In this document: piece after piece, positions 1 through 64,000 of the stretch
How positions within the stretch are numbered: the stretch's first letter is position 1
Layout: every line of letters starts with the position of its first letter
Assembly: GCF_900116645.1 (NCBI RefSeq)
Contig: NZ_FPBO01000012.1
Span: 62,001 to 126,000, forward strand
Direction: 5' to 3'
DNA from: Pseudoduganella namucuonensis
GTDB taxonomy: Bacteria; Pseudomonadota; Gammaproteobacteria; Burkholderiales; Burkholderiaceae_D
DNA: 64,000 nt
Notes under the pieces: generated by a model
Seen by the model: only the letters and a program-made list of their open reading frames with translations
Told to the model about the DNA's origin: nothing
Databases searched by the model: none
Position numbers and translations under genes: made by a program

Positions 1-1082
1 ATCACGGTGGCGCGTATGCTGTGCAGGAAGCCGAAGATGACCAGCACCACCAGCACCACCGCCAGCACCAGTTCGATCTCCACGTGCTTGACGGAGGCGC
101 GGATGCCGGTGGTGCGGTCGCTCAGCACGTCCACCCGCATCGCGCCGGGCAGGCCCGCCTGCAGCTCGGGCAGGCGTTCCTTGATGGCGTCCACGGTGGC
201 GATCACGTTGGCGCCGGGCTGGCGCTGCACGTTGAGGATGATGGCGGGCTTGAGGCCGGACCAGGCGCCCAGGCGCACGTTCTCCGCGCTGTCGACCACG
301 CGGGCGACGTCGGACAGGCGCACCGGCGCCTCGTTCTTGTAGGTGACGATCAGGTTCTTGTAATCGTCGGCCGTCACCAACTGGTCGTTGGCGTTGATGG
401 TGAAGGAGCGCGTGGGGCCGTCGAAGCTGCCCTTGGCGCTGTTGGCGTTGGCCGCGGTGATGGCGGTGCGCAGCGTGTCCAGGCCCAGGCCGTAGGACGA
501 CAGCGCCTGCGTGTCGGCCTGGATGCGCACGGCGGGGCGCTGGCCGCCGCTCAGCGACACCAGGCCCACGCCGTTGACCTGGCTGATCTTCAGCGCCAGG
601 CGTGTGTTGACGATGTTCTGCACCTCGGTCAGCGGCATCGTGTCCGAGGTGATGGCCAGCGTCAGCACGGGCGCGTCGGCCGGGTTCACCTTGGCGTAGA
701 CCGGGGGCGCCGGCAGGTCCGTCGGCAGCAGCGAGCCGCCGGCGTTGATGGCGGCCTGCACCTCCTGCTCGGCCACGTCCAGCGTCTGGCCCAGGCCGAA
801 TTGCAGCGTGATGATGGAGACCCCGGCCGCGCTGGTGGAGCTCATGCGCTGCAGGCCGGACATCTGGCCGAACTGGCGCTCCAGCGGCGCGGTGACGGTC
901 TGGCCCATCACCTCGGGGCTGGCGCCGGGGTACAGGGTCTGTACCTGGATGGTGGGGAAGTCGACCTGCGGCAGCGCGGACAGCGGCAGGAACTTGAAGC
1001 CCACCAGGCCGGCGAGCACGATGGCCAGCATCAGCAGCGAAGTCGCCACCGGGCGCTGGATGAAGGGACGGGACGGGCTCAT
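1..1082 (-). CDS. mdtB: RND multidrug efflux permease, MdtB-like (3' part beyond window)
   Basis: The first 360 residues of an inner-membrane proton/drug antiporter of the AcrB/MdtB family; the gene runs off the left edge, so most of the roughly 1040-residue family length is missing. The protein starts [17 protein letters not shown], with one N-terminal membrane helix, then the periplasmic porter region ([30 protein letters not shown]), and enters the second membrane segment near residue 340. The start lies 31 bases after the stop of the adaptor gene mdtA, so the two form an operon pumping substrates from inner membrane and periplasm to an outer-membrane channel. The MdtB rather than AcrB assignment rests on the N-terminal sequence and the order adaptor then permease; an MdtC partner would be expected beyond the edge. 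Confidence 0.88.
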
Positions 1083-1113
1083 GGCGCGCAACCCCGCTCG
1101 GTGTCGGCGGCCA

Positions 1114-2604
1114 TCATTGCGCCGTGCCCGGCGTGGCCGGCGCGCCCGATTGTCCGCGCTCGGTCCCGCCCTCGCGGCGGTGGCGGCGCTCTCCTCCGCC
1201 CTGCCCGTCCGCGCCAGGCTGCGCGCCGTCGCGGCGGTGGCGGCGTTCTCCGGCCGGCTCGGACGCCCCCGGGGCGGCGGCACCGGCCGCTGCGCCGGCG
1301 GGCGGGGACGCGCCATCCGCTCCCGCCTGCCCGCCACCTTGGCCGCCGCGATTGCCCCGCCGGCCGCCGCCGCCCGCCGCCGGCTTGTCGCCCGGCAGCG
1401 TGACCTTGGCGCCGTCCTTCAGGCGGTCCGCCCCCTCGGTGATCACTTTCTCGCCCGCCTTCAGGCCGGTGCGGATCTCCGTCCTGTCCACCGTGGACTG
1501 CCCGCGCGTCACCGGACGGACCGACACCGTGCGGTCCTCCTTCAGCACGTAGACGTAATCGCCCTTGGTGCCGTGCCGCAGCGCCGTCACCGGCACCATC
1601 ACCGCGTCCTTGATGGTGCGCAGCTCAAGCCGCACGTTGACGAACTGGCTGGGGAACAGCGTGTTTTTGGTGTTGGCGAACCTCGCCTTGGCCTTGATGG
1701 TGCCGGTCTGCGTGTCGACCTGGTTGTCCAGCGCCGAGAAGCGCCCGGTGTCGAGCGCGTTGGCGCGCGTGCGATCCAGCGCCACGGCGTTCAAGGGCTC
1801 GCCCGCCTGCACGCCCGCCATCACATCCGGCGCCCGGTCCTGCGGCACCGAGAACTCCACGTCGATGGGCGACAACTGCGTGATCACCGCGATGCCCGCC
1901 GTGTCGCCCGAGCTGACCAGGTTCCCCACGTCCACCACCCGCAGGCCCACCCGGCCGCTGATCGGCGCGATCACCTTGGTGTAGCCCAGGTTCAGCCGCG
2001 CCGTGCCCTCGGAGGCGCGGTCCGTCATCACGGTGCCCTCGAGCTGCTTCACCAGCGCCGCCTGCGTGTCCACATCCTGCCGCGCGATCGAATCCTGCGA
2101 CAACAGGGTGCGGTAGCGCTCCAGGGTCAGCTTCGCGTTTTCCAGCTGCGCCTCGTCGCGCTGGCGCTGGCCGCTGGCCTGCATCAGCGACATCTCGAAC
2201 TGGCGCGGATCGATCTGCGCCAGCACCTGTCCCGCCTTCACCATCTGGCCTTCCTTGAACAGCACCTTCTGCAGGATGCCGGTGACCTGCGGCCGCACGG
2301 TGGTGGTCGCGGCGGCGGTGACGGTGCCCAGGGCGTCCAGCACCACCGGGATGTCGGCCAGTTCGGCCGTCGCCACGCCCACCGTGGTGGGCGCGCCGCC
2401 CCGCCGTCCGCCCCCGCCGCCGGGACCACCCGGACCACCGGCCCCCCCCTGTGCTCCCGCGGCGCCCTGCCCCGCGGCGGGATGGGTCAGGTCCCAGGCC
2501 AGCCAGCCCAGGCCCGCCATGGCAGCGATGGCGATCACGGCGCCTATGATCTTGGCCCGGCGGCTGCGTTTGGGGGTAACGGTGTCGGGTGCGGGCGATT
2601 TCAT
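1114..2604 (-). CDS. mdtA: RND efflux periplasmic adaptor, MdtA-like
   Basis: Membrane-fusion protein of 496 residues linking the RND permease to an outer-membrane channel. One N-terminal membrane anchor (about residues 18-36) is followed by a Gly/Pro-rich linker, the first lipoyl half ([21 protein letters not shown]), an alpha-hairpin, the second lipoyl half ([15 protein letters not shown]) and the beta-barrel ([10 protein letters not shown]). It is longer than typical MdtA (about 415 residues) because of a C-terminal tail from about residue 405, rich in Gly, Arg, Ala and Pro and containing two copies of GERRHRR followed by D/EG. The tail is low complexity and probably disordered. The mdtB-like permease follows 31 bases downstream, and a two-component system is divergent upstream. 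Confidence 0.9.
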
Positions 2605-2899
2605 CGCGCTTTTCCTTCTATTTGTTGTTCAAACCAGTTGCAAAATTGTTGATTTGACTCTAGCACAGGCGCCGTGCCGCAATGCGTCAACCAGAAACAA
2701 TCGGACACGCGAAATCCCCTTGCGCGGCGTCGCGCGCGGCCCCGCGCGGCGGGTGGGTTCCCTTATGACGGACCGCTTCCCCAGCAACCACGGGCGTCTC
2801 TTGCCTGTTGGACACCCCAGTTACATGGCTTCACGGTCAGATACAAAGCTGCTACAAATTCGTCCGGGACGAGGCTCCCGCGGTCCGTAAAATAAGCCC
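2605..2899. promoter_or_regulatory. Divergent intergenic region between mdtA and the response regulator
   Basis: This 295-base gap separates the start of mdtA (minus) from the response regulator gene (plus), so it must hold promoters in both directions. It is more AT-rich next to mdtA. No clear operator could be picked out by eye. The arrangement suggests the regulator may control the efflux operon, which is inference from position only. Confidence 0.5.
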
Positions 2900-3592
2900 A
2901 TGAGCGAACATATCCTGATTATCGAAGACGATCCGCGCCTGTGCGAGATGCTGTCCGAGTACCTGGCCAAGGCCGGCTACGCCGTCACGGCCCACATGCG
3001 GGCCAAGCCCGCCCTGGCCTGGCTGGCCGAAAACCCGGTCGGCGCCATCATCCTCGACCTGATGCTGCCGGACATGGACGGCCTGGAGGTGTGCCGCCAG
3101 TTGCGCGCCTCGTCCGACATCCCGGTGCTGATGCTGACCGCGCGCGGCGACGCCATCGACCGCATCATCGGCCTGGAACTGGGCGCGGACGACTACCTGC
3201 CCAAGCCCTTCGAGCCGCGCGAACTGCTGGCCCGCCTGCGCGCCGTGCTGCGCCGGGGCGGCGAAAAGCAGCGCGCCACCCAGGAGGTGCTGCGCTTCGG
3301 CCGGCTGGAGATCGAACCCGTGTCCTACGCGGCGCGGCTGGACGGCAAGGCCTGCGATCTCACCACCTGCCAGTTCGACCTGCTGGTCCTGTTGGCGCGC
3401 AACGCCGGCCGTGTGATGTCGCGCGAGGCGCTGCTGGACGCCACCTCCGGCAGCCAGGGCGACACCTTCGACCGCTCCATCGACGTGCACATGTCCCGCC
3501 TGCGCGCGGCCGTGGAGGACGATCCCAAGCATCCGCGCCGCATCATCACCGTGCGCGGCGCCGGCTACGTGTTCGCCAAGGACCAGGACTGA
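2900..3592 (+). CDS. OmpR/PhoB-family response regulator
   Basis: DNA-binding response regulator of 230 residues. The receiver domain (about 1-118) has the acidic pair E9-D10-D11, the phosphoacceptor D53 in LDLMLPDMDG, the switch Thr in LTARG and the lysine of LPKPF. A winged-helix C-terminal domain follows (about 130-228; RSIDVHMSRLRAAVED and VRGAGYVFA). Length and domain order are normal for RstA/CpxR/OmpR-type regulators. Its stop overlaps the kinase start by one base (TGATG), so the pair is translationally coupled. The divergent mdtAB operon is a plausible target. Confidence 0.93.
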   Translation: MSEHILIIEDDPRLCEMLSEYLAKAGYAVTAHMRAKPALAWLAENPVGAIILDLMLPDMDGLEVCRQLRASSDIPVLMLTARGDAIDRIIGLELGADDYLPKPFEPRELLARLRAVLRRGGEKQRATQEVLRFGRLEIEPVSYAARLDGKACDLTTCQFDLLVLLARNAGRVMSREALLDATSGSQGDTFDRSIDVHMSRLRAAVEDDPKHPRRIITVRGAGYVFAKDQD

Positions 3593-4965
3593 TGCCGCGC
3601 CTGTATTTCAGGTTCTACGCCGCGCTGCTGGCCAGCCTGGCCACGCTCACCATCGCGGTGGCCCTGCTCTGGCACTACGCCGGCGCCCCGTTCGAACGTT
3701 CCGACCAGACGCTGGGCACCCTGCTGCGGAACGCCCTGCCCGCCGCGGAAGCCTCGCCGGCGGAGCAGCAGGCCGCGCTGGAGCACCTGACCAAGGGGCT
3801 GCGCGCGGACATCACGCTGTACAGCCGCGAATGGGAGCGGCTGGCCTTTGTCGGCGAGCCGCTGCCGCGTCCCGAGCGGATGGAACGGCGCATGGAGCGG
3901 ATCGAGCGCATGGAGGGCATGGACGACCCGGCCGAACGCGCCGAACGCCGCGAGCGGATGGAGCGCATGCGCCGCCACGCCGAACACGCGGACCTCGACG
4001 AGCGGCCGGCGGCGGCCGGCGCCGGCGCACCGTCCCCGGGCGGGCGCCGCTTCCACATGCGGCTGGAGGACGGCCGCCACATCGTTTCCAGCACGCCGCT
4101 GCGGCAACTGCCCTCGCGGGTGCGGCTGCACACGATGCTGATCGCGCTCGCCATCATCATCGCCCTCGGCGCCTACCCCGTCGTGCGCCGCCTCACGCGC
4201 CGGCTGGAACACCTGCAGCAGGGCGTGGAATCGCTGGGCGCGGGCAACCTGGGGGCGCGCGTCGAAGTGAAAGGCGGCGACGAGGTCGCGCGGCTGGCGG
4301 CGGCCTTCAACCGCTCGGCGGACCAGATCGAGGCGCTGGTGGGCGCCCATAAATCGATGCTGGCCAACGCCTCGCACGAGCTGCGCACGCCGCTGGCCCG
4401 CATCCGCCTCGCCATGGAGCTGAGCATGGACGACGTCGATCCCAAGCGCCGCAAGGGGCTGGAGCAGGACATCGCGGAGCTGGACCAGTTGATCGACGAG
4501 ATCCTGCTGGCCAGCCGCCTGGATTCGGCCCACACCGAGACGTCCGAGGAACAGCTCGACCTGCTCGCGCTGGCGGCGGAGGAATGCGCGCGCTACGAGG
4601 AGAGCGAGCTGGAAGGCGAATCGGCCGTGGTGCGCGGCGATCCGCGCCTGCTGCGCCGCCTGCTGCGCAACCTGCTGGAAAACGCCCGACGCCACGGCGC
4701 GGCGCCCACCAGCATGTACATCCGTGTCGACGGCGGGCGGGCCGAGATCCGCGTGCAGGACGCGGGGCCGGGCGTGCCCAAGGCCGAGCAGGACAAGGTG
4801 TTCGAGCCGTTCTACCGCAGCAGCGCGGCCCGCGACAGCACCGGCTCCGGCCTGGGCCTGGCGCTGGTGCGGCAGATCGCGCGCCGCCACGGCGGCGAGG
4901 CGCGCTGCGTGGCCGAGCATGGCGGCCGCAGCGCCTTCATCGTCACGCTGCCGCTGGCCGGCTAA
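3592..4965 (+). CDS. Membrane sensor histidine kinase
   Basis: Sensor kinase of 457 residues, partner of the overlapping response regulator. The first membrane helix is at about residues 8-28, then a periplasmic domain to about 178, a second helix at about 181-197, and HAMP at about 198-250. HisKA follows with the phosphorylated H262 in ANASHELRTPLARIR, then a catalytic domain with N-box NLLENARRHG, G1 DAGPGVP, F-box VFEPFYRS and G2 GSGLGLALV. All catalytic motifs are present. The periplasmic domain contains an unusual Met/Arg/Glu repeat (residues 95-128), followed by His and acidic residues. The first ATG overlaps the regulator stop. The ligand is unknown; metal or envelope stress is possible by analogy with RstB/CpxA/CusS, not shown. 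Confidence 0.92.
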   Translation: MPRLYFRFYAALLASLATLTIAVALLWHYAGAPFERSDQTLGTLLRNALPAAEASPAEQQAALEHLTKGLRADITLYSREWERLAFVGEPLPRPERMERRMERIERMEGMDDPAERAERRERMERMRRHAEHADLDERPAAAGAGAPSPGGRRFHMRLEDGRHIVSSTPLRQLPSRVRLHTMLIALAIIIALGAYPVVRRLTRRLEHLQQGVESLGAGNLGARVEVKGGDEVARLAAAFNRSADQIEALVGAHKSMLANASHELRTPLARIRLAMELSMDDVDPKRRKGLEQDIAELDQLIDEILLASRLDSAHTETSEEQLDLLALAAEECARYEESELEGESAVVRGDPRLLRRLLRNLLENARRHGAAPTSMYIRVDGGRAEIRVQDAGPGVPKAEQDKVFEPFYRSSAARDSTGSGLGLALVRQIARRHGGEARCVAEHGGRSAFIVTLPLAG

Positions 4966-4982
4966 AACCAGATGCGGAACCA

Positions 4983-5009
4983 GGGGTCAGACCCGGCGGG
5001 TCTGCCCCC
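4983..5009. repeat. Palindromic repeat, GGGGTCAGACCC type
   Basis: Twelve-base arms (GGGGTCAGACCC and GGGTCTGCCCCC, one mismatch) separated by three bases, just after the kinase stop. A close relative lies at 6411-6441. It could fold as an RNA hairpin, but there is no following T-run, so a REP-like repeat is at least as likely as a terminator. Confidence 0.6.
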
Positions 5010-5078
5010 GGCGGTTGCACTTGGCTTGGCCTGAAAACAGGTACGATATGCCTCCGCATGCCAAATCGGAAGGTTGAA

Positions 5079-6374
5079 ATGAAACGACAGTTACTTGGCG
5101 CCCTCGCGGCCTGCGCCATGCAGGCCGCGTCGGCCGCCGGCCTCACCGCCACCGAGCAATCCATCGTCGCGGCGGTGAAGGCCAACGCCGACAAGGGCCT
5201 GGCCCTGCTGGAGCGCTCCGTGAACATCAACAGCGGCACCATGAACCACGAGGGCGTGCGCGCCGTGGGCAAACTGTTCCGCGCCGAGTTCGACGCGCTG
5301 GGCTTCCAGACCCGCTGGATCGACATGCCGCCCGCCGTGCAGCGCGCCGGCCACCTGGTGGCGGAACGCGGCGGCAAGCAGGGAAAGCGCCTGCTGCTGA
5401 TCGGCCACCTCGACACCGTGTTCGAGAAGGACAGCCCGGTGCGGCTGTGGAACCGCAACGGCAACACGGTGCGCGGCCAGGGCGTGAACGACATGAAGGG
5501 CGGCGACGTCATCATCATCGAGGCGCTGCGCGCGCTGCACTCGGTGGGCGCGCTGGACAACACCACCATCACGGTGATGTTCACGGGCGACGAGGAAAAC
5601 GCCGGCGAGCCGAAGGACATCTCGCGCGGCGACATGGTGGCGGCGGCCAAGCGCAGCGACATCGCCCTCGCCTTCGAGGCCACGGCGCTGGACGCCAAGG
5701 GCCAGGCCACCGGCACCATCGGCCGCCGCGCGTCGTCGTCGTGGGAGCTGGACGTGAAGGGCAAGCAGGGCCACTCGTCGGCCATCTTCCGCGAGCAGGC
5801 CGGCTACGGCGCCATCTACGAGGCCGCGCGCATCCTGGACGGCTTCCGCCAGCAGGTGGTGGAACCCGACCTCACCTTCAGCCCGGGCCTGATCCTGGGC
5901 GGCACCGGCGTGACCCATGACGACGCCGGCGCGCGCGGCACGGCGCACGGCAAGACCAACGTGATCCCGAACACGGCCATGGTGAAGGGCGACATGCGCT
6001 ACCTGAGCTACGAGCAGCGCGACCGCGCGCGGGCGAAGATGCGGGCCATCGTCGCGCAAAGCCTGCCGGGCACCAGCGCCAGCATCAGCTTCCACGACTC
6101 GTATCCGCCGATGTCGCCCACGGCGGGCAACCTGAAGGTGCTGGAGGTGTATTCGAAGGCCAGCGAGGACGCCGGCTACGGCCCGATCGCGCCGCTGCCG
6201 CCTGGCCTGCGCGGCGCCGGCGACGTGCAGTTCGTCGCCCCCTACGTGGACAGCCTGGACGGCCTGGGCGCCACCGGCAACGGCGCCCACTCGCCCGACG
6301 AGGACCTGGACATCAGCTCCATCGAGCGCGCGACGATACGCACGGCGATACTTTTATACCGATTGACACGCTAG
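5079..6374 (+). CDS. Secreted M20-family metallopeptidase (glutamate carboxypeptidase-like)
   Basis: Di-zinc hydrolase of 431 residues with a signal peptide (MKRQLLGALAACAMQAASAA, cleavage about residue 20), so it acts in the periplasm. M20 metal ligands and catalytic residues are visible: H110 and D112 in GHLDTVF, D138 in GQGVNDMKGG, the EE pair at 172-173 in TGDEENAG, and a late His in NGAHSPDEDLD. The dimerisation lid contains KGKQGHSSAIF. It resembles carboxypeptidase G2-type enzymes that remove C-terminal glutamate or act on small peptides; the substrate cannot be read from sequence. The ATG at 5079 is chosen because GGAAGG lies just upstream and it opens a good signal peptide. Confidence 0.9.
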   Translation: MKRQLLGALAACAMQAASAAGLTATEQSIVAAVKANADKGLALLERSVNINSGTMNHEGVRAVGKLFRAEFDALGFQTRWIDMPPAVQRAGHLVAERGGKQGKRLLLIGHLDTVFEKDSPVRLWNRNGNTVRGQGVNDMKGGDVIIIEALRALHSVGALDNTTITVMFTGDEENAGEPKDISRGDMVAAAKRSDIALAFEATALDAKGQATGTIGRRASSSWELDVKGKQGHSSAIFREQAGYGAIYEAARILDGFRQQVVEPDLTFSPGLILGGTGVTHDDAGARGTAHGKTNVIPNTAMVKGDMRYLSYEQRDRARAKMRAIVAQSLPGTSASISFHDSYPPMSPTAGNLKVLEVYSKASEDAGYGPIAPLPPGLRGAGDVQFVAPYVDSLDGLGATGNGAHSPDEDLDISSIERATIRTAILLYRLTR

Positions 6375-6410
6375 CGCCGCCGGGGCGCCGCTGAAAACCA
6401 GCGGCGGATG

Positions 6411-6441
6411 CCGGGGTCGGACCCATTGGGTCCGACCCCGG
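6411..6441. repeat. Perfect 15-bp palindrome between convergent genes
   Basis: Perfect inverted repeat, CCGGGGTCGGACCCA facing TGGGTCCGACCCCGG with one central base. It lies in the 94-base gap between the M20 peptidase and sppA, which converge. It shares the GGGGTC(A/G)GACCC core with the repeat at 4983-5009. It may stop transcription from both sides, but there is no T-run typical of an intrinsic terminator. Confidence 0.7.
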
Positions 6442-6468
6442 GTTTCGCCTCGGGTTTTAACCACACGT

Positions 6469-8328
6469 CTACGGCGAAACGCACAGGCAGTGCGTGAACG
6501 CCGCGAACGGCTTGCGCTGCTCGGCCATCTCGTTCAGCCAGCTCATCTCCCTGGCCACGTTGGCGGCCGCGCCCATCGGCATGCCGGTCGGGGCCAGGCT
6601 GGCCTTGACGTAGGGCGCGATCGCCTGCGCCGCCGAGGCGCCGAAGAATTCCAGCACGCGGTCGAACTTGGACGTCTCGCGCTCGATGTAGGCGACCCGG
6701 TAGTCGCCGCCCAGCTTGGCGCGCTCGGCGGCGGTCTTGATGGCGTCCTGGTAGGTGCCCAGGCGGTCCACCAGGCCGCGCTCCTTGGCCTGGGTGCCGG
6801 TCCACACCCGGCCCTGCGCCACCGCGTCGATCTTCTCCGGCGTGGTCTTGCGCGCGGCGGCGGCCTTGGCGGTGAAGTCGGCGTAGATGTGGTTGATGCT
6901 GCTCTGGATCACCTGGCCGAAGCGCGGGTCCAGGGGGCGCAGCGGATTGCCCGCGTCCGCCAGCCAGGTGGTCGTCACGCCTGCCGTGTGGATGCCCAGC
7001 TTGTCGATGACCTTGTCGGCCGTCGGCAGGATGGCGAACACGCCGATCGAGCCGGTGATGGTGTTCGGCTCGGCGATCACCTCGTCGGCCGCCATCGAGA
7101 TCCAGTAGCCGCCGGACGCGGCGACGTTGCCCATCGACACGATCACCGGCTTGCCGGCCGCGCGCGTCAGTTCCAGTTCACGCCGGATCAGCTCGGAGCC
7201 GAAGGCGCTGCCGCCGGGCGAATCGACGCGCAGCACGATGGCCTTGATGCTGTTGTCCTCGCGCGCCGCGCGTATCATGTTGGAGGTGGACTGGCCGCCG
7301 ATCGAGCCCGGCGGCGCGATGCCGTCGCTGATCTCGCCCACCGCCATCACCACGCCGACCGCGTCGCCCATGATCTTGGGACGCACGCGCGCCAGGTACT
7401 CCTCGAAGCCGACCTGGCGGAACGACTTGCCCTGCGCGTCCTTCTCGCCGCGCTGCATCAGCAACTGGCGGATCTCGTCGCGGGTTTTCAGGCCGTCGAC
7501 GAACTTGGCCTCCAGGGTCAGCTTGGCCAGGTCGCCGCCGGCCGATTCCATCAGCGCCGGCAGGTTGTTGATGGTCTTCATGATCTGGCCCTCGGGCAGC
7601 TTGCGCGCCTTCTCGACCTCGTCCGTGTAGCTGGCCCACAGGGCGTTGTTCAGGAAGGCCTCGGCCTCGGTGGCCGCCTGCGACGGGCCGTTGGCGATGA
7701 AGGGCTCGGCGAAACTCTTGTAGGTGCCCACCTTCATCAGGTTCACGGTCACGCCGACCTTGTCCAGCGCGTCGCGATAGTAATTGCGGTAGCGGCCGAA
7801 GCCCTCGATCAGCACCGCGCCCATGGGGTGGATGTAGACCTCGCTGGCGTGCGACGCCACCAGGTACTGGCGCTGGTTGTAGCCGGCGCCCCAGGCCACG
7901 ACCTTCTTGCCGCTGGCCTTGAAGCGCTCCACCGCGCGCGCCACCTCGCGCAGGGTGGCCTGGCCGCCGCCGTCCATCTCGTCCAGCAGGATCACCGCGC
8001 CGGCGATCTGGCTATCCTTGGCGGCCGCGTCCAGCACGCTCACCACGTCGCGCAGCTGCACCATGTGGCGCACCTCGCCGCCACGCAGGTTGGTCATGAC
8101 GGCGTCGCGCACGCCGCCCTTGGCCTGCTCGACAAGCTCGCCTTTCAGGTCCAGCACCAGCATGGTTTTCGGCCCCAGCGGCTTGACGCCGCCGCCGAAG
8201 ATGGCCCAGGCCAGCGCGATCAGCAGTATCAGGAACAGCAGGTTCAGCAGCGCCCTGCGGCTGAAATCCAGCGCGCGCCAGGCAAAGCCCAAACCGCTGC
8301 GCACATGGGAAAAAATGGATCGTGACAT
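6469..8328 (-). CDS. sppA: Signal peptide peptidase SppA, 67-kDa type
   Basis: Membrane-anchored S49 serine protease of 619 residues that degrades signal peptides left after secretion. A membrane helix at about residues 28-44 is followed by two S49 domains. The catalytic lysine is K204 in VGTYKSFAEPF and the serine nucleophile is S406 in VAASGGYWIS, followed by ITGSIGV; both match the E. coli SppA dyad. Length matches the duplicated 67K form. The start at 8328 is preferred over an upstream in-frame start at 8457 because AGGAG sits about eight bases before it and MSRSIFSHV opens a normal N terminus. The C terminus contains the odd tail THCLCVSP. Confidence 0.94.
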   Translation of the reverse strand: MSRSIFSHVRSGLGFAWRALDFSRRALLNLLFLILLIALAWAIFGGGVKPLGPKTMLVLDLKGELVEQAKGGVRDAVMTNLRGGEVRHMVQLRDVVSVLDAAAKDSQIAGAVILLDEMDGGGQATLREVARAVERFKASGKKVVAWGAGYNQRQYLVASHASEVYIHPMGAVLIEGFGRYRNYYRDALDKVGVTVNLMKVGTYKSFAEPFIANGPSQAATEAEAFLNNALWASYTDEVEKARKLPEGQIMKTINNLPALMESAGGDLAKLTLEAKFVDGLKTRDEIRQLLMQRGEKDAQGKSFRQVGFEEYLARVRPKIMGDAVGVVMAVGEISDGIAPPGSIGGQSTSNMIRAAREDNSIKAIVLRVDSPGGSAFGSELIRRELELTRAAGKPVIVSMGNVAASGGYWISMAADEVIAEPNTITGSIGVFAILPTADKVIDKLGIHTAGVTTTWLADAGNPLRPLDPRFGQVIQSSINHIYADFTAKAAAARKTTPEKIDAVAQGRVWTGTQAKERGLVDRLGTYQDAIKTAAERAKLGGDYRVAYIERETSKFDRVLEFFGASAAQAIAPYVKASLAPTGMPMGAAANVAREMSWLNEMAEQRKPFAAFTHCLCVSP

Positions 8329-8510
8329 CGATACTCCTAGTGAGATTAAATCCTGATAACACTTTAAGCCAAAACCACCCGTTCTGCCCACTAAGCACTG
8401 CGGCGTGGACCTCGTGAATTTCAATAGGGAAACATTTCGCCAGCAATATACACCCATCCCCGCCCCGCTGGTCTAGAATCGCCCCACCCGCACGACGACA
8501 GGAACGAAGA
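8329..8510. promoter_or_regulatory. Divergent intergenic region sppA / dgt
   Basis: A 182-base gap between two divergent genes, with AGGAG ribosome-binding sequence for sppA at its left end and GAACGAAG just before the dgt start. Promoters for both are expected here; none could be assigned confidently. Confidence 0.45.
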
Positions 8511-9731
8511 ATGTACTCAGCAGAAACGATCGCCTACGCCCGGCAACAGGAAGCCCTGATCCGCCCGCTGGAATACCGCGTGCACGCGCAGCACGACGGC
8601 CGCAGCGACGGCCGCGAGGACGGCATGCGCGACTACGCGCGCGTGCTGTACGCGGCCTCCTTCCGCCGCCTGCAGGGCAAGATGCAGTTGCTGGGCGTGG
8701 ACGCCAACCGCTTCAACCGCAATCGCCTCACGCACAGCCTGGAAGTGGCGCAGATCGCCCGCTCCATCGCGGCCGAACTGGGGCTGGAGCGCAGCGTGGT
8801 GTCCGAAACCTGTTCGCTGGCGCACGACATCGGCAATCCGCCCTTCGGCCACTACGGCGAAAAGATCCTCGATTCCCTGTGCCACGATTGCGGCGGCTTC
8901 GAGGGCAACGCGCAAGCCTTCCGCATCCTGCGCACGCTGGAGAAGCGGCACTACGGCTACGCCGGCCTGAACCTCACGGTGCGCACCCTGTTCGGCATCA
9001 CCAAGTACTTCCACACCCGCGCCGAGAATCCGAGGAAGTTCCTGTACGACGACGACCACGCCTTCCTCACCGCCGAGCTGGAGCGGCACGGCGTCGCCAC
9101 GCGCAAGAGCATCGACGCGCAGATCATGGATTTGTCGGATGAAATCGCCTACGCCGCGCACGACGTGGAGGACGCGCTGAGTTTCGGCATCATCACCGTG
9201 GGCGAGATCGCGCACGAGTTCCGCATCAGCCAGGAATTCGGCGGCGCCTACCCGCTGTTTTCGGCCATCGCCGACTTCGCGCACGAAGAGGCGCTCAAAT
9301 GCGAGCAACACGCGTCATCGGAGGAGTACTCCATCGTGCTGCGCAAGGAATTGACGTCGCAGATCGTGTACGAGCTGTGCCGCGACATCGCGGTGGTGGA
9401 CGGCCAGTTGGGCTATCAATCGAAGCAGTTGCTGGCCAAAGGGCTGAAGAGCTTGCTGTGGAGGGCCATCCTGCGCAAGAAGGATGTGCAGCTGTACGAG
9501 AAGCGCGGGGAGAAGATCATCCGCGGCTTGTTCGAGGTGCTGACGGACCGGCAATACAACCGCGACAACATCCTGCTGCCGCCCGAGCTGCGCTGCCTGA
9601 AGGACAGCCGCGAACGGCTGGTGATCGACTACATCGCCGGCATGATGGACTCCTTCGCGGCCCAGGAGTACGAGAAGTATTTCGGCCAGGGCAGCCTGGA
9701 CGCGATCTACTTCCCGCCGCGGGACCGTTAA
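8511..9731 (+). CDS. dgt: Deoxyguanosine triphosphate triphosphohydrolase
   Basis: HD-domain dGTPase of 406 residues that hydrolyses dGTP to deoxyguanosine and tripolyphosphate, influencing dNTP pools. The family start is recognisable (DYARVLYAASFRRLQGK), followed by metal-binding H75 in RLTHSLEVA, the HD pair H105-D106 in LAHDIGNPPFGHYGE, and D148-region residues of the helical bundle. The length is slightly below E. coli Dgt (505) and fits the shorter type found in many proteobacteria. It is transcribed away from sppA and convergent with the MFS gene, with 13 bases between stops. Confidence 0.92.
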   Translation: MYSAETIAYARQQEALIRPLEYRVHAQHDGRSDGREDGMRDYARVLYAASFRRLQGKMQLLGVDANRFNRNRLTHSLEVAQIARSIAAELGLERSVVSETCSLAHDIGNPPFGHYGEKILDSLCHDCGGFEGNAQAFRILRTLEKRHYGYAGLNLTVRTLFGITKYFHTRAENPRKFLYDDDHAFLTAELERHGVATRKSIDAQIMDLSDEIAYAAHDVEDALSFGIITVGEIAHEFRISQEFGGAYPLFSAIADFAHEEALKCEQHASSEEYSIVLRKELTSQIVYELCRDIAVVDGQLGYQSKQLLAKGLKSLLWRAILRKKDVQLYEKRGEKIIRGLFEVLTDRQYNRDNILLPPELRCLKDSRERLVIDYIAGMMDSFAAQEYEKYFGQGSLDAIYFPPRDR

Positions 9732-9744
9732 CCCGCGCCGGCTC

Positions 9745-10953
9745 TCAATGGCCGCCCACCACGCGGCGCGCGGGCGCGGCGTCGCGGACGGCGGGGTTGG
9801 CCTGGTCCAGGCGGCCGCTCAGCGCGGTCAGCGCGTAGGCGCCCAGCACCACGATCGCCCCTATCCAGCCCGTGTGCACCAGGCCCAGCCGCTCGACGAT
9901 GACGCCACCGCCCCAGGCGCCGCCCGCGATGCCGAGATTGAAGGCAGCGATGTTCAGGCCCGAGGCCACGTCGACGGCGCGCGGCGTGTAGTGCTCGGCC
10001 TGTCGCACCACGTACACCTGCAAGCCCGCCACATTGCCGAAGGCCACGGCGCCCCACAGCAGCACGGTGGCCACCACCAGCCATGGATGCGGCGCGGTGA
10101 AACTCAGCACCATCAGCACGGCGGCCAGGCCGGCGAAGATGATCTTCAACGCCTTGATCGGGCCATGCCTGTCGGCCAGCTTGCCGCCCCAGATATTGCC
10201 CACCGCCACGGACACGCCGTACACCAGCATCACCAGGCCGACCGCGTTCTCGCTGAAGCCCGCGATGCGCTGCAGGATGGGCGCCAGATAGGTGAAGGCG
10301 ATGAAGGAGCCGCCGTAACCCACCGCCGTCATCGCGTACACCAGCAGCAGGCGCGGCTGGCCCAGCACTTTCACCTGCCGCGTCAGCGAGGCGGGCTTGC
10401 TGTGCGCGATGTTGGACGGCACGAACAGCAGGCTGCCGATGAAGGCGACCACGCCCAGCGCCGAGACGGCCAGGAAGGTCGCGCGCCAGCCGAGGTGCTG
10501 GCCGATGAAGGTGCCCAGCGGCACACCGGTCACCAGCGCCACGGTCAGGCCTGTGAACATGATGGCGATCGCGCTGGCGGCCTTCTCTTTCGGCACCAGC
10601 GAGGTGGCGATGGTCGAGCCGATGGAGAAGAACACGCCGTGCGCGAGGCCGGTGAGGACGCGGGCCATGACCAGCGACTCATAGCCGGGCGACATCCAGG
10701 CCAGCAGGTTGCCGGCGGTGAACAGGACCATCAGTCCCAGCAGCAGGGTCTTGCGCGGCAGTTTGCCGGTGAGCGCGGTCAGCACCGGCGCGCCGATGGC
10801 CACGCCCAGCGCGTACAGGCTGACCAGCAGTCCCGCCGACGGCAGATTGACGCCAAGATCGGCGGCGATGGTGGGCAGCAGCCCGACGATGACGAATTCC
10901 GTGGTCCCGATGGCGAACGCGCTGATAGTCAGCGCCAGCAAGGCAATAGGCAT
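9745..10953 (-). CDS. MFS transporter, DHA1 family (AraJ/YdhP-like)
   Basis: Twelve-helix major facilitator of 402 residues, predicted proton-driven exporter in the inner membrane. It begins MPIALLALTISAFAIGTTEF, the signature start of the AraJ/YdhP/PbuE-type exporters. The loop motif A equivalent is LTGKLPRKTLLLG and a second half-repeat has GGKLADRHGPIKAL. Substrates in this branch include arabinose derivatives, purines and drugs; none can be assigned here. It stands alone, convergent with dgt, with a 190-base region upstream. Confidence 0.88.
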   Translation of the reverse strand: MPIALLALTISAFAIGTTEFVIVGLLPTIAADLGVNLPSAGLLVSLYALGVAIGAPVLTALTGKLPRKTLLLGLMVLFTAGNLLAWMSPGYESLVMARVLTGLAHGVFFSIGSTIATSLVPKEKAASAIAIMFTGLTVALVTGVPLGTFIGQHLGWRATFLAVSALGVVAFIGSLLFVPSNIAHSKPASLTRQVKVLGQPRLLLVYAMTAVGYGGSFIAFTYLAPILQRIAGFSENAVGLVMLVYGVSVAVGNIWGGKLADRHGPIKALKIIFAGLAAVLMVLSFTAPHPWLVVATVLLWGAVAFGNVAGLQVYVVRQAEHYTPRAVDVASGLNIAAFNLGIAGGAWGGGVIVERLGLVHTGWIGAIVVLGAYALTALSGRLDQANPAVRDAAPARRVVGGH

Positions 10954-11143
10954 GACGACACTCCGGTGAAAGTTAATGTCATGCAGTATCGCGGGATTCT
11001 TTGTTTCAAAAAATACGTGCCAGAGCAGAAGATACTTGCTGTGAAATCAAATATGGACAAGCGGCTGTGCCCGCGACACATTCACGGAATGCGGAGGACT
11101 ACAATAGGCCTTTCTCTCAAACGAGCATAAATCCGGAGCCCAG
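10954..11143. promoter_or_regulatory. Intergenic region upstream of MFS and solute-binding genes
   Basis: This 190-base gap lies between divergent genes and is AT-richer in the middle (around 11000-11060) than its flanks, as expected for promoters. No operator or riboswitch fold was recognised. Confidence 0.4.
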
Positions 11144-11896
11144 ATGAGAAACCTGATCGCGGCGATATCCCTGTGTCTGGCGTGTGCGGGGATGGCACAG
11201 GCGGAGGAGCTCGTCATCGCTTCGAACGAAGCTCCTCCTTACGTCAGCAGCAAACCGGAGGACAGTTTCCTGACCGAGCTCTTCCAGGAAATCGGCAAGG
11301 AAATGGGTGTCACTTTCGTGTTCAAGTTCATGCCCTGGAAACGCTGCACCACGGCGCTCGACACGGCGGAAGCCTGGGGAGCGGTGCCCTACATCCGCAC
11401 ACCCGAACGGGAACAGCAATATCTCTTCTCGGACAGCGTGTACTCAAGAAAAATGAAATTCTTCTACTACAGCCGGGACGGGAAAAAGCTCGACGTCGAT
11501 TTCAACGACCTGCGGGATCTCCGCAAATACCGCATCGGCGGCGTGGATGGATTCTGGTACATCAAATTGTTCAGCGACGCGGGCATCACATTGGATCTTG
11601 GCATCAACCTGGAGCGCAATTTCGAGAAGTTGCAAGCGAGACGATTCGACCTCGCCATCGCCGATGAAAACGTCGGGCAGCATTTGATCAACAAGCGTTT
11701 CACATCGGAAGGCGGTGGACGTTTCCTCAGCGTGGAGAAGGCGTTCGACATCAACGCCACCTATCTGATGGTGTCGCGGCGCTATCGCAACACGGAGCAA
11801 TTGCTACGGCAATTCAACAAAGCCCTGCACAACGTCAAGAAGAACGGCGCATTCAAGAGGATAGCCGCCACCCACGGCCTCCCGTTGACCGACTAG
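11144..11896 (+). CDS. Periplasmic solute-binding protein, family 3 type
   Basis: Extracytoplasmic binding protein of 250 residues with a signal peptide cleaved after AQA (about residue 20). The mature start EELVIASNEAPPYVS and the segment TELFQEIGKEMG are typical of SBP_bac_3 proteins related to amino-acid receptors; WGAVPYIRTPEREQQYLFS matches the usual second lobe entry. No ABC permease or ATPase lies nearby. Many such orphan proteins in this bacterial family are not transport receptors, so a sensing or other role is possible. It is transcribed alone. Confidence 0.8.
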   Translation: MRNLIAAISLCLACAGMAQAEELVIASNEAPPYVSSKPEDSFLTELFQEIGKEMGVTFVFKFMPWKRCTTALDTAEAWGAVPYIRTPEREQQYLFSDSVYSRKMKFFYYSRDGKKLDVDFNDLRDLRKYRIGGVDGFWYIKLFSDAGITLDLGINLERNFEKLQARRFDLAIADENVGQHLINKRFTSEGGGRFLSVEKAFDINATYLMVSRRYRNTEQLLRQFNKALHNVKKNGAFKRIAATHGLPLTD

Positions 11897-11965
11897 GCGG
11901 GCGCGGTGCTTGCGCATCCCGCGCGATTTCCACACAATGCCGGTCCGCCTATATGAAAAGTCGCC

Positions 11966-12187
11966 ATGAATTCAGAAGCCTTGGCCCAGTTGCTGACCTA
12001 CCAAATGCCCTACGGTAAATACAAGGGCCGCGTGCTGGCCGACCTGCCCGGCCACTACCTCGGCTGGTTCGCGCGCGAAGGCTTCCCCAGCGGCCAGCTG
12101 GGCAGCCTGCTCGCGCTGATGTACGAGCTGGACCACAACAACCTGCGCAGCCTGCTGGACCCGCTCCGGGGCCGGCGCCAACCGTGA
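11966..12187 (+). CDS. DUF3820 family small protein
   Basis: A 73-residue protein with the DUF3820 (QSregVF_b) signature: MPYGKYKGRVLADLPGHYL then WFAREGFPSGQLG and a helix ending LRSLLDPLR. It is a small alpha-beta protein of unknown biochemical role. Its stop overlaps the GTG start of the next gene (GTGA), indicating coupled translation. Confidence 0.85.
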   Translation: MNSEALAQLLTYQMPYGKYKGRVLADLPGHYLGWFAREGFPSGQLGSLLALMYELDHNNLRSLLDPLRGRRQP

Positions 12188-12948
12188 ACGAAGCAATGCA
12201 TAAACTCATCTCCGAATTGACCAGGCTCTACCTCCCACCGGGCGCCATGGCGCCGGAAACGCTGACGCAGCACCTGCTCGGTCTAGCCACCGTGGCCGTC
12301 AACCTGGCGACGGACGAGGGCCAGACGCGCGCCCTGCTCATTCCCTTCGCGAAGACCAACGACCGCGAAGAAGCCCAGCACTGGACCCGTTTATGCGCCG
12401 TGGCGAACGCCCTGCAGTCCGAGCTCGGCCTCCCGGCGCCGGCGGTGAGCATCTCGGGTGGCGACGCCTATGGCCTTTGGCTGTCGCTCGCCGCCCCCAC
12501 CCCGGTCGCCCGGGTACGGCAATTCCTGGCGCTGCTCCACAAAGCCTACTTCCCGGACATGCCGCTCCCGCCCGACGCCGCCGGCGCCCCGGTCGAACTG
12601 CCGCCCTGCCTGCACCAGGCCACCGGCAAGTGGGCCGCCTTCATCCATCCGGGCATGGGCGCGTCCTTCGCCGACGAGCCGGGACTGGAAATGCCCCCGC
12701 CGGTGGCGGGACAGGTGGCATTCCTGGAAGGCCTGCAGAGCATCAGCGAGGCGGAGTTCCAGCGCGCCTTGAACCTGCTCCAGCAAGCGCACGGTTCGCC
12801 GTCCATGGCCGATGCGCCTGTCCCCCAGCGCGCGGCGACAACGCCGGACGGCTTGCTGCTGAAGGACGCGACGCTGGAAGACATCGTGACATTCCTGCAT
12901 TCGAAAAATATCGAGCCGACATTCCGGCATCTGCTCCCGCCGAACTGA
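12184..12948 (+). CDS. Hypothetical protein coupled to DUF3820
   Basis: A 254-residue soluble protein of unrecognised family. The GTG start overlaps the DUF3820 stop by four bases; an internal ATG at 12196 is an alternative. A central segment (VSISGGDAYGLWLSLAAP, about residues 87-104) faintly recalls the SGG-x-G-H-W strand of archaeo-eukaryotic primases, but the key histidine is absent and I do not call it a primase. No signal peptide or membrane helix is visible. The C-terminal 40 residues (DGLLLKDATLEDIVTFLHSK) form a small helical unit. The pairing suggests a shared role with the DUF3820 protein. Confidence 0.75.
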   Translation: MNEAMHKLISELTRLYLPPGAMAPETLTQHLLGLATVAVNLATDEGQTRALLIPFAKTNDREEAQHWTRLCAVANALQSELGLPAPAVSISGGDAYGLWLSLAAPTPVARVRQFLALLHKAYFPDMPLPPDAAGAPVELPPCLHQATGKWAAFIHPGMGASFADEPGLEMPPPVAGQVAFLEGLQSISEAEFQRALNLLQQAHGSPSMADAPVPQRAATTPDGLLLKDATLEDIVTFLHSKNIEPTFRHLLPPN

Positions 12949-13044
12949 CCGCGCCAGTTGATCGATGGCAAGTTGCGGTGACGAGACTCCGTGAACGCAC
13001 GAGCGGAAAGCGCATACAATCAACTTTTCGCTGAAAGGACGCCC

Positions 13045-13584
13045 ATGAGCCGCACCGCCCATATTTGCCTGCTGGCCGACTACAACGCGTGGATGAACAC
13101 CAAGCTGTACGAGGCGGCCGCGCTGCTGCCGGCCGAGGCGCTGACGGAGGACCGCAAGGCCTTCTTCGGTTCCATCCTGGGCACGCTGAACCACTTGGTG
13201 GTGGCGGACACGATCTGGCTCAAGCGCTTCGCCGCCGAGCCGGGCCGCTTCGCCGCGCTGGACCCGATCCGCGACACCACGCTGCCGGAGAGGCTGGACC
13301 TGCCCATGTTCGACAATCTGGCCGAGCTGATCGTCTACCGCGAGTGGCTGGACGTGGTGATCACCAACTGGACCAGCATGCTGACCGAGGCGGACCTGAA
13401 CCTTGTCATCCACTACGTCAACATGCGCGGCGCCGAATTCGACAAGCCGCTGTTCGCCCTGCTGGTGCACTTCTTCAACCACCAGACCCACCACCGCGGC
13501 CAGGCCTCGACACTGCTGACGCAGGCCGGCGTGGACATCGGCGTGACCGACCTGCTGGCCCTGATACCGAACGTCACCATCTAG
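13045..13584 (+). CDS. DinB-family protein
   Basis: Four-helix-bundle protein of 179 residues of the DinB/YfiT-like metal-binding superfamily. The metal triad is visible: H50 in GTLNHLVVADTIW and histidines H146 and H150 in HFFNHQTHHRGQ. Such proteins act as thiol-dependent S-transferases or have unknown roles; DNA-damage induction of the name-giving member does not predict function here. The start at 13045 is preferred over an in-frame start at 12991 because GAAAGGA precedes it and the family motif begins there. It converges with the AraC gene, two bases between stops. Confidence 0.88.
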   Translation: MSRTAHICLLADYNAWMNTKLYEAAALLPAEALTEDRKAFFGSILGTLNHLVVADTIWLKRFAAEPGRFAALDPIRDTTLPERLDLPMFDNLAELIVYREWLDVVITNWTSMLTEADLNLVIHYVNMRGAEFDKPLFALLVHFFNHQTHHRGQASTLLTQAGVDIGVTDLLALIPNVTI

Positions 13585-13586
13585 CG

Positions 13587-14387
13587 CTACGCGGTGGCCT
13601 GCCCGCCGCGCTTGCGGTACTCGTCTGGCGTCTCGCCCGTCAGCCGGCGGAACATGGTGATGAAGGCGGACGAACTGGCGTAGCCCAGGTCCAGCGCGAT
13701 GCCCTCCACCGTCCGTCCCTGTTCGAGCAGCGACATGGCGGTGACGACGCGCAGCCGTTGGCGCCACTCGGCCAGCGTCATGCCCAGGTCGCGCTGGCAA
13801 CGGCGCATCAAAGTCCGCTCGGTGGTGTTCGCCGCGTGCGCCAGTTCGGACAGCGCGCGGCCGTCGCCCGGATCCGCCTCCAGCATCTCCAGCACCTTGC
13901 CCAGCACGGGATCGTCGGACGCCGGCAGATAGCTGCCGACGCGCCGCGCGCCGACCAGTTGATCGACCAGCACCCGCAGCAGCCGCTCGTCGCTCTCCGC
14001 CTGCGGCAGCGCCGGCGGATGCCGCCGCAGATGCTCCAGCATCGCCCGCACCAGGGGCGTGACGGCCAGCGCGCAGGCCTGCGCGGGCAGGCTGCCGCAC
14101 AACTCGCCGCTGACGTAGAGCGAGCTGTGATGCGCCTCGTACCGGTTCTGCCCCACGTGTTCCACATTCGGCGGCAGCCAGATGCCGTACTGGGGCGGCG
14201 CGAGGTAATGGCAGTCCGCCAGCTTCACCTCGATCACGCCGCTGAAGGAATACACGAACTCGCCCCAGGAATGGCTGTGCCAGGGATAGGTCGCCTCCGC
14301 CGGCATCTCGGCGCTGCGGAAACAGATCTTCGCCGGAAGCGCCCCGGTGAACGGCGCGGTGAGGAAGTGTTTTGCTTTGGTTAACAC
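13587..14387 (-). CDS. AraC-family transcriptional regulator
   Basis: Regulator of 266 residues with an N-terminal cupin sensor domain (WHSHSWGEFVYSFSG, LAPPQYGIWLPPNVEHVG) and a C-terminal double helix-turn-helix (LSELAHAANTTERTLMRRCQ and IALDLGYASSSAFITMFRR ending TPDEYRKR). This cupin-AraC arrangement is typical of regulators that control an adjacent transporter. It is divergent from the EamA permease gene 118 bases away, which is its likely target by position. Confidence 0.9.
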   Translation of the reverse strand: MLTKAKHFLTAPFTGALPAKICFRSAEMPAEATYPWHSHSWGEFVYSFSGVIEVKLADCHYLAPPQYGIWLPPNVEHVGQNRYEAHHSSLYVSGELCGSLPAQACALAVTPLVRAMLEHLRRHPPALPQAESDERLLRVLVDQLVGARRVGSYLPASDDPVLGKVLEMLEADPGDGRALSELAHAANTTERTLMRRCQRDLGMTLAEWRQRLRVVTAMSLLEQGRTVEGIALDLGYASSSAFITMFRRLTGETPDEYRKRGGQATA

Positions 14388-14505
14388 GGCGGCTCCTGGG
14401 TCTGCGATAGTCCGAATCGCGCAATAGGCTGTCGGTTTCTCACTATATCAAGAGAAGCTGCCGCACGCATAATCCCATGACGGATAACGGAATGAAGGAA
14501 CGGCG
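14388..14505. promoter_or_regulatory. Divergent AraC / EamA control region
   Basis: A 118-base gap between divergent regulator and permease genes, including GAAGGA placed six bases before the GTG start at 14506. It is the obvious site for AraC-type binding; no repeated half-site was clear by eye. Confidence 0.45.
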
Positions 14506-15432
14506 GTGGATACGCGCAAAGCAATGGATGGGCGGGCGGTGGGCACAATGGTGCTGCTGTGCCTGGTATGGAGCCTGCAGCAAGTGGGCTTCAAGGCGAC
14601 CGCGCAGGACATTTCGCCCATCCTGCTGATCGCGCTGCGGTCGGGCATCGCCGCCGCGCTGGTCGGCGCCCTCATGCTCGCCCGCAGGGAGCGCCTCACG
14701 CCGAACACCTGGCGGCCGGGACTGGTGGTCGGCAGCCTGTTCGCGTTCGAATACCTGCTGCTCGGCGCGGGACTGCGCCACACCAGCGCGGCGCACGCCG
14801 TGGTCTTCCTCTACACGGGGCCCTTGTTCGCGGCGCTCGGCCTGCACCTGAAGCTGCCGTCCGAACGGCTGGCGCCGCTGCAATGGCTGGGCGTGGCGCT
14901 CGCCTTCGCCGGCATCGCCACCGCCTTCATCGTCGGCGCGCAGCCATCGAACGGGACGGCCAACGCCAACGCCCTGTTCGGCGACTTCCTGTGCCTGGCG
15001 GCGGGCGCGGCATGGGGCGCCACCACGGTGGTGATCCGGTGCTCCACCCTGTCGCGCGCCTCCGCCACGCAAACGCTGCTGTACCAGCTGGTCTGCGCCT
15101 TCGCGCTGTTGCTGGTCGCCGCCGCCGTGCTGGGGCAGTTGACCTTCCATCCCACCAGGCTGGCCGTGGGCAACCTCGTGTTCCAAGCGGTGATCGTGTC
15201 CTTCGCGAGCTTCCTGGCGTGGTTCCACCTGCTGCGCCATTACGTGGCGTCCAGCCTTGGCATCTTCTCGTTCATGACGCCGATGTTCGGCGTGCTGCTG
15301 GGCGCGTGGCTGCTCGACGAACAGATCAAGCCGGGCTTCCTGCTGGGGGCGGGATTCGTGCTGGCCGGCATCCTGCTGGTCAGCGGATACAGCCGGATCA
15401 AACCAGCCCTGCGTCCCGCCAAGGCCGCGTAA
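14506..15432 (+). CDS. EamA/DMT-superfamily permease
   Basis: Ten-helix drug/metabolite transporter of 308 residues with two EamA repeats. The first contains RSGIAAALVGALML and HTSAAHAVVFLYTGPLFAALG; the second contains FGDFLCLAAGAAWGAT and the closing SLGIFSFMTPMFGVLLGAWLL. It probably exports a small metabolite. The GTG start is chosen because AAGGA lies six bases upstream; ATG at 14524 is the alternative. The divergent AraC gene likely regulates it. Confidence 0.87.
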   Translation: MDTRKAMDGRAVGTMVLLCLVWSLQQVGFKATAQDISPILLIALRSGIAAALVGALMLARRERLTPNTWRPGLVVGSLFAFEYLLLGAGLRHTSAAHAVVFLYTGPLFAALGLHLKLPSERLAPLQWLGVALAFAGIATAFIVGAQPSNGTANANALFGDFLCLAAGAAWGATTVVIRCSTLSRASATQTLLYQLVCAFALLLVAAAVLGQLTFHPTRLAVGNLVFQAVIVSFASFLAWFHLLRHYVASSLGIFSFMTPMFGVLLGAWLLDEQIKPGFLLGAGFVLAGILLVSGYSRIKPALRPAKAA

Positions 15433-15449
15433 GCCCGAAAGGTCGTCCC

Positions 15450-15708
15450 GTGGTTCCAGGTTTCGCCGAACGCATGCACGCCAGCTTCCTCCACCAGAAC
15501 GCAATGTCGCTGATCAAGGCCAGCATGGCCGTCATTGAACAGGGCCGCACCGAAATCCACCTGCCGCATTGGAGCGGCGTCGAGCAGCAGCACGGTTGGT
15601 GCACGGCGGCGTGGTCGGCATGATCGCCGATTCAAGGACGGCCAGGAAAAGCTGCGCGCGCTGACGCAGCAAACCATCATGGTGATGCACGACAAGGCGG
15701 AGAAGTGA
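15450..15708 (+). pseudogene. Decayed PaaI-type thioesterase
   Basis: Remnant of a hotdog-fold acyl-CoA thioesterase spread over three frames. The N-terminal part (GFAERMHASFLHQNAMSLIK, then IHLPHWSGVEQQHG) reads from a GTG at 15450. A single-base loss near 15591 shifts the family active-site segment VHGGVVGMIAD into a second frame. Then about half of the domain is missing and the C-terminal piece KDGQEKLRALTQQTIMVMHD reads in a third frame to TGA at 15706. Both a frameshift and an internal deletion make it non-functional. It abuts the broken panB copy, whose GTG start immediately follows the stop. Confidence 0.85.
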
Positions 15709-16191
15709 GTGGCCACCATCCCCTCCCTGCTGAAGATGCGCGACGCCGGCGAAAAGATCGCGACCTTGACCTGCTATGACGCCAGCTTCGCCTCCCTGAT
15801 GGACCGCTGCGGCGTGGACTTGCTGCTGGTGGGCGATTCGCTGGGCAATGTGTGCCAGGGACAGGGCAACACCCTGCCCGTCACGCTGGCCGACATCGCT
15901 TACCACACGGCCGCCGTCGCGCGTGGCAACAAGGCCGCAGTGCTTGCTGCGGATATGCCGTTTGGGACCTACGCCACGCCCCAGGCCGCGTTCGACAACG
16001 CGGTCTGGCTGATTCACGCCGGCGCGCACGTTGTCAAGTTGGAGGGCTGCGATTGGCTGGCCGACACAGTGGCCTTTCTCACCGAGCGGGGTGTCCCGGG
16101 ATTCAAGGTGCAGGGGAAAACGACCGAAAGCGCGGAGCGCCTGAAAGCCGATGCCCTGACGCGGCAGGATACGGGCGCATACATTATGTGA
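15709..16191 (+). pseudogene. panB: Truncated 3-methyl-2-oxobutanoate hydroxymethyltransferase (panB remnant)
   Basis: The first enzyme of pantothenate synthesis, here only 160 residues instead of about 265. The N-terminal half is well preserved: [26 protein letters not shown] with the metal-binding Asp, [11 protein letters not shown], and VKLEGCDW. Two lesions are visible. About 16 residues between LTERGVP and GFKVQGKT (the conserved cysteine-to-GLTPQS segment) are lost in frame, and the reading ends after GAYIM where the family continues for roughly 100 residues. The sequence after 16191 is unlike panB. A functional copy should exist elsewhere. The break lies about 57 bases from the start of the cassette array. 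Confidence 0.88.
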
Positions 16192-16247
16192 TAGGCCGCA
16201 GCTTTTAATTCCTTCGGATCACGCACTGTCCGCGTCATCGCCTCTCT

Positions 16248-16318
16248 GCCCAACGCCAGGCGTCAGGCGCGGCGGGAAGCGGGCTCTGTCGCCTGCACGC
16301 CAATGTCATGCCTTGCAA
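16248..16318 (-). other. attC site 7 (terminal, degenerate)
   Basis: Ends the last cassette. The core GCCCAAC at 16248-16254 (GTTGGGC on the minus strand) fits the consensus. Inner stems GGCGTGCAGGCG and CGCCTGACGCC pair on the minus strand. The distal core next to the gene stop at 16319 is not recognisable, so the site is probably decayed. Confidence 0.55.
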
Positions 16319-16897
16319 CTACGATAGGGACACCAACAAGCTACGAGCGCGCTCTCGGAGTTTCGTTGCCGCGGGTTGCAACAGCTTCAAGGCTTCTTTA
16401 GCACGTTTGGGGTCAACCTTTTGTTGCTCTCCTGTAATGTTAACCTTTTCAAATTCATCATTGAGTGAGTGTATGACCTTGTCGAATTCGCGGATGGATT
16501 CTAGGAATGCGTCAAACTTTGCAGATTGTTCTTTGCCCCAATATTTCTGAATCCAAGTCGCATAAACAAACTCCTTCTTTCGAAGTGTAGTGATTGATGT
16601 ATTGTATTCGGCGACCAAGTCTGTCAGCGTTTTCTTTGTAGTCCAATTGCTTTCAATAAACTCGGTGGTCAATTCTGCGGAGAAAATATGCTGACTGATT
16701 TCTATCGCGAGTTCTTCGTACTGCTGTGTGCGAAGATCCGCGCGGTTCAAGGCGAACTTCACCGATTCGGTCATATGCCCAGAAAAAAGACTAAGAATGC
16801 CGATCATGAACGCGACGAGCCAGGTTGCTGTCTGCGTCTTGAGTGATATGGCGATCCCCTGCAGCCACGTCGGGTTAGCGGTTCCATCTGTTGCCAT
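16319..16897 (-). CDS. Cassette gene: membrane-anchored hypothetical protein
   Basis: Protein of 192 residues with one N-terminal membrane helix (TWLVAFMIGILSLFSG) and a long helical soluble domain rich in Glu, Lys and Thr. No family recognised. The start at 16897 is chosen over 16921 because AAGGAG precedes it and the upstream ATG lies inside the attC core. Codon use is far less GC-biased than the host genes, marking foreign origin. Confidence 0.75.
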   Translation of the reverse strand: MATDGTANPTWLQGIAISLKTQTATWLVAFMIGILSLFSGHMTESVKFALNRADLRTQQYEELAIEISQHIFSAELTTEFIESNWTTKKTLTDLVAEYNTSITTLRKKEFVYATWIQKYWGKEQSAKFDAFLESIREFDKVIHSLNDEFEKVNITGEQQKVDPKRAKEALKLLQPAATKLRERARSLLVSLS

Positions 16898-16917
16898 ATC
16901 GGATGCACTCCTTTCTG

Positions 16918-16974
16918 ACATAACGAGTTAATTCAGCCGCGCCGTAAGGCGTCGGCTGCAATGTTTGGTTAGCC
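16918..16974 (-). other. attC site 6
   Basis: 57-base site with outer cores ACATAAC (16918-16924) and GTTAGCC (16968-16974) and an inner hairpin CAGCCGCGCCG / CGTCGGCTG with a bulge. It ends the two-gene cassette to its right. Confidence 0.85.
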
Positions 16975-16998
16975 CTAGCTTTAGTGGCTGAGATAAGA

Positions 16999-17381
16999 TT
17001 AATTAGCATCCCCACCCTTAATGGTTCCGCCGACTACGCTTACACTGCCACCATCCCCATGTAGACCTCCGTCGCCTCCAGAAACTACGCTCCCCCACCG
17101 CCAGCACCAACGCCTCCTTCAACGATGACATTATCAAGGTGCATACTTCCACCGCCATCATGACCTGCGGTCGCAATCGCATCACCGCCTCATGCAGCGT
17201 AGAAAGGCTGTAATACGTTGATAATTTCACCCCCGGCATTCATCGGTAGGTGGTTAAGTGCGGCTGCGACATTTGGATCTGGATTAGATGCAACTGAGAG
17301 AAATCAATTGCGAATAGCAACTGCCGCCCCCGTACGGGCCGCTGCACCTTGCAGAACTTAAACAACAGTTACCGAATCCAT
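16999..17381 (-). pseudogene. Decayed glycine-rich cassette gene
   Basis: Reading from ATG at 17381, which has a good AGGAG site, the frame gives MDSVTVV, then stop codons at residues 8, 26 and later, and a frameshift near 17090. Ignoring these gives a continuous 125-residue protein: an Ala/Asn-rich first half (ASNPDPNVAAALNHLPMNAG) and a Gly-rich second half (GHDGGGSMHLDNVIVEGG, SGGDGGLHGDGG, GGTIKGGDAN). The preserved composition across stops indicates a real gene in decay. It is the second gene of a cassette, 18 bases after the stop of the preceding gene, with no attC between them. Family unknown. Confidence 0.65.
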
Positions 17382-17399
17382 AGGCTCGCTCCTAGAAAG

Positions 17400-17906
17400 T
17401 TAATTTACTAACGTGATTTGGCCCGGGAGAGTTATGATACTCGTCTGGGACAAGAGGCTGATGTATCTCGACAACGCAGCGCATTGGGTCGTGCGTCCAA
17501 TCTCCACGATTTGGCTATTAAATAGCCCTCGGCACCATGGGCTCATCAGGGAGAGACCGGGCAATTCTTTGAGTTCAAATTGCAGATATGCGACATCGGG
17601 GCGCGATAGTTCAGTAGCCCTCGTTTCAAGCCCATCCATAAGGAGGAGTTCGGCTTGAGTTTTACCCTCCGCCAACGCAAAGTCCAGATCGATGGTGCCT
17701 AGTTCCGGCGGTAGGGTTGTCACCATTATTTTCAATACCGATTGATGTAACGCCTCCTTGGGTCGTTTCGTGAGTACGAAGCACTCAGCCATTAGCTCAC
17801 TTGACGATAACTCTACCGCCGTAACGATCGCATAGCTCTCTCCCCAAACGCCAGCGGGTAAGCCACGGATGGAATAGCTTGTATATTTCGTTGCTTGATT
17901 CTGCAT
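17400..17906 (-). CDS. Cassette gene: hypothetical protein
   Basis: A 168-residue soluble protein with no recognised family. GAGGA eleven bases before ATG supports the start. It has mixed alpha-beta composition with two cysteines near residues 134 and 152 (PWCRGLF, TQCAAL). It shares a cassette with the decayed glycine-rich gene immediately downstream, suggesting the two worked together. Base composition is foreign to the host. Confidence 0.72.
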   Translation of the reverse strand: MQNQATKYTSYSIRGLPAGVWGESYAIVTAVELSSSELMAECFVLTKRPKEALHQSVLKIMVTTLPPELGTIDLDFALAEGKTQAELLLMDGLETRATELSRPDVAYLQFELKELPGLSLMSPWCRGLFNSQIVEIGRTTQCAALSRYISLLSQTSIITLPGQITLVN

Positions 17907-17921
17907 CGGAAGTTCCTCGTA

Positions 17922-17995
17922 TTCTAACGTAAAAAAGTAACTAGCTGCCGGAACGCGTAGCGTGGAGGCAGTTCAGTTAACTGCTGGGCCTAGCC
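17922..17995 (-). other. attC site 5
   Basis: 74-base site with left core TTCTAAC (17922-17928) and a degenerate right core CCTAGCC (17989-17995) overlapping the stop of the next cassette gene. The inner arms TAACTAGCTGCC and GGCAGTTCAGTTA pair imperfectly with an unpaired base, as expected for attC. Confidence 0.75.
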
Positions 17996-18415
17996 ATTTG
18001 CGTCCGAACACCAAAGTCGGAAAGAGAGGTTCTCCGGTACATCGGCGGGCGTAACTCCGAGGTCGGCGCGAATTGCAAGCATAAGTTCATTTAGCTTCTG
18101 ATCGTGATCTTCAGCCGACCGATTTGGGTTACTCCTCGCAATGGTATCTTGAAATCGCCAGAGCGCCACGAGGACGCTCTGTGACGCCACAAGGCCGATG
18201 GTGTTCGTGGCTCTTGCCCAACGGCGCTGGGCTTCTGGGGTCGAGTCAGTGCCAACGATTCCACTCAAGGCATCAAGAAATTCACGATAGTGCTCGAGTT
18301 TTTGCTTCCGCCATTCCGCCTCACGCTCCTTTCCCTTGGTGAGGAAGAACGTAATGGCCGCAACGGCAAGACTTGCTGCTGCGGTAATAACGGCCACAAA
18401 GATCGGAGTTTCCAT
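17990..18415 (-). CDS. Cassette gene: single-pass membrane protein
   Basis: A 141-residue protein with an N-terminal membrane helix (FVAVITAAASLAVAAITFFL) followed by a charged helical segment (KEREAEWRKQKLEHYREFLD), a layout common among cassette and phage-defence proteins but not diagnostic. ATG at 18415 is preferred; GTG at 18430 adds five residues. The stop lies inside attC site 5. No family recognised. Confidence 0.72.
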   Translation of the reverse strand: METPIFVAVITAAASLAVAAITFFLTKGKEREAEWRKQKLEHYREFLDALSGIVGTDSTPEAQRRWARATNTIGLVASQSVLVALWRFQDTIARSNPNRSAEDHDQKLNELMLAIRADLGVTPADVPENLSFRLWCSDANG

Positions 18416-18436
18416 TACAAAGAGGCCCACCGTTTG

Positions 18437-18495
18437 ACATAACCGGCGCTGCGCGGCCTCATCGCGCAGCGTCCGTGTTGATGGGTGGGTTAGCC
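18437..18495 (-). other. attC site 4
   Basis: 59-base site with cores ACATAAC (18437-18443) and GTTAGCC (18489-18495) around a strong hairpin GCGCTGCGCG / CGCGCAGCG with an extra-helical base. Confidence 0.88.
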
Positions 18496-18499
18496 CGAA

Positions 18500-19135
18500 T
18501 TACCACGTTTCCGCCTTCGGAACCTCAATGCCATTCGCTTTGCCAACCCCCTTCATTCTTTCCATCAGCGCCAAATAATCTTCCTTGGATTTCAGCCTAG
18601 CGAATGCGCTGTTGTAGGAATTGAAGTCAGCGTCAGAGATGTAGGGGCGAATAACCGTAACGCGCTGTCGAAAATAGCTAGCAATGAGGTTCTCTTGGTT
18701 AACTATCAAGAACTTAACAATGAAATACGACCCCGTTAGGGTTCCAAAAAGCGTGACGGTTAGCAATAACTTGAAAGCCCGTTTTCGCTGATTACCGGAA
18801 AGCACTTTTTCGTTTAGCTGCTCGTTCCCGGTCATCACTTTCTTGAAGGCTGACAGAATAAGCGGAGTGGCCGCTATAATACCAGGCATTGTGAATATGA
18901 AAGCGCTCGCCATTAGAAGAATGTAAAGGCTAGCTAGTTCATGCAGGCCAAGAGCAGCGTTGGCATATTCGTCATCTTGAATGGACTTAATTCCGAGCGT
19001 GGCTACACTCAGTATCCAGTTCCCGATCCTTTCAATAGATGGCTCAACTAGATTCCAGAGGCCACTGCCCAATGCACCCAAGACAATTGTGGCGCTTACA
19101 CTGACCCAATATTTTTTCCGGTTTGACGTTTCCAT
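18500..19135 (-). CDS. Cassette gene: multi-pass membrane protein
   Basis: A 211-residue protein with about three membrane helices: SVSATIVLGALGSGLWNLV, ASLYILLMASAFIFTMPGII and LLLTVTLFGTLTGSYFIVKF. It ends in a soluble helical tail (KSKEDYLALMERMKGVG). GAGG lies nine bases before ATG. Family unrecognised. The stop is five bases from the core of attC site 4. It is the largest cassette gene here. Confidence 0.74.
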   Translation of the reverse strand: METSNRKKYWVSVSATIVLGALGSGLWNLVEPSIERIGNWILSVATLGIKSIQDDEYANAALGLHELASLYILLMASAFIFTMPGIIAATPLILSAFKKVMTGNEQLNEKVLSGNQRKRAFKLLLTVTLFGTLTGSYFIVKFLIVNQENLIASYFRQRVTVIRPYISDADFNSYNSAFARLKSKEDYLALMERMKGVGKANGIEVPKAETW

Positions 19136-19161
19136 TTGATATTACCTCTAGCAGGAATTGG

Positions 19162-19218
19162 GGCTAACGTGAAGTTGACCGGCAGCCGTAGGCGGTCCGG
19201 TCGAATGGCATGTTAGAC
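19162..19218 (-). other. attC site 3
   Basis: 57-base site with cores GGCTAAC (19162-19168) and GTTAGAC (19212-19218). Inner arms TTGACCGG and CCGGTCGAA pair around a short loop. The TAA stop of the adjacent gene is formed by the core sequence itself. Confidence 0.9.
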
Positions 19219-19692
19219 CACATTTCGCAGTTGACGCGGCGTGATGACGCAGAAAGCAATGAGTGCGATAAGTGGAACAAACAGCTTGATCTGCACCCAC
19301 GCCGACGCCGAGACCGTCGTGACGAGAACAAGGTTCCCTGCTGCCAGAGCCAAATAGAACGCAAAGAGCAACCAGTGGAACTTGCGCCATGCCGCAACAG
19401 CTAGACCAAGACGTCGCCCCCAAATAAGGGACAAAATTCCGGGCCTGCGTTTAATCATGGACAGTACAAGAATCAGCGCCAAACAAAGGTAAATCACAGT
19501 TGGTTTCAAACGAATAAATTCGTCCGACGTGGGCATCGAGAGCGCGACAGGAAGCGCAGCCAACAATTGCAGAAAAAACACTCGCCAAAATAGCGATGCG
19601 GCAAGGCCAACTCCGAATTCGCTCCGCGAATCCGGAGTCAGTGTATCTTGCTGTGGTGCCGCTGGCGGCGCATATGGATTAGGACGTGGCAT
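19213..19692 (-). CDS. Cassette gene: four-helix membrane protein
   Basis: A 159-residue integral membrane protein with a short Pro-rich cytosolic N terminus (MPRPNPYAPPAAPQQ) and about four hydrophobic helices (FWRVFFLQLLAALPVALS, VIYLCLALILVLSMI, HWLLFAFYLALAAGNLVLV, LFVPLIALIAFCVI). The MxxPNPYxxP start occurs in many small uncharacterised membrane proteins. There is no convincing ribosome-binding site. The stop overlaps attC site 3. Confidence 0.74.
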   Translation of the reverse strand: MPRPNPYAPPAAPQQDTLTPDSRSEFGVGLAASLFWRVFFLQLLAALPVALSMPTSDEFIRLKPTVIYLCLALILVLSMIKRRPGILSLIWGRRLGLAVAAWRKFHWLLFAFYLALAAGNLVLVTTVSASAWVQIKLFVPLIALIAFCVITPRQLRNVV

Positions 19693-19705
19693 ATCTTTTG
19701 TAGGG

Positions 19706-19796
19706 ATCTAACGTGATGGTGAGCGGCTGGCCGCCCGGAAACGGAACATTGAACTGCGTTACATCCGGCCAGTCCGCCTCGACCTAATTGTTAGGC
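19706..19796 (-). other. attC site 2
   Basis: 91-base site, the longest here, with cores ATCTAAC (19706-19712) and GTTAGGC (19790-19796), both fitting the consensus. Inner arms GAGCGGCTGGCCG and CGGCCAGTCCGCCTC pair with bulged bases and a long loop. Confidence 0.9.
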
Positions 19797-20291
19797 CACA
19801 TCCGGAAACTTCCAATCGATAAATTGTAGCCTGAAGCGCTCTAACTCCTGGGCCGCGACCGCTAGGCGCGCGAGGTCACCATCAAATGCAGCAGGTTGAA
19901 GTTCCTCCTCCTTTTCTTCGCGTTCGCCCTTGCTTCCTCGAAGTCTTGAGTTTGTGCGAAGTAAGCCTTCCTTGCCATGGATATTTATCCAACGGTTGTA
20001 GCGCGAATGGACAAGCTCGTTCCGACGCTCGCCAAGATCACGGAGTTTAACCATCAGGTCATGGAATTGCTTTTTCATGTCGCTATCCACGCTGCCTCGG
20101 TGATCCACAAAACAAGCGAAAGCGACATCTGCTGTCGTTAAGCGTTTGCCGAATTCGAGTTCATTTATCAGAATTCGAACAATCTCATCGTTTGCATCGG
20201 CCATGTAAACGAGTAGCGTATTAACGCCATCTTCCAAATGCTGGAAATTAACAATGAACTGGCCGAGCTGATGAAAGGCTGTAGGTGTCAT
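19791..20291 (-). CDS. Cassette gene: probable HEPN-like domain protein
   Basis: A 166-residue helical protein. The segment LRDLGERRNELVHSRYNRW (residues 83-101) carries R-x4-H (R90 to H95) flanked by the RNELVHS pattern that marks HEPN-superfamily RNases and RNA-binding proteins. The N-terminal helices (AFHQLGQFIVNFQHLEDGVN) fit the four-helix HEPN bundle. A Lys/Glu-rich insert (GSKGEREEKEEE) follows. HEPN proteins act as toxins or defence RNases in several systems, but no antitoxin partner (for example MNT nucleotidyltransferase) is in this cassette. The assignment rests on motif and helical pattern only. The stop is inside attC site 2. Confidence 0.7.
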   Translation of the reverse strand: MTPTAFHQLGQFIVNFQHLEDGVNTLLVYMADANDEIVRILINELEFGKRLTTADVAFACFVDHRGSVDSDMKKQFHDLMVKLRDLGERRNELVHSRYNRWINIHGKEGLLRTNSRLRGSKGEREEKEEELQPAAFDGDLARLAVAAQELERFRLQFIDWKFPDVA

Positions 20292-20301
20292 GGTGTTTTG
20301 G

Positions 20302-20368
20302 GCTTAACGTGAGAATTCACCGGACTGCGCGGCTTTTTGCGCAGGTCCGGTGGAATGATGGGTTAGCC
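20302..20368 (-). other. attC site 1
   Basis: 67-base site with cores GCTTAAC (20302-20308) and GTTAGCC (20362-20368). Inner arms CACCGGACTGCGC and GCGCAGGTCCGGTG pair almost completely, leaving one extra-helical base, the feature that orients strand choice in attC recombination. Confidence 0.92.
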
Positions 20369-20812
20369 AAAGATCCTCCAGCCGCGCTCTTGTACGTCAA
20401 AAGCCATGAAAGGAGAATTCTGAGACCCTTCTGGTGTAACGGATGCATTTACACCTACAGCAAGGGCAGCCCCCTCGATGAAGTCTAGCAAGGAGTTGTG
20501 CTCATTGGGGCCTAGGACTTCGCGAGGGTCTAAATCGAGTTCAATTTCGTCATCGAGAACGAAATGGCAATTCGCGGTAGCATCGCCAACCCAGATCGAC
20601 AGGCAATGGCTTCTATCGCGGAGCCGAAAGACTTCTGCGACCCCAGGGAAATCCGCGTCTTCACCATCGGCTTTATAAGTAAATGGATGCGCCGAAGCAT
20701 ACTGTATAAACTTCGACCAACCTTCCGCACTAATATCGGCCAGGTAAACGTCGCGAAGTGAGCCATCAGGCTCCCACAGCATCGGAATCTGAGCAAAGGT
20801 CGGTCGGTTCAT
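20363..20812 (-). CDS. Cassette gene: hypothetical protein (first in reading order)
   Basis: A 149-residue soluble acidic protein, no recognised family; mixed alpha-beta with the segment FVLDDEIELDLDPREVLGP and a C-terminal FDVQERGWRIFG. The ATG is only a few bases from the GTTAGCC junction, so there is no room for a ribosome-binding site inside the cassette; translation would rely on upstream sequence or a leaderless start. The stop codon is made by the attC core. It sits at the promoter-proximal end of the array. Confidence 0.74.
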   Translation of the reverse strand: MNRPTFAQIPMLWEPDGSLRDVYLADISAEGWSKFIQYASAHPFTYKADGEDADFPGVAEVFRLRDRSHCLSIWVGDATANCHFVLDDEIELDLDPREVLGPNEHNSLLDFIEGAALAVGVNASVTPEGSQNSPFMAFDVQERGWRIFG

Positions 20813-21060
20813 AGGCTAACGTGAAGTAGACGCCCCAACCGTCGCCGTCTCTCCCGACCAAGTCGTGAGATTCCGCGTGGAAGGCCGCGCCTTTATTTTA
20901 TTATCAAAGAGTTACCCCACTTTAGCACACCCGAATCCTAAGAACCAACCCCACCTTGGAAACGACGTAGTCGAAGCTAATCCGAAACTGCTGGTCTAAG
21001 TCGGATGATCGCTGTGCCGTACGGTGGCAGCAATCGAACCCAACTGCACTGCCCAAGAAA
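20813..21060. other. Right junction of the cassette array, non-coding
   Basis: Begins with a lone core site GGCTAAC (20815-20821) followed by GTGAAGTAGACG, the same left-end pattern as attC sites 1-3, but no matching right core is found. This is either half of a broken attC or the position of a former attI. The remaining 170 bases up to the DUF296 stop hold no gene I can support and no integrase remnant. Confidence 0.5.
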
Positions 21061-21465
21061 TCAGGATAGTCGGGTGCGTACAACCAATTCCTTATACCCC
21101 GAGTTTGGATCCGGCTCGCGGCTGAACTCGTGCGCGGGGAGCAGCGCCAGCAGCAGTTCGGCCGTGGTGCGGACGATGCAACCTGGCGCGACGTGGCCGC
21201 CGAAAACCCGGCCCGCCGCGTCGGAGACCGACATGTGCAAATGCGCTCCGTCAGGCGCGACCGATCCGGCCAGCGTGAGGATTTCAAGGTCCCCGCGCAG
21301 CTCGGTCGGTTGCGGCTGGCCCGCGTAGCGCAGCCACGCCACGCCCAAGCTGCCTATGCCTTGCAGCACGAAGGCCGCGCCGCCCTGCCCCGCCTCCGCC
21401 ACCGCGGCTTCGATGGCGGCGCGCAGGTCCTGGCCCGGAGCGAGCCGAAGCGGATGCGCCTGCAT
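21061..21465 (-). CDS. DUF296/PPC-domain protein
   Basis: A 134-residue single PPC (plant and prokaryote conserved, AT-hook-associated) domain protein. Family features are FVLQGIGSLGVAWLRY, LEILTLAGSVAPDGAHLHMS and GRVFGGHVAPGCIV, the last providing the conserved Gly-Gly-His. Bacterial members form trimers of unknown function. ATG at 21465 is two bases after the upstream gene's stop, so the two are co-transcribed; an in-frame upstream start at 21624 is rejected because it runs through the neighbour. Confidence 0.87.
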   Translation of the reverse strand: MQAHPLRLAPGQDLRAAIEAAVAEAGQGGAAFVLQGIGSLGVAWLRYAGQPQPTELRGDLEILTLAGSVAPDGAHLHMSVSDAAGRVFGGHVAPGCIVRTTAELLLALLPAHEFSREPDPNSGYKELVVRTRLS

Positions 21466-21467
21466 GC

Positions 21468-21848
21468 TCAACCCGCGATCTTGGGCGCGACCAGCGCGGT
21501 GAATTCGCCGCTGTCGACCAGGCGCTGCAAGTCCTGCGCGCCGCCGATCAGCGTGCCGTTGACGAAGACCATCGGCAGCGTGGACCAGCCGCTCCACATC
21601 TTCAGCGCCAGCCGGCGCCGCCATTGGCTCAGGTAGCTGCCGTATTCGAGGTACAGATACGGCGTGCCCAGGCCGTCCAGCAATTTGCGCGCCTTGCGCG
21701 GAAACGGGTTCATCGCCATGCCCACGACCACCACCTTGTTCGAGGCCACCGCCGCCTGCACCGCCTTCACGGTGTCGGCGTGATTGTCGGCGATCCGGCC
21801 GCGTATGGACGGGTGGATGCGGGTTTCTTCAAGGACGGGACGGCTCAT
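21468..21848 (-). CDS. Glutaredoxin-like protein lacking the active-site cysteine
   Basis: A 126-residue thioredoxin-fold protein of the glutaredoxin-related family. The strand-helix VVVVGMAMNPFPRKARKLLD aligns with the usual CPxC or CGFS site but reads MNPF, with no cysteine anywhere in the protein. The cis-proline strand is intact (TLPMVFVNGTLIGGAQDLQ) and so is the LEYGSYLSQWRRRLALKMWSG middle. It therefore cannot do classical disulfide exchange. It is co-directional and nearly contiguous with the DUF296 gene. Confidence 0.85.
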   Translation of the reverse strand: MSRPVLEETRIHPSIRGRIADNHADTVKAVQAAVASNKVVVVGMAMNPFPRKARKLLDGLGTPYLYLEYGSYLSQWRRRLALKMWSGWSTLPMVFVNGTLIGGAQDLQRLVDSGEFTALVAPKIAG

Positions 21849-21902
21849 GGCGTTTCCTGGTTCGGGTTATCGATGACGCAATGTATCCCGCCGCGCGGGC
21901 AA

Positions 21903-22313
21903 TTACAACATCGCCAGGGTGGCCGGGTCGGGATGGCCGCTGAAAAAGCTGTCCAGGCAGCGCTGGAAGATGGCGTCCCCGGGCGCGGCGCGCGCGAACA
22001 GGGTCATGCAGGAGCGGAATTTCAGGTCGTCCGGCGAGCCGAAGATGTCGTGCGCGGACGCGTCCGGCACGGCGGCCACCAGCTCGCTGCATTCGCGCAG
22101 GCGCGGGCCCAGCACCGGATGCGCCAGGTAGGCCCGCGCCTCGGCCAGGCCGGATATCGCGTAGCGCTGCGCCATGGCGCTGTGCCCCAGGCCGGCGAGC
22201 TGGGGGAAGATGAACCACATCCAGTGGCTGCGCTTGCGGCCGGTGCTCAGTTCGCGCAGCACGGCGCTGTACACGGGCGCTTGCGCTTCGAGGAATCGTT
22301 CAAGTTCAAACAT
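21903..22313 (-). CDS. DUF1810 family protein
   Basis: A 136-residue helical protein with family hallmarks GRKRSHWMWFIFPQLAGLG, LAHPVLGPRLRECSE and FGSPDDLKFRSCMTLFA. DUF1810 proteins are cytosolic and uncharacterised; calpastatin-like names in databases are misleading. It is separated from the glutaredoxin-like gene by 54 bases on the same strand and has the TnpB element immediately upstream. Confidence 0.88.
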   Translation of the reverse strand: MFELERFLEAQAPVYSAVLRELSTGRKRSHWMWFIFPQLAGLGHSAMAQRYAISGLAEARAYLAHPVLGPRLRECSELVAAVPDASAHDIFGSPDDLKFRSCMTLFARAAPGDAIFQRCLDSFFSGHPDPATLAML

Positions 22314-22348
22314 GGCGTGCTCCTTTCATCTGATTTTGCTCCGAGAAA

Positions 22349-23504
22349 CCTCGTCCTTCAGGACGGGGAGTGAAAGGAGCCGACTGCAAAGCAGTCGAAC
22401 TCGGGTCGATTAAAATGGGAACCAGTTCCGGCTCTGCTGGTCAAACAAGCATGAAACAGGTCTATCGGTATCGTGTGAAATCGCTGACCGGCTTGCTGAA
22501 CAAGAAAGCACGGGCGGTCAACTTCGTGTGGAACTACTGCAATGACAGGCAGAAGGACGCGCTGCGCTTCAACCGCCGCTGGCACTCCGGCTTCGACCTG
22601 ATCAAGCTGACCACCGGCTGCAGCAAGGAACTGGGTCTGCATTCCGGCACGGTCAACGACGTGTGCCAGCAGTACGCCAAATCGCGCAGCCAGTCGCGCC
22701 GTCCCTATCTGCGTTTCCGGGGCCGGAAATCGCTGGGTTGGGTGCCGCTCAAGGGCCGCGAGTTGAAGCGGGAAGGCAATGCCTTCCGCTTCGCCGGCGA
22801 TACCTTCCGCGTGTTTTACTCGCGGCCGCTGCCTGCAGGGAAAATCCTGGACGGCACCAACTTTTCCCGCGACCGCCGTGGAAACTGGTTCCTGAACATC
22901 GTGCTGGAAGTCGCGGAGCCGCCCGCAAGGACGCCGGTGCGTGGGGTTGGCATCGATCTGGGCCTGAAGGATTTGGCTACGCTGTCCACAGGCGAAAAGA
23001 TCGAAGCGCCGCAGATATACCGCGAAGCCGAGGCGGCGCTGGCGGTGGCGCAGCGCGCCCGCAAGAGGCGGCGGGTAACGGCCATCCACGCGAAGATCGC
23101 GAATCGCCGGCACGATTTTCTTCACAAGTGTTCCACCCGCATGGTGCGCGACTTCGACTACATCGTGGTCGGCAATGTCCAAGCCGCCGCGCTGACCAAA
23201 ACCCGCATGGCGAAGTCGGTGCTGGATGCGGGCTGGTCGTGCTTCCGCAATCAACTGGCGTACAAGGCTGTTAAGCATGGCGCCTGGTTCGAGGAAGTGG
23301 ACGAACGTTTCACCACCCAGGTCTGCTCGAATTGCGGCACCATGCCCGATACGAGGCCGAAAGGTATCGCAGACCTTGGAATAAGGGAATGGAGATGCGG
23401 CGATTGCGGTGCTGAACATGATCGTGATCTCAATGCTGCGTTAAACATTCTCCGTCGCGGACGTGCGACGCTAGCTGTAGGAATCTCCGTCCTTTAGGGC
23501 GGAG
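22349..23504 (+). mobile_element. Solo tnpB element of the IS200/IS605 type (IS1341-like)
   Basis: The element has a hairpin at each end with the same layout. At the left, CCTCGTCC-TTCA-GGACGGGG (22349-22368); at the right, CTCCGTCC-TTTA-GGGCGGAG (23485-23504), overlapping the tnpB stop. A second small hairpin (CGACTGC-AAA-GCAGTCG, 22381-22397) lies inside the left end. No TnpA (Y1 transposase) is present, so mobility would need one in trans. Exact cleavage sites cannot be set. The right-end hairpin is where the guide-RNA scaffold of TnpB systems normally ends. Confidence 0.82.
22451..23497 (+). CDS. tnpB: TnpB family RNA-guided nuclease-like protein
   Basis: A 348-residue TnpB/OrfB protein. 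RuvC-I is present (GVGIDLGLKDLATLS), RuvC-III is present (EHDRDLNAALNIL), and the zinc ribbon has two CxxC pairs (CSNCG and CGDCG). At the usual RuvC-II glutamate the sequence reads YIVVGNVQAAAL, with no acidic residue; a nearby EEVDE segment could substitute. Family proteins use an RNA copied from the element's right end to cut DNA. ATG at 22451 (MKQVYRYRVKSL) is preferred over GTG at 22370, which lies in the left-end hairpins. Whether it is active is uncertain. Confidence 0.88.
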   Translation: MKQVYRYRVKSLTGLLNKKARAVNFVWNYCNDRQKDALRFNRRWHSGFDLIKLTTGCSKELGLHSGTVNDVCQQYAKSRSQSRRPYLRFRGRKSLGWVPLKGRELKREGNAFRFAGDTFRVFYSRPLPAGKILDGTNFSRDRRGNWFLNIVLEVAEPPARTPVRGVGIDLGLKDLATLSTGEKIEAPQIYREAEAALAVAQRARKRRRVTAIHAKIANRRHDFLHKCSTRMVRDFDYIVVGNVQAAALTKTRMAKSVLDAGWSCFRNQLAYKAVKHGAWFEEVDERFTTQVCSNCGTMPDTRPKGIADLGIREWRCGDCGAEHDRDLNAALNILRRGRATLAVGISVL

Positions 23505-23526
23505 AGGACGTCAAGGCGCGGACATC

Positions 23527-23789
23527 CGGGACAGACCCTAATGCCGTTAAGTTAGCGTCATTCCCGCGTAGGGTGTAGCAGGGAATTCGCAGAGCACAGC
23601 TCTGCGCCTGCGAAACGACCGGGACGGGGGAATCCAAGTTTGGGTGCTGGCGGCGCTGGAACTTGGGTCCCCGCCTACGCGGGGACGACGAGATAACGAC
23701 TTCGGCCGCTTAACTTAACGGCATTAGGGACAGACTCGCGTTCAGGCTCGCATGCCTTGCTCAGGCCGGTGGCGCGGAGGTCTGTCCCG
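23527..23789. repeat. Palindromic repeat with GGGACAGAC / GGTCTGTCCC ends, interrupted
   Basis: CGGGACAGA at 23527-23535 and GGTCTGTCCCG near 23779-23789 are the two arms of one palindromic unit. Removing the inserted element at 23536-23729 and one copy of ACAGA restores a continuous unit of about 65 bases. A similar GGGGACAGACC unit occurs at 52470-52534. Confidence 0.65.
23536..23729. mobile_element. MITE-like element, 194 bp, with terminal inverted repeats
   Basis: Ends with near-perfect inverted repeats of 22 and 23 bases (left CCCTAATGCCGTTAAGTTA, right the complement with one extra base). It is flanked by direct repeats ACAGA at 23531-23535 and 23730-23734, which look like a target duplication. 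The interior has no gene but contains ATTCCCGCGTAGG and CCCCGCCTACGCGGGGACG modules, known from dispersed repeats of many proteobacteria. It inserted into an older palindrome. Confidence 0.72.
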
Positions 23790-23857
23790 CAGTTGGCGAT
23801 GCGGCCAGTGTACGCCGGATTAGACAGGCGGCTCGCGCCGCGCTTTTCTACATTTTT

Positions 23858-23878
23858 TAGACAATTTCCAGTTGTCTA
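23858..23878. promoter_or_regulatory. Perfect inverted repeat TAGACAA-N7-TTGTCTA
   Basis: A 7-base perfect dyad in the AT-rich region about 90 bases before the first small lipoprotein start. Spacing and size suit a dimeric repressor operator. It overlaps the likely promoter area; no regulator can be named. Confidence 0.5.
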
Positions 23879-23966
23879 TACGATACGATAAAACCGTGTT
23901 ACGATCGTTTTGATGCATTGTAACCAAGAGTAACTTCACCTATCGTAGTCATTATCAAGGCAAATC

Positions 23967-24140
23967 ATGAAGCGATTATTCGCCGCACTGGCCGTCGCCG
24001 GCTTTTTCATGGCCGGATGCGCGGTCGGCAACACCACGCCCGACAACGCTCCGCAACAAAGCGCCCAGAAAGCGGACACAGATGCGGACGAGGTGGTCAC
24101 CGGCAGCCGCCTGCCACGCAAGAAGACTTCCCAGCAGTAA
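23967..24140 (+). CDS. Small lipoprotein with TGSRLP motif (57 aa)
   Basis: A short gene encoding MKRLFAALAVAGFFMAGC followed by a 40-residue polar tail. The lipobox is MAGC with the lipidated cysteine at residue 18. The mature part is acidic then basic and ends EVVTGSRLPRKKTSQQ. The second lipoprotein 50 bases downstream shares TGSRLP-x-KKT, so the two are paralogous or co-functional. The ATG has no strong Shine-Dalgarno (AAGG at 23957-23960). Function unknown. Confidence 0.78.
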   Translation: MKRLFAALAVAGFFMAGCAVGNTTPDNAPQQSAQKADTDADEVVTGSRLPRKKTSQQ

Positions 24141-24190
24141 ACCCAGCGGCCGCCCGGCCGCTTTCTTTCACACAAACGAGGAGAGGAACT

Positions 24191-24466
24191 ATGCGCAAGA
24201 TGTGGATTCCCGTCGCCATGGCAACGCTGAGCCTGACCGGCTGCGCCGTCACCGAACCGGCCGCCGACCAGGCGCCGCAGGCGGAACAGGCGAAGTCCGA
24301 GGGCGGACGCGCTGACAGGAAGTTCGATTACGAGCCGGTCACTGGCAGCCGCCTGCCTCCAAAGAAAACCCATGAACGGCTGGTGAAAACCATCGGCAAT
24401 CAGGAGTTCCGCGAAGCCAACCAGGTCCAATCCGCCGGCAACATCCTGAACGGCCGAGGGCAGTAA
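24191..24466 (+). CDS. Small lipoprotein with TGSRLP motif (91 aa)
   Basis: A 91-residue lipoprotein: hydrophobic start MRKMWIPVAMATLSLTGC with cysteine 18, then an Ala/Gln/Glu-rich linker, the shared motif PVTGSRLPPKKT at about residues 49-60, and a C-terminal polar helix (NQEFREANQVQSAGN). GAGGAGAGG lies just before ATG at 24191, which fixes the start. The gene follows the first lipoprotein by 50 bases, so the two are probably one transcript. It converges with the GGDEF/EAL gene. Confidence 0.85.
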   Translation: MRKMWIPVAMATLSLTGCAVTEPAADQAPQAEQAKSEGGRADRKFDYEPVTGSRLPPKKTHERLVKTIGNQEFREANQVQSAGNILNGRGQ

Positions 24467-24508
24467 GTCTTCCCCGGGGCGGCGCGCCGCGATGGCGCGC
24501 CGTCAACC

Positions 24509-26659
24509 TCAGCGCACCGTGAACGCCAGCCGCTTGCCTTCCCTGAGCATGCGCTCGAAGTCTTCGGCCGGCACCGGCTGGCTGAACAGATAGCCTTGCA
24601 GCTGGTCGCAGCCCAGGTCGCGCAGGAAACTCATCTGCTCGGCGGTCTCCACCCCTTCGGCCACGATTTCCTGGCGCAATTGCTGCGCCATGGTGACGAT
24701 GGCGCGCGCGATGGCGCAGTCGTTTTCCTCGTACGGCAGGCCGATCACGAAGGAGCGGTCGATCTTCAGCGTGCTGATGGGGAACTTCTTCAGGTAGGCC
24801 AGGCTGGAATAGCCGGTGCCGAAATCGTCCAGCGCCAGCGCCAGGCCCATGGCGACTAGTTCGTTCATGATGGACACCACGTTTTCCGCGCCGCCCACCA
24901 GCAGGCTCTCGGTGATCTCCAGCATGATCTGCTCGGGCTGCACCTGGTGCCGTTGCAGCACGTCCGCCATGCGCTCGGGCAGGCGGCGGTCGAACTGGCG
25001 CGCCGACAGGTTGACGGCCACCGGCGGCATGATCAGGTTGGCGTCCTTCCAGGCGCGCACCTGGCGGCAGGCCTCCTCCAGCACCCAGTTGCCCAGTTCC
25101 AGTATCAGGCCGGTTTCCTCGGCCACGGGGATGAACACGCCGGGCGACACCATGCCGCGCACGGGATGGCGCCAGCGTAGCAGCGCCTCGGCGCCGACGA
25201 TGCGGCCGCTGCGCAGGCTCACCTTGGGCTGGTAGTACAGCTGCAGCTCGTTGCGCTGCAGTGCCAGCCGCAGCTCGCTCTCGATGCGCAAATGCTCCTT
25301 GGCGCGCTGGTTCATTTCCTCGCTGTAGAACAGGAACGCCGCCTCGGCCTGCACCGCCTTGGAGGTGGCGACGTCGGCGTGGGCGATCAGTTCCGCCGTC
25401 GCGAAGCCATCCTCCGGATAGACCGCGATGCCGATGTGCACCCGCACCTGCAGCGTGTGCGCCGCCAGCTGCACCGGCGCCTCCAGCGCGGCGGCCAGCT
25501 TTTGCGCGACGATGGCGGCGTGTTCGCGCTTTTCGATGTGCAGCAGCGCCACCGCGAAGCGGTTGCCGTCCAGCCGCGCCAGCACGTCCGCGTCGCGCAG
25601 CACGTGGCGCAGTTGCCTGCCCACCGCCGTCAGCAGCTCGTTGCCCACGTCGTGCCCCAGCGTGTCGCTGATGGCGCCCAGGCGGCCGATCTCCAGCACC
25701 AGCAGCGCGCCGTGCTCGTGGCTGCGGCGCGCCTCGGTCAGCGCCTGCGTCATCAGCTGGGACAGCAGGCACTGGTTGGGCAGGCCGGTCAGCGTGTCGT
25801 AGTTGGCCATGCGCTGCATGCGCGCCTCGGCGTCCTTGTGCACGCTGATGTCGGAGAACAGCGAGAAGGTGTGGCTGATCCTGCCCTCGTCGTCGCGCAC
25901 CGCGCTGATGGTCACCGACTGCGGGAACAGCTCGCCGTTCTTGCGGCGGCCGATGATCTCGCCGCGCCACGGGCCGTCGCCCTTCATGGCCGAGCGCACC
26001 TTGGCGCGGAAGTCGGCGTCGTGCACGCCGGAGCGCAGCAGGTCCGGGGTCTGGCCCAGCGATTCGCCCGGCGTGTAGCCGGTGATGCGCGTGAAGGCGC
26101 TGTTGATGGAGACGATGCGCTCGGTGGAATCGGTGATCAGTACGCCCTGGTCGCTGTCCTCGATGATGCGGGCATGCAGGTTGATCTTGTCCTGGTCCGA
26201 CAGCGGCTCGCTGACGGGCGCCAGGCGCACCTGGATGCCGCTGGCCTCGCCGCCCTCGTCCTTCAGCAGCGACATCGCCAGTTTCACCCAGATCACTTCG
26301 CCGCTCTTGCGGCGGCGCCGCACCTCGGTGACGGTGTCGTCCTGCTGGAAGAACAGCTCGGCGATGTTGCCGTCGTCGTCGTCCTCGGCGTACAGGAACA
26401 GGATGTGCTGGCCCAGCACCTCCTCGGCGGCGTAGCCGAACAGCGCCTCGGCGCTGCGGTTCCAGGAAGTCAGATAGCCGGTCAGGTCCAGCGCCAGCGT
26501 GGCCTCGGCGGGTTCGGCCGGCGCCGCCGAGGCCGCGCTGCTGCGCACCTCGGCCAGCGCTTTATCCAGTTCGGCGAGCGTGCTCGCCAGGGCTTCGCCC
26601 TGTTGCGTTCGGGCTGCCTGGCTGAGGGCCAGGCAGCGCTCGATCGCCTTGTCAACCAT
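24509..26659 (-). CDS. PAS-PAS-GGDEF(degenerate)-EAL protein, probable c-di-GMP phosphodiesterase
   Basis: A 716-residue cytosolic signalling protein. A short helical N terminus is followed by two PAS domains (about 45-165 and 175-290; GYTPGESLG, GRRKNGELFPQSV). The GGDEF domain (about 300-460; YDTLTGLPNQ) has its active site changed to LDGNRFAV, so cyclase activity should be lost. The EAL domain (about 475-715) keeps GAEALLRWRHP, LEITES, DDFGTGYSSL, TLKIDRSFV and AEGVET, all needed for c-di-GMP hydrolysis. The ATG at 26659 overlaps the HDOD gene's stop by eight bases, so the two are translationally coupled and probably one pathway. Confidence 0.9.
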   Translation of the reverse strand: MVDKAIERCLALSQAARTQQGEALASTLAELDKALAEVRSSAASAAPAEPAEATLALDLTGYLTSWNRSAEALFGYAAEEVLGQHILFLYAEDDDDGNIAELFFQQDDTVTEVRRRRKSGEVIWVKLAMSLLKDEGGEASGIQVRLAPVSEPLSDQDKINLHARIIEDSDQGVLITDSTERIVSINSAFTRITGYTPGESLGQTPDLLRSGVHDADFRAKVRSAMKGDGPWRGEIIGRRKNGELFPQSVTISAVRDDEGRISHTFSLFSDISVHKDAEARMQRMANYDTLTGLPNQCLLSQLMTQALTEARRSHEHGALLVLEIGRLGAISDTLGHDVGNELLTAVGRQLRHVLRDADVLARLDGNRFAVALLHIEKREHAAIVAQKLAAALEAPVQLAAHTLQVRVHIGIAVYPEDGFATAELIAHADVATSKAVQAEAAFLFYSEEMNQRAKEHLRIESELRLALQRNELQLYYQPKVSLRSGRIVGAEALLRWRHPVRGMVSPGVFIPVAEETGLILELGNWVLEEACRQVRAWKDANLIMPPVAVNLSARQFDRRLPERMADVLQRHQVQPEQIMLEITESLLVGGAENVVSIMNELVAMGLALALDDFGTGYSSLAYLKKFPISTLKIDRSFVIGLPYEENDCAIARAIVTMAQQLRQEIVAEGVETAEQMSFLRDLGCDQLQGYLFSQPVPAEDFERMLREGKRLAFTVR

Positions 26660-27614
26660 GGGGAGATCCCCGTTCGGTCGCCACCCCCAGCATCCACACG
26701 TTGGCCTCGACGACCACGCGGTTGAAATCGGCGGCATCCATTTGCAGGGCTTGCAGTTGCGCGTCCACCTCGTCGAAGCGGCCCTGCTCGGCCGCTTCCA
26801 GCAGCGCCAGCAGGGCGCCCAGTTCGCCCTCCTTGGTCAGCAGCGCCTGCTGCACCGCGTCGCTCACGGTCAGCGGCGCCAGCACCTCGGGCAGCGGCAT
26901 GCCGAACAGCACGCCCAGCAGCGAGAACATGCCGACCATGAAGGCCTGCTCCTGCTGCGGCTTGCCCAGCCCGGTCTCGCGCGCCAGCAGTTCCAGCCCG
27001 TGGGCCCGCACCGCGACCCGCGCCAGCAGCATGGCGGAACGCACGTCGCCTTCGCGGGCCGAGAACAGCATCAGGTTCAGCCACCGGCGCAGTTGCTGGC
27101 GGCCCAGAATCAATATGGCCTGGGCGAAGCTGCCGACGCGGCGGCCGGTGCCCATGCCCAGAGAATTGACCAGCTTGAGCAGGTGGTAGGACAGCGTGGG
27201 ATCGCGCCGCAGCAGCGCCTCGATCTCGTGGGTGTCGGCGTCGTTGGTCACCAGTTGCACCAGCTGCAGCGCCAGCGCGCGCGACGCGGCCTGCGCGCCA
27301 ACGGCCTTCACGGGCGGGGCCAGCGGCCAGTCGCCCTCTATCCAGTTGACGTTGGCGGCCAGCGCGGCCTTGTCGAAGGCGCCGTCGGCGCGCAGGGTCT
27401 GGTCGGCCGGCAAGACTTGCCAGCCCGCGTCCAGCCATGCTTGCTGCTCATCCATGCCATCGCGGATAAAGCAGGGAAATTGCGCCGCCAGCGCCTGCGA
27501 CTGCTCGTCCGGCTGCGCGGCGGCGGAGCCGGCAAGCAGCACGCCAGCCGGGCTGCCGTTGCGGTCGGCCAGCTGTTGCAGGAAAAATGGCGGGGTGATG
27601 CTTGTTACTGTCAT
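26652..27614 (-). CDS. HDOD-domain signalling protein
   Basis: A 320-residue protein with a C-terminal HDOD domain (about 110-300; SYHLLKLVNSLGMG then SFAQAILILGRQQLRRWLNLMLF and FMVGMFSLLGVLFGMPL). The N-terminal 100 residues (AGVLLAGSAAAQPDEQSQAL, WIEGDWPL) look like the worn remainder of an EAL-type domain in YuxH-like proteins, without EAL catalytic residues. HDOD proteins take part in bacterial signalling without known catalysis. It overlaps the downstream GGDEF/EAL gene, indicating joint action in c-di-GMP signalling. Confidence 0.85.
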   Translation of the reverse strand: MTVTSITPPFFLQQLADRNGSPAGVLLAGSAAAQPDEQSQALAAQFPCFIRDGMDEQQAWLDAGWQVLPADQTLRADGAFDKAALAANVNWIEGDWPLAPPVKAVGAQAASRALALQLVQLVTNDADTHEIEALLRRDPTLSYHLLKLVNSLGMGTGRRVGSFAQAILILGRQQLRRWLNLMLFSAREGDVRSAMLLARVAVRAHGLELLARETGLGKPQQEQAFMVGMFSLLGVLFGMPLPEVLAPLTVSDAVQQALLTKEGELGALLALLEAAEQGRFDEVDAQLQALQMDAADFNRVVVEANVWMLGVATERGSPHG

Positions 27615-27711
27615 GGTGCAATGCGGAACGGTTATAGTTTCAATATGGTACTCCGAAACTATTGGCCTCGGTCAACAAACCTGCATGGTGCGGCGCACTA
27701 TCCGGTCCGCG

Positions 27712-28638
27712 CTACAACGTATTGCCAGGCAAATAACGGCACAGTCGCTCGAACACGCCGGGCCGGCGCATGCGCTCCAGCCACCAGCTGAGCGCGGCGC
27801 CCTGCTCGCCGGTGCGCCAGGCCAGGTAGAAGGTCTCGTCCGGCTTGGGTTCCTCCACCGCTTTTTCCACCAGCAGCCCGGCGGCGATGGCGGCGCGCGC
27901 GCAATGCTCGGGCAGGAAGCCGAAGCCCAGGCCGGCCAGCTGGAACTCGTACTTGCTCTGCATGGTGGGCACGGTCAGCGAATCCTGCCCCAGCAGCAGG
28001 CCCACGGTGCGCGGCGCCATCCGGCGCGCCGAGTCGGCCATCACCACGGCGCGGTGGTGTTGCAGCTCGTTGCGGCCCAGCGTGCCCTCGGCGGACGCCA
28101 GTGGGTGGCCGGGCGCCACCGCGAACACGAAGCGCATCGTGCCCATGGGCTCGGACACGTAGCCGCCGCCCGCCGGACCGTCGCCGGGCGCGCCCACCAG
28201 CAAGTCCACCCGCCGGTCCAGCAGCGCCTCCCATGTGCCGGACAGCGCCTCCTGAACGATGCGCAGCCGGGTCTGCTGCGCCACCTCGTAAAAGGCGCTC
28301 ACGTCGCAGGAGAAGGACAGCGCCGGGAACATGGAATCAATGCCCACCGCCAGCTCCGTTTCCCAGCCCGAGGCCACGCGCCGCACGCGGTGCTCCAGGT
28401 CCAGCGCCGCTTTCAGCAGGTAGCGGCCCTCCTTCAGCAACTCCTGCCCCGCCCGGGTCAGCTCCACGCGCGGGCCGTTGCGCTCGAAGACCTGCACGCC
28501 CAGGTCGTCCTCCAGCTTGGCGACGGTGTAGGAAATGGTGGACGGCACGCGGTGCAGTTCCTTGCCGGCGGCGGAGAAGGAACCGCGGCGGTCGATGGCA
28601 TCGACGATTTGCAGGGCTTCCAGGCTTAATCTGAGCAT
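27712..28638 (-). CDS. LysR-family transcriptional regulator
   Basis: A 308-residue LysR regulator with an N-terminal winged helix (LQIVDAIDRRGSFSAAGKELHRVPSTISYTVAKLE split over two helices) and the substrate-binding domain from about residue 92. The VPSTISY and LGVQVFERNGPRVELT pieces are characteristic of the branch beside pirin genes. It is divergent from the pirin gene with 141 bases between starts, the classic arrangement of LysR regulators and their targets. Confidence 0.92.
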   Translation of the reverse strand: MLRLSLEALQIVDAIDRRGSFSAAGKELHRVPSTISYTVAKLEDDLGVQVFERNGPRVELTRAGQELLKEGRYLLKAALDLEHRVRRVASGWETELAVGIDSMFPALSFSCDVSAFYEVAQQTRLRIVQEALSGTWEALLDRRVDLLVGAPGDGPAGGGYVSEPMGTMRFVFAVAPGHPLASAEGTLGRNELQHHRAVVMADSARRMAPRTVGLLLGQDSLTVPTMQSKYEFQLAGLGFGFLPEHCARAAIAAGLLVEKAVEEPKPDETFYLAWRTGEQGAALSWWLERMRRPGVFERLCRYLPGNTL

Positions 28639-28657
28639 TCGATTTTTTCGATCATAG

Positions 28658-28675
28658 AACGGTAATTTTTCCGTT
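28658..28675. promoter_or_regulatory. Candidate LysR operator AACGG-N8-CCGTT
   Basis: A 5-base perfect dyad with an AT-only spacer, 20 bases from the LysR start and upstream of a possible pirin -10 box TATACT at 28698-28703. Position between the divergent genes suits autorepression and pirin activation. Assigned by eye only. Confidence 0.45.
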
Positions 28676-28779
28676 TTTTTAATTCACGGGACCGGCCTAT
28701 ACTTTGATCCATCGAGACGGGAATTTCAAGAAGAAGCCTTCGAAATTCTCGTACTAAACCCCACACAAAGGAGCACACC

Positions 28780-29487
<708 letters not shown>

Positions 29488-29546
29488 TACATGGTGAATA
29501 TTGGCCGGCCGACATAGCACGCACGTGTTTTTTGCTATGATCGCGG

Positions 29547-29586
29547 GACACGCCGGGTTCGCAAGACGAGCCGGCGTGTCTTTTTT
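29547..29586 (+). terminator. Intrinsic terminator after the pirin gene
   Basis: Perfect 10-base stem GACACGCCGG / CCGGCGTGTC with a 14-base loop followed immediately by six T residues. It ends the pirin transcript and insulates ribA, which begins 28 bases later. Confidence 0.9.
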
Positions 29587-29613
29587 ACTTCAGCATCCAA
29601 TAAGATTACCGCC

Positions 29614-30264
29614 ATGCAGCCCGTCGCCGAAACACCCGTGAAAGAAGAACTCGACTACGTCACCTCCTGCGCGCTGCCGACGCCGTGGGCGCAGTTCACG
29701 CTGCACGCCTTCGTCGAGCACGCCACGGGCAAGGAACACCTGGCCATGGTGCTGGGCGACATCGGCGACGGCCAGCCGGTGCTGGCGCGCGTGCACTCCG
29801 AGTGCCTGACCGGCGACGTGCTCTACTCCCAGCGCTGCGACTGCGGCGCTCAGCTCGAGGGCGCGCTGAGGAAGGTGGCCGCCGAGGGCCGCGGCGTGGT
29901 GCTGTACCTGCGCCAGGAGGGCCGCGGCATCGGCCTGATCAACAAGATGCGCGCCTACCGCCTGCAAGAGGCCGGTTACGACACCGTGCAGGCCAACGAG
30001 CAGCTCGGCTTCAAGGCCGACCAGCGCGACTACGCGCTGGTCGAACCCATGCTCAAGCAGTTCAACGTCACCAGCCTGCGCCTGATGACCAACAACCCGC
30101 GCAAGATCGCCGCCATGGAGGCGCTGGGCGTGAAGGTGGCCGAGCGCGTGCCGCTGCTGGTCAACCGCAACAAGTTCAACCAGCATTACCTGAACACCAA
30201 GGCCGCCAAGCTGGGCCACATGATGACCCCGCCGCCGCCGGCCGCCGAGGACGGCGAGCTCTAA
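29614..30264 (+). CDS. ribA: GTP cyclohydrolase II
   Basis: A 216-residue enzyme opening the imidazole ring of GTP, the first committed step of riboflavin synthesis. Zinc cysteines are in SECLTGDV and RCDCGAQL, and the catalytic region is EGRGVVLYLRQEGRGIGLINK followed by DTVQANEQLGFKADQRDY and TNNPRKIAALE-like TNNPRKIAAME. Length is normal for stand-alone RibA. No FMN riboswitch is visible in the 28 bases after the terminator, so expression probably starts from sequence overlapping the terminator region or by read-through. Confidence 0.95.
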   Translation: MQPVAETPVKEELDYVTSCALPTPWAQFTLHAFVEHATGKEHLAMVLGDIGDGQPVLARVHSECLTGDVLYSQRCDCGAQLEGALRKVAAEGRGVVLYLRQEGRGIGLINKMRAYRLQEAGYDTVQANEQLGFKADQRDYALVEPMLKQFNVTSLRLMTNNPRKIAAMEALGVKVAERVPLLVNRNKFNQHYLNTKAAKLGHMMTPPPPAAEDGEL

Positions 30265-30271
30265 GCGGGAC

Positions 30272-30676
30272 TCACCAGGCCGGGCCTTTCAGTTCGATGG
30301 TGTTGCCCTCGGGGTCGTTCAGGTAAATCGACGGCCCCTCGCCTTCCGCGCCGAAGCGCGCCGCCGCGGGCTCGGTTTGCACGCCGGCTCCGGCCAGCGC
30401 GGCGCGGATCGCCGCCTCGTCCCAGTCCACCACCCTGAAGCAGAAATGGTCGACATTGCGCCCCTCCTTGCCCGGCGCGGCGCCGCCCGGCAGTCCCAGC
30501 TTGCCGGTCACCGGCACCAGGTCCACCAGCGAACTGCCGGCGCGCAGCTGCACCAGGCCGATCTCGTCCTGTCGGCGCTCGATCGTGCAACCCAGCACGC
30601 CGGTATAGAAATCGGTCATCCTGTCCAGATCGACCACCCGCAGCACGATATGGTCTATTTCACGCAATTTGATCAT
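30272..30676 (-). CDS. VOC-family (glyoxalase-fold) protein
   Basis: A 134-residue metalloprotein of the vicinal oxygen chelate fold with two beta-alpha-beta-beta-beta modules. Putative metal ligands are H9 (EIDHIVLRVVDL), H77-region (NVDHFCFRV) and E128 in PEGNTIELKGP. The opening and FYTGVLGC segment resemble glyoxalase/dioxygenase-like proteins of unknown substrate. It converges with ribA with 7 bases between stops and is possibly the last gene of the MarR operon. Confidence 0.88.
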   Translation of the reverse strand: MIKLREIDHIVLRVVDLDRMTDFYTGVLGCTIERRQDEIGLVQLRAGSSLVDLVPVTGKLGLPGGAAPGKEGRNVDHFCFRVVDWDEAAIRAALAGAGVQTEPAAARFGAEGEGPSIYLNDPEGNTIELKGPAW

Positions 30677-30703
30677 GCCGCTCCTCCGATGTTGTTGGAG
30701 TAG

Positions 30704-31006
30704 CTAGATGCGGCCGCGCCTGAATTCCGCAAGGAAAGCCCTTGATTGCGCCATGGTCATCACCTTGACCGGGTCGCCATGATAAACGTACAGGAAGGGC
30801 GTACCGCCCAGCCGGTCCGTGAGCTTGGCCGACACCAGGAAGCGCGTTCCCAGCGGATACAGGTTCACATCGCTCATCGCCTTCGAGCAGTGGACATACA
30901 GCGAGGGCGAATATGCCTGGCCCGGAACCGGGCAAACCCTCACCTCGCCGCCGCGCCGCACGGACTCCACCGCCACGTCCCGGTACGCATAAATGTCACG
31001 CGCCAT
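30704..31006 (-). CDS. Hypothetical protein downstream of MarR
   Basis: A 100-residue soluble protein of no recognised family, beta-rich with two cysteines (VRVCPVPG, VHCSKAMSD). ATG at 31006 is chosen because GGAGG lies nine bases upstream; it overlaps the marR-like gene's 3' end by 11 bases. Another in-frame start exists at 31027. Coupling suggests joint expression with the MarR regulator. Confidence 0.7.
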   Translation of the reverse strand: MARDIYAYRDVAVESVRRGGEVRVCPVPGQAYSPSLYVHCSKAMSDVNLYPLGTRFLVSAKLTDRLGGTPFLYVYHGDPVKVMTMAQSRAFLAEFRRGRI

Positions 31007-31472
31007 CGCCGCCCTCCTCCGTGCCATTCTCCAATGCGCGCAGTAATTGTTGCGCGTGTGCCAAGTCCGCGTGCAAGACTCGCAGCGCCTCCGGGCCCAG
31101 CACGCGCCGCATCTCGTCCTGCGCCGCCTGCCAGGCCGAGCGCGCGGAGCGCACCTTGGCGCGTCCCTGTTCGGTGATGGTCACGATGCGCTGGCGCGGA
31201 TCGCTCCCCGGTTGCAGCGTCAGCCAGCCGGCATCGGCCAACGGCTTCAAGTTGCGCGTCAGCGTCGTGCGCTCGGCGCCCAGCAGCGCCGCCAATTGTG
31301 CCATCGGCAGCGCCTGGACGCTTACATGCGCCAGCACCGAAAACTGCGTGGTTTTCAAACCCGCCGCAGCCAGATGGCGATCATACAAGCGCGACACGGT
31401 ACGCGTCAGCTTGCGCAATTGAAAAAATGTGCAGGCCTGGGAAATCGCCTGCAGGGCCGTATCGGAAGTCAT
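30996..31472 (-). CDS. MarR-family transcriptional regulator
   Basis: A 158-residue winged-helix regulator: QLAALLGAERTTLTRNLKPL is the recognition region and DPRQRIVTITEQGRAKV the wing. The N- and C-terminal helices form the dimer interface. It is divergent from a thioesterase gene, with a perfect 12-base palindrome between them (31482-31493) as a likely binding site. Confidence 0.9.
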   Translation of the reverse strand: MTSDTALQAISQACTFFQLRKLTRTVSRLYDRHLAAAGLKTTQFSVLAHVSVQALPMAQLAALLGAERTTLTRNLKPLADAGWLTLQPGSDPRQRIVTITEQGRAKVRSARSAWQAAQDEMRRVLGPEALRVLHADLAHAQQLLRALENGTEEGGDGA

Positions 31473-31481
31473 GGAAAATAG

Positions 31482-31493
31482 GTGTAGCTACAC
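31482..31493. promoter_or_regulatory. Palindromic candidate MarR operator GTGTAGCTACAC
   Basis: A perfect 12-base palindrome ten bases upstream of the marR-like start. It lies about 20 bases before a possible -10 box TATAGT (31513-31518) of the thioesterase gene, so it could block both promoters. Confidence 0.6.
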
Positions 31494-31549
31494 ATACATG
31501 TTGGAAATCCATTATAGTGTATGGACCTCATTTTGAAGAAAGCGCCGTC

Positions 31550-32074
31550 ATGGAAAATAACAGCACCTTGCAATCGTGGCTGGAAGAAGAAGCCGCGATC
31601 CGCGCCAATCTCGCCGCGACCGGCGTGGCCAGCCGCGAACATCTGCGCGAGCACACCGGCCAGGATTTCCTGAATGGAATTAATTCCGGCAAAACCCCGC
31701 CGCCGCCCATCGCCGAGTTAATGGGTTTCATGATGATCAGCGCCGATAACGGCCTGGCCATTTTCCAGGGTACGCCCGGACGCCAACACTACAATCCCAG
31801 CGGCGCGGTGCATGGCGGCTATGCCGCCACATTATTAGACACGGCGGTCGGCTGCGCGATTCATTCAACGCTAGCGGCCGGCAAAGGTTTCACCACATTG
31901 GAATTAAAGATCAACTATATACGCGGCATGAAGGATAAAACCGGCCCTGTGCGCGCGGAGGGCAAAGTGATTACCGCCGGAAAACAGGTCGCCGTGGCCG
32001 AGGGCCGCATCGTCGACGCCAACGGCAAACTCTACGCGCACGCCACCACCACCTGCCTTATCTTCGACATTTAA
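31550..32074 (+). CDS. PaaI-family thioesterase
   Basis: A 174-residue hotdog-fold protein predicted to hydrolyse acyl- or aryl-CoA thioesters. The active-site segment is NPSGAVHGGYAATLLDTAVG, with the conserved HGG-Asp arrangement, followed by TTLELKINYIRGM. Start ATG at 31550 follows GAAGAAAG. It is divergent from the MarR regulator and its candidate operator. It is unlike the decayed thioesterase at 15450. Confidence 0.9.
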   Translation: MENNSTLQSWLEEEAAIRANLAATGVASREHLREHTGQDFLNGINSGKTPPPPIAELMGFMMISADNGLAIFQGTPGRQHYNPSGAVHGGYAATLLDTAVGCAIHSTLAAGKGFTTLELKINYIRGMKDKTGPVRAEGKVITAGKQVAVAEGRIVDANGKLYAHATTTCLIFDI

Positions 32075-32097
32075 CCATCGGAATTAATTGCCCAGGC

Positions 32098-32169
32098 ACA
32101 TCGGTGTCAGGCGCGACATTCGGACATTGCCGAGTCGAAATGTCCGAATGTCGCGCCTGACACCGATGT
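32098..32169. repeat. Perfect 31-bp inverted repeat with 10-base loop
   Basis: Two perfectly complementary 31-base arms (32098-32128 and 32139-32169) begin ACATCGGTGTCAGGCGCGAC. It follows the thioesterase gene and precedes the convergent ispF region. The stem is very stable, but no T-run follows. GTGTCAGGC resembles the cores of the other palindromes in this window. Confidence 0.85.
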
Positions 32170-32293
32170 TCGGGTGCAATTTTTGCGGCCGCACGCGCCT
32201 TTCGTGCTTGTTTTGAGCTTGATTACGCCAATTTTTGGCATGATATGGCCGCACGTGCGCGGTGTGGTGGGGATTGTAGGGGGAAATGGAGAA

Positions 32294-32320
32294 GGCGCGG
32301 AGGCTTCGGCTTTCCGCGCC
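32294..32320 (-). terminator. Possible terminator after ispF
   Basis: Stem GGCGCGGA / TCCGCGCC with an 11-base loop, seven bases beyond the ispF stop on the minus strand. The T-rich tail is weak, so this is a tentative end for the long complex I-isp transcript. Confidence 0.5.
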
Positions 32321-32326
32321 CAGGAA

Positions 32327-32815
32327 TTAAACGCGGAGTATCAGCAGGGCGACGGCGTCGGCGTTGATGCCTTCTTCTCGGCCGAGATAACCCATCTTTT
32401 CATTGGTCTTGGCTTTGACATTCACTTGGCCGACCGTAATGCCAAGATCCTCGGCGATATTGGCGGCCATCGATGGGATATGCGGCGCCATCTTTGGCTT
32501 CTGCGCGATGATCGTGCAGTCGATATTGCCGATGTCGTAGCCGGTGGCTTTTACGCGTTTCGCGGCTTCGCGCAGCAGCACTCGTGAATCGGCACCTTTG
32601 AAATTGGGATCGGTATCGGGAAAATGCTTGCCGATGTCGCCCAGCGCGGCGGCACCCAATATGGCGTCGGTAATGGCGTGAAGTAATGCGTCGGCGTCGG
32701 AATGGCCCAGCAATCCCAAGTGATGGGGTATCTCGACGCCGCCCAATATCAATTTGCGGCCTTCAACCAGTTGATGGCAATCGTAGCCCTGTCCAATTCT
32801 AAATGGAAGATTCAT
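32327..32815 (-). CDS. ispF: 2-C-methyl-D-erythritol 2,4-cyclodiphosphate synthase
   Basis: A 162-residue enzyme of the MEP isoprenoid pathway. Zinc ligands are in GYDCHQL (DxH) and in [16 protein letters not shown]; the [10 protein letters not shown] loop and the [21 protein letters not shown] segment are typical. Trimeric, cytosolic. It starts one base after the ispD stop, so both MEP enzymes are made together. Confidence 0.96.
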
Positions 32816-32816
32816 C

Positions 32817-33515
32817 TTATTCCTTATCTGCGAGATACATTTCGGCGATCCTTATGTCGGATGGCAGCGTGACTTTCATGTTTCGGGGGTGGCCTTCGAT
32901 TAACTTCGGCGACATGCCCAATGCCTCGATGGCGCTGGCGTCGTCGGTGATGGCGTTGGCGTCCGGCGCGCTGGATAATGCGCGCAGCAACAAGGAATAC
33001 GAGAACATTTGCGGCGTCTGCGCCAGCCATAATCCGTCGCGCGGAACGGTATTCACCACGCCATTGCCGATTTTTTTCACCGTGTCGACCACCGGCAATG
33101 CCAGCAAACCACCCGCCGGATGATCGCCGACGCCTTCTATCAATGCGCGGATTAGCCGCGGCGTGAGGCCGGGCCGGGCCGCGTCATGCACCAGTACCAG
33201 GTCCTCGTCGGCGATGTCGGCGCGCATTTCGCGCAGGCCGTTGAGGATGGAATCCATGCGCGTGGGGCCGCCGCAGCGCAATACGGTGACGCCCGCGACG
33301 CCCGCAACATTGTCGATGTAACCATCGTCCGGACTCACCACCACGTAGGTGTGGGCTATCAATTCGCTGCCGAGAAAGGCTTCCAGGGTGTGCCGGAGCA
33401 TGGGTTTTCCGAGCAGCGGAAGGTATTGTTTGGGGGTGCCGGCGGCCATCCGGGCGCCGACGCCGGCCGCCGGGATCAGCGCGAAGTGGCGCGGGGGCTT
33501 GCTGTTTGTGCTCAT
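32817..33515 (-). CDS. ispD: 2-C-methyl-D-erythritol 4-phosphate cytidylyltransferase
   Basis: A 232-residue nucleotidyltransferase making CDP-ME in the MEP pathway. Signature [20 protein letters not shown] carries the CTP-binding residues; [13 protein letters not shown] and [11 protein letters not shown] are the family's metal and substrate sites. Directly followed by ispF, 16 bases after the putative zincin gene. Confidence 0.96.
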
Positions 33516-33531
33516 TTTATTAACACCTCGA

Positions 33532-34242
33532 TCAACGCTTGCCGCGTCCTTTGTTCAATACGGCCTGGATTTCGCCATTGCAGGCCTTGCTCAGCCGCGC
33601 GTATTCGGCGGGCGCGTCGATGTCGGCCTGCTTGCTTTCCACCTTGGCCATCTCGTTCTTGATGTAGGGCAGCCAGCCGCTGTCGATCTCGTGCAGCAGC
33701 GCGGAGCGCGCCGTGCCGCCCGGCGCGTAGAACGGCTTGCCGGAATAGCGCTTGGCGAGCGCCGCCCGCACCGTCATTTCCACCCCGGGCAAATGGTCCA
33801 TATAGGCCCGCATGTGGCGGAATTCATGGGTCAGGATTTCCTGGTATCCACAGCTGCCGGGCGGGAATTCGTTGCCGATGTAGATGATGACGGGCGCGTA
33901 ACTGAGGCTGACCGTCACTTGCGGCGTGATGCATTCGTAACCCGTCACCGGGTCGATCAGCATCGGCCCGTCCGAGCGGATGGCCACCCGCGATTCGGTC
34001 TTGGTCAGGCCCAGCACATAGTTGTTCGGGGCCGCCGGGCCCTTCATCGTTGTCAACGTCTTGTACGACAGCTGGGTGTTGATGCTGTAGCCATTTTGCT
34101 GCGAAGTCAACACGGAGACGGTCTTGCCGATGGTGTCTTCGCAACGGATCTGGAACGGCGTGCGCGGCGCGGCCGCGGCATCGCCAAGCAAGAACAGGAG
34201 CAGGAGCGGCCACGCGGCCAGCAGCGGCGCCAGGAATTTCAT
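33532..34242 (-). CDS. Putative secreted zinc metalloprotease-like protein
   Basis: A 236-residue protein with a signal peptide (LLAAWPLLLLFLLGDAAAA) and an HExxH-type motif H139-E140-F-R-H143 in EILTHEFRHMRAY, suggesting a periplasmic zincin. A third ligand is not obvious. Several cysteines (residues 34, 104, 131) may form disulfides. Similar unnamed proteins resemble DUF922-like secreted proteases; I do not assign a family firmly. It lies between the NUDIX gene and ispD, 4 and 16 bases from each, in the long operon. Confidence 0.75.
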   Translation of the reverse strand: MKFLAPLLAAWPLLLLFLLGDAAAAPRTPFQIRCEDTIGKTVSVLTSQQNGYSINTQLSYKTLTTMKGPAAPNNYVLGLTKTESRVAIRSDGPMLIDPVTGYECITPQVTVSLSYAPVIIYIGNEFPPGSCGYQEILTHEFRHMRAYMDHLPGVEMTVRAALAKRYSGKPFYAPGGTARSALLHEIDSGWLPYIKNEMAKVESKQADIDAPAEYARLSKACNGEIQAVLNKGRGKR

Positions 34243-34246
34243 TGGA

Positions 34247-34804
34247 TCAGCCCGGCTGCCACGTCCCGGAGGCGATCTTTTCCATCCAGAAGGCGCCGAT
34301 GATGGTTTTCACATCGGTGATCTTGCCGGTGCGTACCCAGTCCAGCATCTCGGCCAGGGGCGCGGTGATGGTCTCGATGAACTCGCCGTCGTCCAGCTGC
34401 GCCTCGCCGGCGGTCAGGCCGCGCGCGAGGTAGATGTCCAGGTGCTCGTCCGAATAGGCGATGGCGTTGTGGATGGTGCAGACGAACCGCCAGTCGCTGG
34501 CGCTGTAGCCGGTTTCCTCCAGCAGTTCGCGCTTGGCGCAGGCCAGCGGATCTTCGCCCGGGTCGATCTTGCCCGCCGGCAGTTCGATGAAGACGCGGTC
34601 CAGCGGGTAGCGGAACTGGCGTTCCAGCAGGATGGAGCCGTCGTCCAGCACCGGCAGGATGACCACGGCGCCGGGATGCTTGATGTATTCGCGGCCGGTG
34701 ACGTTGCCGTTCGGGAGGGTGACGCTGTCGCGGTGGACTTGCAGGAAGTGGCCGTCATAGGCCAGGCCGCCATCGACACGGGTTTCTTTCAGGTGCGCAT
34801 CCAT
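34247..34804 (-). CDS. NUDIX hydrolase, ADP-ribose pyrophosphatase type
   Basis: A 185-residue NUDIX enzyme. The Nudix box spans GKIDPGEDPLACAKRELLEE plus TGY, matching G-x5-E-x7-RE-x2-EE-x-G. The context (VILPVLDDGSILLERQFRYPL and AYSDEHLDIYLARGL) is that of ADP-ribose and sugar-nucleotide pyrophosphatases. ATG at 34804 is preferred because AAGGAG precedes it; a longer frame to 35011 runs through the neighbour. This gene downstream of nuoN and DUF2818 is common in Betaproteobacteria. Confidence 0.9.
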   Translation of the reverse strand: MDAHLKETRVDGGLAYDGHFLQVHRDSVTLPNGNVTGREYIKHPGAVVILPVLDDGSILLERQFRYPLDRVFIELPAGKIDPGEDPLACAKRELLEETGYSASDWRFVCTIHNAIAYSDEHLDIYLARGLTAGEAQLDDGEFIETITAPLAEMLDWVRTGKITDVKTIIGAFWMEKIASGTWQPG

Positions 34805-34838
34805 GCGCTCTCCTTGTAAGACGGAAACCCGCAGTGTA

Positions 34839-35171
34839 TCAGCGACGAGGCTTGTAGAGGTAGCGCGCGACGAAGCCGGGGAAGGCGAGGACGATGAAGA
34901 GGCAGGCGGTGATGGCGTAGAACTCCCATTTTTGCGGGAACACGCCGCCGATGCGGCCTTCGAGGAGGATGGCGGCGCCACCCACCAGGAAGTACAGCAC
35001 GGCCATTTCACCCAGCCGCACGGCTAGGGGCTTGCGCGCCCTGGCCGGCTTGTCCGTCATGTCCGTCCCTTTCAGGGCGACCACGGCGAACAGCTTGTCG
35101 TTGAAGAACGGCAGGTTGGCGCCCGCCAGCGCGAGCAGGATGACCAGCCAGCTGGAGGCGCCAACGTCCAT
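34839..35171 (-). CDS. DUF2818 family membrane protein
   Basis: A 110-residue inner-membrane protein with three hydrophobic helices (SSWLVILLALAGANLPFF, MAVLYFLVGGAAILLEG, YAITACLFIVLAFPGFVARY). It is characteristic of Betaproteobacteria immediately downstream of nuoN. The ATG overlaps the nuoN stop (TAATG), so it is translated with complex I; an assembly or accessory role is possible by position, not shown. Confidence 0.88.
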   Translation of the reverse strand: MDVGASSWLVILLALAGANLPFFNDKLFAVVALKGTDMTDKPARARKPLAVRLGEMAVLYFLVGGAAILLEGRIGGVFPQKWEFYAITACLFIVLAFPGFVARYLYKPRR

Positions 35172-36667
35172 TACGAGGCCAGCGTCTTGGTGATGGCGGA
35201 CATGCAGGCGTTCAGCAGCGGGCCAGGGATCAGGCCCATGCCGACCACGGCCGCCGCGTTCAGGCCCAGCACCACGCGGGTGTCGGCGAACACGACCAGC
35301 GGCGAGGCGTCGGCCGGTTCGTCGAACCACATGGTTTTCACGACGCGCAGGTAGTAGAACGCGCCGATCAGCGAGAACATCACGGCCAGCACGGTCAGCC
35401 ATACCTGGCCGGTCTGCAGCACCGCTTGCAGCACCGAGAACTTGGCGGCGAAGCCGACCATCGGCGGCACGCCGGCCAGCGAGAACATCAGCAGCGACAT
35501 GATCAGCGCGAACACCGGGCTGCGCTTGGACAGGCCCTTGAAATCGGACAGCTCGTCCGCTTCGAAGCCGGAACGCGACAGCACCATGATCAGGCCGAAG
35601 GTGCCCAAGGTGGTCAGCACGTAGACGATGGAGTAGTACATGGCCGAGCTGTAGGCGGCGGCGGCATTGCCCTTGTCCACGCCGACCACGCCGGCGGCCA
35701 GGCCCAGCAGCACGAAGCCCATTTGCGCGATGGTCGAGTACGCCAGCATGCGCTTCAGGTTGGTCTGCGCGATGGCGGTCAGGTTGCCCACGGCCAGCGA
35801 GGCGACGGCCAGGATCAGCAGCATCTGCTGCCAGTCCTTGGCCAGCGGCAGCAGGCCCTCCACCAGCAGGCGGATGCAGATGGCGAAGGTGGCCAGTTTC
35901 GGCGCGGCGCCCAGCAGCAGGGTCACCGGGGTCGGCGAGCCTTGATAGACGTCCGGCACCCACATGTGGAACGGTACGGCGCCCAGCTTGAAGGCCAGGC
36001 CGGCCACCACGAACACGGTGCCGAACACCAGGATGGTCGGCTTGACGGTGCCGTCGGCGGCCTTGCGGGCCACTTCGGCCAGTTCCAGCGAACCGGTGGC
36101 GCCGTACAGCATGGAAATGCCATACAGCAGGAAGCCGGAGGCCAGCGCGCCCAGGATGAAGTACTTCATCGCCGCTTCGGTCGACATCGCGTGGTCGCGG
36201 CGCAGCGCCACCAGGGCGTACAGCGACAGCGACATCAGTTCCAGGCCCAGGTAGATGGACAGGAAGTTGTTACCCGAGATCATGACCATCTGGCCCAGCA
36301 GCGCGAACAGCGCGAGCACGTAGAACTCGCCGCCCAGTTCACCGCCCAGCATGCCGCGCTGGTGCGCGTACTGGCGCGAATAGACCAGGGTCAGGCCGAC
36401 GGCGACGTAGGACGCCACTTTCAGCAGGTTGGACATCGGATCGGACACGAACATGTTCGAGAAGGCGTAGACCGTGGCGCCGGTGTTGTAATCGGCCAGG
36501 CTGAGGAAGCCGCAGACCACCAGCGTGGCCAGCGACAGCGCGTAGGTGATCCAGCGTTTGCCCTCGTCCAGGAACATGTCGATCAGCAGGATCGCCGAGG
36601 CGGCGATCAGCAGAAAGACTTCCGCGTGTAGCGGCGCCAGGAGCGCCATCTGTGAAGTGTTTTGCAT
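35171..36667 (-). CDS. nuoN: NADH-quinone oxidoreductase subunit N
   Basis: A 498-residue antiporter-like subunit of the complex I membrane arm with about 14 helices. It has the family lysines in [16 protein letters not shown] and the loop [22 protein letters not shown] at 36667 ([13 protein letters not shown]) is chosen over an upstream-extended frame. It starts 20 bases after the nuoM stop. Confidence 0.96.
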
Positions 36668-36687
36668 TGGGATTCCCGTTTTATTTC

Positions 36688-38184
36688 TTATTGCAGCTTG
36701 CTCTGGGCGACGTGCTTGAGCAGGTCGGCCACGGAGGTTTGCATCGTGTCGGTGAACGGCGCGGGATACAGGCCCATCACCAGCACGGCGATCGCCAGCA
36801 CGCCCAGCATGAAGAACTCGCGGCCGTTGATGTCGGTCAGCTCGGCCACGTGGTGATTGGTCACCTTGCCGAAGATCACGCGCTTGGCCATCCACAGCGA
36901 GTACGCCGCGCCGAAGATCAGCGCCGAAGCGGCCACGATGCCGGTCACGAAGTTGAACTGGACGGCGCCCAGGATCACCATGAACTCGCCGACGAAACCG
37001 GAGGTCGCGGGCAGGCCGCAATTGGCCATCGAGAACAGGATGAAGAAGGCGGCGAATTTCGGCATTTTGTTCACCACGCCGCCGTAGTCGGCGATGTTGC
37101 GCGAGTGGGCGCGGTCATACAGCACGCCGATGCACAGGAACATGGCGCCGGAGATGAAGCCGTGCGAGATCATCTGCACGATGCCGCCCTGCACCGACAT
37201 GTCGTTGAACATGAAGAAGCCCAGGGTCACGAAGCCCATGTGGGCGATCGACGAGTAGGCCACCAGTTTTTTCATGTCCTTCTGCACCAGGGCCACCAGG
37301 CCGATGTAGACCACGGCGATCAGCGACAGGCCGATCACGAACCAGGCCAGTTCGCGCGAGGCGTCCGGCACGATGGGCAGCGAGAAGCGCAGGAAGCCGT
37401 AGGCGCCCAGTTTCAGCATGATGGCGGCCAGCACGGCGGAGCCGCCGGTCGGCGCTTCGACGTGGACGTCGGGCAGCCAGGTGTGGACCGGGAACATCGG
37501 CACCTTCACGGCGAAGGCCATGAAGAAGGCGAAGAAGATCAAGGTCTGTTCCTTCATCGACAGCGGCAGCTGGTGCCAGGCCAGCACGTCGAAGGAGCCG
37601 GACTTGTTGTACAGGTAGATGATGGCGACCAGCGTCAGCAGCGAGCCGAAGAAGGTGTACAGGAAGAACTTGAACGACGCGTAGATACGGTTGGCGCCGC
37701 CCCACACGCCGATGATGATGTACATCGGGATCAGCGTGGCTTCGAAGAAGAAGTAGAACAGCAGGCCGTCGGTGGCGCAGAACACGCCGATCATCAGGCC
37801 GGACAGGATCAGGAAGGCGCCCATGTATTGCGCCACGCGCTCGGTGATCACTTCCCAGGCCGAGATCACGACGATGATCGTGATGAAGGCGGTCAGCGGC
37901 ACGAACCACAGCGACAGGCCGTCCACGCCCAGGGCGTAGAAGATGTTGAAGCGTTCGATCCACGCCGACTTCTCGACGAACTGCATGCCGTGGGCCGCAT
38001 TGTCGAAATGGCTGACCAGCGGCAGCGTCGGCAGCAGCGAGACGATGGAACCGATCAGGGCCAGCACGCGCACCATGCCGGCGCGCGAGTCGCGGCCGAC
38101 CGCCAGCACGATCAGGCCGAACAGCACCGGTAGCCAGATCGACAGGCTCAGGTAGGGAGGGAGACTATTCATTGTTGACTGCAT
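36688..38184 (-). CDS. nuoM: NADH-quinone oxidoreductase subunit M
   Basis: A 498-residue antiporter-like proton-pumping subunit. Hallmarks are [35 protein letters not shown] and the conserved glutamate in the fifth helix region ([14 protein letters not shown]). A second ATG four codons in (38172) may be the true start. It lies 25 bases after nuoL. Confidence 0.96.
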
Positions 38185-38209
38185 CTTTTTTCTCTTTGCG
38201 TGTCAGCTG

Positions 38210-40297
38210 TTAAGCTTGCCAAAACGGCAGGAAGTAGACCAGGAAACCCAGAATGCCGATGATCATGACGAACGCGTAGTGGTAGATGTAACCGGTCTGC
38301 GCCAGACGGGTCAGCGAGGAGAACCACGCCACCACTTTCGCGCTGCCGTTGACCACCAGGCCATCGATCAGGGTACGGTCGCCAACATTCCACAGGCCGT
38401 TGCCCAGCACGCGCGCGCCGCCGGCAAAGACCGCTTCGTTGAACTTGTCCATGTAGTACTTGTTGTCCAGCAGCGTGTGGATGGCCTTGAGCTTGGCGTA
38501 GAAGAAGGCCGGCACGCGCGGATTGATCATGTAGCAGTAGTACGAGGTCGCCACGCCGGCGATCGCCAGCCACAGCGGCAGCGAGGTCAGCGAGTGGATC
38601 GCCATGGCCATCGGGCCGTGGAACTCTTCGCCCAGGATCTTCATCGCCTCGTGGTTTTCACCGATGGCGATGACGCCCTTGAAGAAGTCGCCATGCAGCA
38701 TCGGGCCGATGGTGAAGTAGCCGATCAGCACCGACGGGATGGCCAGCATCACCAGCGGGAACCAGACCACGAACGGCGATTCGTGCGGTTTCTGGCCGGG
38801 CTCCAGGCCGTGGTGGCCGTGGTCGTCCTCTTCGTCGTGGTGCGCGTCGGAGTCGTGCGCCGGCGCGGCGTGCTTGTCGTCGTGCGCGTGGGCGTGGTCG
38901 TCGTGCGCGTGGGCCTTGCCGAAACGCTCTTCGCCATGGAACACCAGGAAGTACATGCGGAAGGAGTAGAACGCGGTCACGAACACACCCGCCAGCACGG
39001 CGAAGTTGGCGAAGCCGGCGCCCCAGATGTGGGTCTCGTGCACGGCTTCGATGATCGAGTCCTTCGAGTAGAAGCCCGAGAACAGCGGCGTGCCGATCAG
39101 GGCCAGCGAGCCCAGCAGCGAGGTGATCCAGGTGATCGGCATGTACTTGCGCAGGCCGCCCATGTTGCGGATGTCCTGGTCGTGGTGCATGCCGATGATG
39201 ACCGAACCCGCGCCCAGGAACAGCAGCGCCTTGAAGAAGGCGTGGGTCATCAGGTGGAACACGGCCACCGAGTAGGCCGAGGCGCCCAGCGCCACGGTCA
39301 TGTAGCCCAGTTGCGACAGGGTCGAGTAGGCGACCACGCGCTTGATGTCGTTCTGGATGATGCCCAGGAAGCCCATGAACAGCGCCGTGATCGAACCGAT
39401 CACCAGCACGAAGGACAGCGCGGTGTCCGACAGCTCGAACAGCGGCGACATGCGGGTCACCATGAAGATGCCGGCGGTAACCATGGTCGCGGCGTGGATC
39501 AGCGCGGAGATCGGGGTCGGGCCTTCCATCGAGTCGGGCAGCCACACGTGCAGCGGGAACTGGGCCGATTTACCCATCGCGCCGATGAACAGGCAGATGC
39601 AGGCCACGGTCAGCAGCATCCAGTCGGTGCCCGGCAGGTGCAGCTGCGCCAGCGCGTCCTTCTTGGCGAACACTTCCTGGTAGTCCATCGAGCCGCCATA
39701 GGCCAGCAGCAGGCCGATGCCCAGGATGAAGCCGAAGTCGCCCACGCGGTTGACCAGGAAAGCCTTCATGTTGGCGAAGATCGCGGTCGGACGGGTGTAC
39801 CAGAAACCGATCAGCAGATACGACACCAGGCCCACCGCTTCCCAGCCGAAGAACAGCTGCAGGAAGTTGTTGGACATGACCAGCATCAGCATCGAGAACG
39901 TGAACAGCGAGATGTAGGAGAAGAAGCGGTTGTAGCCCTCGTCGTCCTTCATGTAGCCGATGGTGTAGATGTGAACCATCAGCGACACGAAGGTCACCAC
40001 GTTCATCATCATCGCCGTCAGGGTGTCGATCTGGAAGCCGACCGCCAGCTTCACGCCGGCCACGGTCATCCAGCGGTACACGTCCGCGTTGTACACGGGT
40101 GCGCCGTCCAGCAACGCCAGCAGCGTCTGGAAGGAAATGATAAAGGCGATCAACACGCCCAGGATGGTCGCGGTGGTGGTGACCTTGCGGCCAACCACGT
40201 TGCCAAAGAATTTAGTGCCGAGCAGGCCCGCGATCGCTGAGCCCGCCAAAGGGGCGAGCGGTACAGCCAAAAGGAGGTTAGGGTTAAGCCCCGTCAT
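38210..40297 (-). CDS. nuoL: NADH-quinone oxidoreductase subunit L with His-rich loop
   Basis: A 695-residue distal proton-pumping subunit with the long lateral helix at the C terminus. Motifs are GKSAQFPLHVWLPDSMEGP, DIKRVVAYSTLSQLGYM and LFFGWEAVGLVSYLLIGFW. It is longer than E. coli NuoL (613) partly because of an insert after the helix ending YFLVFHGEERFG. Residues 463-496 hold about eleven His and many Asp/Glu (KAHAHDDHAHAHDD, DAHHDEEDDHGHH). The loop is hydrophilic and surface exposed. It lies 36 bases after nuoK. Confidence 0.96.
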   Translation of the reverse strand: MTGLNPNLLLAVPLAPLAGSAIAGLLGTKFFGNVVGRKVTTTATILGVLIAFIISFQTLLALLDGAPVYNADVYRWMTVAGVKLAVGFQIDTLTAMMMNVVTFVSLMVHIYTIGYMKDDEGYNRFFSYISLFTFSMLMLVMSNNFLQLFFGWEAVGLVSYLLIGFWYTRPTAIFANMKAFLVNRVGDFGFILGIGLLLAYGGSMDYQEVFAKKDALAQLHLPGTDWMLLTVACICLFIGAMGKSAQFPLHVWLPDSMEGPTPISALIHAATMVTAGIFMVTRMSPLFELSDTALSFVLVIGSITALFMGFLGIIQNDIKRVVAYSTLSQLGYMTVALGASAYSVAVFHLMTHAFFKALLFLGAGSVIIGMHHDQDIRNMGGLRKYMPITWITSLLGSLALIGTPLFSGFYSKDSIIEAVHETHIWGAGFANFAVLAGVFVTAFYSFRMYFLVFHGEERFGKAHAHDDHAHAHDDKHAAPAHDSDAHHDEEDDHGHHGLEPGQKPHESPFVVWFPLVMLAIPSVLIGYFTIGPMLHGDFFKGVIAIGENHEAMKILGEEFHGPMAMAIHSLTSLPLWLAIAGVATSYYCYMINPRVPAFFYAKLKAIHTLLDNKYYMDKFNEAVFAGGARVLGNGLWNVGDRTLIDGLVVNGSAKVVAWFSSLTRLAQTGYIYHYAFVMIIGILGFLVYFLPFWQA

Positions 40298-40333
40298 GAT
40301 GAACCTTAATGTTTATTATTCGAGGTAGTTAAC

Positions 40334-40642
40334 TCAGCCTTTGAGGCTGTCCAGGTCTTCCACGTTGATGGTGTCCAGATTACGGAACATGACCACCAGG
40401 ATCGCCAGGCCGATCGCCGATTCGGCGGCCGCCACGGTCAGGATGAAGAAGACGAAGATCTGCCCGGCCGCATCGCCCAGGTAGTGCGAGAACGCGATGA
40501 AGTTCATGTTCACGGCCAGCAGCATCAGCTCGATGGCCATCAGCAGGACGATGATGTTTTTGCGGTTCAGGAAGATACCGATAATGGAGATCGCGAACAG
40601 GATCGCGCCCAGCACCAGGTAGTGTGCGAGGGATAAGGTCAT
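40334..40642 (-). CDS. nuoK: NADH-quinone oxidoreductase subunit K
   Basis: A 102-residue, three-helix membrane subunit. The two functional glutamates lie in [13 protein letters not shown] and [15 protein letters not shown]. Its ATG overlaps the nuoJ stop by four bases (ATGA). Confidence 0.97.
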
Positions 40643-41274
40643 TGTGCCTCCTTGGGTGCTGCCGCCTCGGTCTGGCCGCGGGTGGAAACTGCGTCCATCT
40701 TGACGATGCGCAGGCGGTCGTTGCGCTTCACGCGCACGGCGTCGGCCGGGTCGAAGTACTTGATGTCCTTGCGCTTGCGCAGGGTCAGCGCGACGGCGGC
40801 GATGATGGCCACCAGCAGCACGGCCGCGGCGATCTCGAAGGCGTAGATGTACTCGGTGTAGATCAGCAGGCCCAGGGCCTTGGTGCTGCCGATGGTGCCG
40901 GCCGCTTCCGGCGACACCTGGCCGTTGTTGCCGAACGAGCGCCACAGCACGGACGCCATCTCCAGCACGATCACGCCGCCGATCACGGAGGCGATGGGCA
41001 GGTAGCCCCAGAAGCCCTCGCGCATCTTGGCGATGTTGATGTCCAGCATCATCACGACGAACAGGAACAGCACCATCACGGCGCCGACGTACACCAGCAC
41101 CAGCACGATGGAGAGGAATTCCGCTTTCAGCAGCATCCAGATGCCGGCCGCCTGGAAGAAGGCCAGCACCAGGAACAGCGCGGCCTGCACCGGGTTCGGC
41201 GCGGTGATCACACGCAGCGACGCCAGCACCAGGATGGTGGCGAAGACGTAGAATAAAACGCTAGTAAAGTCCAT
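40639..41274 (-). CDS. nuoJ: NADH-quinone oxidoreductase subunit J
   Basis: A 211-residue membrane subunit with five helices. The third helix carries the conserved [18 protein letters not shown] segment that shapes the quinone-to-pump link. The C-terminal tail after residue 170 is charged and ends AAAPKEAQ. It overlaps nuoK and follows nuoI by 20 bases. Confidence 0.95.
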
Positions 41275-41294
41275 AAATAGTCCAGATCTCCAGG

Positions 41295-41783
41295 TCAGCG
41301 GTAAGCGGCGTCCGCTTCGCGGTTGGCGGCGATTTCCGCCTCGTAGCGGTCGCCCACTGCCAGCAGCATTTCCTTGGTGTAGTACAGGTCGCCACGCTTC
41401 TCGCCGTGGTATTCCAGCACGTGCGTTTCGACGATGGAGTCGACCGGGCAGGATTCCTCGCAGAAGCCGCAGAAGATGCACTTGGTCAGGTCGATGTCGT
41501 AGCGCGTGGTGCGGCGCGAACCGTCGTCGCGCTGCTCGGACTCGATGGTGATCGCCATCGCCGGGCACACCGCCTCGCACAGCTTGCAGGCGATGCAGCG
41601 CTCTTCCCCGTTGGGGTAGCGGCGCAGCGCGTGCAGGCCGCGGAAGCGCGGCGACATCGGCGTCTTCTCTTCCGGGTACTGCACGGTGATCTTGCGCGCG
41701 AACATGTACTTGCCCGTCAGGGCCATGCCCTTGATCAGTTCCGACAGCATCAGGCTGCCGAAGAAGTCTTTAACTTTTTCCAT
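41295..41783 (-). CDS. nuoI: NADH-quinone oxidoreductase subunit I
   Basis: A 162-residue peripheral subunit carrying two [4Fe-4S] clusters (N6a, N6b): [12 protein letters not shown] and [15 protein letters not shown] at 41783 ([10 protein letters not shown]) is preferred over one seven codons upstream. It begins 11 bases after the nuoH stop. Confidence 0.97.
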
Positions 41784-41794
41784 TTTGCGCTTCC

Positions 41795-42877
41795 TTACTT
41801 CCAAATATTCCAGGGCGAATTAATCACACCGGCGACCAGCACCAGCCAGACCAGGGTCAGGGGGATGAACACTTTCCAGCCCAGACGCATGATCTGGTCG
41901 TAGCGGTAGCGTGGGAAGGTACCGCGCACCCAGATGAAGATGGAAACGATGGCGAAGGTCTTGGCGAACAGCCAGAAGAAGCCGCCGAACCCGCCGCCGA
42001 ACTCCAGGAACGCGAGCGGCGCGGCCCAGCCGCCCAGGAACATGATGGAGGCCAGCACGCCGACCAGGATCATGTTGGCGTACTCGGCCAGCATGAACAT
42101 GGCGTAGGACATGCCCGAGTACTCGACCATGTGGCCGGCCACGATTTCCGACTCGCCCTCGACCACGTCGAACGGGTGGCGGTTGGTCTCGGCCAGGCCG
42201 GAGGTCAAGTAGATCACGAACAGCGGCAACAGCGGCAGCCAGTTCCACGACAGGAAGCTCAGGCCCATGCCGACCATCTGGCCCTGGCGCTGGCTGTTGA
42301 CGATGTCGATGAAGTTCAGCGAGCCGGACACCATCAGGATCACGACCAGCACGAAGCCCATCGGGATCTCGTAGGAGATCATCTGCGCCGAGGCGCGCAT
42401 CGCGCCCAGGAAGGAGAACTTCGAGTTCGAGGCCCAGCCGGCGATGATCACGCCGTACACTTCCATCGAGGTCACCGCCATCAGCAGCAGCAGGCCGGCG
42501 TTGATGTTGGCCAGCACCGCCTCGGGACCGAAGGGGATGACCGACCAGGCGGCCAGCGCCGGCATGATGGTCATCACGGGACCGATCACGAACAGGCCCT
42601 TGGCGGCCTTGGTCGGGATCACGATTTCCTTGAGCAGCAGCTTCAGCGCGTCGGCGATCGGCTGCAGCAGGCCGGCCGGGCCGACGCGGTTGGGGCCGAT
42701 ACGGATCTGGATCCAGCCGATCAGCTTGCGCTCCCACAGGGTGGCGTAGGCGACCAGGCCCATCAGCGGCAGCAGCACGCACAGCAGCTTGACCATGTTC
42801 CAGACGAAGAACCACACGGTCGGGCCCAGCAGTGCGGAGCCGTTGGTGGTGATGGTGTTGACGAATTCCAGCGCCAT
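41795..42877 (-). CDS. nuoH: NADH-quinone oxidoreductase subunit H
   Basis: A 360-residue membrane subunit forming the quinone chamber. Signature sequences are [19 protein letters not shown], the [18 protein letters not shown] helix and [19 protein letters not shown], whose acidic residues line the proton path. The ATG overlaps the nuoG stop (TAATG). Confidence 0.97.
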
Positions 42878-45219
42878 TATTTGCCCTCCCCTGCTTTGGC
42901 GACCGCGATCGGACCGAACATGGCGCCCAGCGCGGCGGTCGACGCGTGCGCGGCGGCCACGCGGACCACGTTGGCCGGCAGGCCGGCTTCGATGATGGCC
43001 GGCAGCACGGCCGAGCCCGGGCCTTGCGACACGGCGACCTTGTCGCCGGCCTTCACGCCCAGCTTGTCGGCCAGCGCGGCGGACAGGCGCACCGACGGCG
43101 CGGCGCCGTCGATGGTTGCCAGCAGCGGGCCGGAACGGCGCGCCACGGCGTCGGCGAAGTGGATGGGCACATCGGCCAGGCGTTCCAGCGATTCGCCGGC
43201 GCCGAAGGCGGCGCCCACCAGCGTCTTTTTGCTGGTGTTGTTCAGCTTGGCCGACAGGTCGCTCACGCCCTTGCCGAACAGCTCGTCGCGGATGGCTTCC
43301 GAGGTCTCGTAGTCGAAACCGGCGATGCCCAGGATGTTGCCCAGCACGCGCAGCACTTTCCACGCCGGACGGGCGTTGGCCAGCGGCTTGACGGTGCCGT
43401 TGAAGCTTTGCGCGCGGCCCTCGGCGTTGACGAAGGTGCCCGAGGTTTCGCTGAACGGCGCGATCGGCAGCAGCACGTCGGCGTGTTCGAAGCCGTGCTT
43501 GAAGGCGGACAGGGCCACCACCATCTCGGCCTGCTTCAGCGCGGCGGCGGCGGCTTGCGGGTTGGCCGCGTCCAGTTCCGGTTCCGCGTTCAGCAGGATG
43601 TAGGCCTTCTTCGGCGCGCTGAACGCCGGCGCGGCGTTCTTGGCGACGGCGTTCACCAGGTGGCCGCCGACCGTGTTGGCCGCTTCCACCAGGTAGCCCA
43701 GCTTGGCGCCGGTCTGTTCGGCGATCCATTGCGCGGCGGCATGCAGCGCGGACGCTTGCGGGTGCGCCGCGGCGGCGTTGCCCAGGAACACGGCCTTGTT
43801 TTTCACATTCTGGTCGCCGGACAGCAGGCTGGCGGCGATGCCCTTGGCGGCGTCCGAAGGCGCGAAGCCCTCGAAACCGGCGGGCGCGGCCACTTCCTTG
43901 GCGGCGGCGACGGCGTTCACCACTTGCGACAGCGCGGCCAGCCAGTCGGACGGCGCGGCGGTGATCTTGTTGGCGACGGTGATCAGGTTGTCTTCATCGG
44001 AACCGTGCAGGATGGACAGCTTGGCGCCCGACTTGACGGCGGCGCGCAGGCGCGTGGCCAGCAGCGGATGGTCCTTGCGCAGGAAGGAGCCGATGACGAA
44101 CACGCGCTGCAGCGCGGTCACGTCGGCGACCGGCATGCCCAGCCATGGCTTGACTTCGCCGTCCAGCGCGAAATCGCTCTGGCGCAGGCGGAAGTCGACG
44201 TTTTCCGAGCCCAGGGCGCGGGTCAGCTTTTGCAGCAGGTGCAGCTCTTCCACGGTCGAGTGCGCGGTCGCGTAGGACGCGATGGCGTCGGCGCCGTGTT
44301 CGTGCTTGATGTTCTTCAGGCCGTGCGCCACGTATTCCAGCGCGGTCTGCCAGTCCACCTCTTTCCATTCGCCGCCCTGCTTCAGCATCGGCTGCGTCAG
44401 GCGCTCGTCGGAATCCAGCGCCTCGTAGGAGAAGCGGTCCTTGTCCGAGATCCAGCATTCGTTGACGGCGTCGTTTTCCAGCGGCAGCACGCGCATCACC
44501 TTGCCGTTCTTGACCTGCACGATCAGGTTGGCGCCCAGCGAGTCGTGCGGCGACACCGATTTGCGGCGCGACAGTTCCCACGAGCGGGCGCTGTAGCGGA
44601 AGGGCTTGGAGGTCAGCGCGCCGACCGGGCACAGGTCGATCATGTTGCCCGACAGTTCGGAGCTGACGGCCTCGCCGACGAAGGTGGTGATCTCCGAGTG
44701 CTCGCCGCGGCCCAGCATGCCCAGCTCCATCACGCCGGCCACTTCCTGGCCGAAACGCACGCAACGGGTGCACTGGATACAGCGCGACATCTCTTCCATC
44801 GCCACCAGCGGACCGGCCTGCTTGGGCGCGACCACGCGCTTCTCTTCCTCGTAGCGGGAGGCGCTCTTGCCGTAACCGACGGCCAGATCCTGCAGCTGGC
44901 ATTCGCCGCCCTGATCGCAGATCGGGCAGTCCAGCGGGTGGTTAATCAGCAGGAACTCCATCACGGACCGTTGCGCCTGCACGGCCTTGTCGCTGGCCGA
45001 GCGCACGATCATGCCCGCCGACACCGGCGTGGCGCAAGCGGGCAAAGGCTTGGGAGCCTTCTCCACTTCCACCAGGCACATGCGGCAGTTCGCTGCGATC
45101 GACAATTTCTTGTGATAGCAGAAGTGCGGGATGTAGGTACCCAGTTTATTGGCAGCGTCCATCACCATGCTACCAGCAGGGACTTCAACTTTCTTGCCGT
45201 CTATTTCGATTTCAACCAT
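42877..45219 (-). CDS. nuoG: NADH-quinone oxidoreductase subunit G
   Basis: A 780-residue peripheral iron-sulfur subunit. The N-terminal ferredoxin domain has [19 protein letters not shown] and [14 protein letters not shown]; further clusters come from [11 protein letters not shown] and [10 protein letters not shown]. The C-terminal molybdopterin-like domain lacks cofactor function. ATG at 45219 ([10 protein letters not shown]) is chosen over 45261. It begins 17 bases after the nuoF stop. Confidence 0.96.
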
Positions 45220-45236
45220 GGTGATCGTTACGCAGC

Positions 45237-46532
45237 TTAGAGGTAAGCGGGCACCAAGCAATGCTTGTGCTCGACGTGATATTCAAATTCTTCGCGGAAC
45301 TGCTTGACGAAGGCGCGTACCGGCATCGCCGCCGCGTCGCCCAGGGCGCAAATGGTGCGGCCCTGGATGTTGTCGGCGATCGAGTTCAGCATGTCCAGAT
45401 CGGTGGCGCGGCCCTGGCCGTGCTCGATGCGGTGGATCATGCGGTACATCCAGCCCGTGCCTTCGCGGCAAGGGGTGCACTGGCCGCACGACTCTTCGAA
45501 GTAGAAGTAGGACAGGCGCTCGAGCGCCTTGACCATGCAGCGCGTCTCGTCCATGACGATGATGGCGCCCGAACCCAGCATGGAGCCGGACTTGGCGATC
45601 GAATCATAGTCCAGGTCGGTGTTCATCATCAGTTCGCCGCGCACCACCGGCGCCGACGAGCCGCCGGGGATCACGGCCTTGATCTTCTTGCCGCCGCGCA
45701 TGCCGCCGGCCAGATCGAGGAAGGTCGCGAACGGCGTGCCCAGCGGCACCTCGTAGTTGCCGGGACGCTCGACGTCGCCCGAGATCGAGAAGATCTTGGT
45801 GCCGCCGTTGTTCGGCTTGCCCAGCGCCAGGTAGTTCTCCGCGCCGATGTTCAGGATGAACGGCACGGCGGCGAAGGTTTCCGTGTTGTTGATGGTGGTC
45901 GGCTTGCCGTACAGGCCGAACGAGGCCGGGAACGGCGGCTTGAAGCGCGGCTGGCCTTTCTTGCCCTCCAGCGATTCCAGCAGCGCGGTTTCCTCGCCGC
46001 AGATGTAGGCGCCGTAGCCGTGGTGCGCGTGCAGCTGGAAGCTGAACTCGCTGCCCATGATCTTGTCGCCCAGGAAGCCGGCGGCGCGCGCCTCCTCCAG
46101 CGCTTCCTCGAAGCGCAAGTACTCGGCGAAGATCTCGCCGTGGATGTAGTTGTAGCCCACCGTGATGCCCATCGCGTACGCGCCGATGGCCATGCCCTCG
46201 ATCAGCGCGTGCGGGTTGTAGCGCATGATGTCGCGGTCCTTGAACGTGCCCGGTTCGCCCTCGTCGGTGTTGCAGACCAGGTACTTCTGGCCCGGGAACT
46301 GGCGCGGCATGAAGCTCCACTTCAGGCCGGTGGGGAAACCGGCGCCGCCGCGGCCGCGCAGGCCGGAGGTCTTCAGGTCGGCGATGATGGCCTCGGGGGC
46401 GATCTTCTCTTCCAGGATGCGGCGCAGCGCCGAATAGCCGCCACGCTTCACGTAGTCGGCCAGGTGCCAGTTGTCGCCGTTCAGATCCTTCATGATCAAC
46501 GGCTTGATGTGACGGTCGTGCAGACTGGTCAT
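45237..46532 (-). CDS. nuoF: NADH-quinone oxidoreductase subunit F
   Basis: A 431-residue NADH-oxidising subunit. The FMN/NADH fold shows [19 protein letters not shown] and [17 protein letters not shown]; the N3 [4Fe-4S] cluster is bound by [12 protein letters not shown] and a later Cys in TICALGDAA. The ATG overlaps the nuoE stop by four bases. Confidence 0.97.
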
Positions 46533-47008
46533 TTCTTGAGTTCCTCTACCAGGGCGTCGATCTTGTCGTTGCTCATGAACGAACACATGCGGTGGTTGTT
46601 CACCAGCAGCACCGGCGCGTCGCCGCAGGCGCCCATGCACTCGCCTTCCATCAGCGTGAATTCGCCGTCGGCGGTGGTGTCGCGGTAATCGATGCCCAGC
46701 TTCTGCTTCAAGTGGTGCGCGGCGCGCTCGCCGCCCGACAGGGCGCACGGCAGGTTGGTGCACACGGTGATCTTGTGCTTGCCGACCGGCTTCAGGTTGT
46801 ACATATTGTAGAAGGTGGCCACTTCCTGCACGGCGATGGCCGGCATGCGGATGTAGTCGGCCAGTTCCTTCATCACTTCGGGCGAGACCCAGCCCAGTTC
46901 AACCTGGGCGTGGGCCAGCGAGGCCATCACGGCCGACTGGCGCTGGTCGGCCGGGTACTTGGCCAGCTCGCGGTCGATTTTCTTGTAGCACTGCTCGGAT
47001 AACAACAT
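46529..47008 (-). CDS. nuoE: NADH-quinone oxidoreductase subunit E
   Basis: A 159-residue thioredoxin-fold subunit binding the [2Fe-2S] cluster N1a through CTNLPCAL and CMGACG. ATG at 47008 ([14 protein letters not shown]) fits the family start better than an in-frame ATG at 47059. It begins ten bases after the nuoD stop. Confidence 0.96.
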
Positions 47009-47018
47009 ACTTTTACCT

Positions 47019-48272
47019 TTATCGGTCGATTTCGCCGAAAACGATGTCCTGGGTACCAATGATGGTCACGGCGTCGGCGATCATGTGGCCGCGCGCCATT
47101 TCATCCAGGGCCGCCAAGTGGGCGTAGCCCGGGGCGCGGATCTTCATGCGGTACGGCTTATTGGCGCCGTCCGATAGCAGGTAGATGCCGAATTCGCCCT
47201 TTGGATGCTCCACCGCGCTGTATGCTTCGCCGACCGGCACGTGGAAGCCCTCGGTGAACAGCTTGAAGTGGTGGATCAGCGACTCCATGTTGGTCTTCAT
47301 GTCCACGCGGTTCGGCGGCGCCACCTTGCGGTTGTCGGTCATGACCGGACCGGGGTTGTTGCGCAGCCACTCGACGCACTGCACGATGATGCGGTTCGAC
47401 TGGCGCATCTCCTCGATGCGCACCAGGTAGCGGTCGTAGCAGTCGCCGTTGGTGCCGACCGGGATGTCGAAGTCCATCAGGTCGTACACCTCGTAGGGCT
47501 GCTTCTTGCGCAGGTCCCACTCGATGCCCGAGCCGCGCAGCATGGCGCCGGTGAAGCCCATCGCCAGCGCGTCCTCGGGCGCGACCACGCCGATGCCGAC
47601 GGTGCGCTGTTTCCAGATGCGGTTGTCGGTCAGCAGCGTCTCGTACTCGTCGACATAGGTCGGGAAGCGGCGCGTGAAGTCCTCGATGAAGTCCAGCAGC
47701 GAGCCCTGGCGGTTGTCGTTCAGTTCCTTGATGGCCTTGGCCGACTTGATCGGCGAGGCGCGGTGCTGCGGCATCGCGTCCGGCAGGTCGCGGTACACGC
47801 CGCCCGGGCGGTAATAGGCCGCGTGCATGCGCGCGCCGGACACCGCCTCGTAGCAGTCCATCAAGTCTTCGCGGTCGCGGAAGGCGTACAGGAAGGGCCC
47901 CATGGCGCCCACGTCCAACGCGTGCGCGCCCAGCCACAGCAGGTGGTTCAGCAGGCGGGTGATCTCGTCGAACATCACGCGGATGTATTGCGCGCGCAGC
48001 GGCACTTCCAGGCCCAGCAGCTTCTCGATCGCCATCACGTAGGCGTGCTCGTTGCACATCATCGACACGTAGTCGAGGCGGTCCATATAGGGCACGGACT
48101 GCAGGTAGGTCTTCTGCTCGGCCAGCTTCTCGGTGGCGCGGTGCAGCAGGCCGATGTGCGGGTCGGCGCGCTGGATCACCTCGCCGTCCAGCTCCAGCAC
48201 CAGGCGCAGCACGCCGTGCGCGGCCGGGTGCTGCGGACCAAAGTTCAGGGTGTAATTCTTAATCTCAGCCAT
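47019..48272 (-). CDS. nuoD: NADH-quinone oxidoreductase subunit D
   Basis: A 417-residue, 49-kDa-type subunit that shapes the quinone site together with NuoB. Motifs are [21 protein letters not shown] with the quinone-site His, [11 protein letters not shown], and DPCLSC-position DPxx absent as normal in complex I (ends [13 protein letters not shown]). Separate from nuoC, unlike the fused E. coli form. Starts on the last base of nuoC's stop. Confidence 0.97.
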
Positions 48273-48865
48273 TATTTAATCCCGTAGTTTTCTTCACGGA
48301 TCACGCGCGGCACGTTCTCGCGCGGATCGATGGTCACCGGCTGGTAGACCACGCGCAGCTGCTCGGGGTCGTAACGCATTTCGACGTAGCCGGAAACCGG
48401 GAAGTCCTTACGGAACGGATGGCCCATGAAGCCGTAATCGGTGAGGATGCGGCGCAGGTCGTTGTGGCCGTCGAACAGGATGCCCAGCAGGTCGAACGCC
48501 TCGCGCTCGTACCAGTTGGCGGTGCGCCACAGCGGCACCACCGACTGCACGATCGGCATCTCGTCGTCCGGGCAGAACACGCGCACGCGCACGCGCCAGT
48601 TGTGCTTGACCGACAGCAGATGGGACGTGACCGCGAAACGCAGTCCGTCCCAGGTGCCTTCGCCATAGGTCGAGTAGTCGACGCCGCACAGGTCGATCAG
48701 CTGGTCGAAGCCCAGCGCGGGATCGTCGCGCAGCGCCTGCATGACGGCGTAGTAATCGCCGGCCTTGACGACGAGGGTGATCTCACCCAGCGCCACCGTG
48801 GTGCCGACACGTTCGCCCAGCGCGGCGGCCAGGGCGATTTGCAATACTTCCAATTGTGTACTCAT
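48272..48865 (-). CDS. nuoC: NADH-quinone oxidoreductase subunit C
   Basis: A 197-residue, 30-kDa-type structural subunit of the peripheral arm. The family box is [23 protein letters not shown] followed by [21 protein letters not shown]. The stop and nuoD start overlap (TAATG). It follows nuoB by 18 bases. Confidence 0.96.
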
Positions 48866-48883
48866 AGTTCTGAAGCGCCCCGT

Positions 48884-49360
48884 TTAGCGTGCGATCGTGT
48901 TGGTGCGCTTGATCTTGTTCTGCAGTTGCAGAATGCCGTACAGCAGCGCCTCGGCGGTCGGCGGGCAGCCCGGCACGTACACGTCGACCGGCACGATGCG
49001 GTCGCAGCCGCGCACCACGGAGTAGGAATAGTGGTAGTAGCCGCCGCCGTTGGCGCAGGAACCCATGGAGATCACCCAGCGCGGCTCGGACATCTGGTCG
49101 TAGACCTTGCGCAGCGCGGGCGCCATCTTGTTGCACAGCGTGCCGGCGACGATCATCACGTCGGACTGGCGCGGGGATGGACGGAACACGACGCCGAAGC
49201 GGTCGAGGTCGTAACGGGCGGCGCCCGCGTGCATCATTTCAACCGCGCAGCAGGCCAGGCCGAACGTCATCGGGAACATCGACCCGGTACGCGCCCAGTT
49301 GATCAGCTTATCGGCTGTGGTGGTGATGAAACCTTCGTTTAATACGCCTTCAATAGACAT
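48884..49360 (-). CDS. nuoB: NADH-quinone oxidoreductase subunit B
   Basis: A 158-residue subunit holding the terminal [4Fe-4S] cluster N2 that reduces quinone. Cluster ligands are the tandem cysteines in [12 protein letters not shown], one in [15 protein letters not shown] and one in [15 protein letters not shown]. It begins three bases after the nuoA stop. Confidence 0.97.
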
Positions 49361-49363
49361 GGC

Positions 49364-49723
49364 TTATTCCCAATCAAGGGCACCTTTCTTCCAGATATAC
49401 CAAAAACCGACCACGAATTCGGCGATGAACACCATCATCGTAATGAAACCCTGCCAGCCCAGTTCGCGCATGGAGACGCCCCACGGGAAGAAGAATGCCG
49501 TTTCCAGATCGAACAAAATAAAGAGAATCGCGACGAGGTAATACCGCACGTCGAACTTCATGCGCGCGTCTTCGAACGCTTCGAAGCCGCACTCGTAAGG
49601 AGAGAGTTTTGCAGCGTCAGGCTTGTGCGGTCCGAGCAGACGGCCCAATACCTGGGGAACAACGCCGACACCGAGGCCGACGAGCAGGAATAAGAGAACG
49701 GGGAAGTAGTTTTCGAGGTTCAC
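49364..49723 (-). CDS. nuoA: NADH-quinone oxidoreductase subunit A
   Basis: A 119-residue, three-helix membrane subunit, first gene of the complex I operon. [20 protein letters not shown] is the conserved loop and [11 protein letters not shown] the second-helix signature. The start is taken at GTG 49723 (reads MNLENYFPV), which matches family length; the ribosome-binding site is weak. The promoter should lie between it and the tRNA-Leu terminator. Confidence 0.95.
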
Positions 49724-49835
49724 GGTTGATGAGCTTAATGTTGAACGATCGGTTAGGAAGACGCCGCATGCCGCGGCGTTTTTAACGCTCGACCCCAATC
49801 AGCGTTGAGACCAGGATCAAACGACACATCCTCGT
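49724..49835 (-). promoter_or_regulatory. Leader region of the nuo operon
   Basis: About 110 bases between the tRNA-Leu terminator and nuoA, the expected place for the complex I promoter. No -35/-10 pair stands out. Confidence 0.45.
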
Positions 49836-49886
49836 AAAAAAACCAGCTTAAGGCCTGGGTAAGGAACCCCGGCGCCCTTGCTGGCT
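49836..49886 (-). terminator. Intrinsic terminator after tRNA-Leu
   Basis: On the minus strand, GCCAGC-AAGG and CCTT-AA-GCTGG form an interrupted stem followed by seven T residues. It lies 13 bases past the tRNA 3' end and separates the tpiA-secG-tRNA unit from nuo. Confidence 0.7.
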
Positions 49887-49898
49887 TCTTTTTATTTA

Positions 49899-49983
49899 TG
49901 GTGCCGACGACGAGACTCGAACTCGTACAGCTTGCGCCACTACCCCCTCAAGATAGCGTGTCTACCAATTTCACCACGTCGGC
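49899..49983 (-). tRNA. tRNA-Leu (GAG)
   Basis: 85 bases including encoded CCA. The acceptor stem is GCCGACG / CGTCGGC with discriminator A; the D-loop holds AATTGGTAGAC. The anticodon arm CTATC-TTGAGGG-GGTAG gives anticodon GAG. A long variable arm follows, as in all tRNA-Leu, and the T-arm is GAGTTCGAGTCTC. The position between secG and nuoA is usual for this group. Confidence 0.96.
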
Positions 49984-50089
49984 ATTAAGGCCGCTATTCT
50001 ACTCTGCTTTCACGCCTTTGTTAATGTGTATTGCGCTCAAACAAGGAGAAAAACGATAAAGCTTGACTAAAACTCTAGGCTAATACGGA

Positions 50090-50551
50090 TCACTTCGGCT
50101 GCGCGGGCGCCGGAGCGGTCGCGGGCGTCGCGGGGGCCGCGGGCGCGGCCGGAGCCGGCACGGCGGCGGCGGGCACGCCGGTCGGGGCGGCCGGAGCGGG
50201 GACGCCCGCGTCCGCCGCAGGCGCGGCGGGCGCGGTCGGGATCGCCGCCGAGCCCTTGGTCTGCACCGGCACGGTGGCCTTGTCGAGCAGTCCGCCGCCG
50301 GTGCTGCCGGTGCGCTGCGTCGCCATCGAGGCCAGCGCCAGCGTGGACGCGAAGAAGATCGCGGCCGCCACGGCGGTGGACTTGGACATGAAGTTCGAGG
50401 AGCCGCTGGCGCCGAACAGGCTGCCGGAGGCGCCGGAGCCGAAGGCCGCGCCCATGTCGGCGCCTTTGCCGTGCTGCAGCAGCACCAGGCCGATGATGGC
50501 CAGGGCGGAGACGACCTGGACGACGATGATCAAATTATGCAAGGTGTTCAT
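50090..50551 (-). CDS. secG: Preprotein translocase subunit SecG
   Basis: A 153-residue SecYEG subunit with two membrane helices (LIIVVQVVSALAIIGLVLLQ and AVAAAIFFASTLALASM). The conserved loop is HGKGADMGAAFGSGASGSLFG. The C-terminal tail from about residue 95 is extended and almost entirely Ala and Pro, low complexity, longer than E. coli SecG (110 residues). It follows tpiA by 28 bases. Confidence 0.94.
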   Translation of the reverse strand: MNTLHNLIIVVQVVSALAIIGLVLLQHGKGADMGAAFGSGASGSLFGASGSSNFMSKSTAVAAAIFFASTLALASMATQRTGSTGGGLLDKATVPVQTKGSAAIPTAPAAPAADAGVPAPAAPTGVPAAAVPAPAAPAAPATPATAPAPAQPK

Positions 50552-50579
50552 GCTATTCCATTCTCAGTTAACAAGTGGT

Positions 50580-51338
50580 TCAATCCGCGGCGTGGACAAT
50601 GCCGAGGAAATCGGCCGCCTTGAGGGACGCGCCGCCTATCAGGCCGCCGTCGATGTCCGGCTGGGCCATTAATTCTTTCGCGTTGTCCGGCTTCATGCTG
50701 CCGCCGTACAGGATTTGCATGCCGCCGGCGGTGGCCGCGTCGCGCGCGGCGACCTGCTTGCGCAGCAGCGCGTGCACTTCCTGCGCCATGGCCGGGGTCG
50801 CGGTCTTGCCGGTGCCGATCGCCCACACCGGCTCGTAGGCCAGCACGATCTTGCCCAGCGCCGGGGTTTCCAGCACGTCGAGCACCGCCTGCAGCTGGGC
50901 GCACACGACCACGCCGGTCTGCCCGGCCTCGCGTTCCGCCAGCGTCTCGCCCACGCACACCACCGGGGTCAGCCCGGCGGCCAGCGCCGCCAGCGCCTTC
51001 TGCGCCACCAGCTCGTTGCTCTCCTGATGGTAGGCGCGGCGCTCGGAGTGGCCGACGATCACGTAGCGGCAAGCGAAGTCCGCCAGCATGGACGCGGCGA
51101 CCTCGCCGGTGTAGGCGCCCGCCGCGAAGGCCGAGACATCCTGCGCGCCCCACGCCACCGGCGTGCCGGCCAGCGCGGCCTGGCACTGGGCCAGGTAGGG
51201 CGCCGGTGCGCACACGGCCGCGTCGGCGCGCTGGGCCGCCTTGGCCGCCAGCCCTTCGGCGACGCCGGACAACAGCACCGAAATGCTGTCGCGGCTGCCG
51301 TTCATCTTCCAATTGCCGATAACGAGTTTGCGTCGCAT
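50580..51338 (-). CDS. tpiA: Triosephosphate isomerase
   Basis: A 252-residue TIM-barrel glycolytic enzyme. Catalytic residues are in GNWKMNGS (Asn, Lys), IVGHSERR (His) and [15 protein letters not shown] (Glu plus the flexible loop). Phosphate binding is by [10 protein letters not shown] and GGLIGGASL. Start of the long minus-strand run leading into secG and nuo. Confidence 0.96.
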
Positions 51339-51428
51339 AGTAGCCTAATTTTTCAATAACCCGCTATTTTAACGCGAGCCGCAAAGCGGGGTCAAACCAG
51401 CGCATTCGCGTTGTTGTTCAAAAAACGA

Positions 51429-52409
51429 TCAAATCACCCGCAGCATGATCTTGCCGATGTGGCTGCCGGCCTCCATCAGCGCGTGCGCGGCGGCCGCCTC
51501 CTCCAGCGGGAACACCTGGTGGATCACCGGCTTGATCCTGCCGGCCTCCAGCATCGGCCACACCCGCGCGCGCAGTTGCGCCGCGATCTTGGCCTTGAAC
51601 GCGACGGTACGGGGACGCAGCGTGGAGCCGGTGACGGTGAGGCGGCGGCGCAGCACCTGGCCCAGGTCCAGCGTGGCCTTGGCGCCGCCCAGCAGCGCGA
51701 TCACGGCGATGCGGCCGTCGTCGGCCAGGCAGTTGATCTCGCGCGGCAGGTAGTCGCCGCCCACCATGTCGAGCACGACGTCGACGCCCTTGCCGCCCGT
51801 CAGCTCCCTGGCGACGGCGGCGAAGTCCTCGGTCTTGTAGTTGATGCCGCGCTCGGCGCCCAGCCGTTCGCAGGCGCGCGCCTTGTCGTCGGTGCCGGCG
51901 GTGGCGAACACGCGGTGGCCCATGGCGGCGGCCAGCTGGATGGCCGTCACGCCGATGCCGGAGGCGCCGCCCTGCACCAGCAGCGTCTCGCCCTGCATCA
52001 GGTGGGCGCGGTCGAACACATTGCTCCAGACGGTGAAATAGGTCTCCGGCAGCGAGGCCGCCTCCAGCATGGACAGGCCCTTCGGCACCGGCAGGCACTG
52101 CTCGACGGGGGCCGCGCAGTACTCGGCGTAGCCGCCGCCCTGGGCCAGCGCGCACACCATGTCGCCCTTGCTGAAGCGGCTGCCGGCCAGGTCGCCGTCG
52201 ACGATCTCGCCAGCCACCTCCAGGCCCGGCAGGTCGGACGCGCCGGGCGGCGGCGCGTAGCTGCCCTGGCGCTGGAAGACGTCGGGCCGGTTGACGCCGG
52301 CGGCGTGGACCTTGATCAGCACCTCGCCCGCCTTGAATTCGGGGACCGGACGTTCGCACAGGCGCAGCACGTCCGGCGCGCCCGGCTGGGTGATTTCGAT
52401 AGCTCGCAT
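51429..52409 (-). CDS. NAD(P)H:quinone oxidoreductase, zinc-independent MDR family
   Basis: A 326-residue medium-chain reductase of the Qor/TP53I3 type. The N-terminal GroES-like part has AAGVNRPDVFQRQGSYAPPP and PGLEVAGEIV; the Rossmann fold is LLVQGGASGIGVTAIQLA with the NADPH-type Gly pattern. No catalytic zinc cysteines, as usual for quinone reductases. It reduces quinones or enals; substrate unassigned. It ends 90 bases before tpiA's start on the same strand. Confidence 0.92.
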   Translation of the reverse strand: MRAIEITQPGAPDVLRLCERPVPEFKAGEVLIKVHAAGVNRPDVFQRQGSYAPPPGASDLPGLEVAGEIVDGDLAGSRFSKGDMVCALAQGGGYAEYCAAPVEQCLPVPKGLSMLEAASLPETYFTVWSNVFDRAHLMQGETLLVQGGASGIGVTAIQLAAAMGHRVFATAGTDDKARACERLGAERGINYKTEDFAAVARELTGGKGVDVVLDMVGGDYLPREINCLADDGRIAVIALLGGAKATLDLGQVLRRRLTVTGSTLRPRTVAFKAKIAAQLRARVWPMLEAGRIKPVIHQVFPLEEAAAAHALMEAGSHIGKIMLRVI

Positions 52410-52469
52410 ACTGCCCTCCGCGGAAAAGGGCGATTGTACGCGGAGATGGCGGCCGCTGCATGGGCCAAA

Positions 52470-52534
52470 AAAACCGGGGACAGACCGCGTTTTACGAGAA
52501 CATTGCTCGTAAAACGTGGTCTGTCCCCGGTTTT
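52470..52534. repeat. 29-bp inverted repeat with GGGGACAGACC core
   Basis: Arms at 52470-52498 and 52506-52534 pair at 28 of 29 positions around a 7-base loop; A-run at the left and T-run at the right edge let it act as a bidirectional intrinsic terminator. The core GGGGACAGACC matches the interrupted palindrome at 23527-23789. It sits between the Sel1 gene stop and the quinone reductase start. Confidence 0.85.
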
Positions 52535-52544
52535 GCGGCTTTGC

Positions 52545-53162
52545 CTAGCCGCCGCCGGTGCGGGACTGGCGCGGCAAGGGGGTGTTGACCTTCCAGGCGG
52601 CCGACATGGCCTGCCCTTCCTCGATCTGCTCCTGCGTCATCTTCTTGACGATGGCGGCGCGCTGCTCGGCCGCGTTGGACGAGCCGCCGGCCGCCGCCAG
52701 GTTCCACAGCATATAGGCCAGCACGTTATCCTGCGGCATGCCACCGATGTGGTAACGGTACATCAGCCCCAGCACCTGCTGCGCGTCCGGGTGCCCCTGC
52801 TCGGCCGCCTTGCGGAACCAGACCACGGCCTGCTTGTGGTCCTGGATCACCGCGTTGCCGGTGTAGTACATGGCGCCCACCACGTACTGCGCGTCCGCCT
52901 TGCCCTTCACGGCCGCCTTGCGGTGCCAGGTCAGCGCCTTCTTGTAGTCCTGCTGCACGCCGCGGCCCATGTAATACATCAAGCCGAGCAGATGCTCGGC
53001 GTCCGTGTTGCCGGCGCGCGCCAGCGGTTCGATCTCTTTGTAGGCGAGCGCGTAATTCCGGTTGTTGTAGGCGGTGGCGCCCTCCGGAAAGCCGGCCAGC
53101 GCGGCGCCGTGCGCCCCCAGCGCCAGGCCCAGCGCGGCCATCACGTGTAATAGTTTTCTCAT
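52545..53162 (-). CDS. Secreted Sel1/TPR-repeat protein
   Basis: A 205-residue protein with a signal peptide (ending AALAG, about residue 24) and three to four Sel1-like repeats: DAEHLLGLMYYMGRGVQQD, DAQYVVGAMYYTGNAVIQD and DAQQVLGLMYRYHIGGMPQD. Such repeats form alpha-solenoids for protein binding. The C terminus is Gln/Glu-rich helix then a short tail. Periplasmic scaffolding role is inference. Confidence 0.88.
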   Translation of the reverse strand: MRKLLHVMAALGLALGAHGAALAGFPEGATAYNNRNYALAYKEIEPLARAGNTDAEHLLGLMYYMGRGVQQDYKKALTWHRKAAVKGKADAQYVVGAMYYTGNAVIQDHKQAVVWFRKAAEQGHPDAQQVLGLMYRYHIGGMPQDNVLAYMLWNLAAAGGSSNAAEQRAAIVKKMTQEQIEEGQAMSAAWKVNTPLPRQSRTGGG

Positions 53163-53227
53163 TTGCTTAGCATTGGGATGTTGTCTCTCTTATCGCCGCG
53201 CCGTCGCGCGGCTCCCTCGATTCCGGC

Positions 53228-53995
53228 TCATTTCCAGCTGACCTTGCCCAGGCCGTCGACGCTGACGTTGCGGTTCTGCGGCTTGCCGTAGACTGTGACC
53301 GAGCCCAGGCCGCTCAAGTTCAACGTCGCGTTCTGCCGCGCGTGCACGGTGGCGTTGCCCAGGCCGCTCAAGTCCAGGTTCACCGACTCGGCCTGGAACT
53401 GCTGCGCGTTCAGGCCGCCCAGTCCGCCCAGCGTCGCCTTCAGCATCTTGCTGCGGCCGCCCAGCGTGATGTAGCCGGCGCCCTGCAGGTCCAGCTCCAC
53501 GCTGTCGTTCTCGCTGGCCCACAGGTGCATGCTGCCCACGCCGCCCAGCGTGGCGCGGATGTGGCGGTAGTCGCTCGACACCTTCATGCTGCCGGCGCCG
53601 TCCAGCGTGAGCTGGATCTCGTCGCCGCTGAAGCCGCTCACCTCGGTCGCGCCCACGCCCTCGGACACCAGTTCGCGCAAGCCCGGCAGCACCAGCTCGG
53701 CCCGCACCATGCCGCGGTTGAACTTGAAGCCGTGCGCCTCCATGTCCAGCTGCAGCGAGTCGCCCGTCTGCACGCTGGTGATCTTCGAGATGTAGCGCTT
53801 GTCGGCGGTGATGCTGAGCGCGGGCGTGTCGCCGCGCCGCAGCTTCAGGTCGATCACGCCGTCGAGCTTGACGCGCACGACGCGGGCGTCGATGGGGCGG
53901 CTTTCAGTGACCATGTCGTCGGCGGCGCGGGCGCCGCCCAGGAACAGGCTGAACGCGGCCAGCAGCAGGCCACAGCGGATGGAAATCATCGTCAT
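53228..53995 (-). CDS. GIN-domain (DUF2807) secreted protein
   Basis: A 255-residue beta-helical protein with a signal peptide (LLLAAFSLFLGGARA). DUF2807 shows as repeated short strands of GLGxxxV type (GVGATEVSGFSG, GAGSMKVSSD, GVGSMHLW, GLGNATVHA, GLGSVTVYG, GLGKVSW). These head-GIN proteins are common in Bacteroidetes and Proteobacteria with unknown function. The start codon region overlaps none of its neighbours; it is followed by the Sel1 gene 65 bases away. Confidence 0.88.
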   Translation of the reverse strand: MTMISIRCGLLLAAFSLFLGGARAADDMVTESRPIDARVVRVKLDGVIDLKLRRGDTPALSITADKRYISKITSVQTGDSLQLDMEAHGFKFNRGMVRAELVLPGLRELVSEGVGATEVSGFSGDEIQLTLDGAGSMKVSSDYRHIRATLGGVGSMHLWASENDSVELDLQGAGYITLGGRSKMLKATLGGLGGLNAQQFQAESVNLDLSGLGNATVHARQNATLNLSGLGSVTVYGKPQNRNVSVDGLGKVSWK

Positions 53996-54028
53996 GTCGG
54001 GTATCCTCGGAGCGGTCTTGTAATTATA

Positions 54029-54226
54029 TCAACCAGCGAGGGCGGCCTTTTCCGCGGCGCCCGGGCGCTTGGCGGAGACGACGACGACCGGCATCTTGCC
54101 GGCGAAGGCCGGCTGTTCCAGCTTCGGTTGCGGGCGCGGCGCGGTCTTGGCCACGGCCAGGCTGGTGCCGCCCAGCAGGACGGCGGCGGCGACGAAGATG
54201 ACTTCCATGTTTTTCGCGATGTTCAT
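54029..54226 (-). CDS. Small secreted hypothetical protein (65 aa)
   Basis: A 65-residue protein with an N-terminal hydrophobic helix (VIFVAAAVLLGGTSLAVA) acting as signal or anchor, then a Pro/Ala/Lys-rich tail with VVVVSAKRPGAAEKAAL. ATG follows GGGGAGTA. Similar short proteins are familiar to me from related genomes, but no function is known. Same strand as the GIN gene 33 bases on. Confidence 0.7.
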   Translation of the reverse strand: MNIAKNMEVIFVAAAVLLGGTSLAVAKTAPRPQPKLEQPAFAGKMPVVVVSAKRPGAAEKAALAG

Positions 54227-54347
54227 TTTGTACTCCCCATAAAGCGTTTTCGGTATGGAAGCACTATATCCAACACCTTCGAAACGCTTGCGGGGATTGC
54301 GACGAACTGCAAAAAACGCGTGTCAGACGACAATATCGCCGGACAGG

Positions 54348-55397
54348 CTAGTCGGCCGGGGCGGCCTTGGCGGGGATGCCGCAGGCGTAGCAGAAGCGGC
54401 TGAAGGCGCTCTTGCGGGCCTGGCATTGGCCGCAGTGGTCGAACAGGCCGATGCCGCAGTGGGGACAGAAATCCCTGGCCGGGTCCTTGAGGTCGACCGG
54501 GCGCTCGCAGCCCGGGCAGACGCTCTTGTCCAGCCGCGCCAGCGCGACGTCGTACCGCAGCGTTTCGCGGCGCTTGGTGTCGGGCATGGCCTCGGCGGCC
54601 TTCTGCCTTTCCAGGTAGCGCTGCAGCGAGACGATGGCCTGCCGCCCCACCAGCACGGTGACGGCGATGCCGACCAGGTAGCGCACGTAGCCGCCGTAGC
54701 TGGGCAGGTAAGGCACCAGCTCGACGAAAAAGGCGAAGCCGGCGAAGATGATGAAGCCCCACACGAACGGCCAGTATGTGCCCTTGCGCTTGTGCTTGAA
54801 CAGCCAGCCCGCCGCCGCCAGCAGGGGCAGCGTGAGCAGCAGGCGGTAGCCGAACACGCGCAGCTCCCGCGCCCGCACGGCCGCCTCGTACGGCGCCTGG
54901 GCCTCGCGCGACAGTTCGTCCCATTGCAGCTGCGCCTTGTCGCGCGACTGGCTGGCGTCCAGGTAGGCTTGCTGCTGCGCCTCCACCGCCGCCAGCGCCG
55001 CGCGTTCGGCGGCCTTCAGCGCGTCCAGGTCGCGCGTGCGGCGCAGCAGTTCGGGGTCCTGCTCGGGCCTGGCGGTGGCGTTGCGCGTGGCCAGCCAGTT
55101 GTCGAATGTCTCGCGCGCCGACTGCGTGTTCGCGGCGGCCACGTTGTGCTTCTGGCGCGCCTGTTCCAGCGCGGCGCTGGCCTCGGCCTGGTGCTTCCGC
55201 TCGCGCTCCAGCGCCTCGCGCACCCGGGGCGTGCGCTGCGCATCCATGAACTGCTCCAGCGCGAGCTGCCGCTCGACGCCGCCCAGGTTGCCGACCACCT
55301 TGCCGCCCAGGCCGATCAGGAAGCCGGCGAAGGCCAGCGCCACCAGCCACAGGCCGCGCTGGAACCATTTCTCGGACAGCCGCAGTGCTTTGCTCAT
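54348..55397 (-). CDS. Zinc-ribbon membrane protein with coiled coil
   Basis: A 349-residue membrane protein. The first helix (GLWLVALAFAGFLIGLGG) is followed by a long Ala/Glu/Arg coiled coil (about 45-175), then three helices (LLLTLPLLAAAGWLF, WPFVWGFIIFAGFAFFVEL, YVRYLVGIAVTVLVG) and a cytosolic C-terminal double zinc ribbon with CPGC, CPHC, CGQC and CYAC pairs. Function unknown; the ribbon suggests protein or nucleic-acid contact. It stands between the small protein and the TonB receptor. Confidence 0.84.
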   Translation of the reverse strand: MSKALRLSEKWFQRGLWLVALAFAGFLIGLGGKVVGNLGGVERQLALEQFMDAQRTPRVREALERERKHQAEASAALEQARQKHNVAAANTQSARETFDNWLATRNATARPEQDPELLRRTRDLDALKAAERAALAAVEAQQQAYLDASQSRDKAQLQWDELSREAQAPYEAAVRARELRVFGYRLLLTLPLLAAAGWLFKHKRKGTYWPFVWGFIIFAGFAFFVELVPYLPSYGGYVRYLVGIAVTVLVGRQAIVSLQRYLERQKAAEAMPDTKRRETLRYDVALARLDKSVCPGCERPVDLKDPARDFCPHCGIGLFDHCGQCQARKSAFSRFCYACGIPAKAAPAD

Positions 55398-55527
55398 GTT
55401 GTTCCTGTGTCGGATTGAAGGCCCGGCGCGGCGGTCCTGGTCCGGCTGCCGGACGCCACCCTTCCCATCATAGGCGATGTCGCGGTGGCCCAGCGCTTCG
55501 CAAATGCCGCGTCATACCGCGCGCCGC

Positions 55528-58035
55528 TCACTGGAACTCGTAGCGCAGCCCCACCGTCAGCGTGCGGCCGGGGATAGAGCGCTGGCGCACGATGTTGCTC
55601 ACGCCCTCCGTGATGCCGCCGTCCTCCGATTCGGTGATGCCGATCTTGTCGAACAGGTTGTTGACGCCCAGCGTGGCGACCAGGCCCTTGGCTATCGTGT
55701 ATTGGAGGAAGGGATGGACCACCACGTAGCCCGGCATCACCAGTTCATTGCTGTCCTGCGCGTAGGAGGACGAGGTGCCGACGATGCTGGCCCCCAGGCG
55801 CAGTTTGCCCGCGCTGTAGGCGGGCGCCAGGTTGTAGATCAGTTTCGCGCTGCGCTTGGGCCGGTGGCCGACCAGGGCCGGATTCTGTTCGTCCGAAGCG
55901 ATCTTGGCGGCGGTATAGGTCACGCCGCCGTCCAGCGTGAAGCCGCCGCGCCGGTAGCTGCCCTCGATTTCGATGCCCGGCGCGCGGTAAGTGCGGTTGT
56001 ACTGCTGTAGCGCCTCCCAGCTGGCGGAGTAGATTTCATTGGTCTTGGCCAGGAAGGCGGTCACGAACACGCCGTAATTGCGGCCGCGGAACTTCACGCC
56101 GGCTTCGTATTGGTCGACCATGCTGACCGAGTCGCGCTGGTTGGCCTGGCCGGCCGGCCCCAGCTTGCCAAAGGCCAGGCGATCCGCGTTGGCGCGGCCG
56201 CCGCGGCTGACGCGGGCGAACAGCGCCAGGTCCTTGTCGACGCTGTAGTTGACGCCGGCCGAGTAGGAATTGTAGCCGTAGTCGTAGTTGACCGGGCTGG
56301 GATGCGCCTTGTCGACCAGCGAGACGCTTTGCTCCGGGGCGGAGATGAGGCCGTCCCCGTTCACGTCGAACGGCGCCTGCACGCTGCCGGCCACGCGGCC
56401 GCGCGCCTTGCCGCTGTCGCGGCGCGCGCTGGCGTCGAAGTTCCAGGGGCCGGTCTCCATCCCCAGCGACAGGTAGGGCGCGCCGATGTCGACGCGCATA
56501 TCGTAATAGCGGGTGCAGCAGTTGCCCCAGTACGGCACGCCGTAGGCCAGCAGGCCGCCCTCGCCGAGCTTGGCGCCGGCGGCGTTGTAGACGTCGACCA
56601 GCGCGCTGTCGCGGCCCACCGTCTGCAGCCACGTGCTCCACACCCACGACGTTTCGATGTTCTGCCTGGCCGTGTACAGGCCCAGCAGCAGCCGGCCCTG
56701 CGCGCCGCCCAGCGCGAGCTTCCTGGACAGCTGCAGGTCGTTGGCGAAGTTGTCCAGGTTGTTGATCTCGGTGTTGAACAAATGGGTGCGGTTGAGCAGG
56801 CCGTTGCCGCCCACCGTGCCCGGGTCGACGGCCTGGCCGGCCAGCGGCCCGGTGGCGTACCTCATCGTCGCGCCGGCGCCGCCGACCGCCGCCGCGATGC
56901 TGGCGGCGCTGGCCGATTCGGCCACGAAGGGCGCGATGAAATGGCCGCTGTTGGCCGCGAACTTGCCCTTGTCCAGTATCGACCAGTTCCGGTCCAGATC
57001 GAAGTTCAGCTCCCAGCCGAGCTGCCTGACCCGGGCGTGCATGCCGTCCCGCGGCGCGTACCGGCGGCCGCGGTTGTTCCCGTCCAGGCTGTAGGCCGAG
57101 GTCCAGTGCGGCGTGTAGGGCGTGTCGCGCTTGGGATCGAAGCCGGGGATGGCGGACAGCGCGGGATCGGCGTTGCCGCCGGCGGCCAGCAGCGGCTGCG
57201 GCATATAGGCCGCGGCGCGGTCGTCGAGCAGCTTGACGTACAGGCGCGCGTAGCCATGGCTGAAATTGCGGGTGAGGTTGCCTTTGATCTGGCCGCCCCG
57301 TTCCGACAGGCCGGTATGGCGCACGCCCTCGCCGCCGCGGTAGAAGCCGCCGATATGCGCGTTCCAGTCGCCGCCGATCGGGCCGCCGAATTCGAAGTCG
57401 TAGCGCGTCTGGCCGAAGTTCAGGCCGCGCGTGACGCCCAGGGAACCGCCCTTCTCCCGGCCGGTCTTGCTGATGAAGTTGAGCACCCCGCCGGCCGAGT
57501 TGCTGGCCAGCGTGGAGGCCGAGCCGCCGCGGATCGCCTCCATGCGCTCGATGTTGCTGTCGGCCCGCAGGAAGATGTCGGCGTTGCCGAAGGCGATGTC
57601 GCCGAACTCGAGCACCGGCAAGCCATCCTCCCACAACTGCACGAACTTGGCGCCGCCGCCCGCCACCGGCAAGCCGCGCACGCTGATGTTGGCGTTGCCC
57701 TCGCCGCCCGAGCTCTCGACGTGGATGCCAGGAATGCTGTGCAGGAGTTCGGCCGACGAGCGCGCGCCGGCGTCCTGGATTTGCGTCTCCGACAATTTGC
57801 TCACCGAGACGCTCGAGCGCATCGTCGCGCGCCGCGACGAGGTGCCGGTGACGACGACGGTATTCAAGCCCAGCACGTCGTCCGCCTTCCCGGGGATGGC
57901 GTCGGCCGGGGGCGGCGCGCCTTCGTGGGCCTGGGGTGCTTGCTCCACCTGCGCCGCCGCCGGCGCCTGCATGGCTATGATCGCGGTCGCGGCGGCCATC
58001 GCCCATGGCCGCGCCGCGCGCGGGTATCGGTTCAT
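55528..58035 (-). CDS. TonB-dependent outer-membrane receptor
   Basis: An 835-residue receptor with signal peptide (ATAIIAMQAPAAA), a plug domain (LNTVVVTGTSSRR, LLHSIPGIHVESSGGEGN, ISVRGLPVAGGG, IRGGSASTLASNSAGGVLNF) and a 22-strand barrel ending RTLTVGLRYEFQ with the terminal aromatic residue. One extracellular loop holds a canonical EF-hand loop DVNGDGLISAPE (56332-56367). ATG at 58035 follows GGGAGG; an upstream frame to 58122 is rejected. The divergent binding protein and hybrid kinase suggest a carbohydrate or related substrate, by context only. Confidence 0.92.
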   Translation of the reverse strand: MNRYPRAARPWAMAAATAIIAMQAPAAAQVEQAPQAHEGAPPPADAIPGKADDVLGLNTVVVTGTSSRRATMRSSVSVSKLSETQIQDAGARSSAELLHSIPGIHVESSGGEGNANISVRGLPVAGGGAKFVQLWEDGLPVLEFGDIAFGNADIFLRADSNIERMEAIRGGSASTLASNSAGGVLNFISKTGREKGGSLGVTRGLNFGQTRYDFEFGGPIGGDWNAHIGGFYRGGEGVRHTGLSERGGQIKGNLTRNFSHGYARLYVKLLDDRAAAYMPQPLLAAGGNADPALSAIPGFDPKRDTPYTPHWTSAYSLDGNNRGRRYAPRDGMHARVRQLGWELNFDLDRNWSILDKGKFAANSGHFIAPFVAESASAASIAAAVGGAGATMRYATGPLAGQAVDPGTVGGNGLLNRTHLFNTEINNLDNFANDLQLSRKLALGGAQGRLLLGLYTARQNIETSWVWSTWLQTVGRDSALVDVYNAAGAKLGEGGLLAYGVPYWGNCCTRYYDMRVDIGAPYLSLGMETGPWNFDASARRDSGKARGRVAGSVQAPFDVNGDGLISAPEQSVSLVDKAHPSPVNYDYGYNSYSAGVNYSVDKDLALFARVSRGGRANADRLAFGKLGPAGQANQRDSVSMVDQYEAGVKFRGRNYGVFVTAFLAKTNEIYSASWEALQQYNRTYRAPGIEIEGSYRRGGFTLDGGVTYTAAKIASDEQNPALVGHRPKRSAKLIYNLAPAYSAGKLRLGASIVGTSSSYAQDSNELVMPGYVVVHPFLQYTIAKGLVATLGVNNLFDKIGITESEDGGITEGVSNIVRQRSIPGRTLTVGLRYEFQ

Positions 58036-58299
58036 TTCGCCTCCCGATTCAATCGCCCCGCCCCGGAAATTTGGCGAGGGGTCTCCGATTCTACCCCCGT
58101 CGGCGGCGGCCCACGACCCCATTTACGCCGGCGCCGCGCCGCGGCCGGCGGCGCCCCGCAATCTGTTGCCCGCGCGCGCCACTTGGGCGTAAACTACGCC
58201 AGGCAGCGCAGTGCAAGTCCATTAAAAGGCACCAGGAATGAGCTCCTCCTCAAGCACCGGCCATGTTGATCGTCGACCACACGCCCGCCTGCGCCAGCC
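58036..58299. promoter_or_regulatory. Divergent region TonB receptor / binding protein
   Basis: A 264-base gap between divergent genes, containing the receptor's GGGAGG site at its left end. It must carry promoters both ways. I found no clear inverted repeat or operator. Confidence 0.4.
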
Positions 58300-59649
<1,350 letters not shown>

Positions 59650-59655
59650 CGCCCC

Positions 59656-62859
<3,204 letters not shown>

Positions 62860-62885
62860 GCGCCGGGCGCGCGCCCGGCGGCGCG

Positions 62886-64000
62886 CTACGCCGACTCCGC
62901 GTCCGCCACCGGCCGCGGGGCCGCGGGCTGGCGCCGCCGCGCCCACGTCGCGCGGTGCCAAAGCGCCTCCAGCGGCCCCTGCGCATGGCCGCGCAGCCAC
63001 CACGCGCTGAACGCGCACTGGACGGTCGCCAGCGCGACGCCGATCAGCAGGCAGGCGCTCGCGCCCGTGTGCTTGTACAAGCCCAGGCCGAAGCCGTAGT
63101 AGATGCTCGTGCCGACGATGGATTGCGTCACGTAACTGGTCAAACTCATGCGCCCCAGCGGCGCCAGCGCGCGCTGCAGCCCGGCCACCGGTGTGTGCCA
63201 ATACAGCAGCACGAAGGACGACACCAGCACCAGCATGAACGCCAGGTTGGACCAGGAGCTGACGATGGTGTCCAGCGGACGCCGCAACGCCACCTCGGGT
63301 ATCCAGCCGCCCAGGCCGGACTTGGCCAGATACAGCGGCACGAACAGCGCCGCCGCCGCGCCCAGCGTCCTGCGCCAGAAGCGCTGGCTGTCAGGCGTGC
63401 GCGTGAACAGCGCGGCGCGTCCGGCCAGCATGCCCAGCATGAACAGCGCGGGGATCTGGAACAGCCGGCCCACCTCCCAGCTCCACAGCACCACCCCCTC
63501 CTTGCCGTTGGTGAGGTTGCCCAGCCAGACGGCGGTCAGCGAGTCGCCCGTCATGTAGGCGTTGGCGCGGCCGAAGTAGGCCCAGGACGCGGGGTCGCCC
63601 AGCCTGGCCTGCGGGTCCGGCAGCGCGCGCAGCAGGTCCAGCCACGCGGCGGGCTGCAGCAGCAGGAAGGCGGCGATCGCCAGCACGACGCCGCCGCGCA
63701 GGCGGGCCACGGGAATCAGCACCAGGCCGATGGCGGCGTAGATCGTCAGGATGTCGCCGTGGTAGAACAGGGAATTGACCATGCCGAAGCCGAACAGCAG
63801 CACCATGCGCCAGGCGAAGCGCGGCCGGAAGTCCTCGCCCCGCTGCTCGCGGCCCTGGTACTGGATCAGGAAAGTGAGGCCGAACAGCAAGGCGAAAATC
63901 GCATAGGATTTGCCGCCGAAGAGGAAGAAGGCGCCGTCCCACACCGCCTTGTCGACGGCCTGCAGCCAGGCCGGCAGGCCCGCCGGGGTGAAGTACAGGT
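62886..64000 (-). CDS. DUF418-family membrane protein (5' end beyond window)
   Basis: The C-terminal 371 residues of a multi-pass membrane protein; the reading frame continues past the right edge. It has about eight helices and the DUF418 hallmarks FGGKSYAIFALLFGLTFLIQY and the closing PLGRMSLTSYVTQSIVGT. Family members are uncharacterised, sometimes named YeiB-like. It converges with the hybrid kinase, with 26 bases between stops. Confidence 0.88.
   Translation of the reverse strand, partial: LYFTPAGLPAWLQAVDKAVWDGAFFLFGGKSYAIFALLFGLTFLIQYQGREQRGEDFRPRFAWRMVLLFGFGMVNSLFYHGDILTIYAAIGLVLIPVARLRGGVVLAIAAFLLLQPAAWLDLLRALPDPQARLGDPASWAYFGRANAYMTGDSLTAVWLGNLTNGKEGVVLWSWEVGRLFQIPALFMLGMLAGRAALFTRTPDSQRFWRRTLGAAAALFVPLYLAKSGLGGWIPEVALRRPLDTIVSSWSNLAFMLVLVSSFVLLYWHTPVAGLQRALAPLGRMSLTSYVTQSIVGTSIYYGFGLGLYKHTGASACLLIGVALATVQCAFSAWWLRGHAQGPLEALWHRATWARRRQPAAPRPVADAESA

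Follow-up and report, generated by a model that had tools for sequence, protein, structure and literature searches.

One large survey counted CALINs, in which two or more attC sites cluster with no intI gene nearby, and complete integrons in similar numbers (2961 versus 2760; PMC9024848); the same source proposes that CALINs are degraded integrons and describes attI as poorly characterised outside class 1. Xanthomonas, as reported, has a chromosomal platform whose intI has been inactivated, by breakage or deletion, in many strains that retained their arrays (PMC12444791). A search of titles and the beginnings of abstracts, with most subscription journals outside its reach, found no integron literature on Massilia, Oxalobacteraceae or Duganella.

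The array described here lies in a 64-kb window (the whole stretch of Pseudoduganella namucuonensis DNA that was analysed, 64,000 nucleotides). It is like the CALINs described so far in its clustered attC sites and the lack of an intI gene nearby, but differs from those accounts in retaining a recognisable attI and part of intI, which makes its origin visible and not just a supposition. By current usage it is a CALIN, with the attI still visible. The chromosomal setting and the loss of intI with retention of the array recall Xanthomonas, although intI, where kept there, is reported always to lie at ilvD (PMC12444791), whereas here one type of attI head occurs at several unrelated places of a single genome. 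The intI-bearing integrons of P. rivuli FT92W, P. ginsengisoli KCTC 42409, Duganella sp. SG902, D. rivi FT55W and Duganella sp. CF402 have the same leader block as the window and attC sites that fit the covariance model R1 described below; unlike the window, all five have intI at full length, the P. ginsengisoli copy with one stop in frame.

attC sites and cassette genes of the array

Because Rfam at its gathering thresholds matched nothing in the array (one tRNA was found elsewhere), a covariance model of our own was needed. R1 was trained on 30 intI-linked attC sites from other genomes and none from the window; these were picked by eye and aligned, and the structure was drawn by hand on the alignment. 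Their source was a pattern-and-fold scan of intI loci, which placed attC-like sites beside many of them; as this kind of search called many false sites and missed those at 16248 and 17922, it served for nothing but the choice of training sites. In the training set 86.7% of cells were paired, against 24.6-48.0% with partners slid, and 92 double-change cells were counted against 36.1 in shuffles; two of the five measures, pairs changed on both sides (11 versus 10.1) and further pair types (29 versus 26.0), did not stand out.

Run over the whole window with filters off, R1 recovered all seven attC-like sites proposed by the first-pass annotation, at 25.5-51.7 bits, in one cluster (Table 1). The best background match reached 10.6 bits (E 3.6, R1 E-values being rough; 15 matches listed), which leaves about 15 bits between it and the weakest array site in the 64 kb. 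The matched lengths of 57-91 bases were those originally given, and the R and L boxes form a stem with unpaired bases on one bottom-strand arm, as in an attC and as had been said of the inner stems. Three of the seven sites score just 25-28 bits with R1. The R'' box is degenerate at 16248 and 17922; in the other five, core boxes can be recognised at either end. The motif TAACGTGA, noted at the left end of three sites and an orphan core, was confirmed at 19162, 19706 and 20302 and at the orphan core, and occurs additionally at 17408. By our own count on the alignment it is carried by five of the 30 training attC sites (AACG by all 30) and is therefore no mark peculiar to the window sites. The half core at 17408 is at most a decayed attC. 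By eye, the attC at 17922 looks like one that lies beside intI in Duganella sp. SG902 (L011 211-282).

Interleaved with the attC sites are seven minus-strand cassette ORFs of 146-211 aa. The genes had been described as all facing one way, and the longest ORF between neighbouring sites lies on the minus strand every time, with shorter mechanical ORFs on the plus strand; the three genes whose stops were said to fall inside cores are those ending at 19213, 19791 and 20363, each within its adjacent core. Six of the seven ORFs had no Pfam match above cut-off, and the one that did (19213..19692) fell far below the cut-offs of the NCBIfam septation models. A defence role for the cassettes was considered and set aside, as PADLOC returned only two weak and unconvincing matches (E 0.0046 and 0.038).

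Searches across the order covered two of the seven cassette genes: that at 19791..20291 was present in 2 of 349 genomes and that at 20363..20812 in 1 of 349, its own. This rarity makes them cassette-like and unlike a conserved operon, the finding that had been named in advance as speaking against an integron and that was not seen for these two genes. The copy of 19791..20291 outside this genome, in another family, is flanked by attC-like sites with weak scores of 16.8 and 14.8 bits. Between the window cassettes and 18 other array stretches there was no DNA match of at least 110 bases (E <= 1e-8). GC content within the array was 0.49-0.53 in 1-kb windows, against 0.66-0.69 to its left, 0.67 immediately to its right and 0.58-0.65 further right. 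Beside the truncated panB copy at the distal end (Table 1), a second panB-like DNA match (80%) was observed in the same genome at C11:82228-82577; the panB motif was sought in L083 and not found there.

Table 1. Features of the array and its borders, in window coordinates. Membrane segments were called by eye.
Position	Strand	Feature	Evidence
15709..16191	+	Truncated panB (ketopantoate hydroxymethyltransferase) copy, just beyond distal array end	PF02548 5.5e-49, profile 3-132 of 259
16248..16311	+	Last attC, shown on bottom strand; R' intact, R'' degenerate	R1 25.8 bits
16319..16921	-	Cassette ORF, 200 aa, one likely membrane segment	No Pfam/NCBIfam above cut-off, no PADLOC match
16918..16974	+	attC	R1 43.7 bits
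16975..17407	-	Decayed cassette, coding remnant: stops, apparent frame change, partly Gly-rich	Three-frame translation
17400..17906	-	Cassette ORF, 168 aa	No family (Pfam, NCBIfam, PADLOC)
17406..17437	+	Half core CTAACGTGA, possible attC remnant	R1 5.3 bits, unsupported as attC
17922..17995	+	attC, weak R''	R1 25.5 bits
17990..18430	-	Cassette ORF, 146 aa, N-terminal membrane segment	Sub-cut-off family matches only
18437..18495	+	attC; model match 18425-18495	R1 28.0 bits
18500..19135	-	Cassette ORF, 211 aa, several membrane segments	No family above cut-off
19162..19218	+	attC	R1 51.7 bits
19213..19692	-	Cassette ORF, 159 aa, IspA-like stretch	Pfam PF04279 62.1 bits, cut-off 28.7
19706..19796	+	attC	R1 41.5 bits
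19791..20291	-	Cassette ORF, 166 aa	58% identical gene in other family
20302..20368	+	attC	R1 45.8 bits
20363..20812	-	First cassette ORF, adjoins attI, 149 aa	ORF list
20818..20965	+	attI + leader	Homology to other heads from crossover AAC (GTT on minus strand)
20902..20914	+	TATCAAAGAGTTA, putative IHF site, in leader's best conserved block	Fits presumed IHF consensus WATCAANNNNTTR
20967..21012	+	intI 5' relic: start codon lost, in-frame stop after ten codons, homology then ends	DNA alignment with intact P. rivuli intI locus

The attI head and the relic of intI

The core at 20815 had been described as an orphan core. It is not a further attC but, by homology to the heads of intI-bearing loci, an attI, the start of a block of attI and leader of about 150 bp over which the aligned heads are homologous from the core AAC, the crossover point. 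When 20870-22360 was used as query, the first ~130 bases recurred in P. rivuli and on C38, C65 and C74 of the window's own genome, where each copy stands beside attC sites. One P. rivuli copy precedes an intact intI, and on that ground we read the head as the attI and leader of an intI. As in a complete integron, an attI is thus, judged by homology, present beside the first cassette; of the intI that a complete integron also has, the window holds just the 5' relic, which tblastn alone did not reach, and tblastn beside the head found no intI.

Among the eight heads without intI that we found in the genus (see below), mean pairwise identity was 83% in the leader, 74% in the attI part, 67% in the middle, 56% in the next block and 33% at the intI start, while two intI-bearing copies gave 89% for the leader and 67% for the intI start. 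In four orphan heads (P. rivuli C21, C27 and C66 and P. ginsengisoli C128) the points where homology ends lie within a few bases of one another, just before the intI start, and in the C74 head it stops a little earlier. The putative IHF site TATCAAAGAGTTA fits WATCAANNNNTTR, which we take to be the IHF consensus; a consensus search of 20780-21100 gave no sigma-70-like promoter. The conserved leader could contain a Pc reading into the cassettes and could equally have served intI. It may still be working, for example by driving the cassettes from a promoter that includes an IHF-like site, or may only have been constrained until recently.

The integrase was searched for with NCBIfam TIGR02249 at its curated cut-off of 265 bits, and the 8.49-Mb assembly gave no match above it (best 85.2 bits), which agrees with the original description of the array as integrase-less; matches below the cut-off carry little information, as a search at E <= 0.001 was positive in 14 of 14 control genomes. 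In such a draft assembly (103 contigs, 98.9% complete, 5.36% contamination) intI could sit in a gap; C74 is a 5.3-kb contig and C65 terminates within an array. TIGR02249 was matched above the curated cut-off in 36 of 294 genomes of the family, and at E <= 1e-60 in 10 of 26 same-genus genomes listed (own included). The nearest named relatives belong to Pseudoduganella and Duganella, in keeping with the placement in an Oxalobacteraceae-like chromosome that had been made from sequence.

Heads and arrays in the genus

Beyond what the first-pass annotation described, the array retains an attI and an intI relic, and its genome holds more such arrays. A DNA search of 74 same-genus genomes located ten heads in three of them: four in the window's own genome, four in P. 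rivuli and two in P. ginsengisoli. This is a lower bound, as the search misses the diverged leader of SG902 and FT55W, both among the 74. Each of the ten is accompanied on its cassette side by one or more attC sites matched by R1. A full-length intI follows two heads, intact at P. rivuli C11 and with a single stop in frame at P. ginsengisoli C33, and the other eight, across three species, lack it. Three of these eight carry short intI remnants right behind the head (the window, C38 and C65); C74, which leads into a second row of attC sites, has no intI relic. The intact intI of P. rivuli FT92W is 328 aa long and 72-75% identical to those of Duganella sp. SG902 and D. rivi FT55W, and the leader lies upstream of intI in both of these and in Duganella sp. 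CF402. A degenerate pattern of the leader, based on twelve known copies and scanned through a collection of 84,980 species' genomes, gave nine stretches, all in Duganella and Pseudoduganella, with records of the own genome possibly left out. Eight were source copies of the pattern and that of Duganella sp. CF402 was new; intI lay behind five of the nine and not behind the other four.

Applied to the own genome, R1 gave at least 21 matches, on C34, C38, C48, C65 and C74, a lower bound because 150 of 14556 first-look candidates were scored and only four of the seven window sites were listed. Cassettes are shared within this genome between C65 and C74 (96%) and between C65 and C38 (90%), and C65 shares others with P. 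ginsengisoli C33 (88%), P. rivuli C11 (88%) and a further genome, G067 (83%); P. rivuli C21 and C27 have one in common (97% over 138 bases). In relatives, the sequences that flank the window array are on separate contigs or far apart, and no empty site for it was found there; in the corresponding comparison for C38, one flank matches many paralogues.

A probable decayed chromosomal integron

Given the attI and the intI relic, and with no intI above cut-off in the assembly, we consider it very probable that the window array is a decayed chromosomal integron that lost intI and kept attI, the leader and the 5' end of the gene. The covariance matches and the missing integrase likewise support the earlier reading as an integrase-less cassette array. 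A whole integron, complete with attI, leader and an intI of its own, would once have occupied this locus and captured its cassettes at attI, which would place the cassette genes on the minus strand, each ending in an attC. Later decay and deletion would have removed intI and left attI, the leader, the intI relic, seven attC sites, seven open cassette ORFs and one decayed cassette. With no integrase in the cell the array would be frozen, although an IntI of foreign origin, or one regained, could conceivably act on it in trans, as five of the seven attC sites keep both core boxes. We infer the order of these events, the frozen state and any leader-driven expression from what remains at the locus. 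Sitting less easily with a decayed integron are the draft state of the assembly, the absence of an intI relic at C74, the lack of an empty site for the window array and of DNA matches between its cassettes and the other array stretches, and the three attC sites of 25-28 bits.

Those three sites, two of them with a degenerate box, are also what could be said for hairpins that merely happen to line up between unrelated genes, a reading that is hardly credible against an independent model that sets the array so far above the window's background and against the recurrence of this head at other arrays of the genome. Insertion at a secondary site by an integrase acting from elsewhere, with neither attI nor intI ever at the locus, has a precedent in CALINs reported at a distance from intI (PMC9024848, PMC12444791) but is contradicted by the conserved attI at the array start and the 5' intI relic behind it, and we regard it as very improbable.

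It is also improbable, though less so, that attI, leader and cassettes spread as satellite platforms without an intI of their own, served in trans by one integrase, and that this genome has since lost its helper. P. rivuli, with one head followed by an intact intI and three without, and P. ginsengisoli, with one of each kind (its intI carrying the stop), fit such an arrangement, as does the leader's standing as the best conserved block of the orphan heads, far above the intI start. The nearly common point at which four of the eight orphan heads, and C74 slightly earlier, end their homology leaves room for a unit moving without intI, and about 2.2 kb with head and attC at P. rivuli C66 is absent from the corresponding place in P. 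ginsengisoli. However, three of the four heads in the own genome have intI relics and were therefore formerly whole integrons; among the array stretches compared, in neither P. rivuli nor P. ginsengisoli do intI-bearing and orphan arrays have a cassette in common; the shared end of homology may just mark the end of constraint; the leader is conserved in intI-bearing copies as well; and the C66 insert includes DNA other than head and cassette. For Pseudoduganella and Duganella at large, we allow a small but appreciable chance that orphan attI platforms exist in which attI and leader outlive, and perhaps spread apart from, the integrase, with arrays expressed from the leader and a single IntI acting in trans.

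CALINs and the decay of integron integrases are already known, for example from Xanthomonas. Read as a decayed integron, the window array is an unusually good record of integrase loss, and what is added, at the level of sequence, is direct evidence that arrays of this kind derive from whole integrons, in the form of eight intI-less heads in three species, three of these heads having intI relics. The lineage-specific attI and leader link integrase-less arrays to whole integrons and provide a search string for such heads, and the genome offers a natural case for following the fate of cassettes after shuffling ends.

The head and surroundings of the window array

Within the attI head of the window (attI plus the intI leader), a terminator-like hairpin directed toward the former intI was predicted from 2 overlapping matches, compared with a mean of 0.3 in shuffled sequence. 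Close to the cassette array lies a TnpB-family gene (see table).

Coordinates of features in the window and in the compared stretches
Feature	Location	Coordinates	Strand	Evidence
Terminator-like hairpin (predicted)	window	20875-20894		
TnpB-family RNA-guided endonuclease gene	window	22370-23497	+	NCBIfam NF040570, 225.9 bits
Shared cassette	C65 (L078)	10512-10763		
Shared cassette	C74 (L079)	111-362		
attC-like site	C34 (L081)	2929-2988		35.3 bits
Region with attI head and attC	P. rivuli C66 (L114)	5400-9000		
Transposase-like ORFs	P. rivuli (L082)	4301-5864		by eye

Arrays and heads in P. rivuli

On P. rivuli contig C66, a highly conserved gene is followed by approximately 2.2 kb that carry an attI head and a single attC along with other DNA; on P. 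ginsengisoli contig C47 the matching flanks are 47 bases apart. The separate, intI-bearing array of P. rivuli includes transposase-like ORFs and is 71% identical over a 1.65-kb stretch to the array of another genome in the comparison, G283.

Other contigs of P. namucuonensis

A single attC-like site, scored with a covariance model trained on 30 intI-linked attC sites from other genomes, was present on contig C34, and a search for an attI head nearby found none. On C74 (5261 bases), a single attI head is flanked by two attC rows that share one orientation, an arrangement that looks like one integron array fused to the head of a second. C65, near its end, and C74, near its start, have a cassette in common (96% over 350 bases), and these two contigs may be adjacent pieces of one long array.
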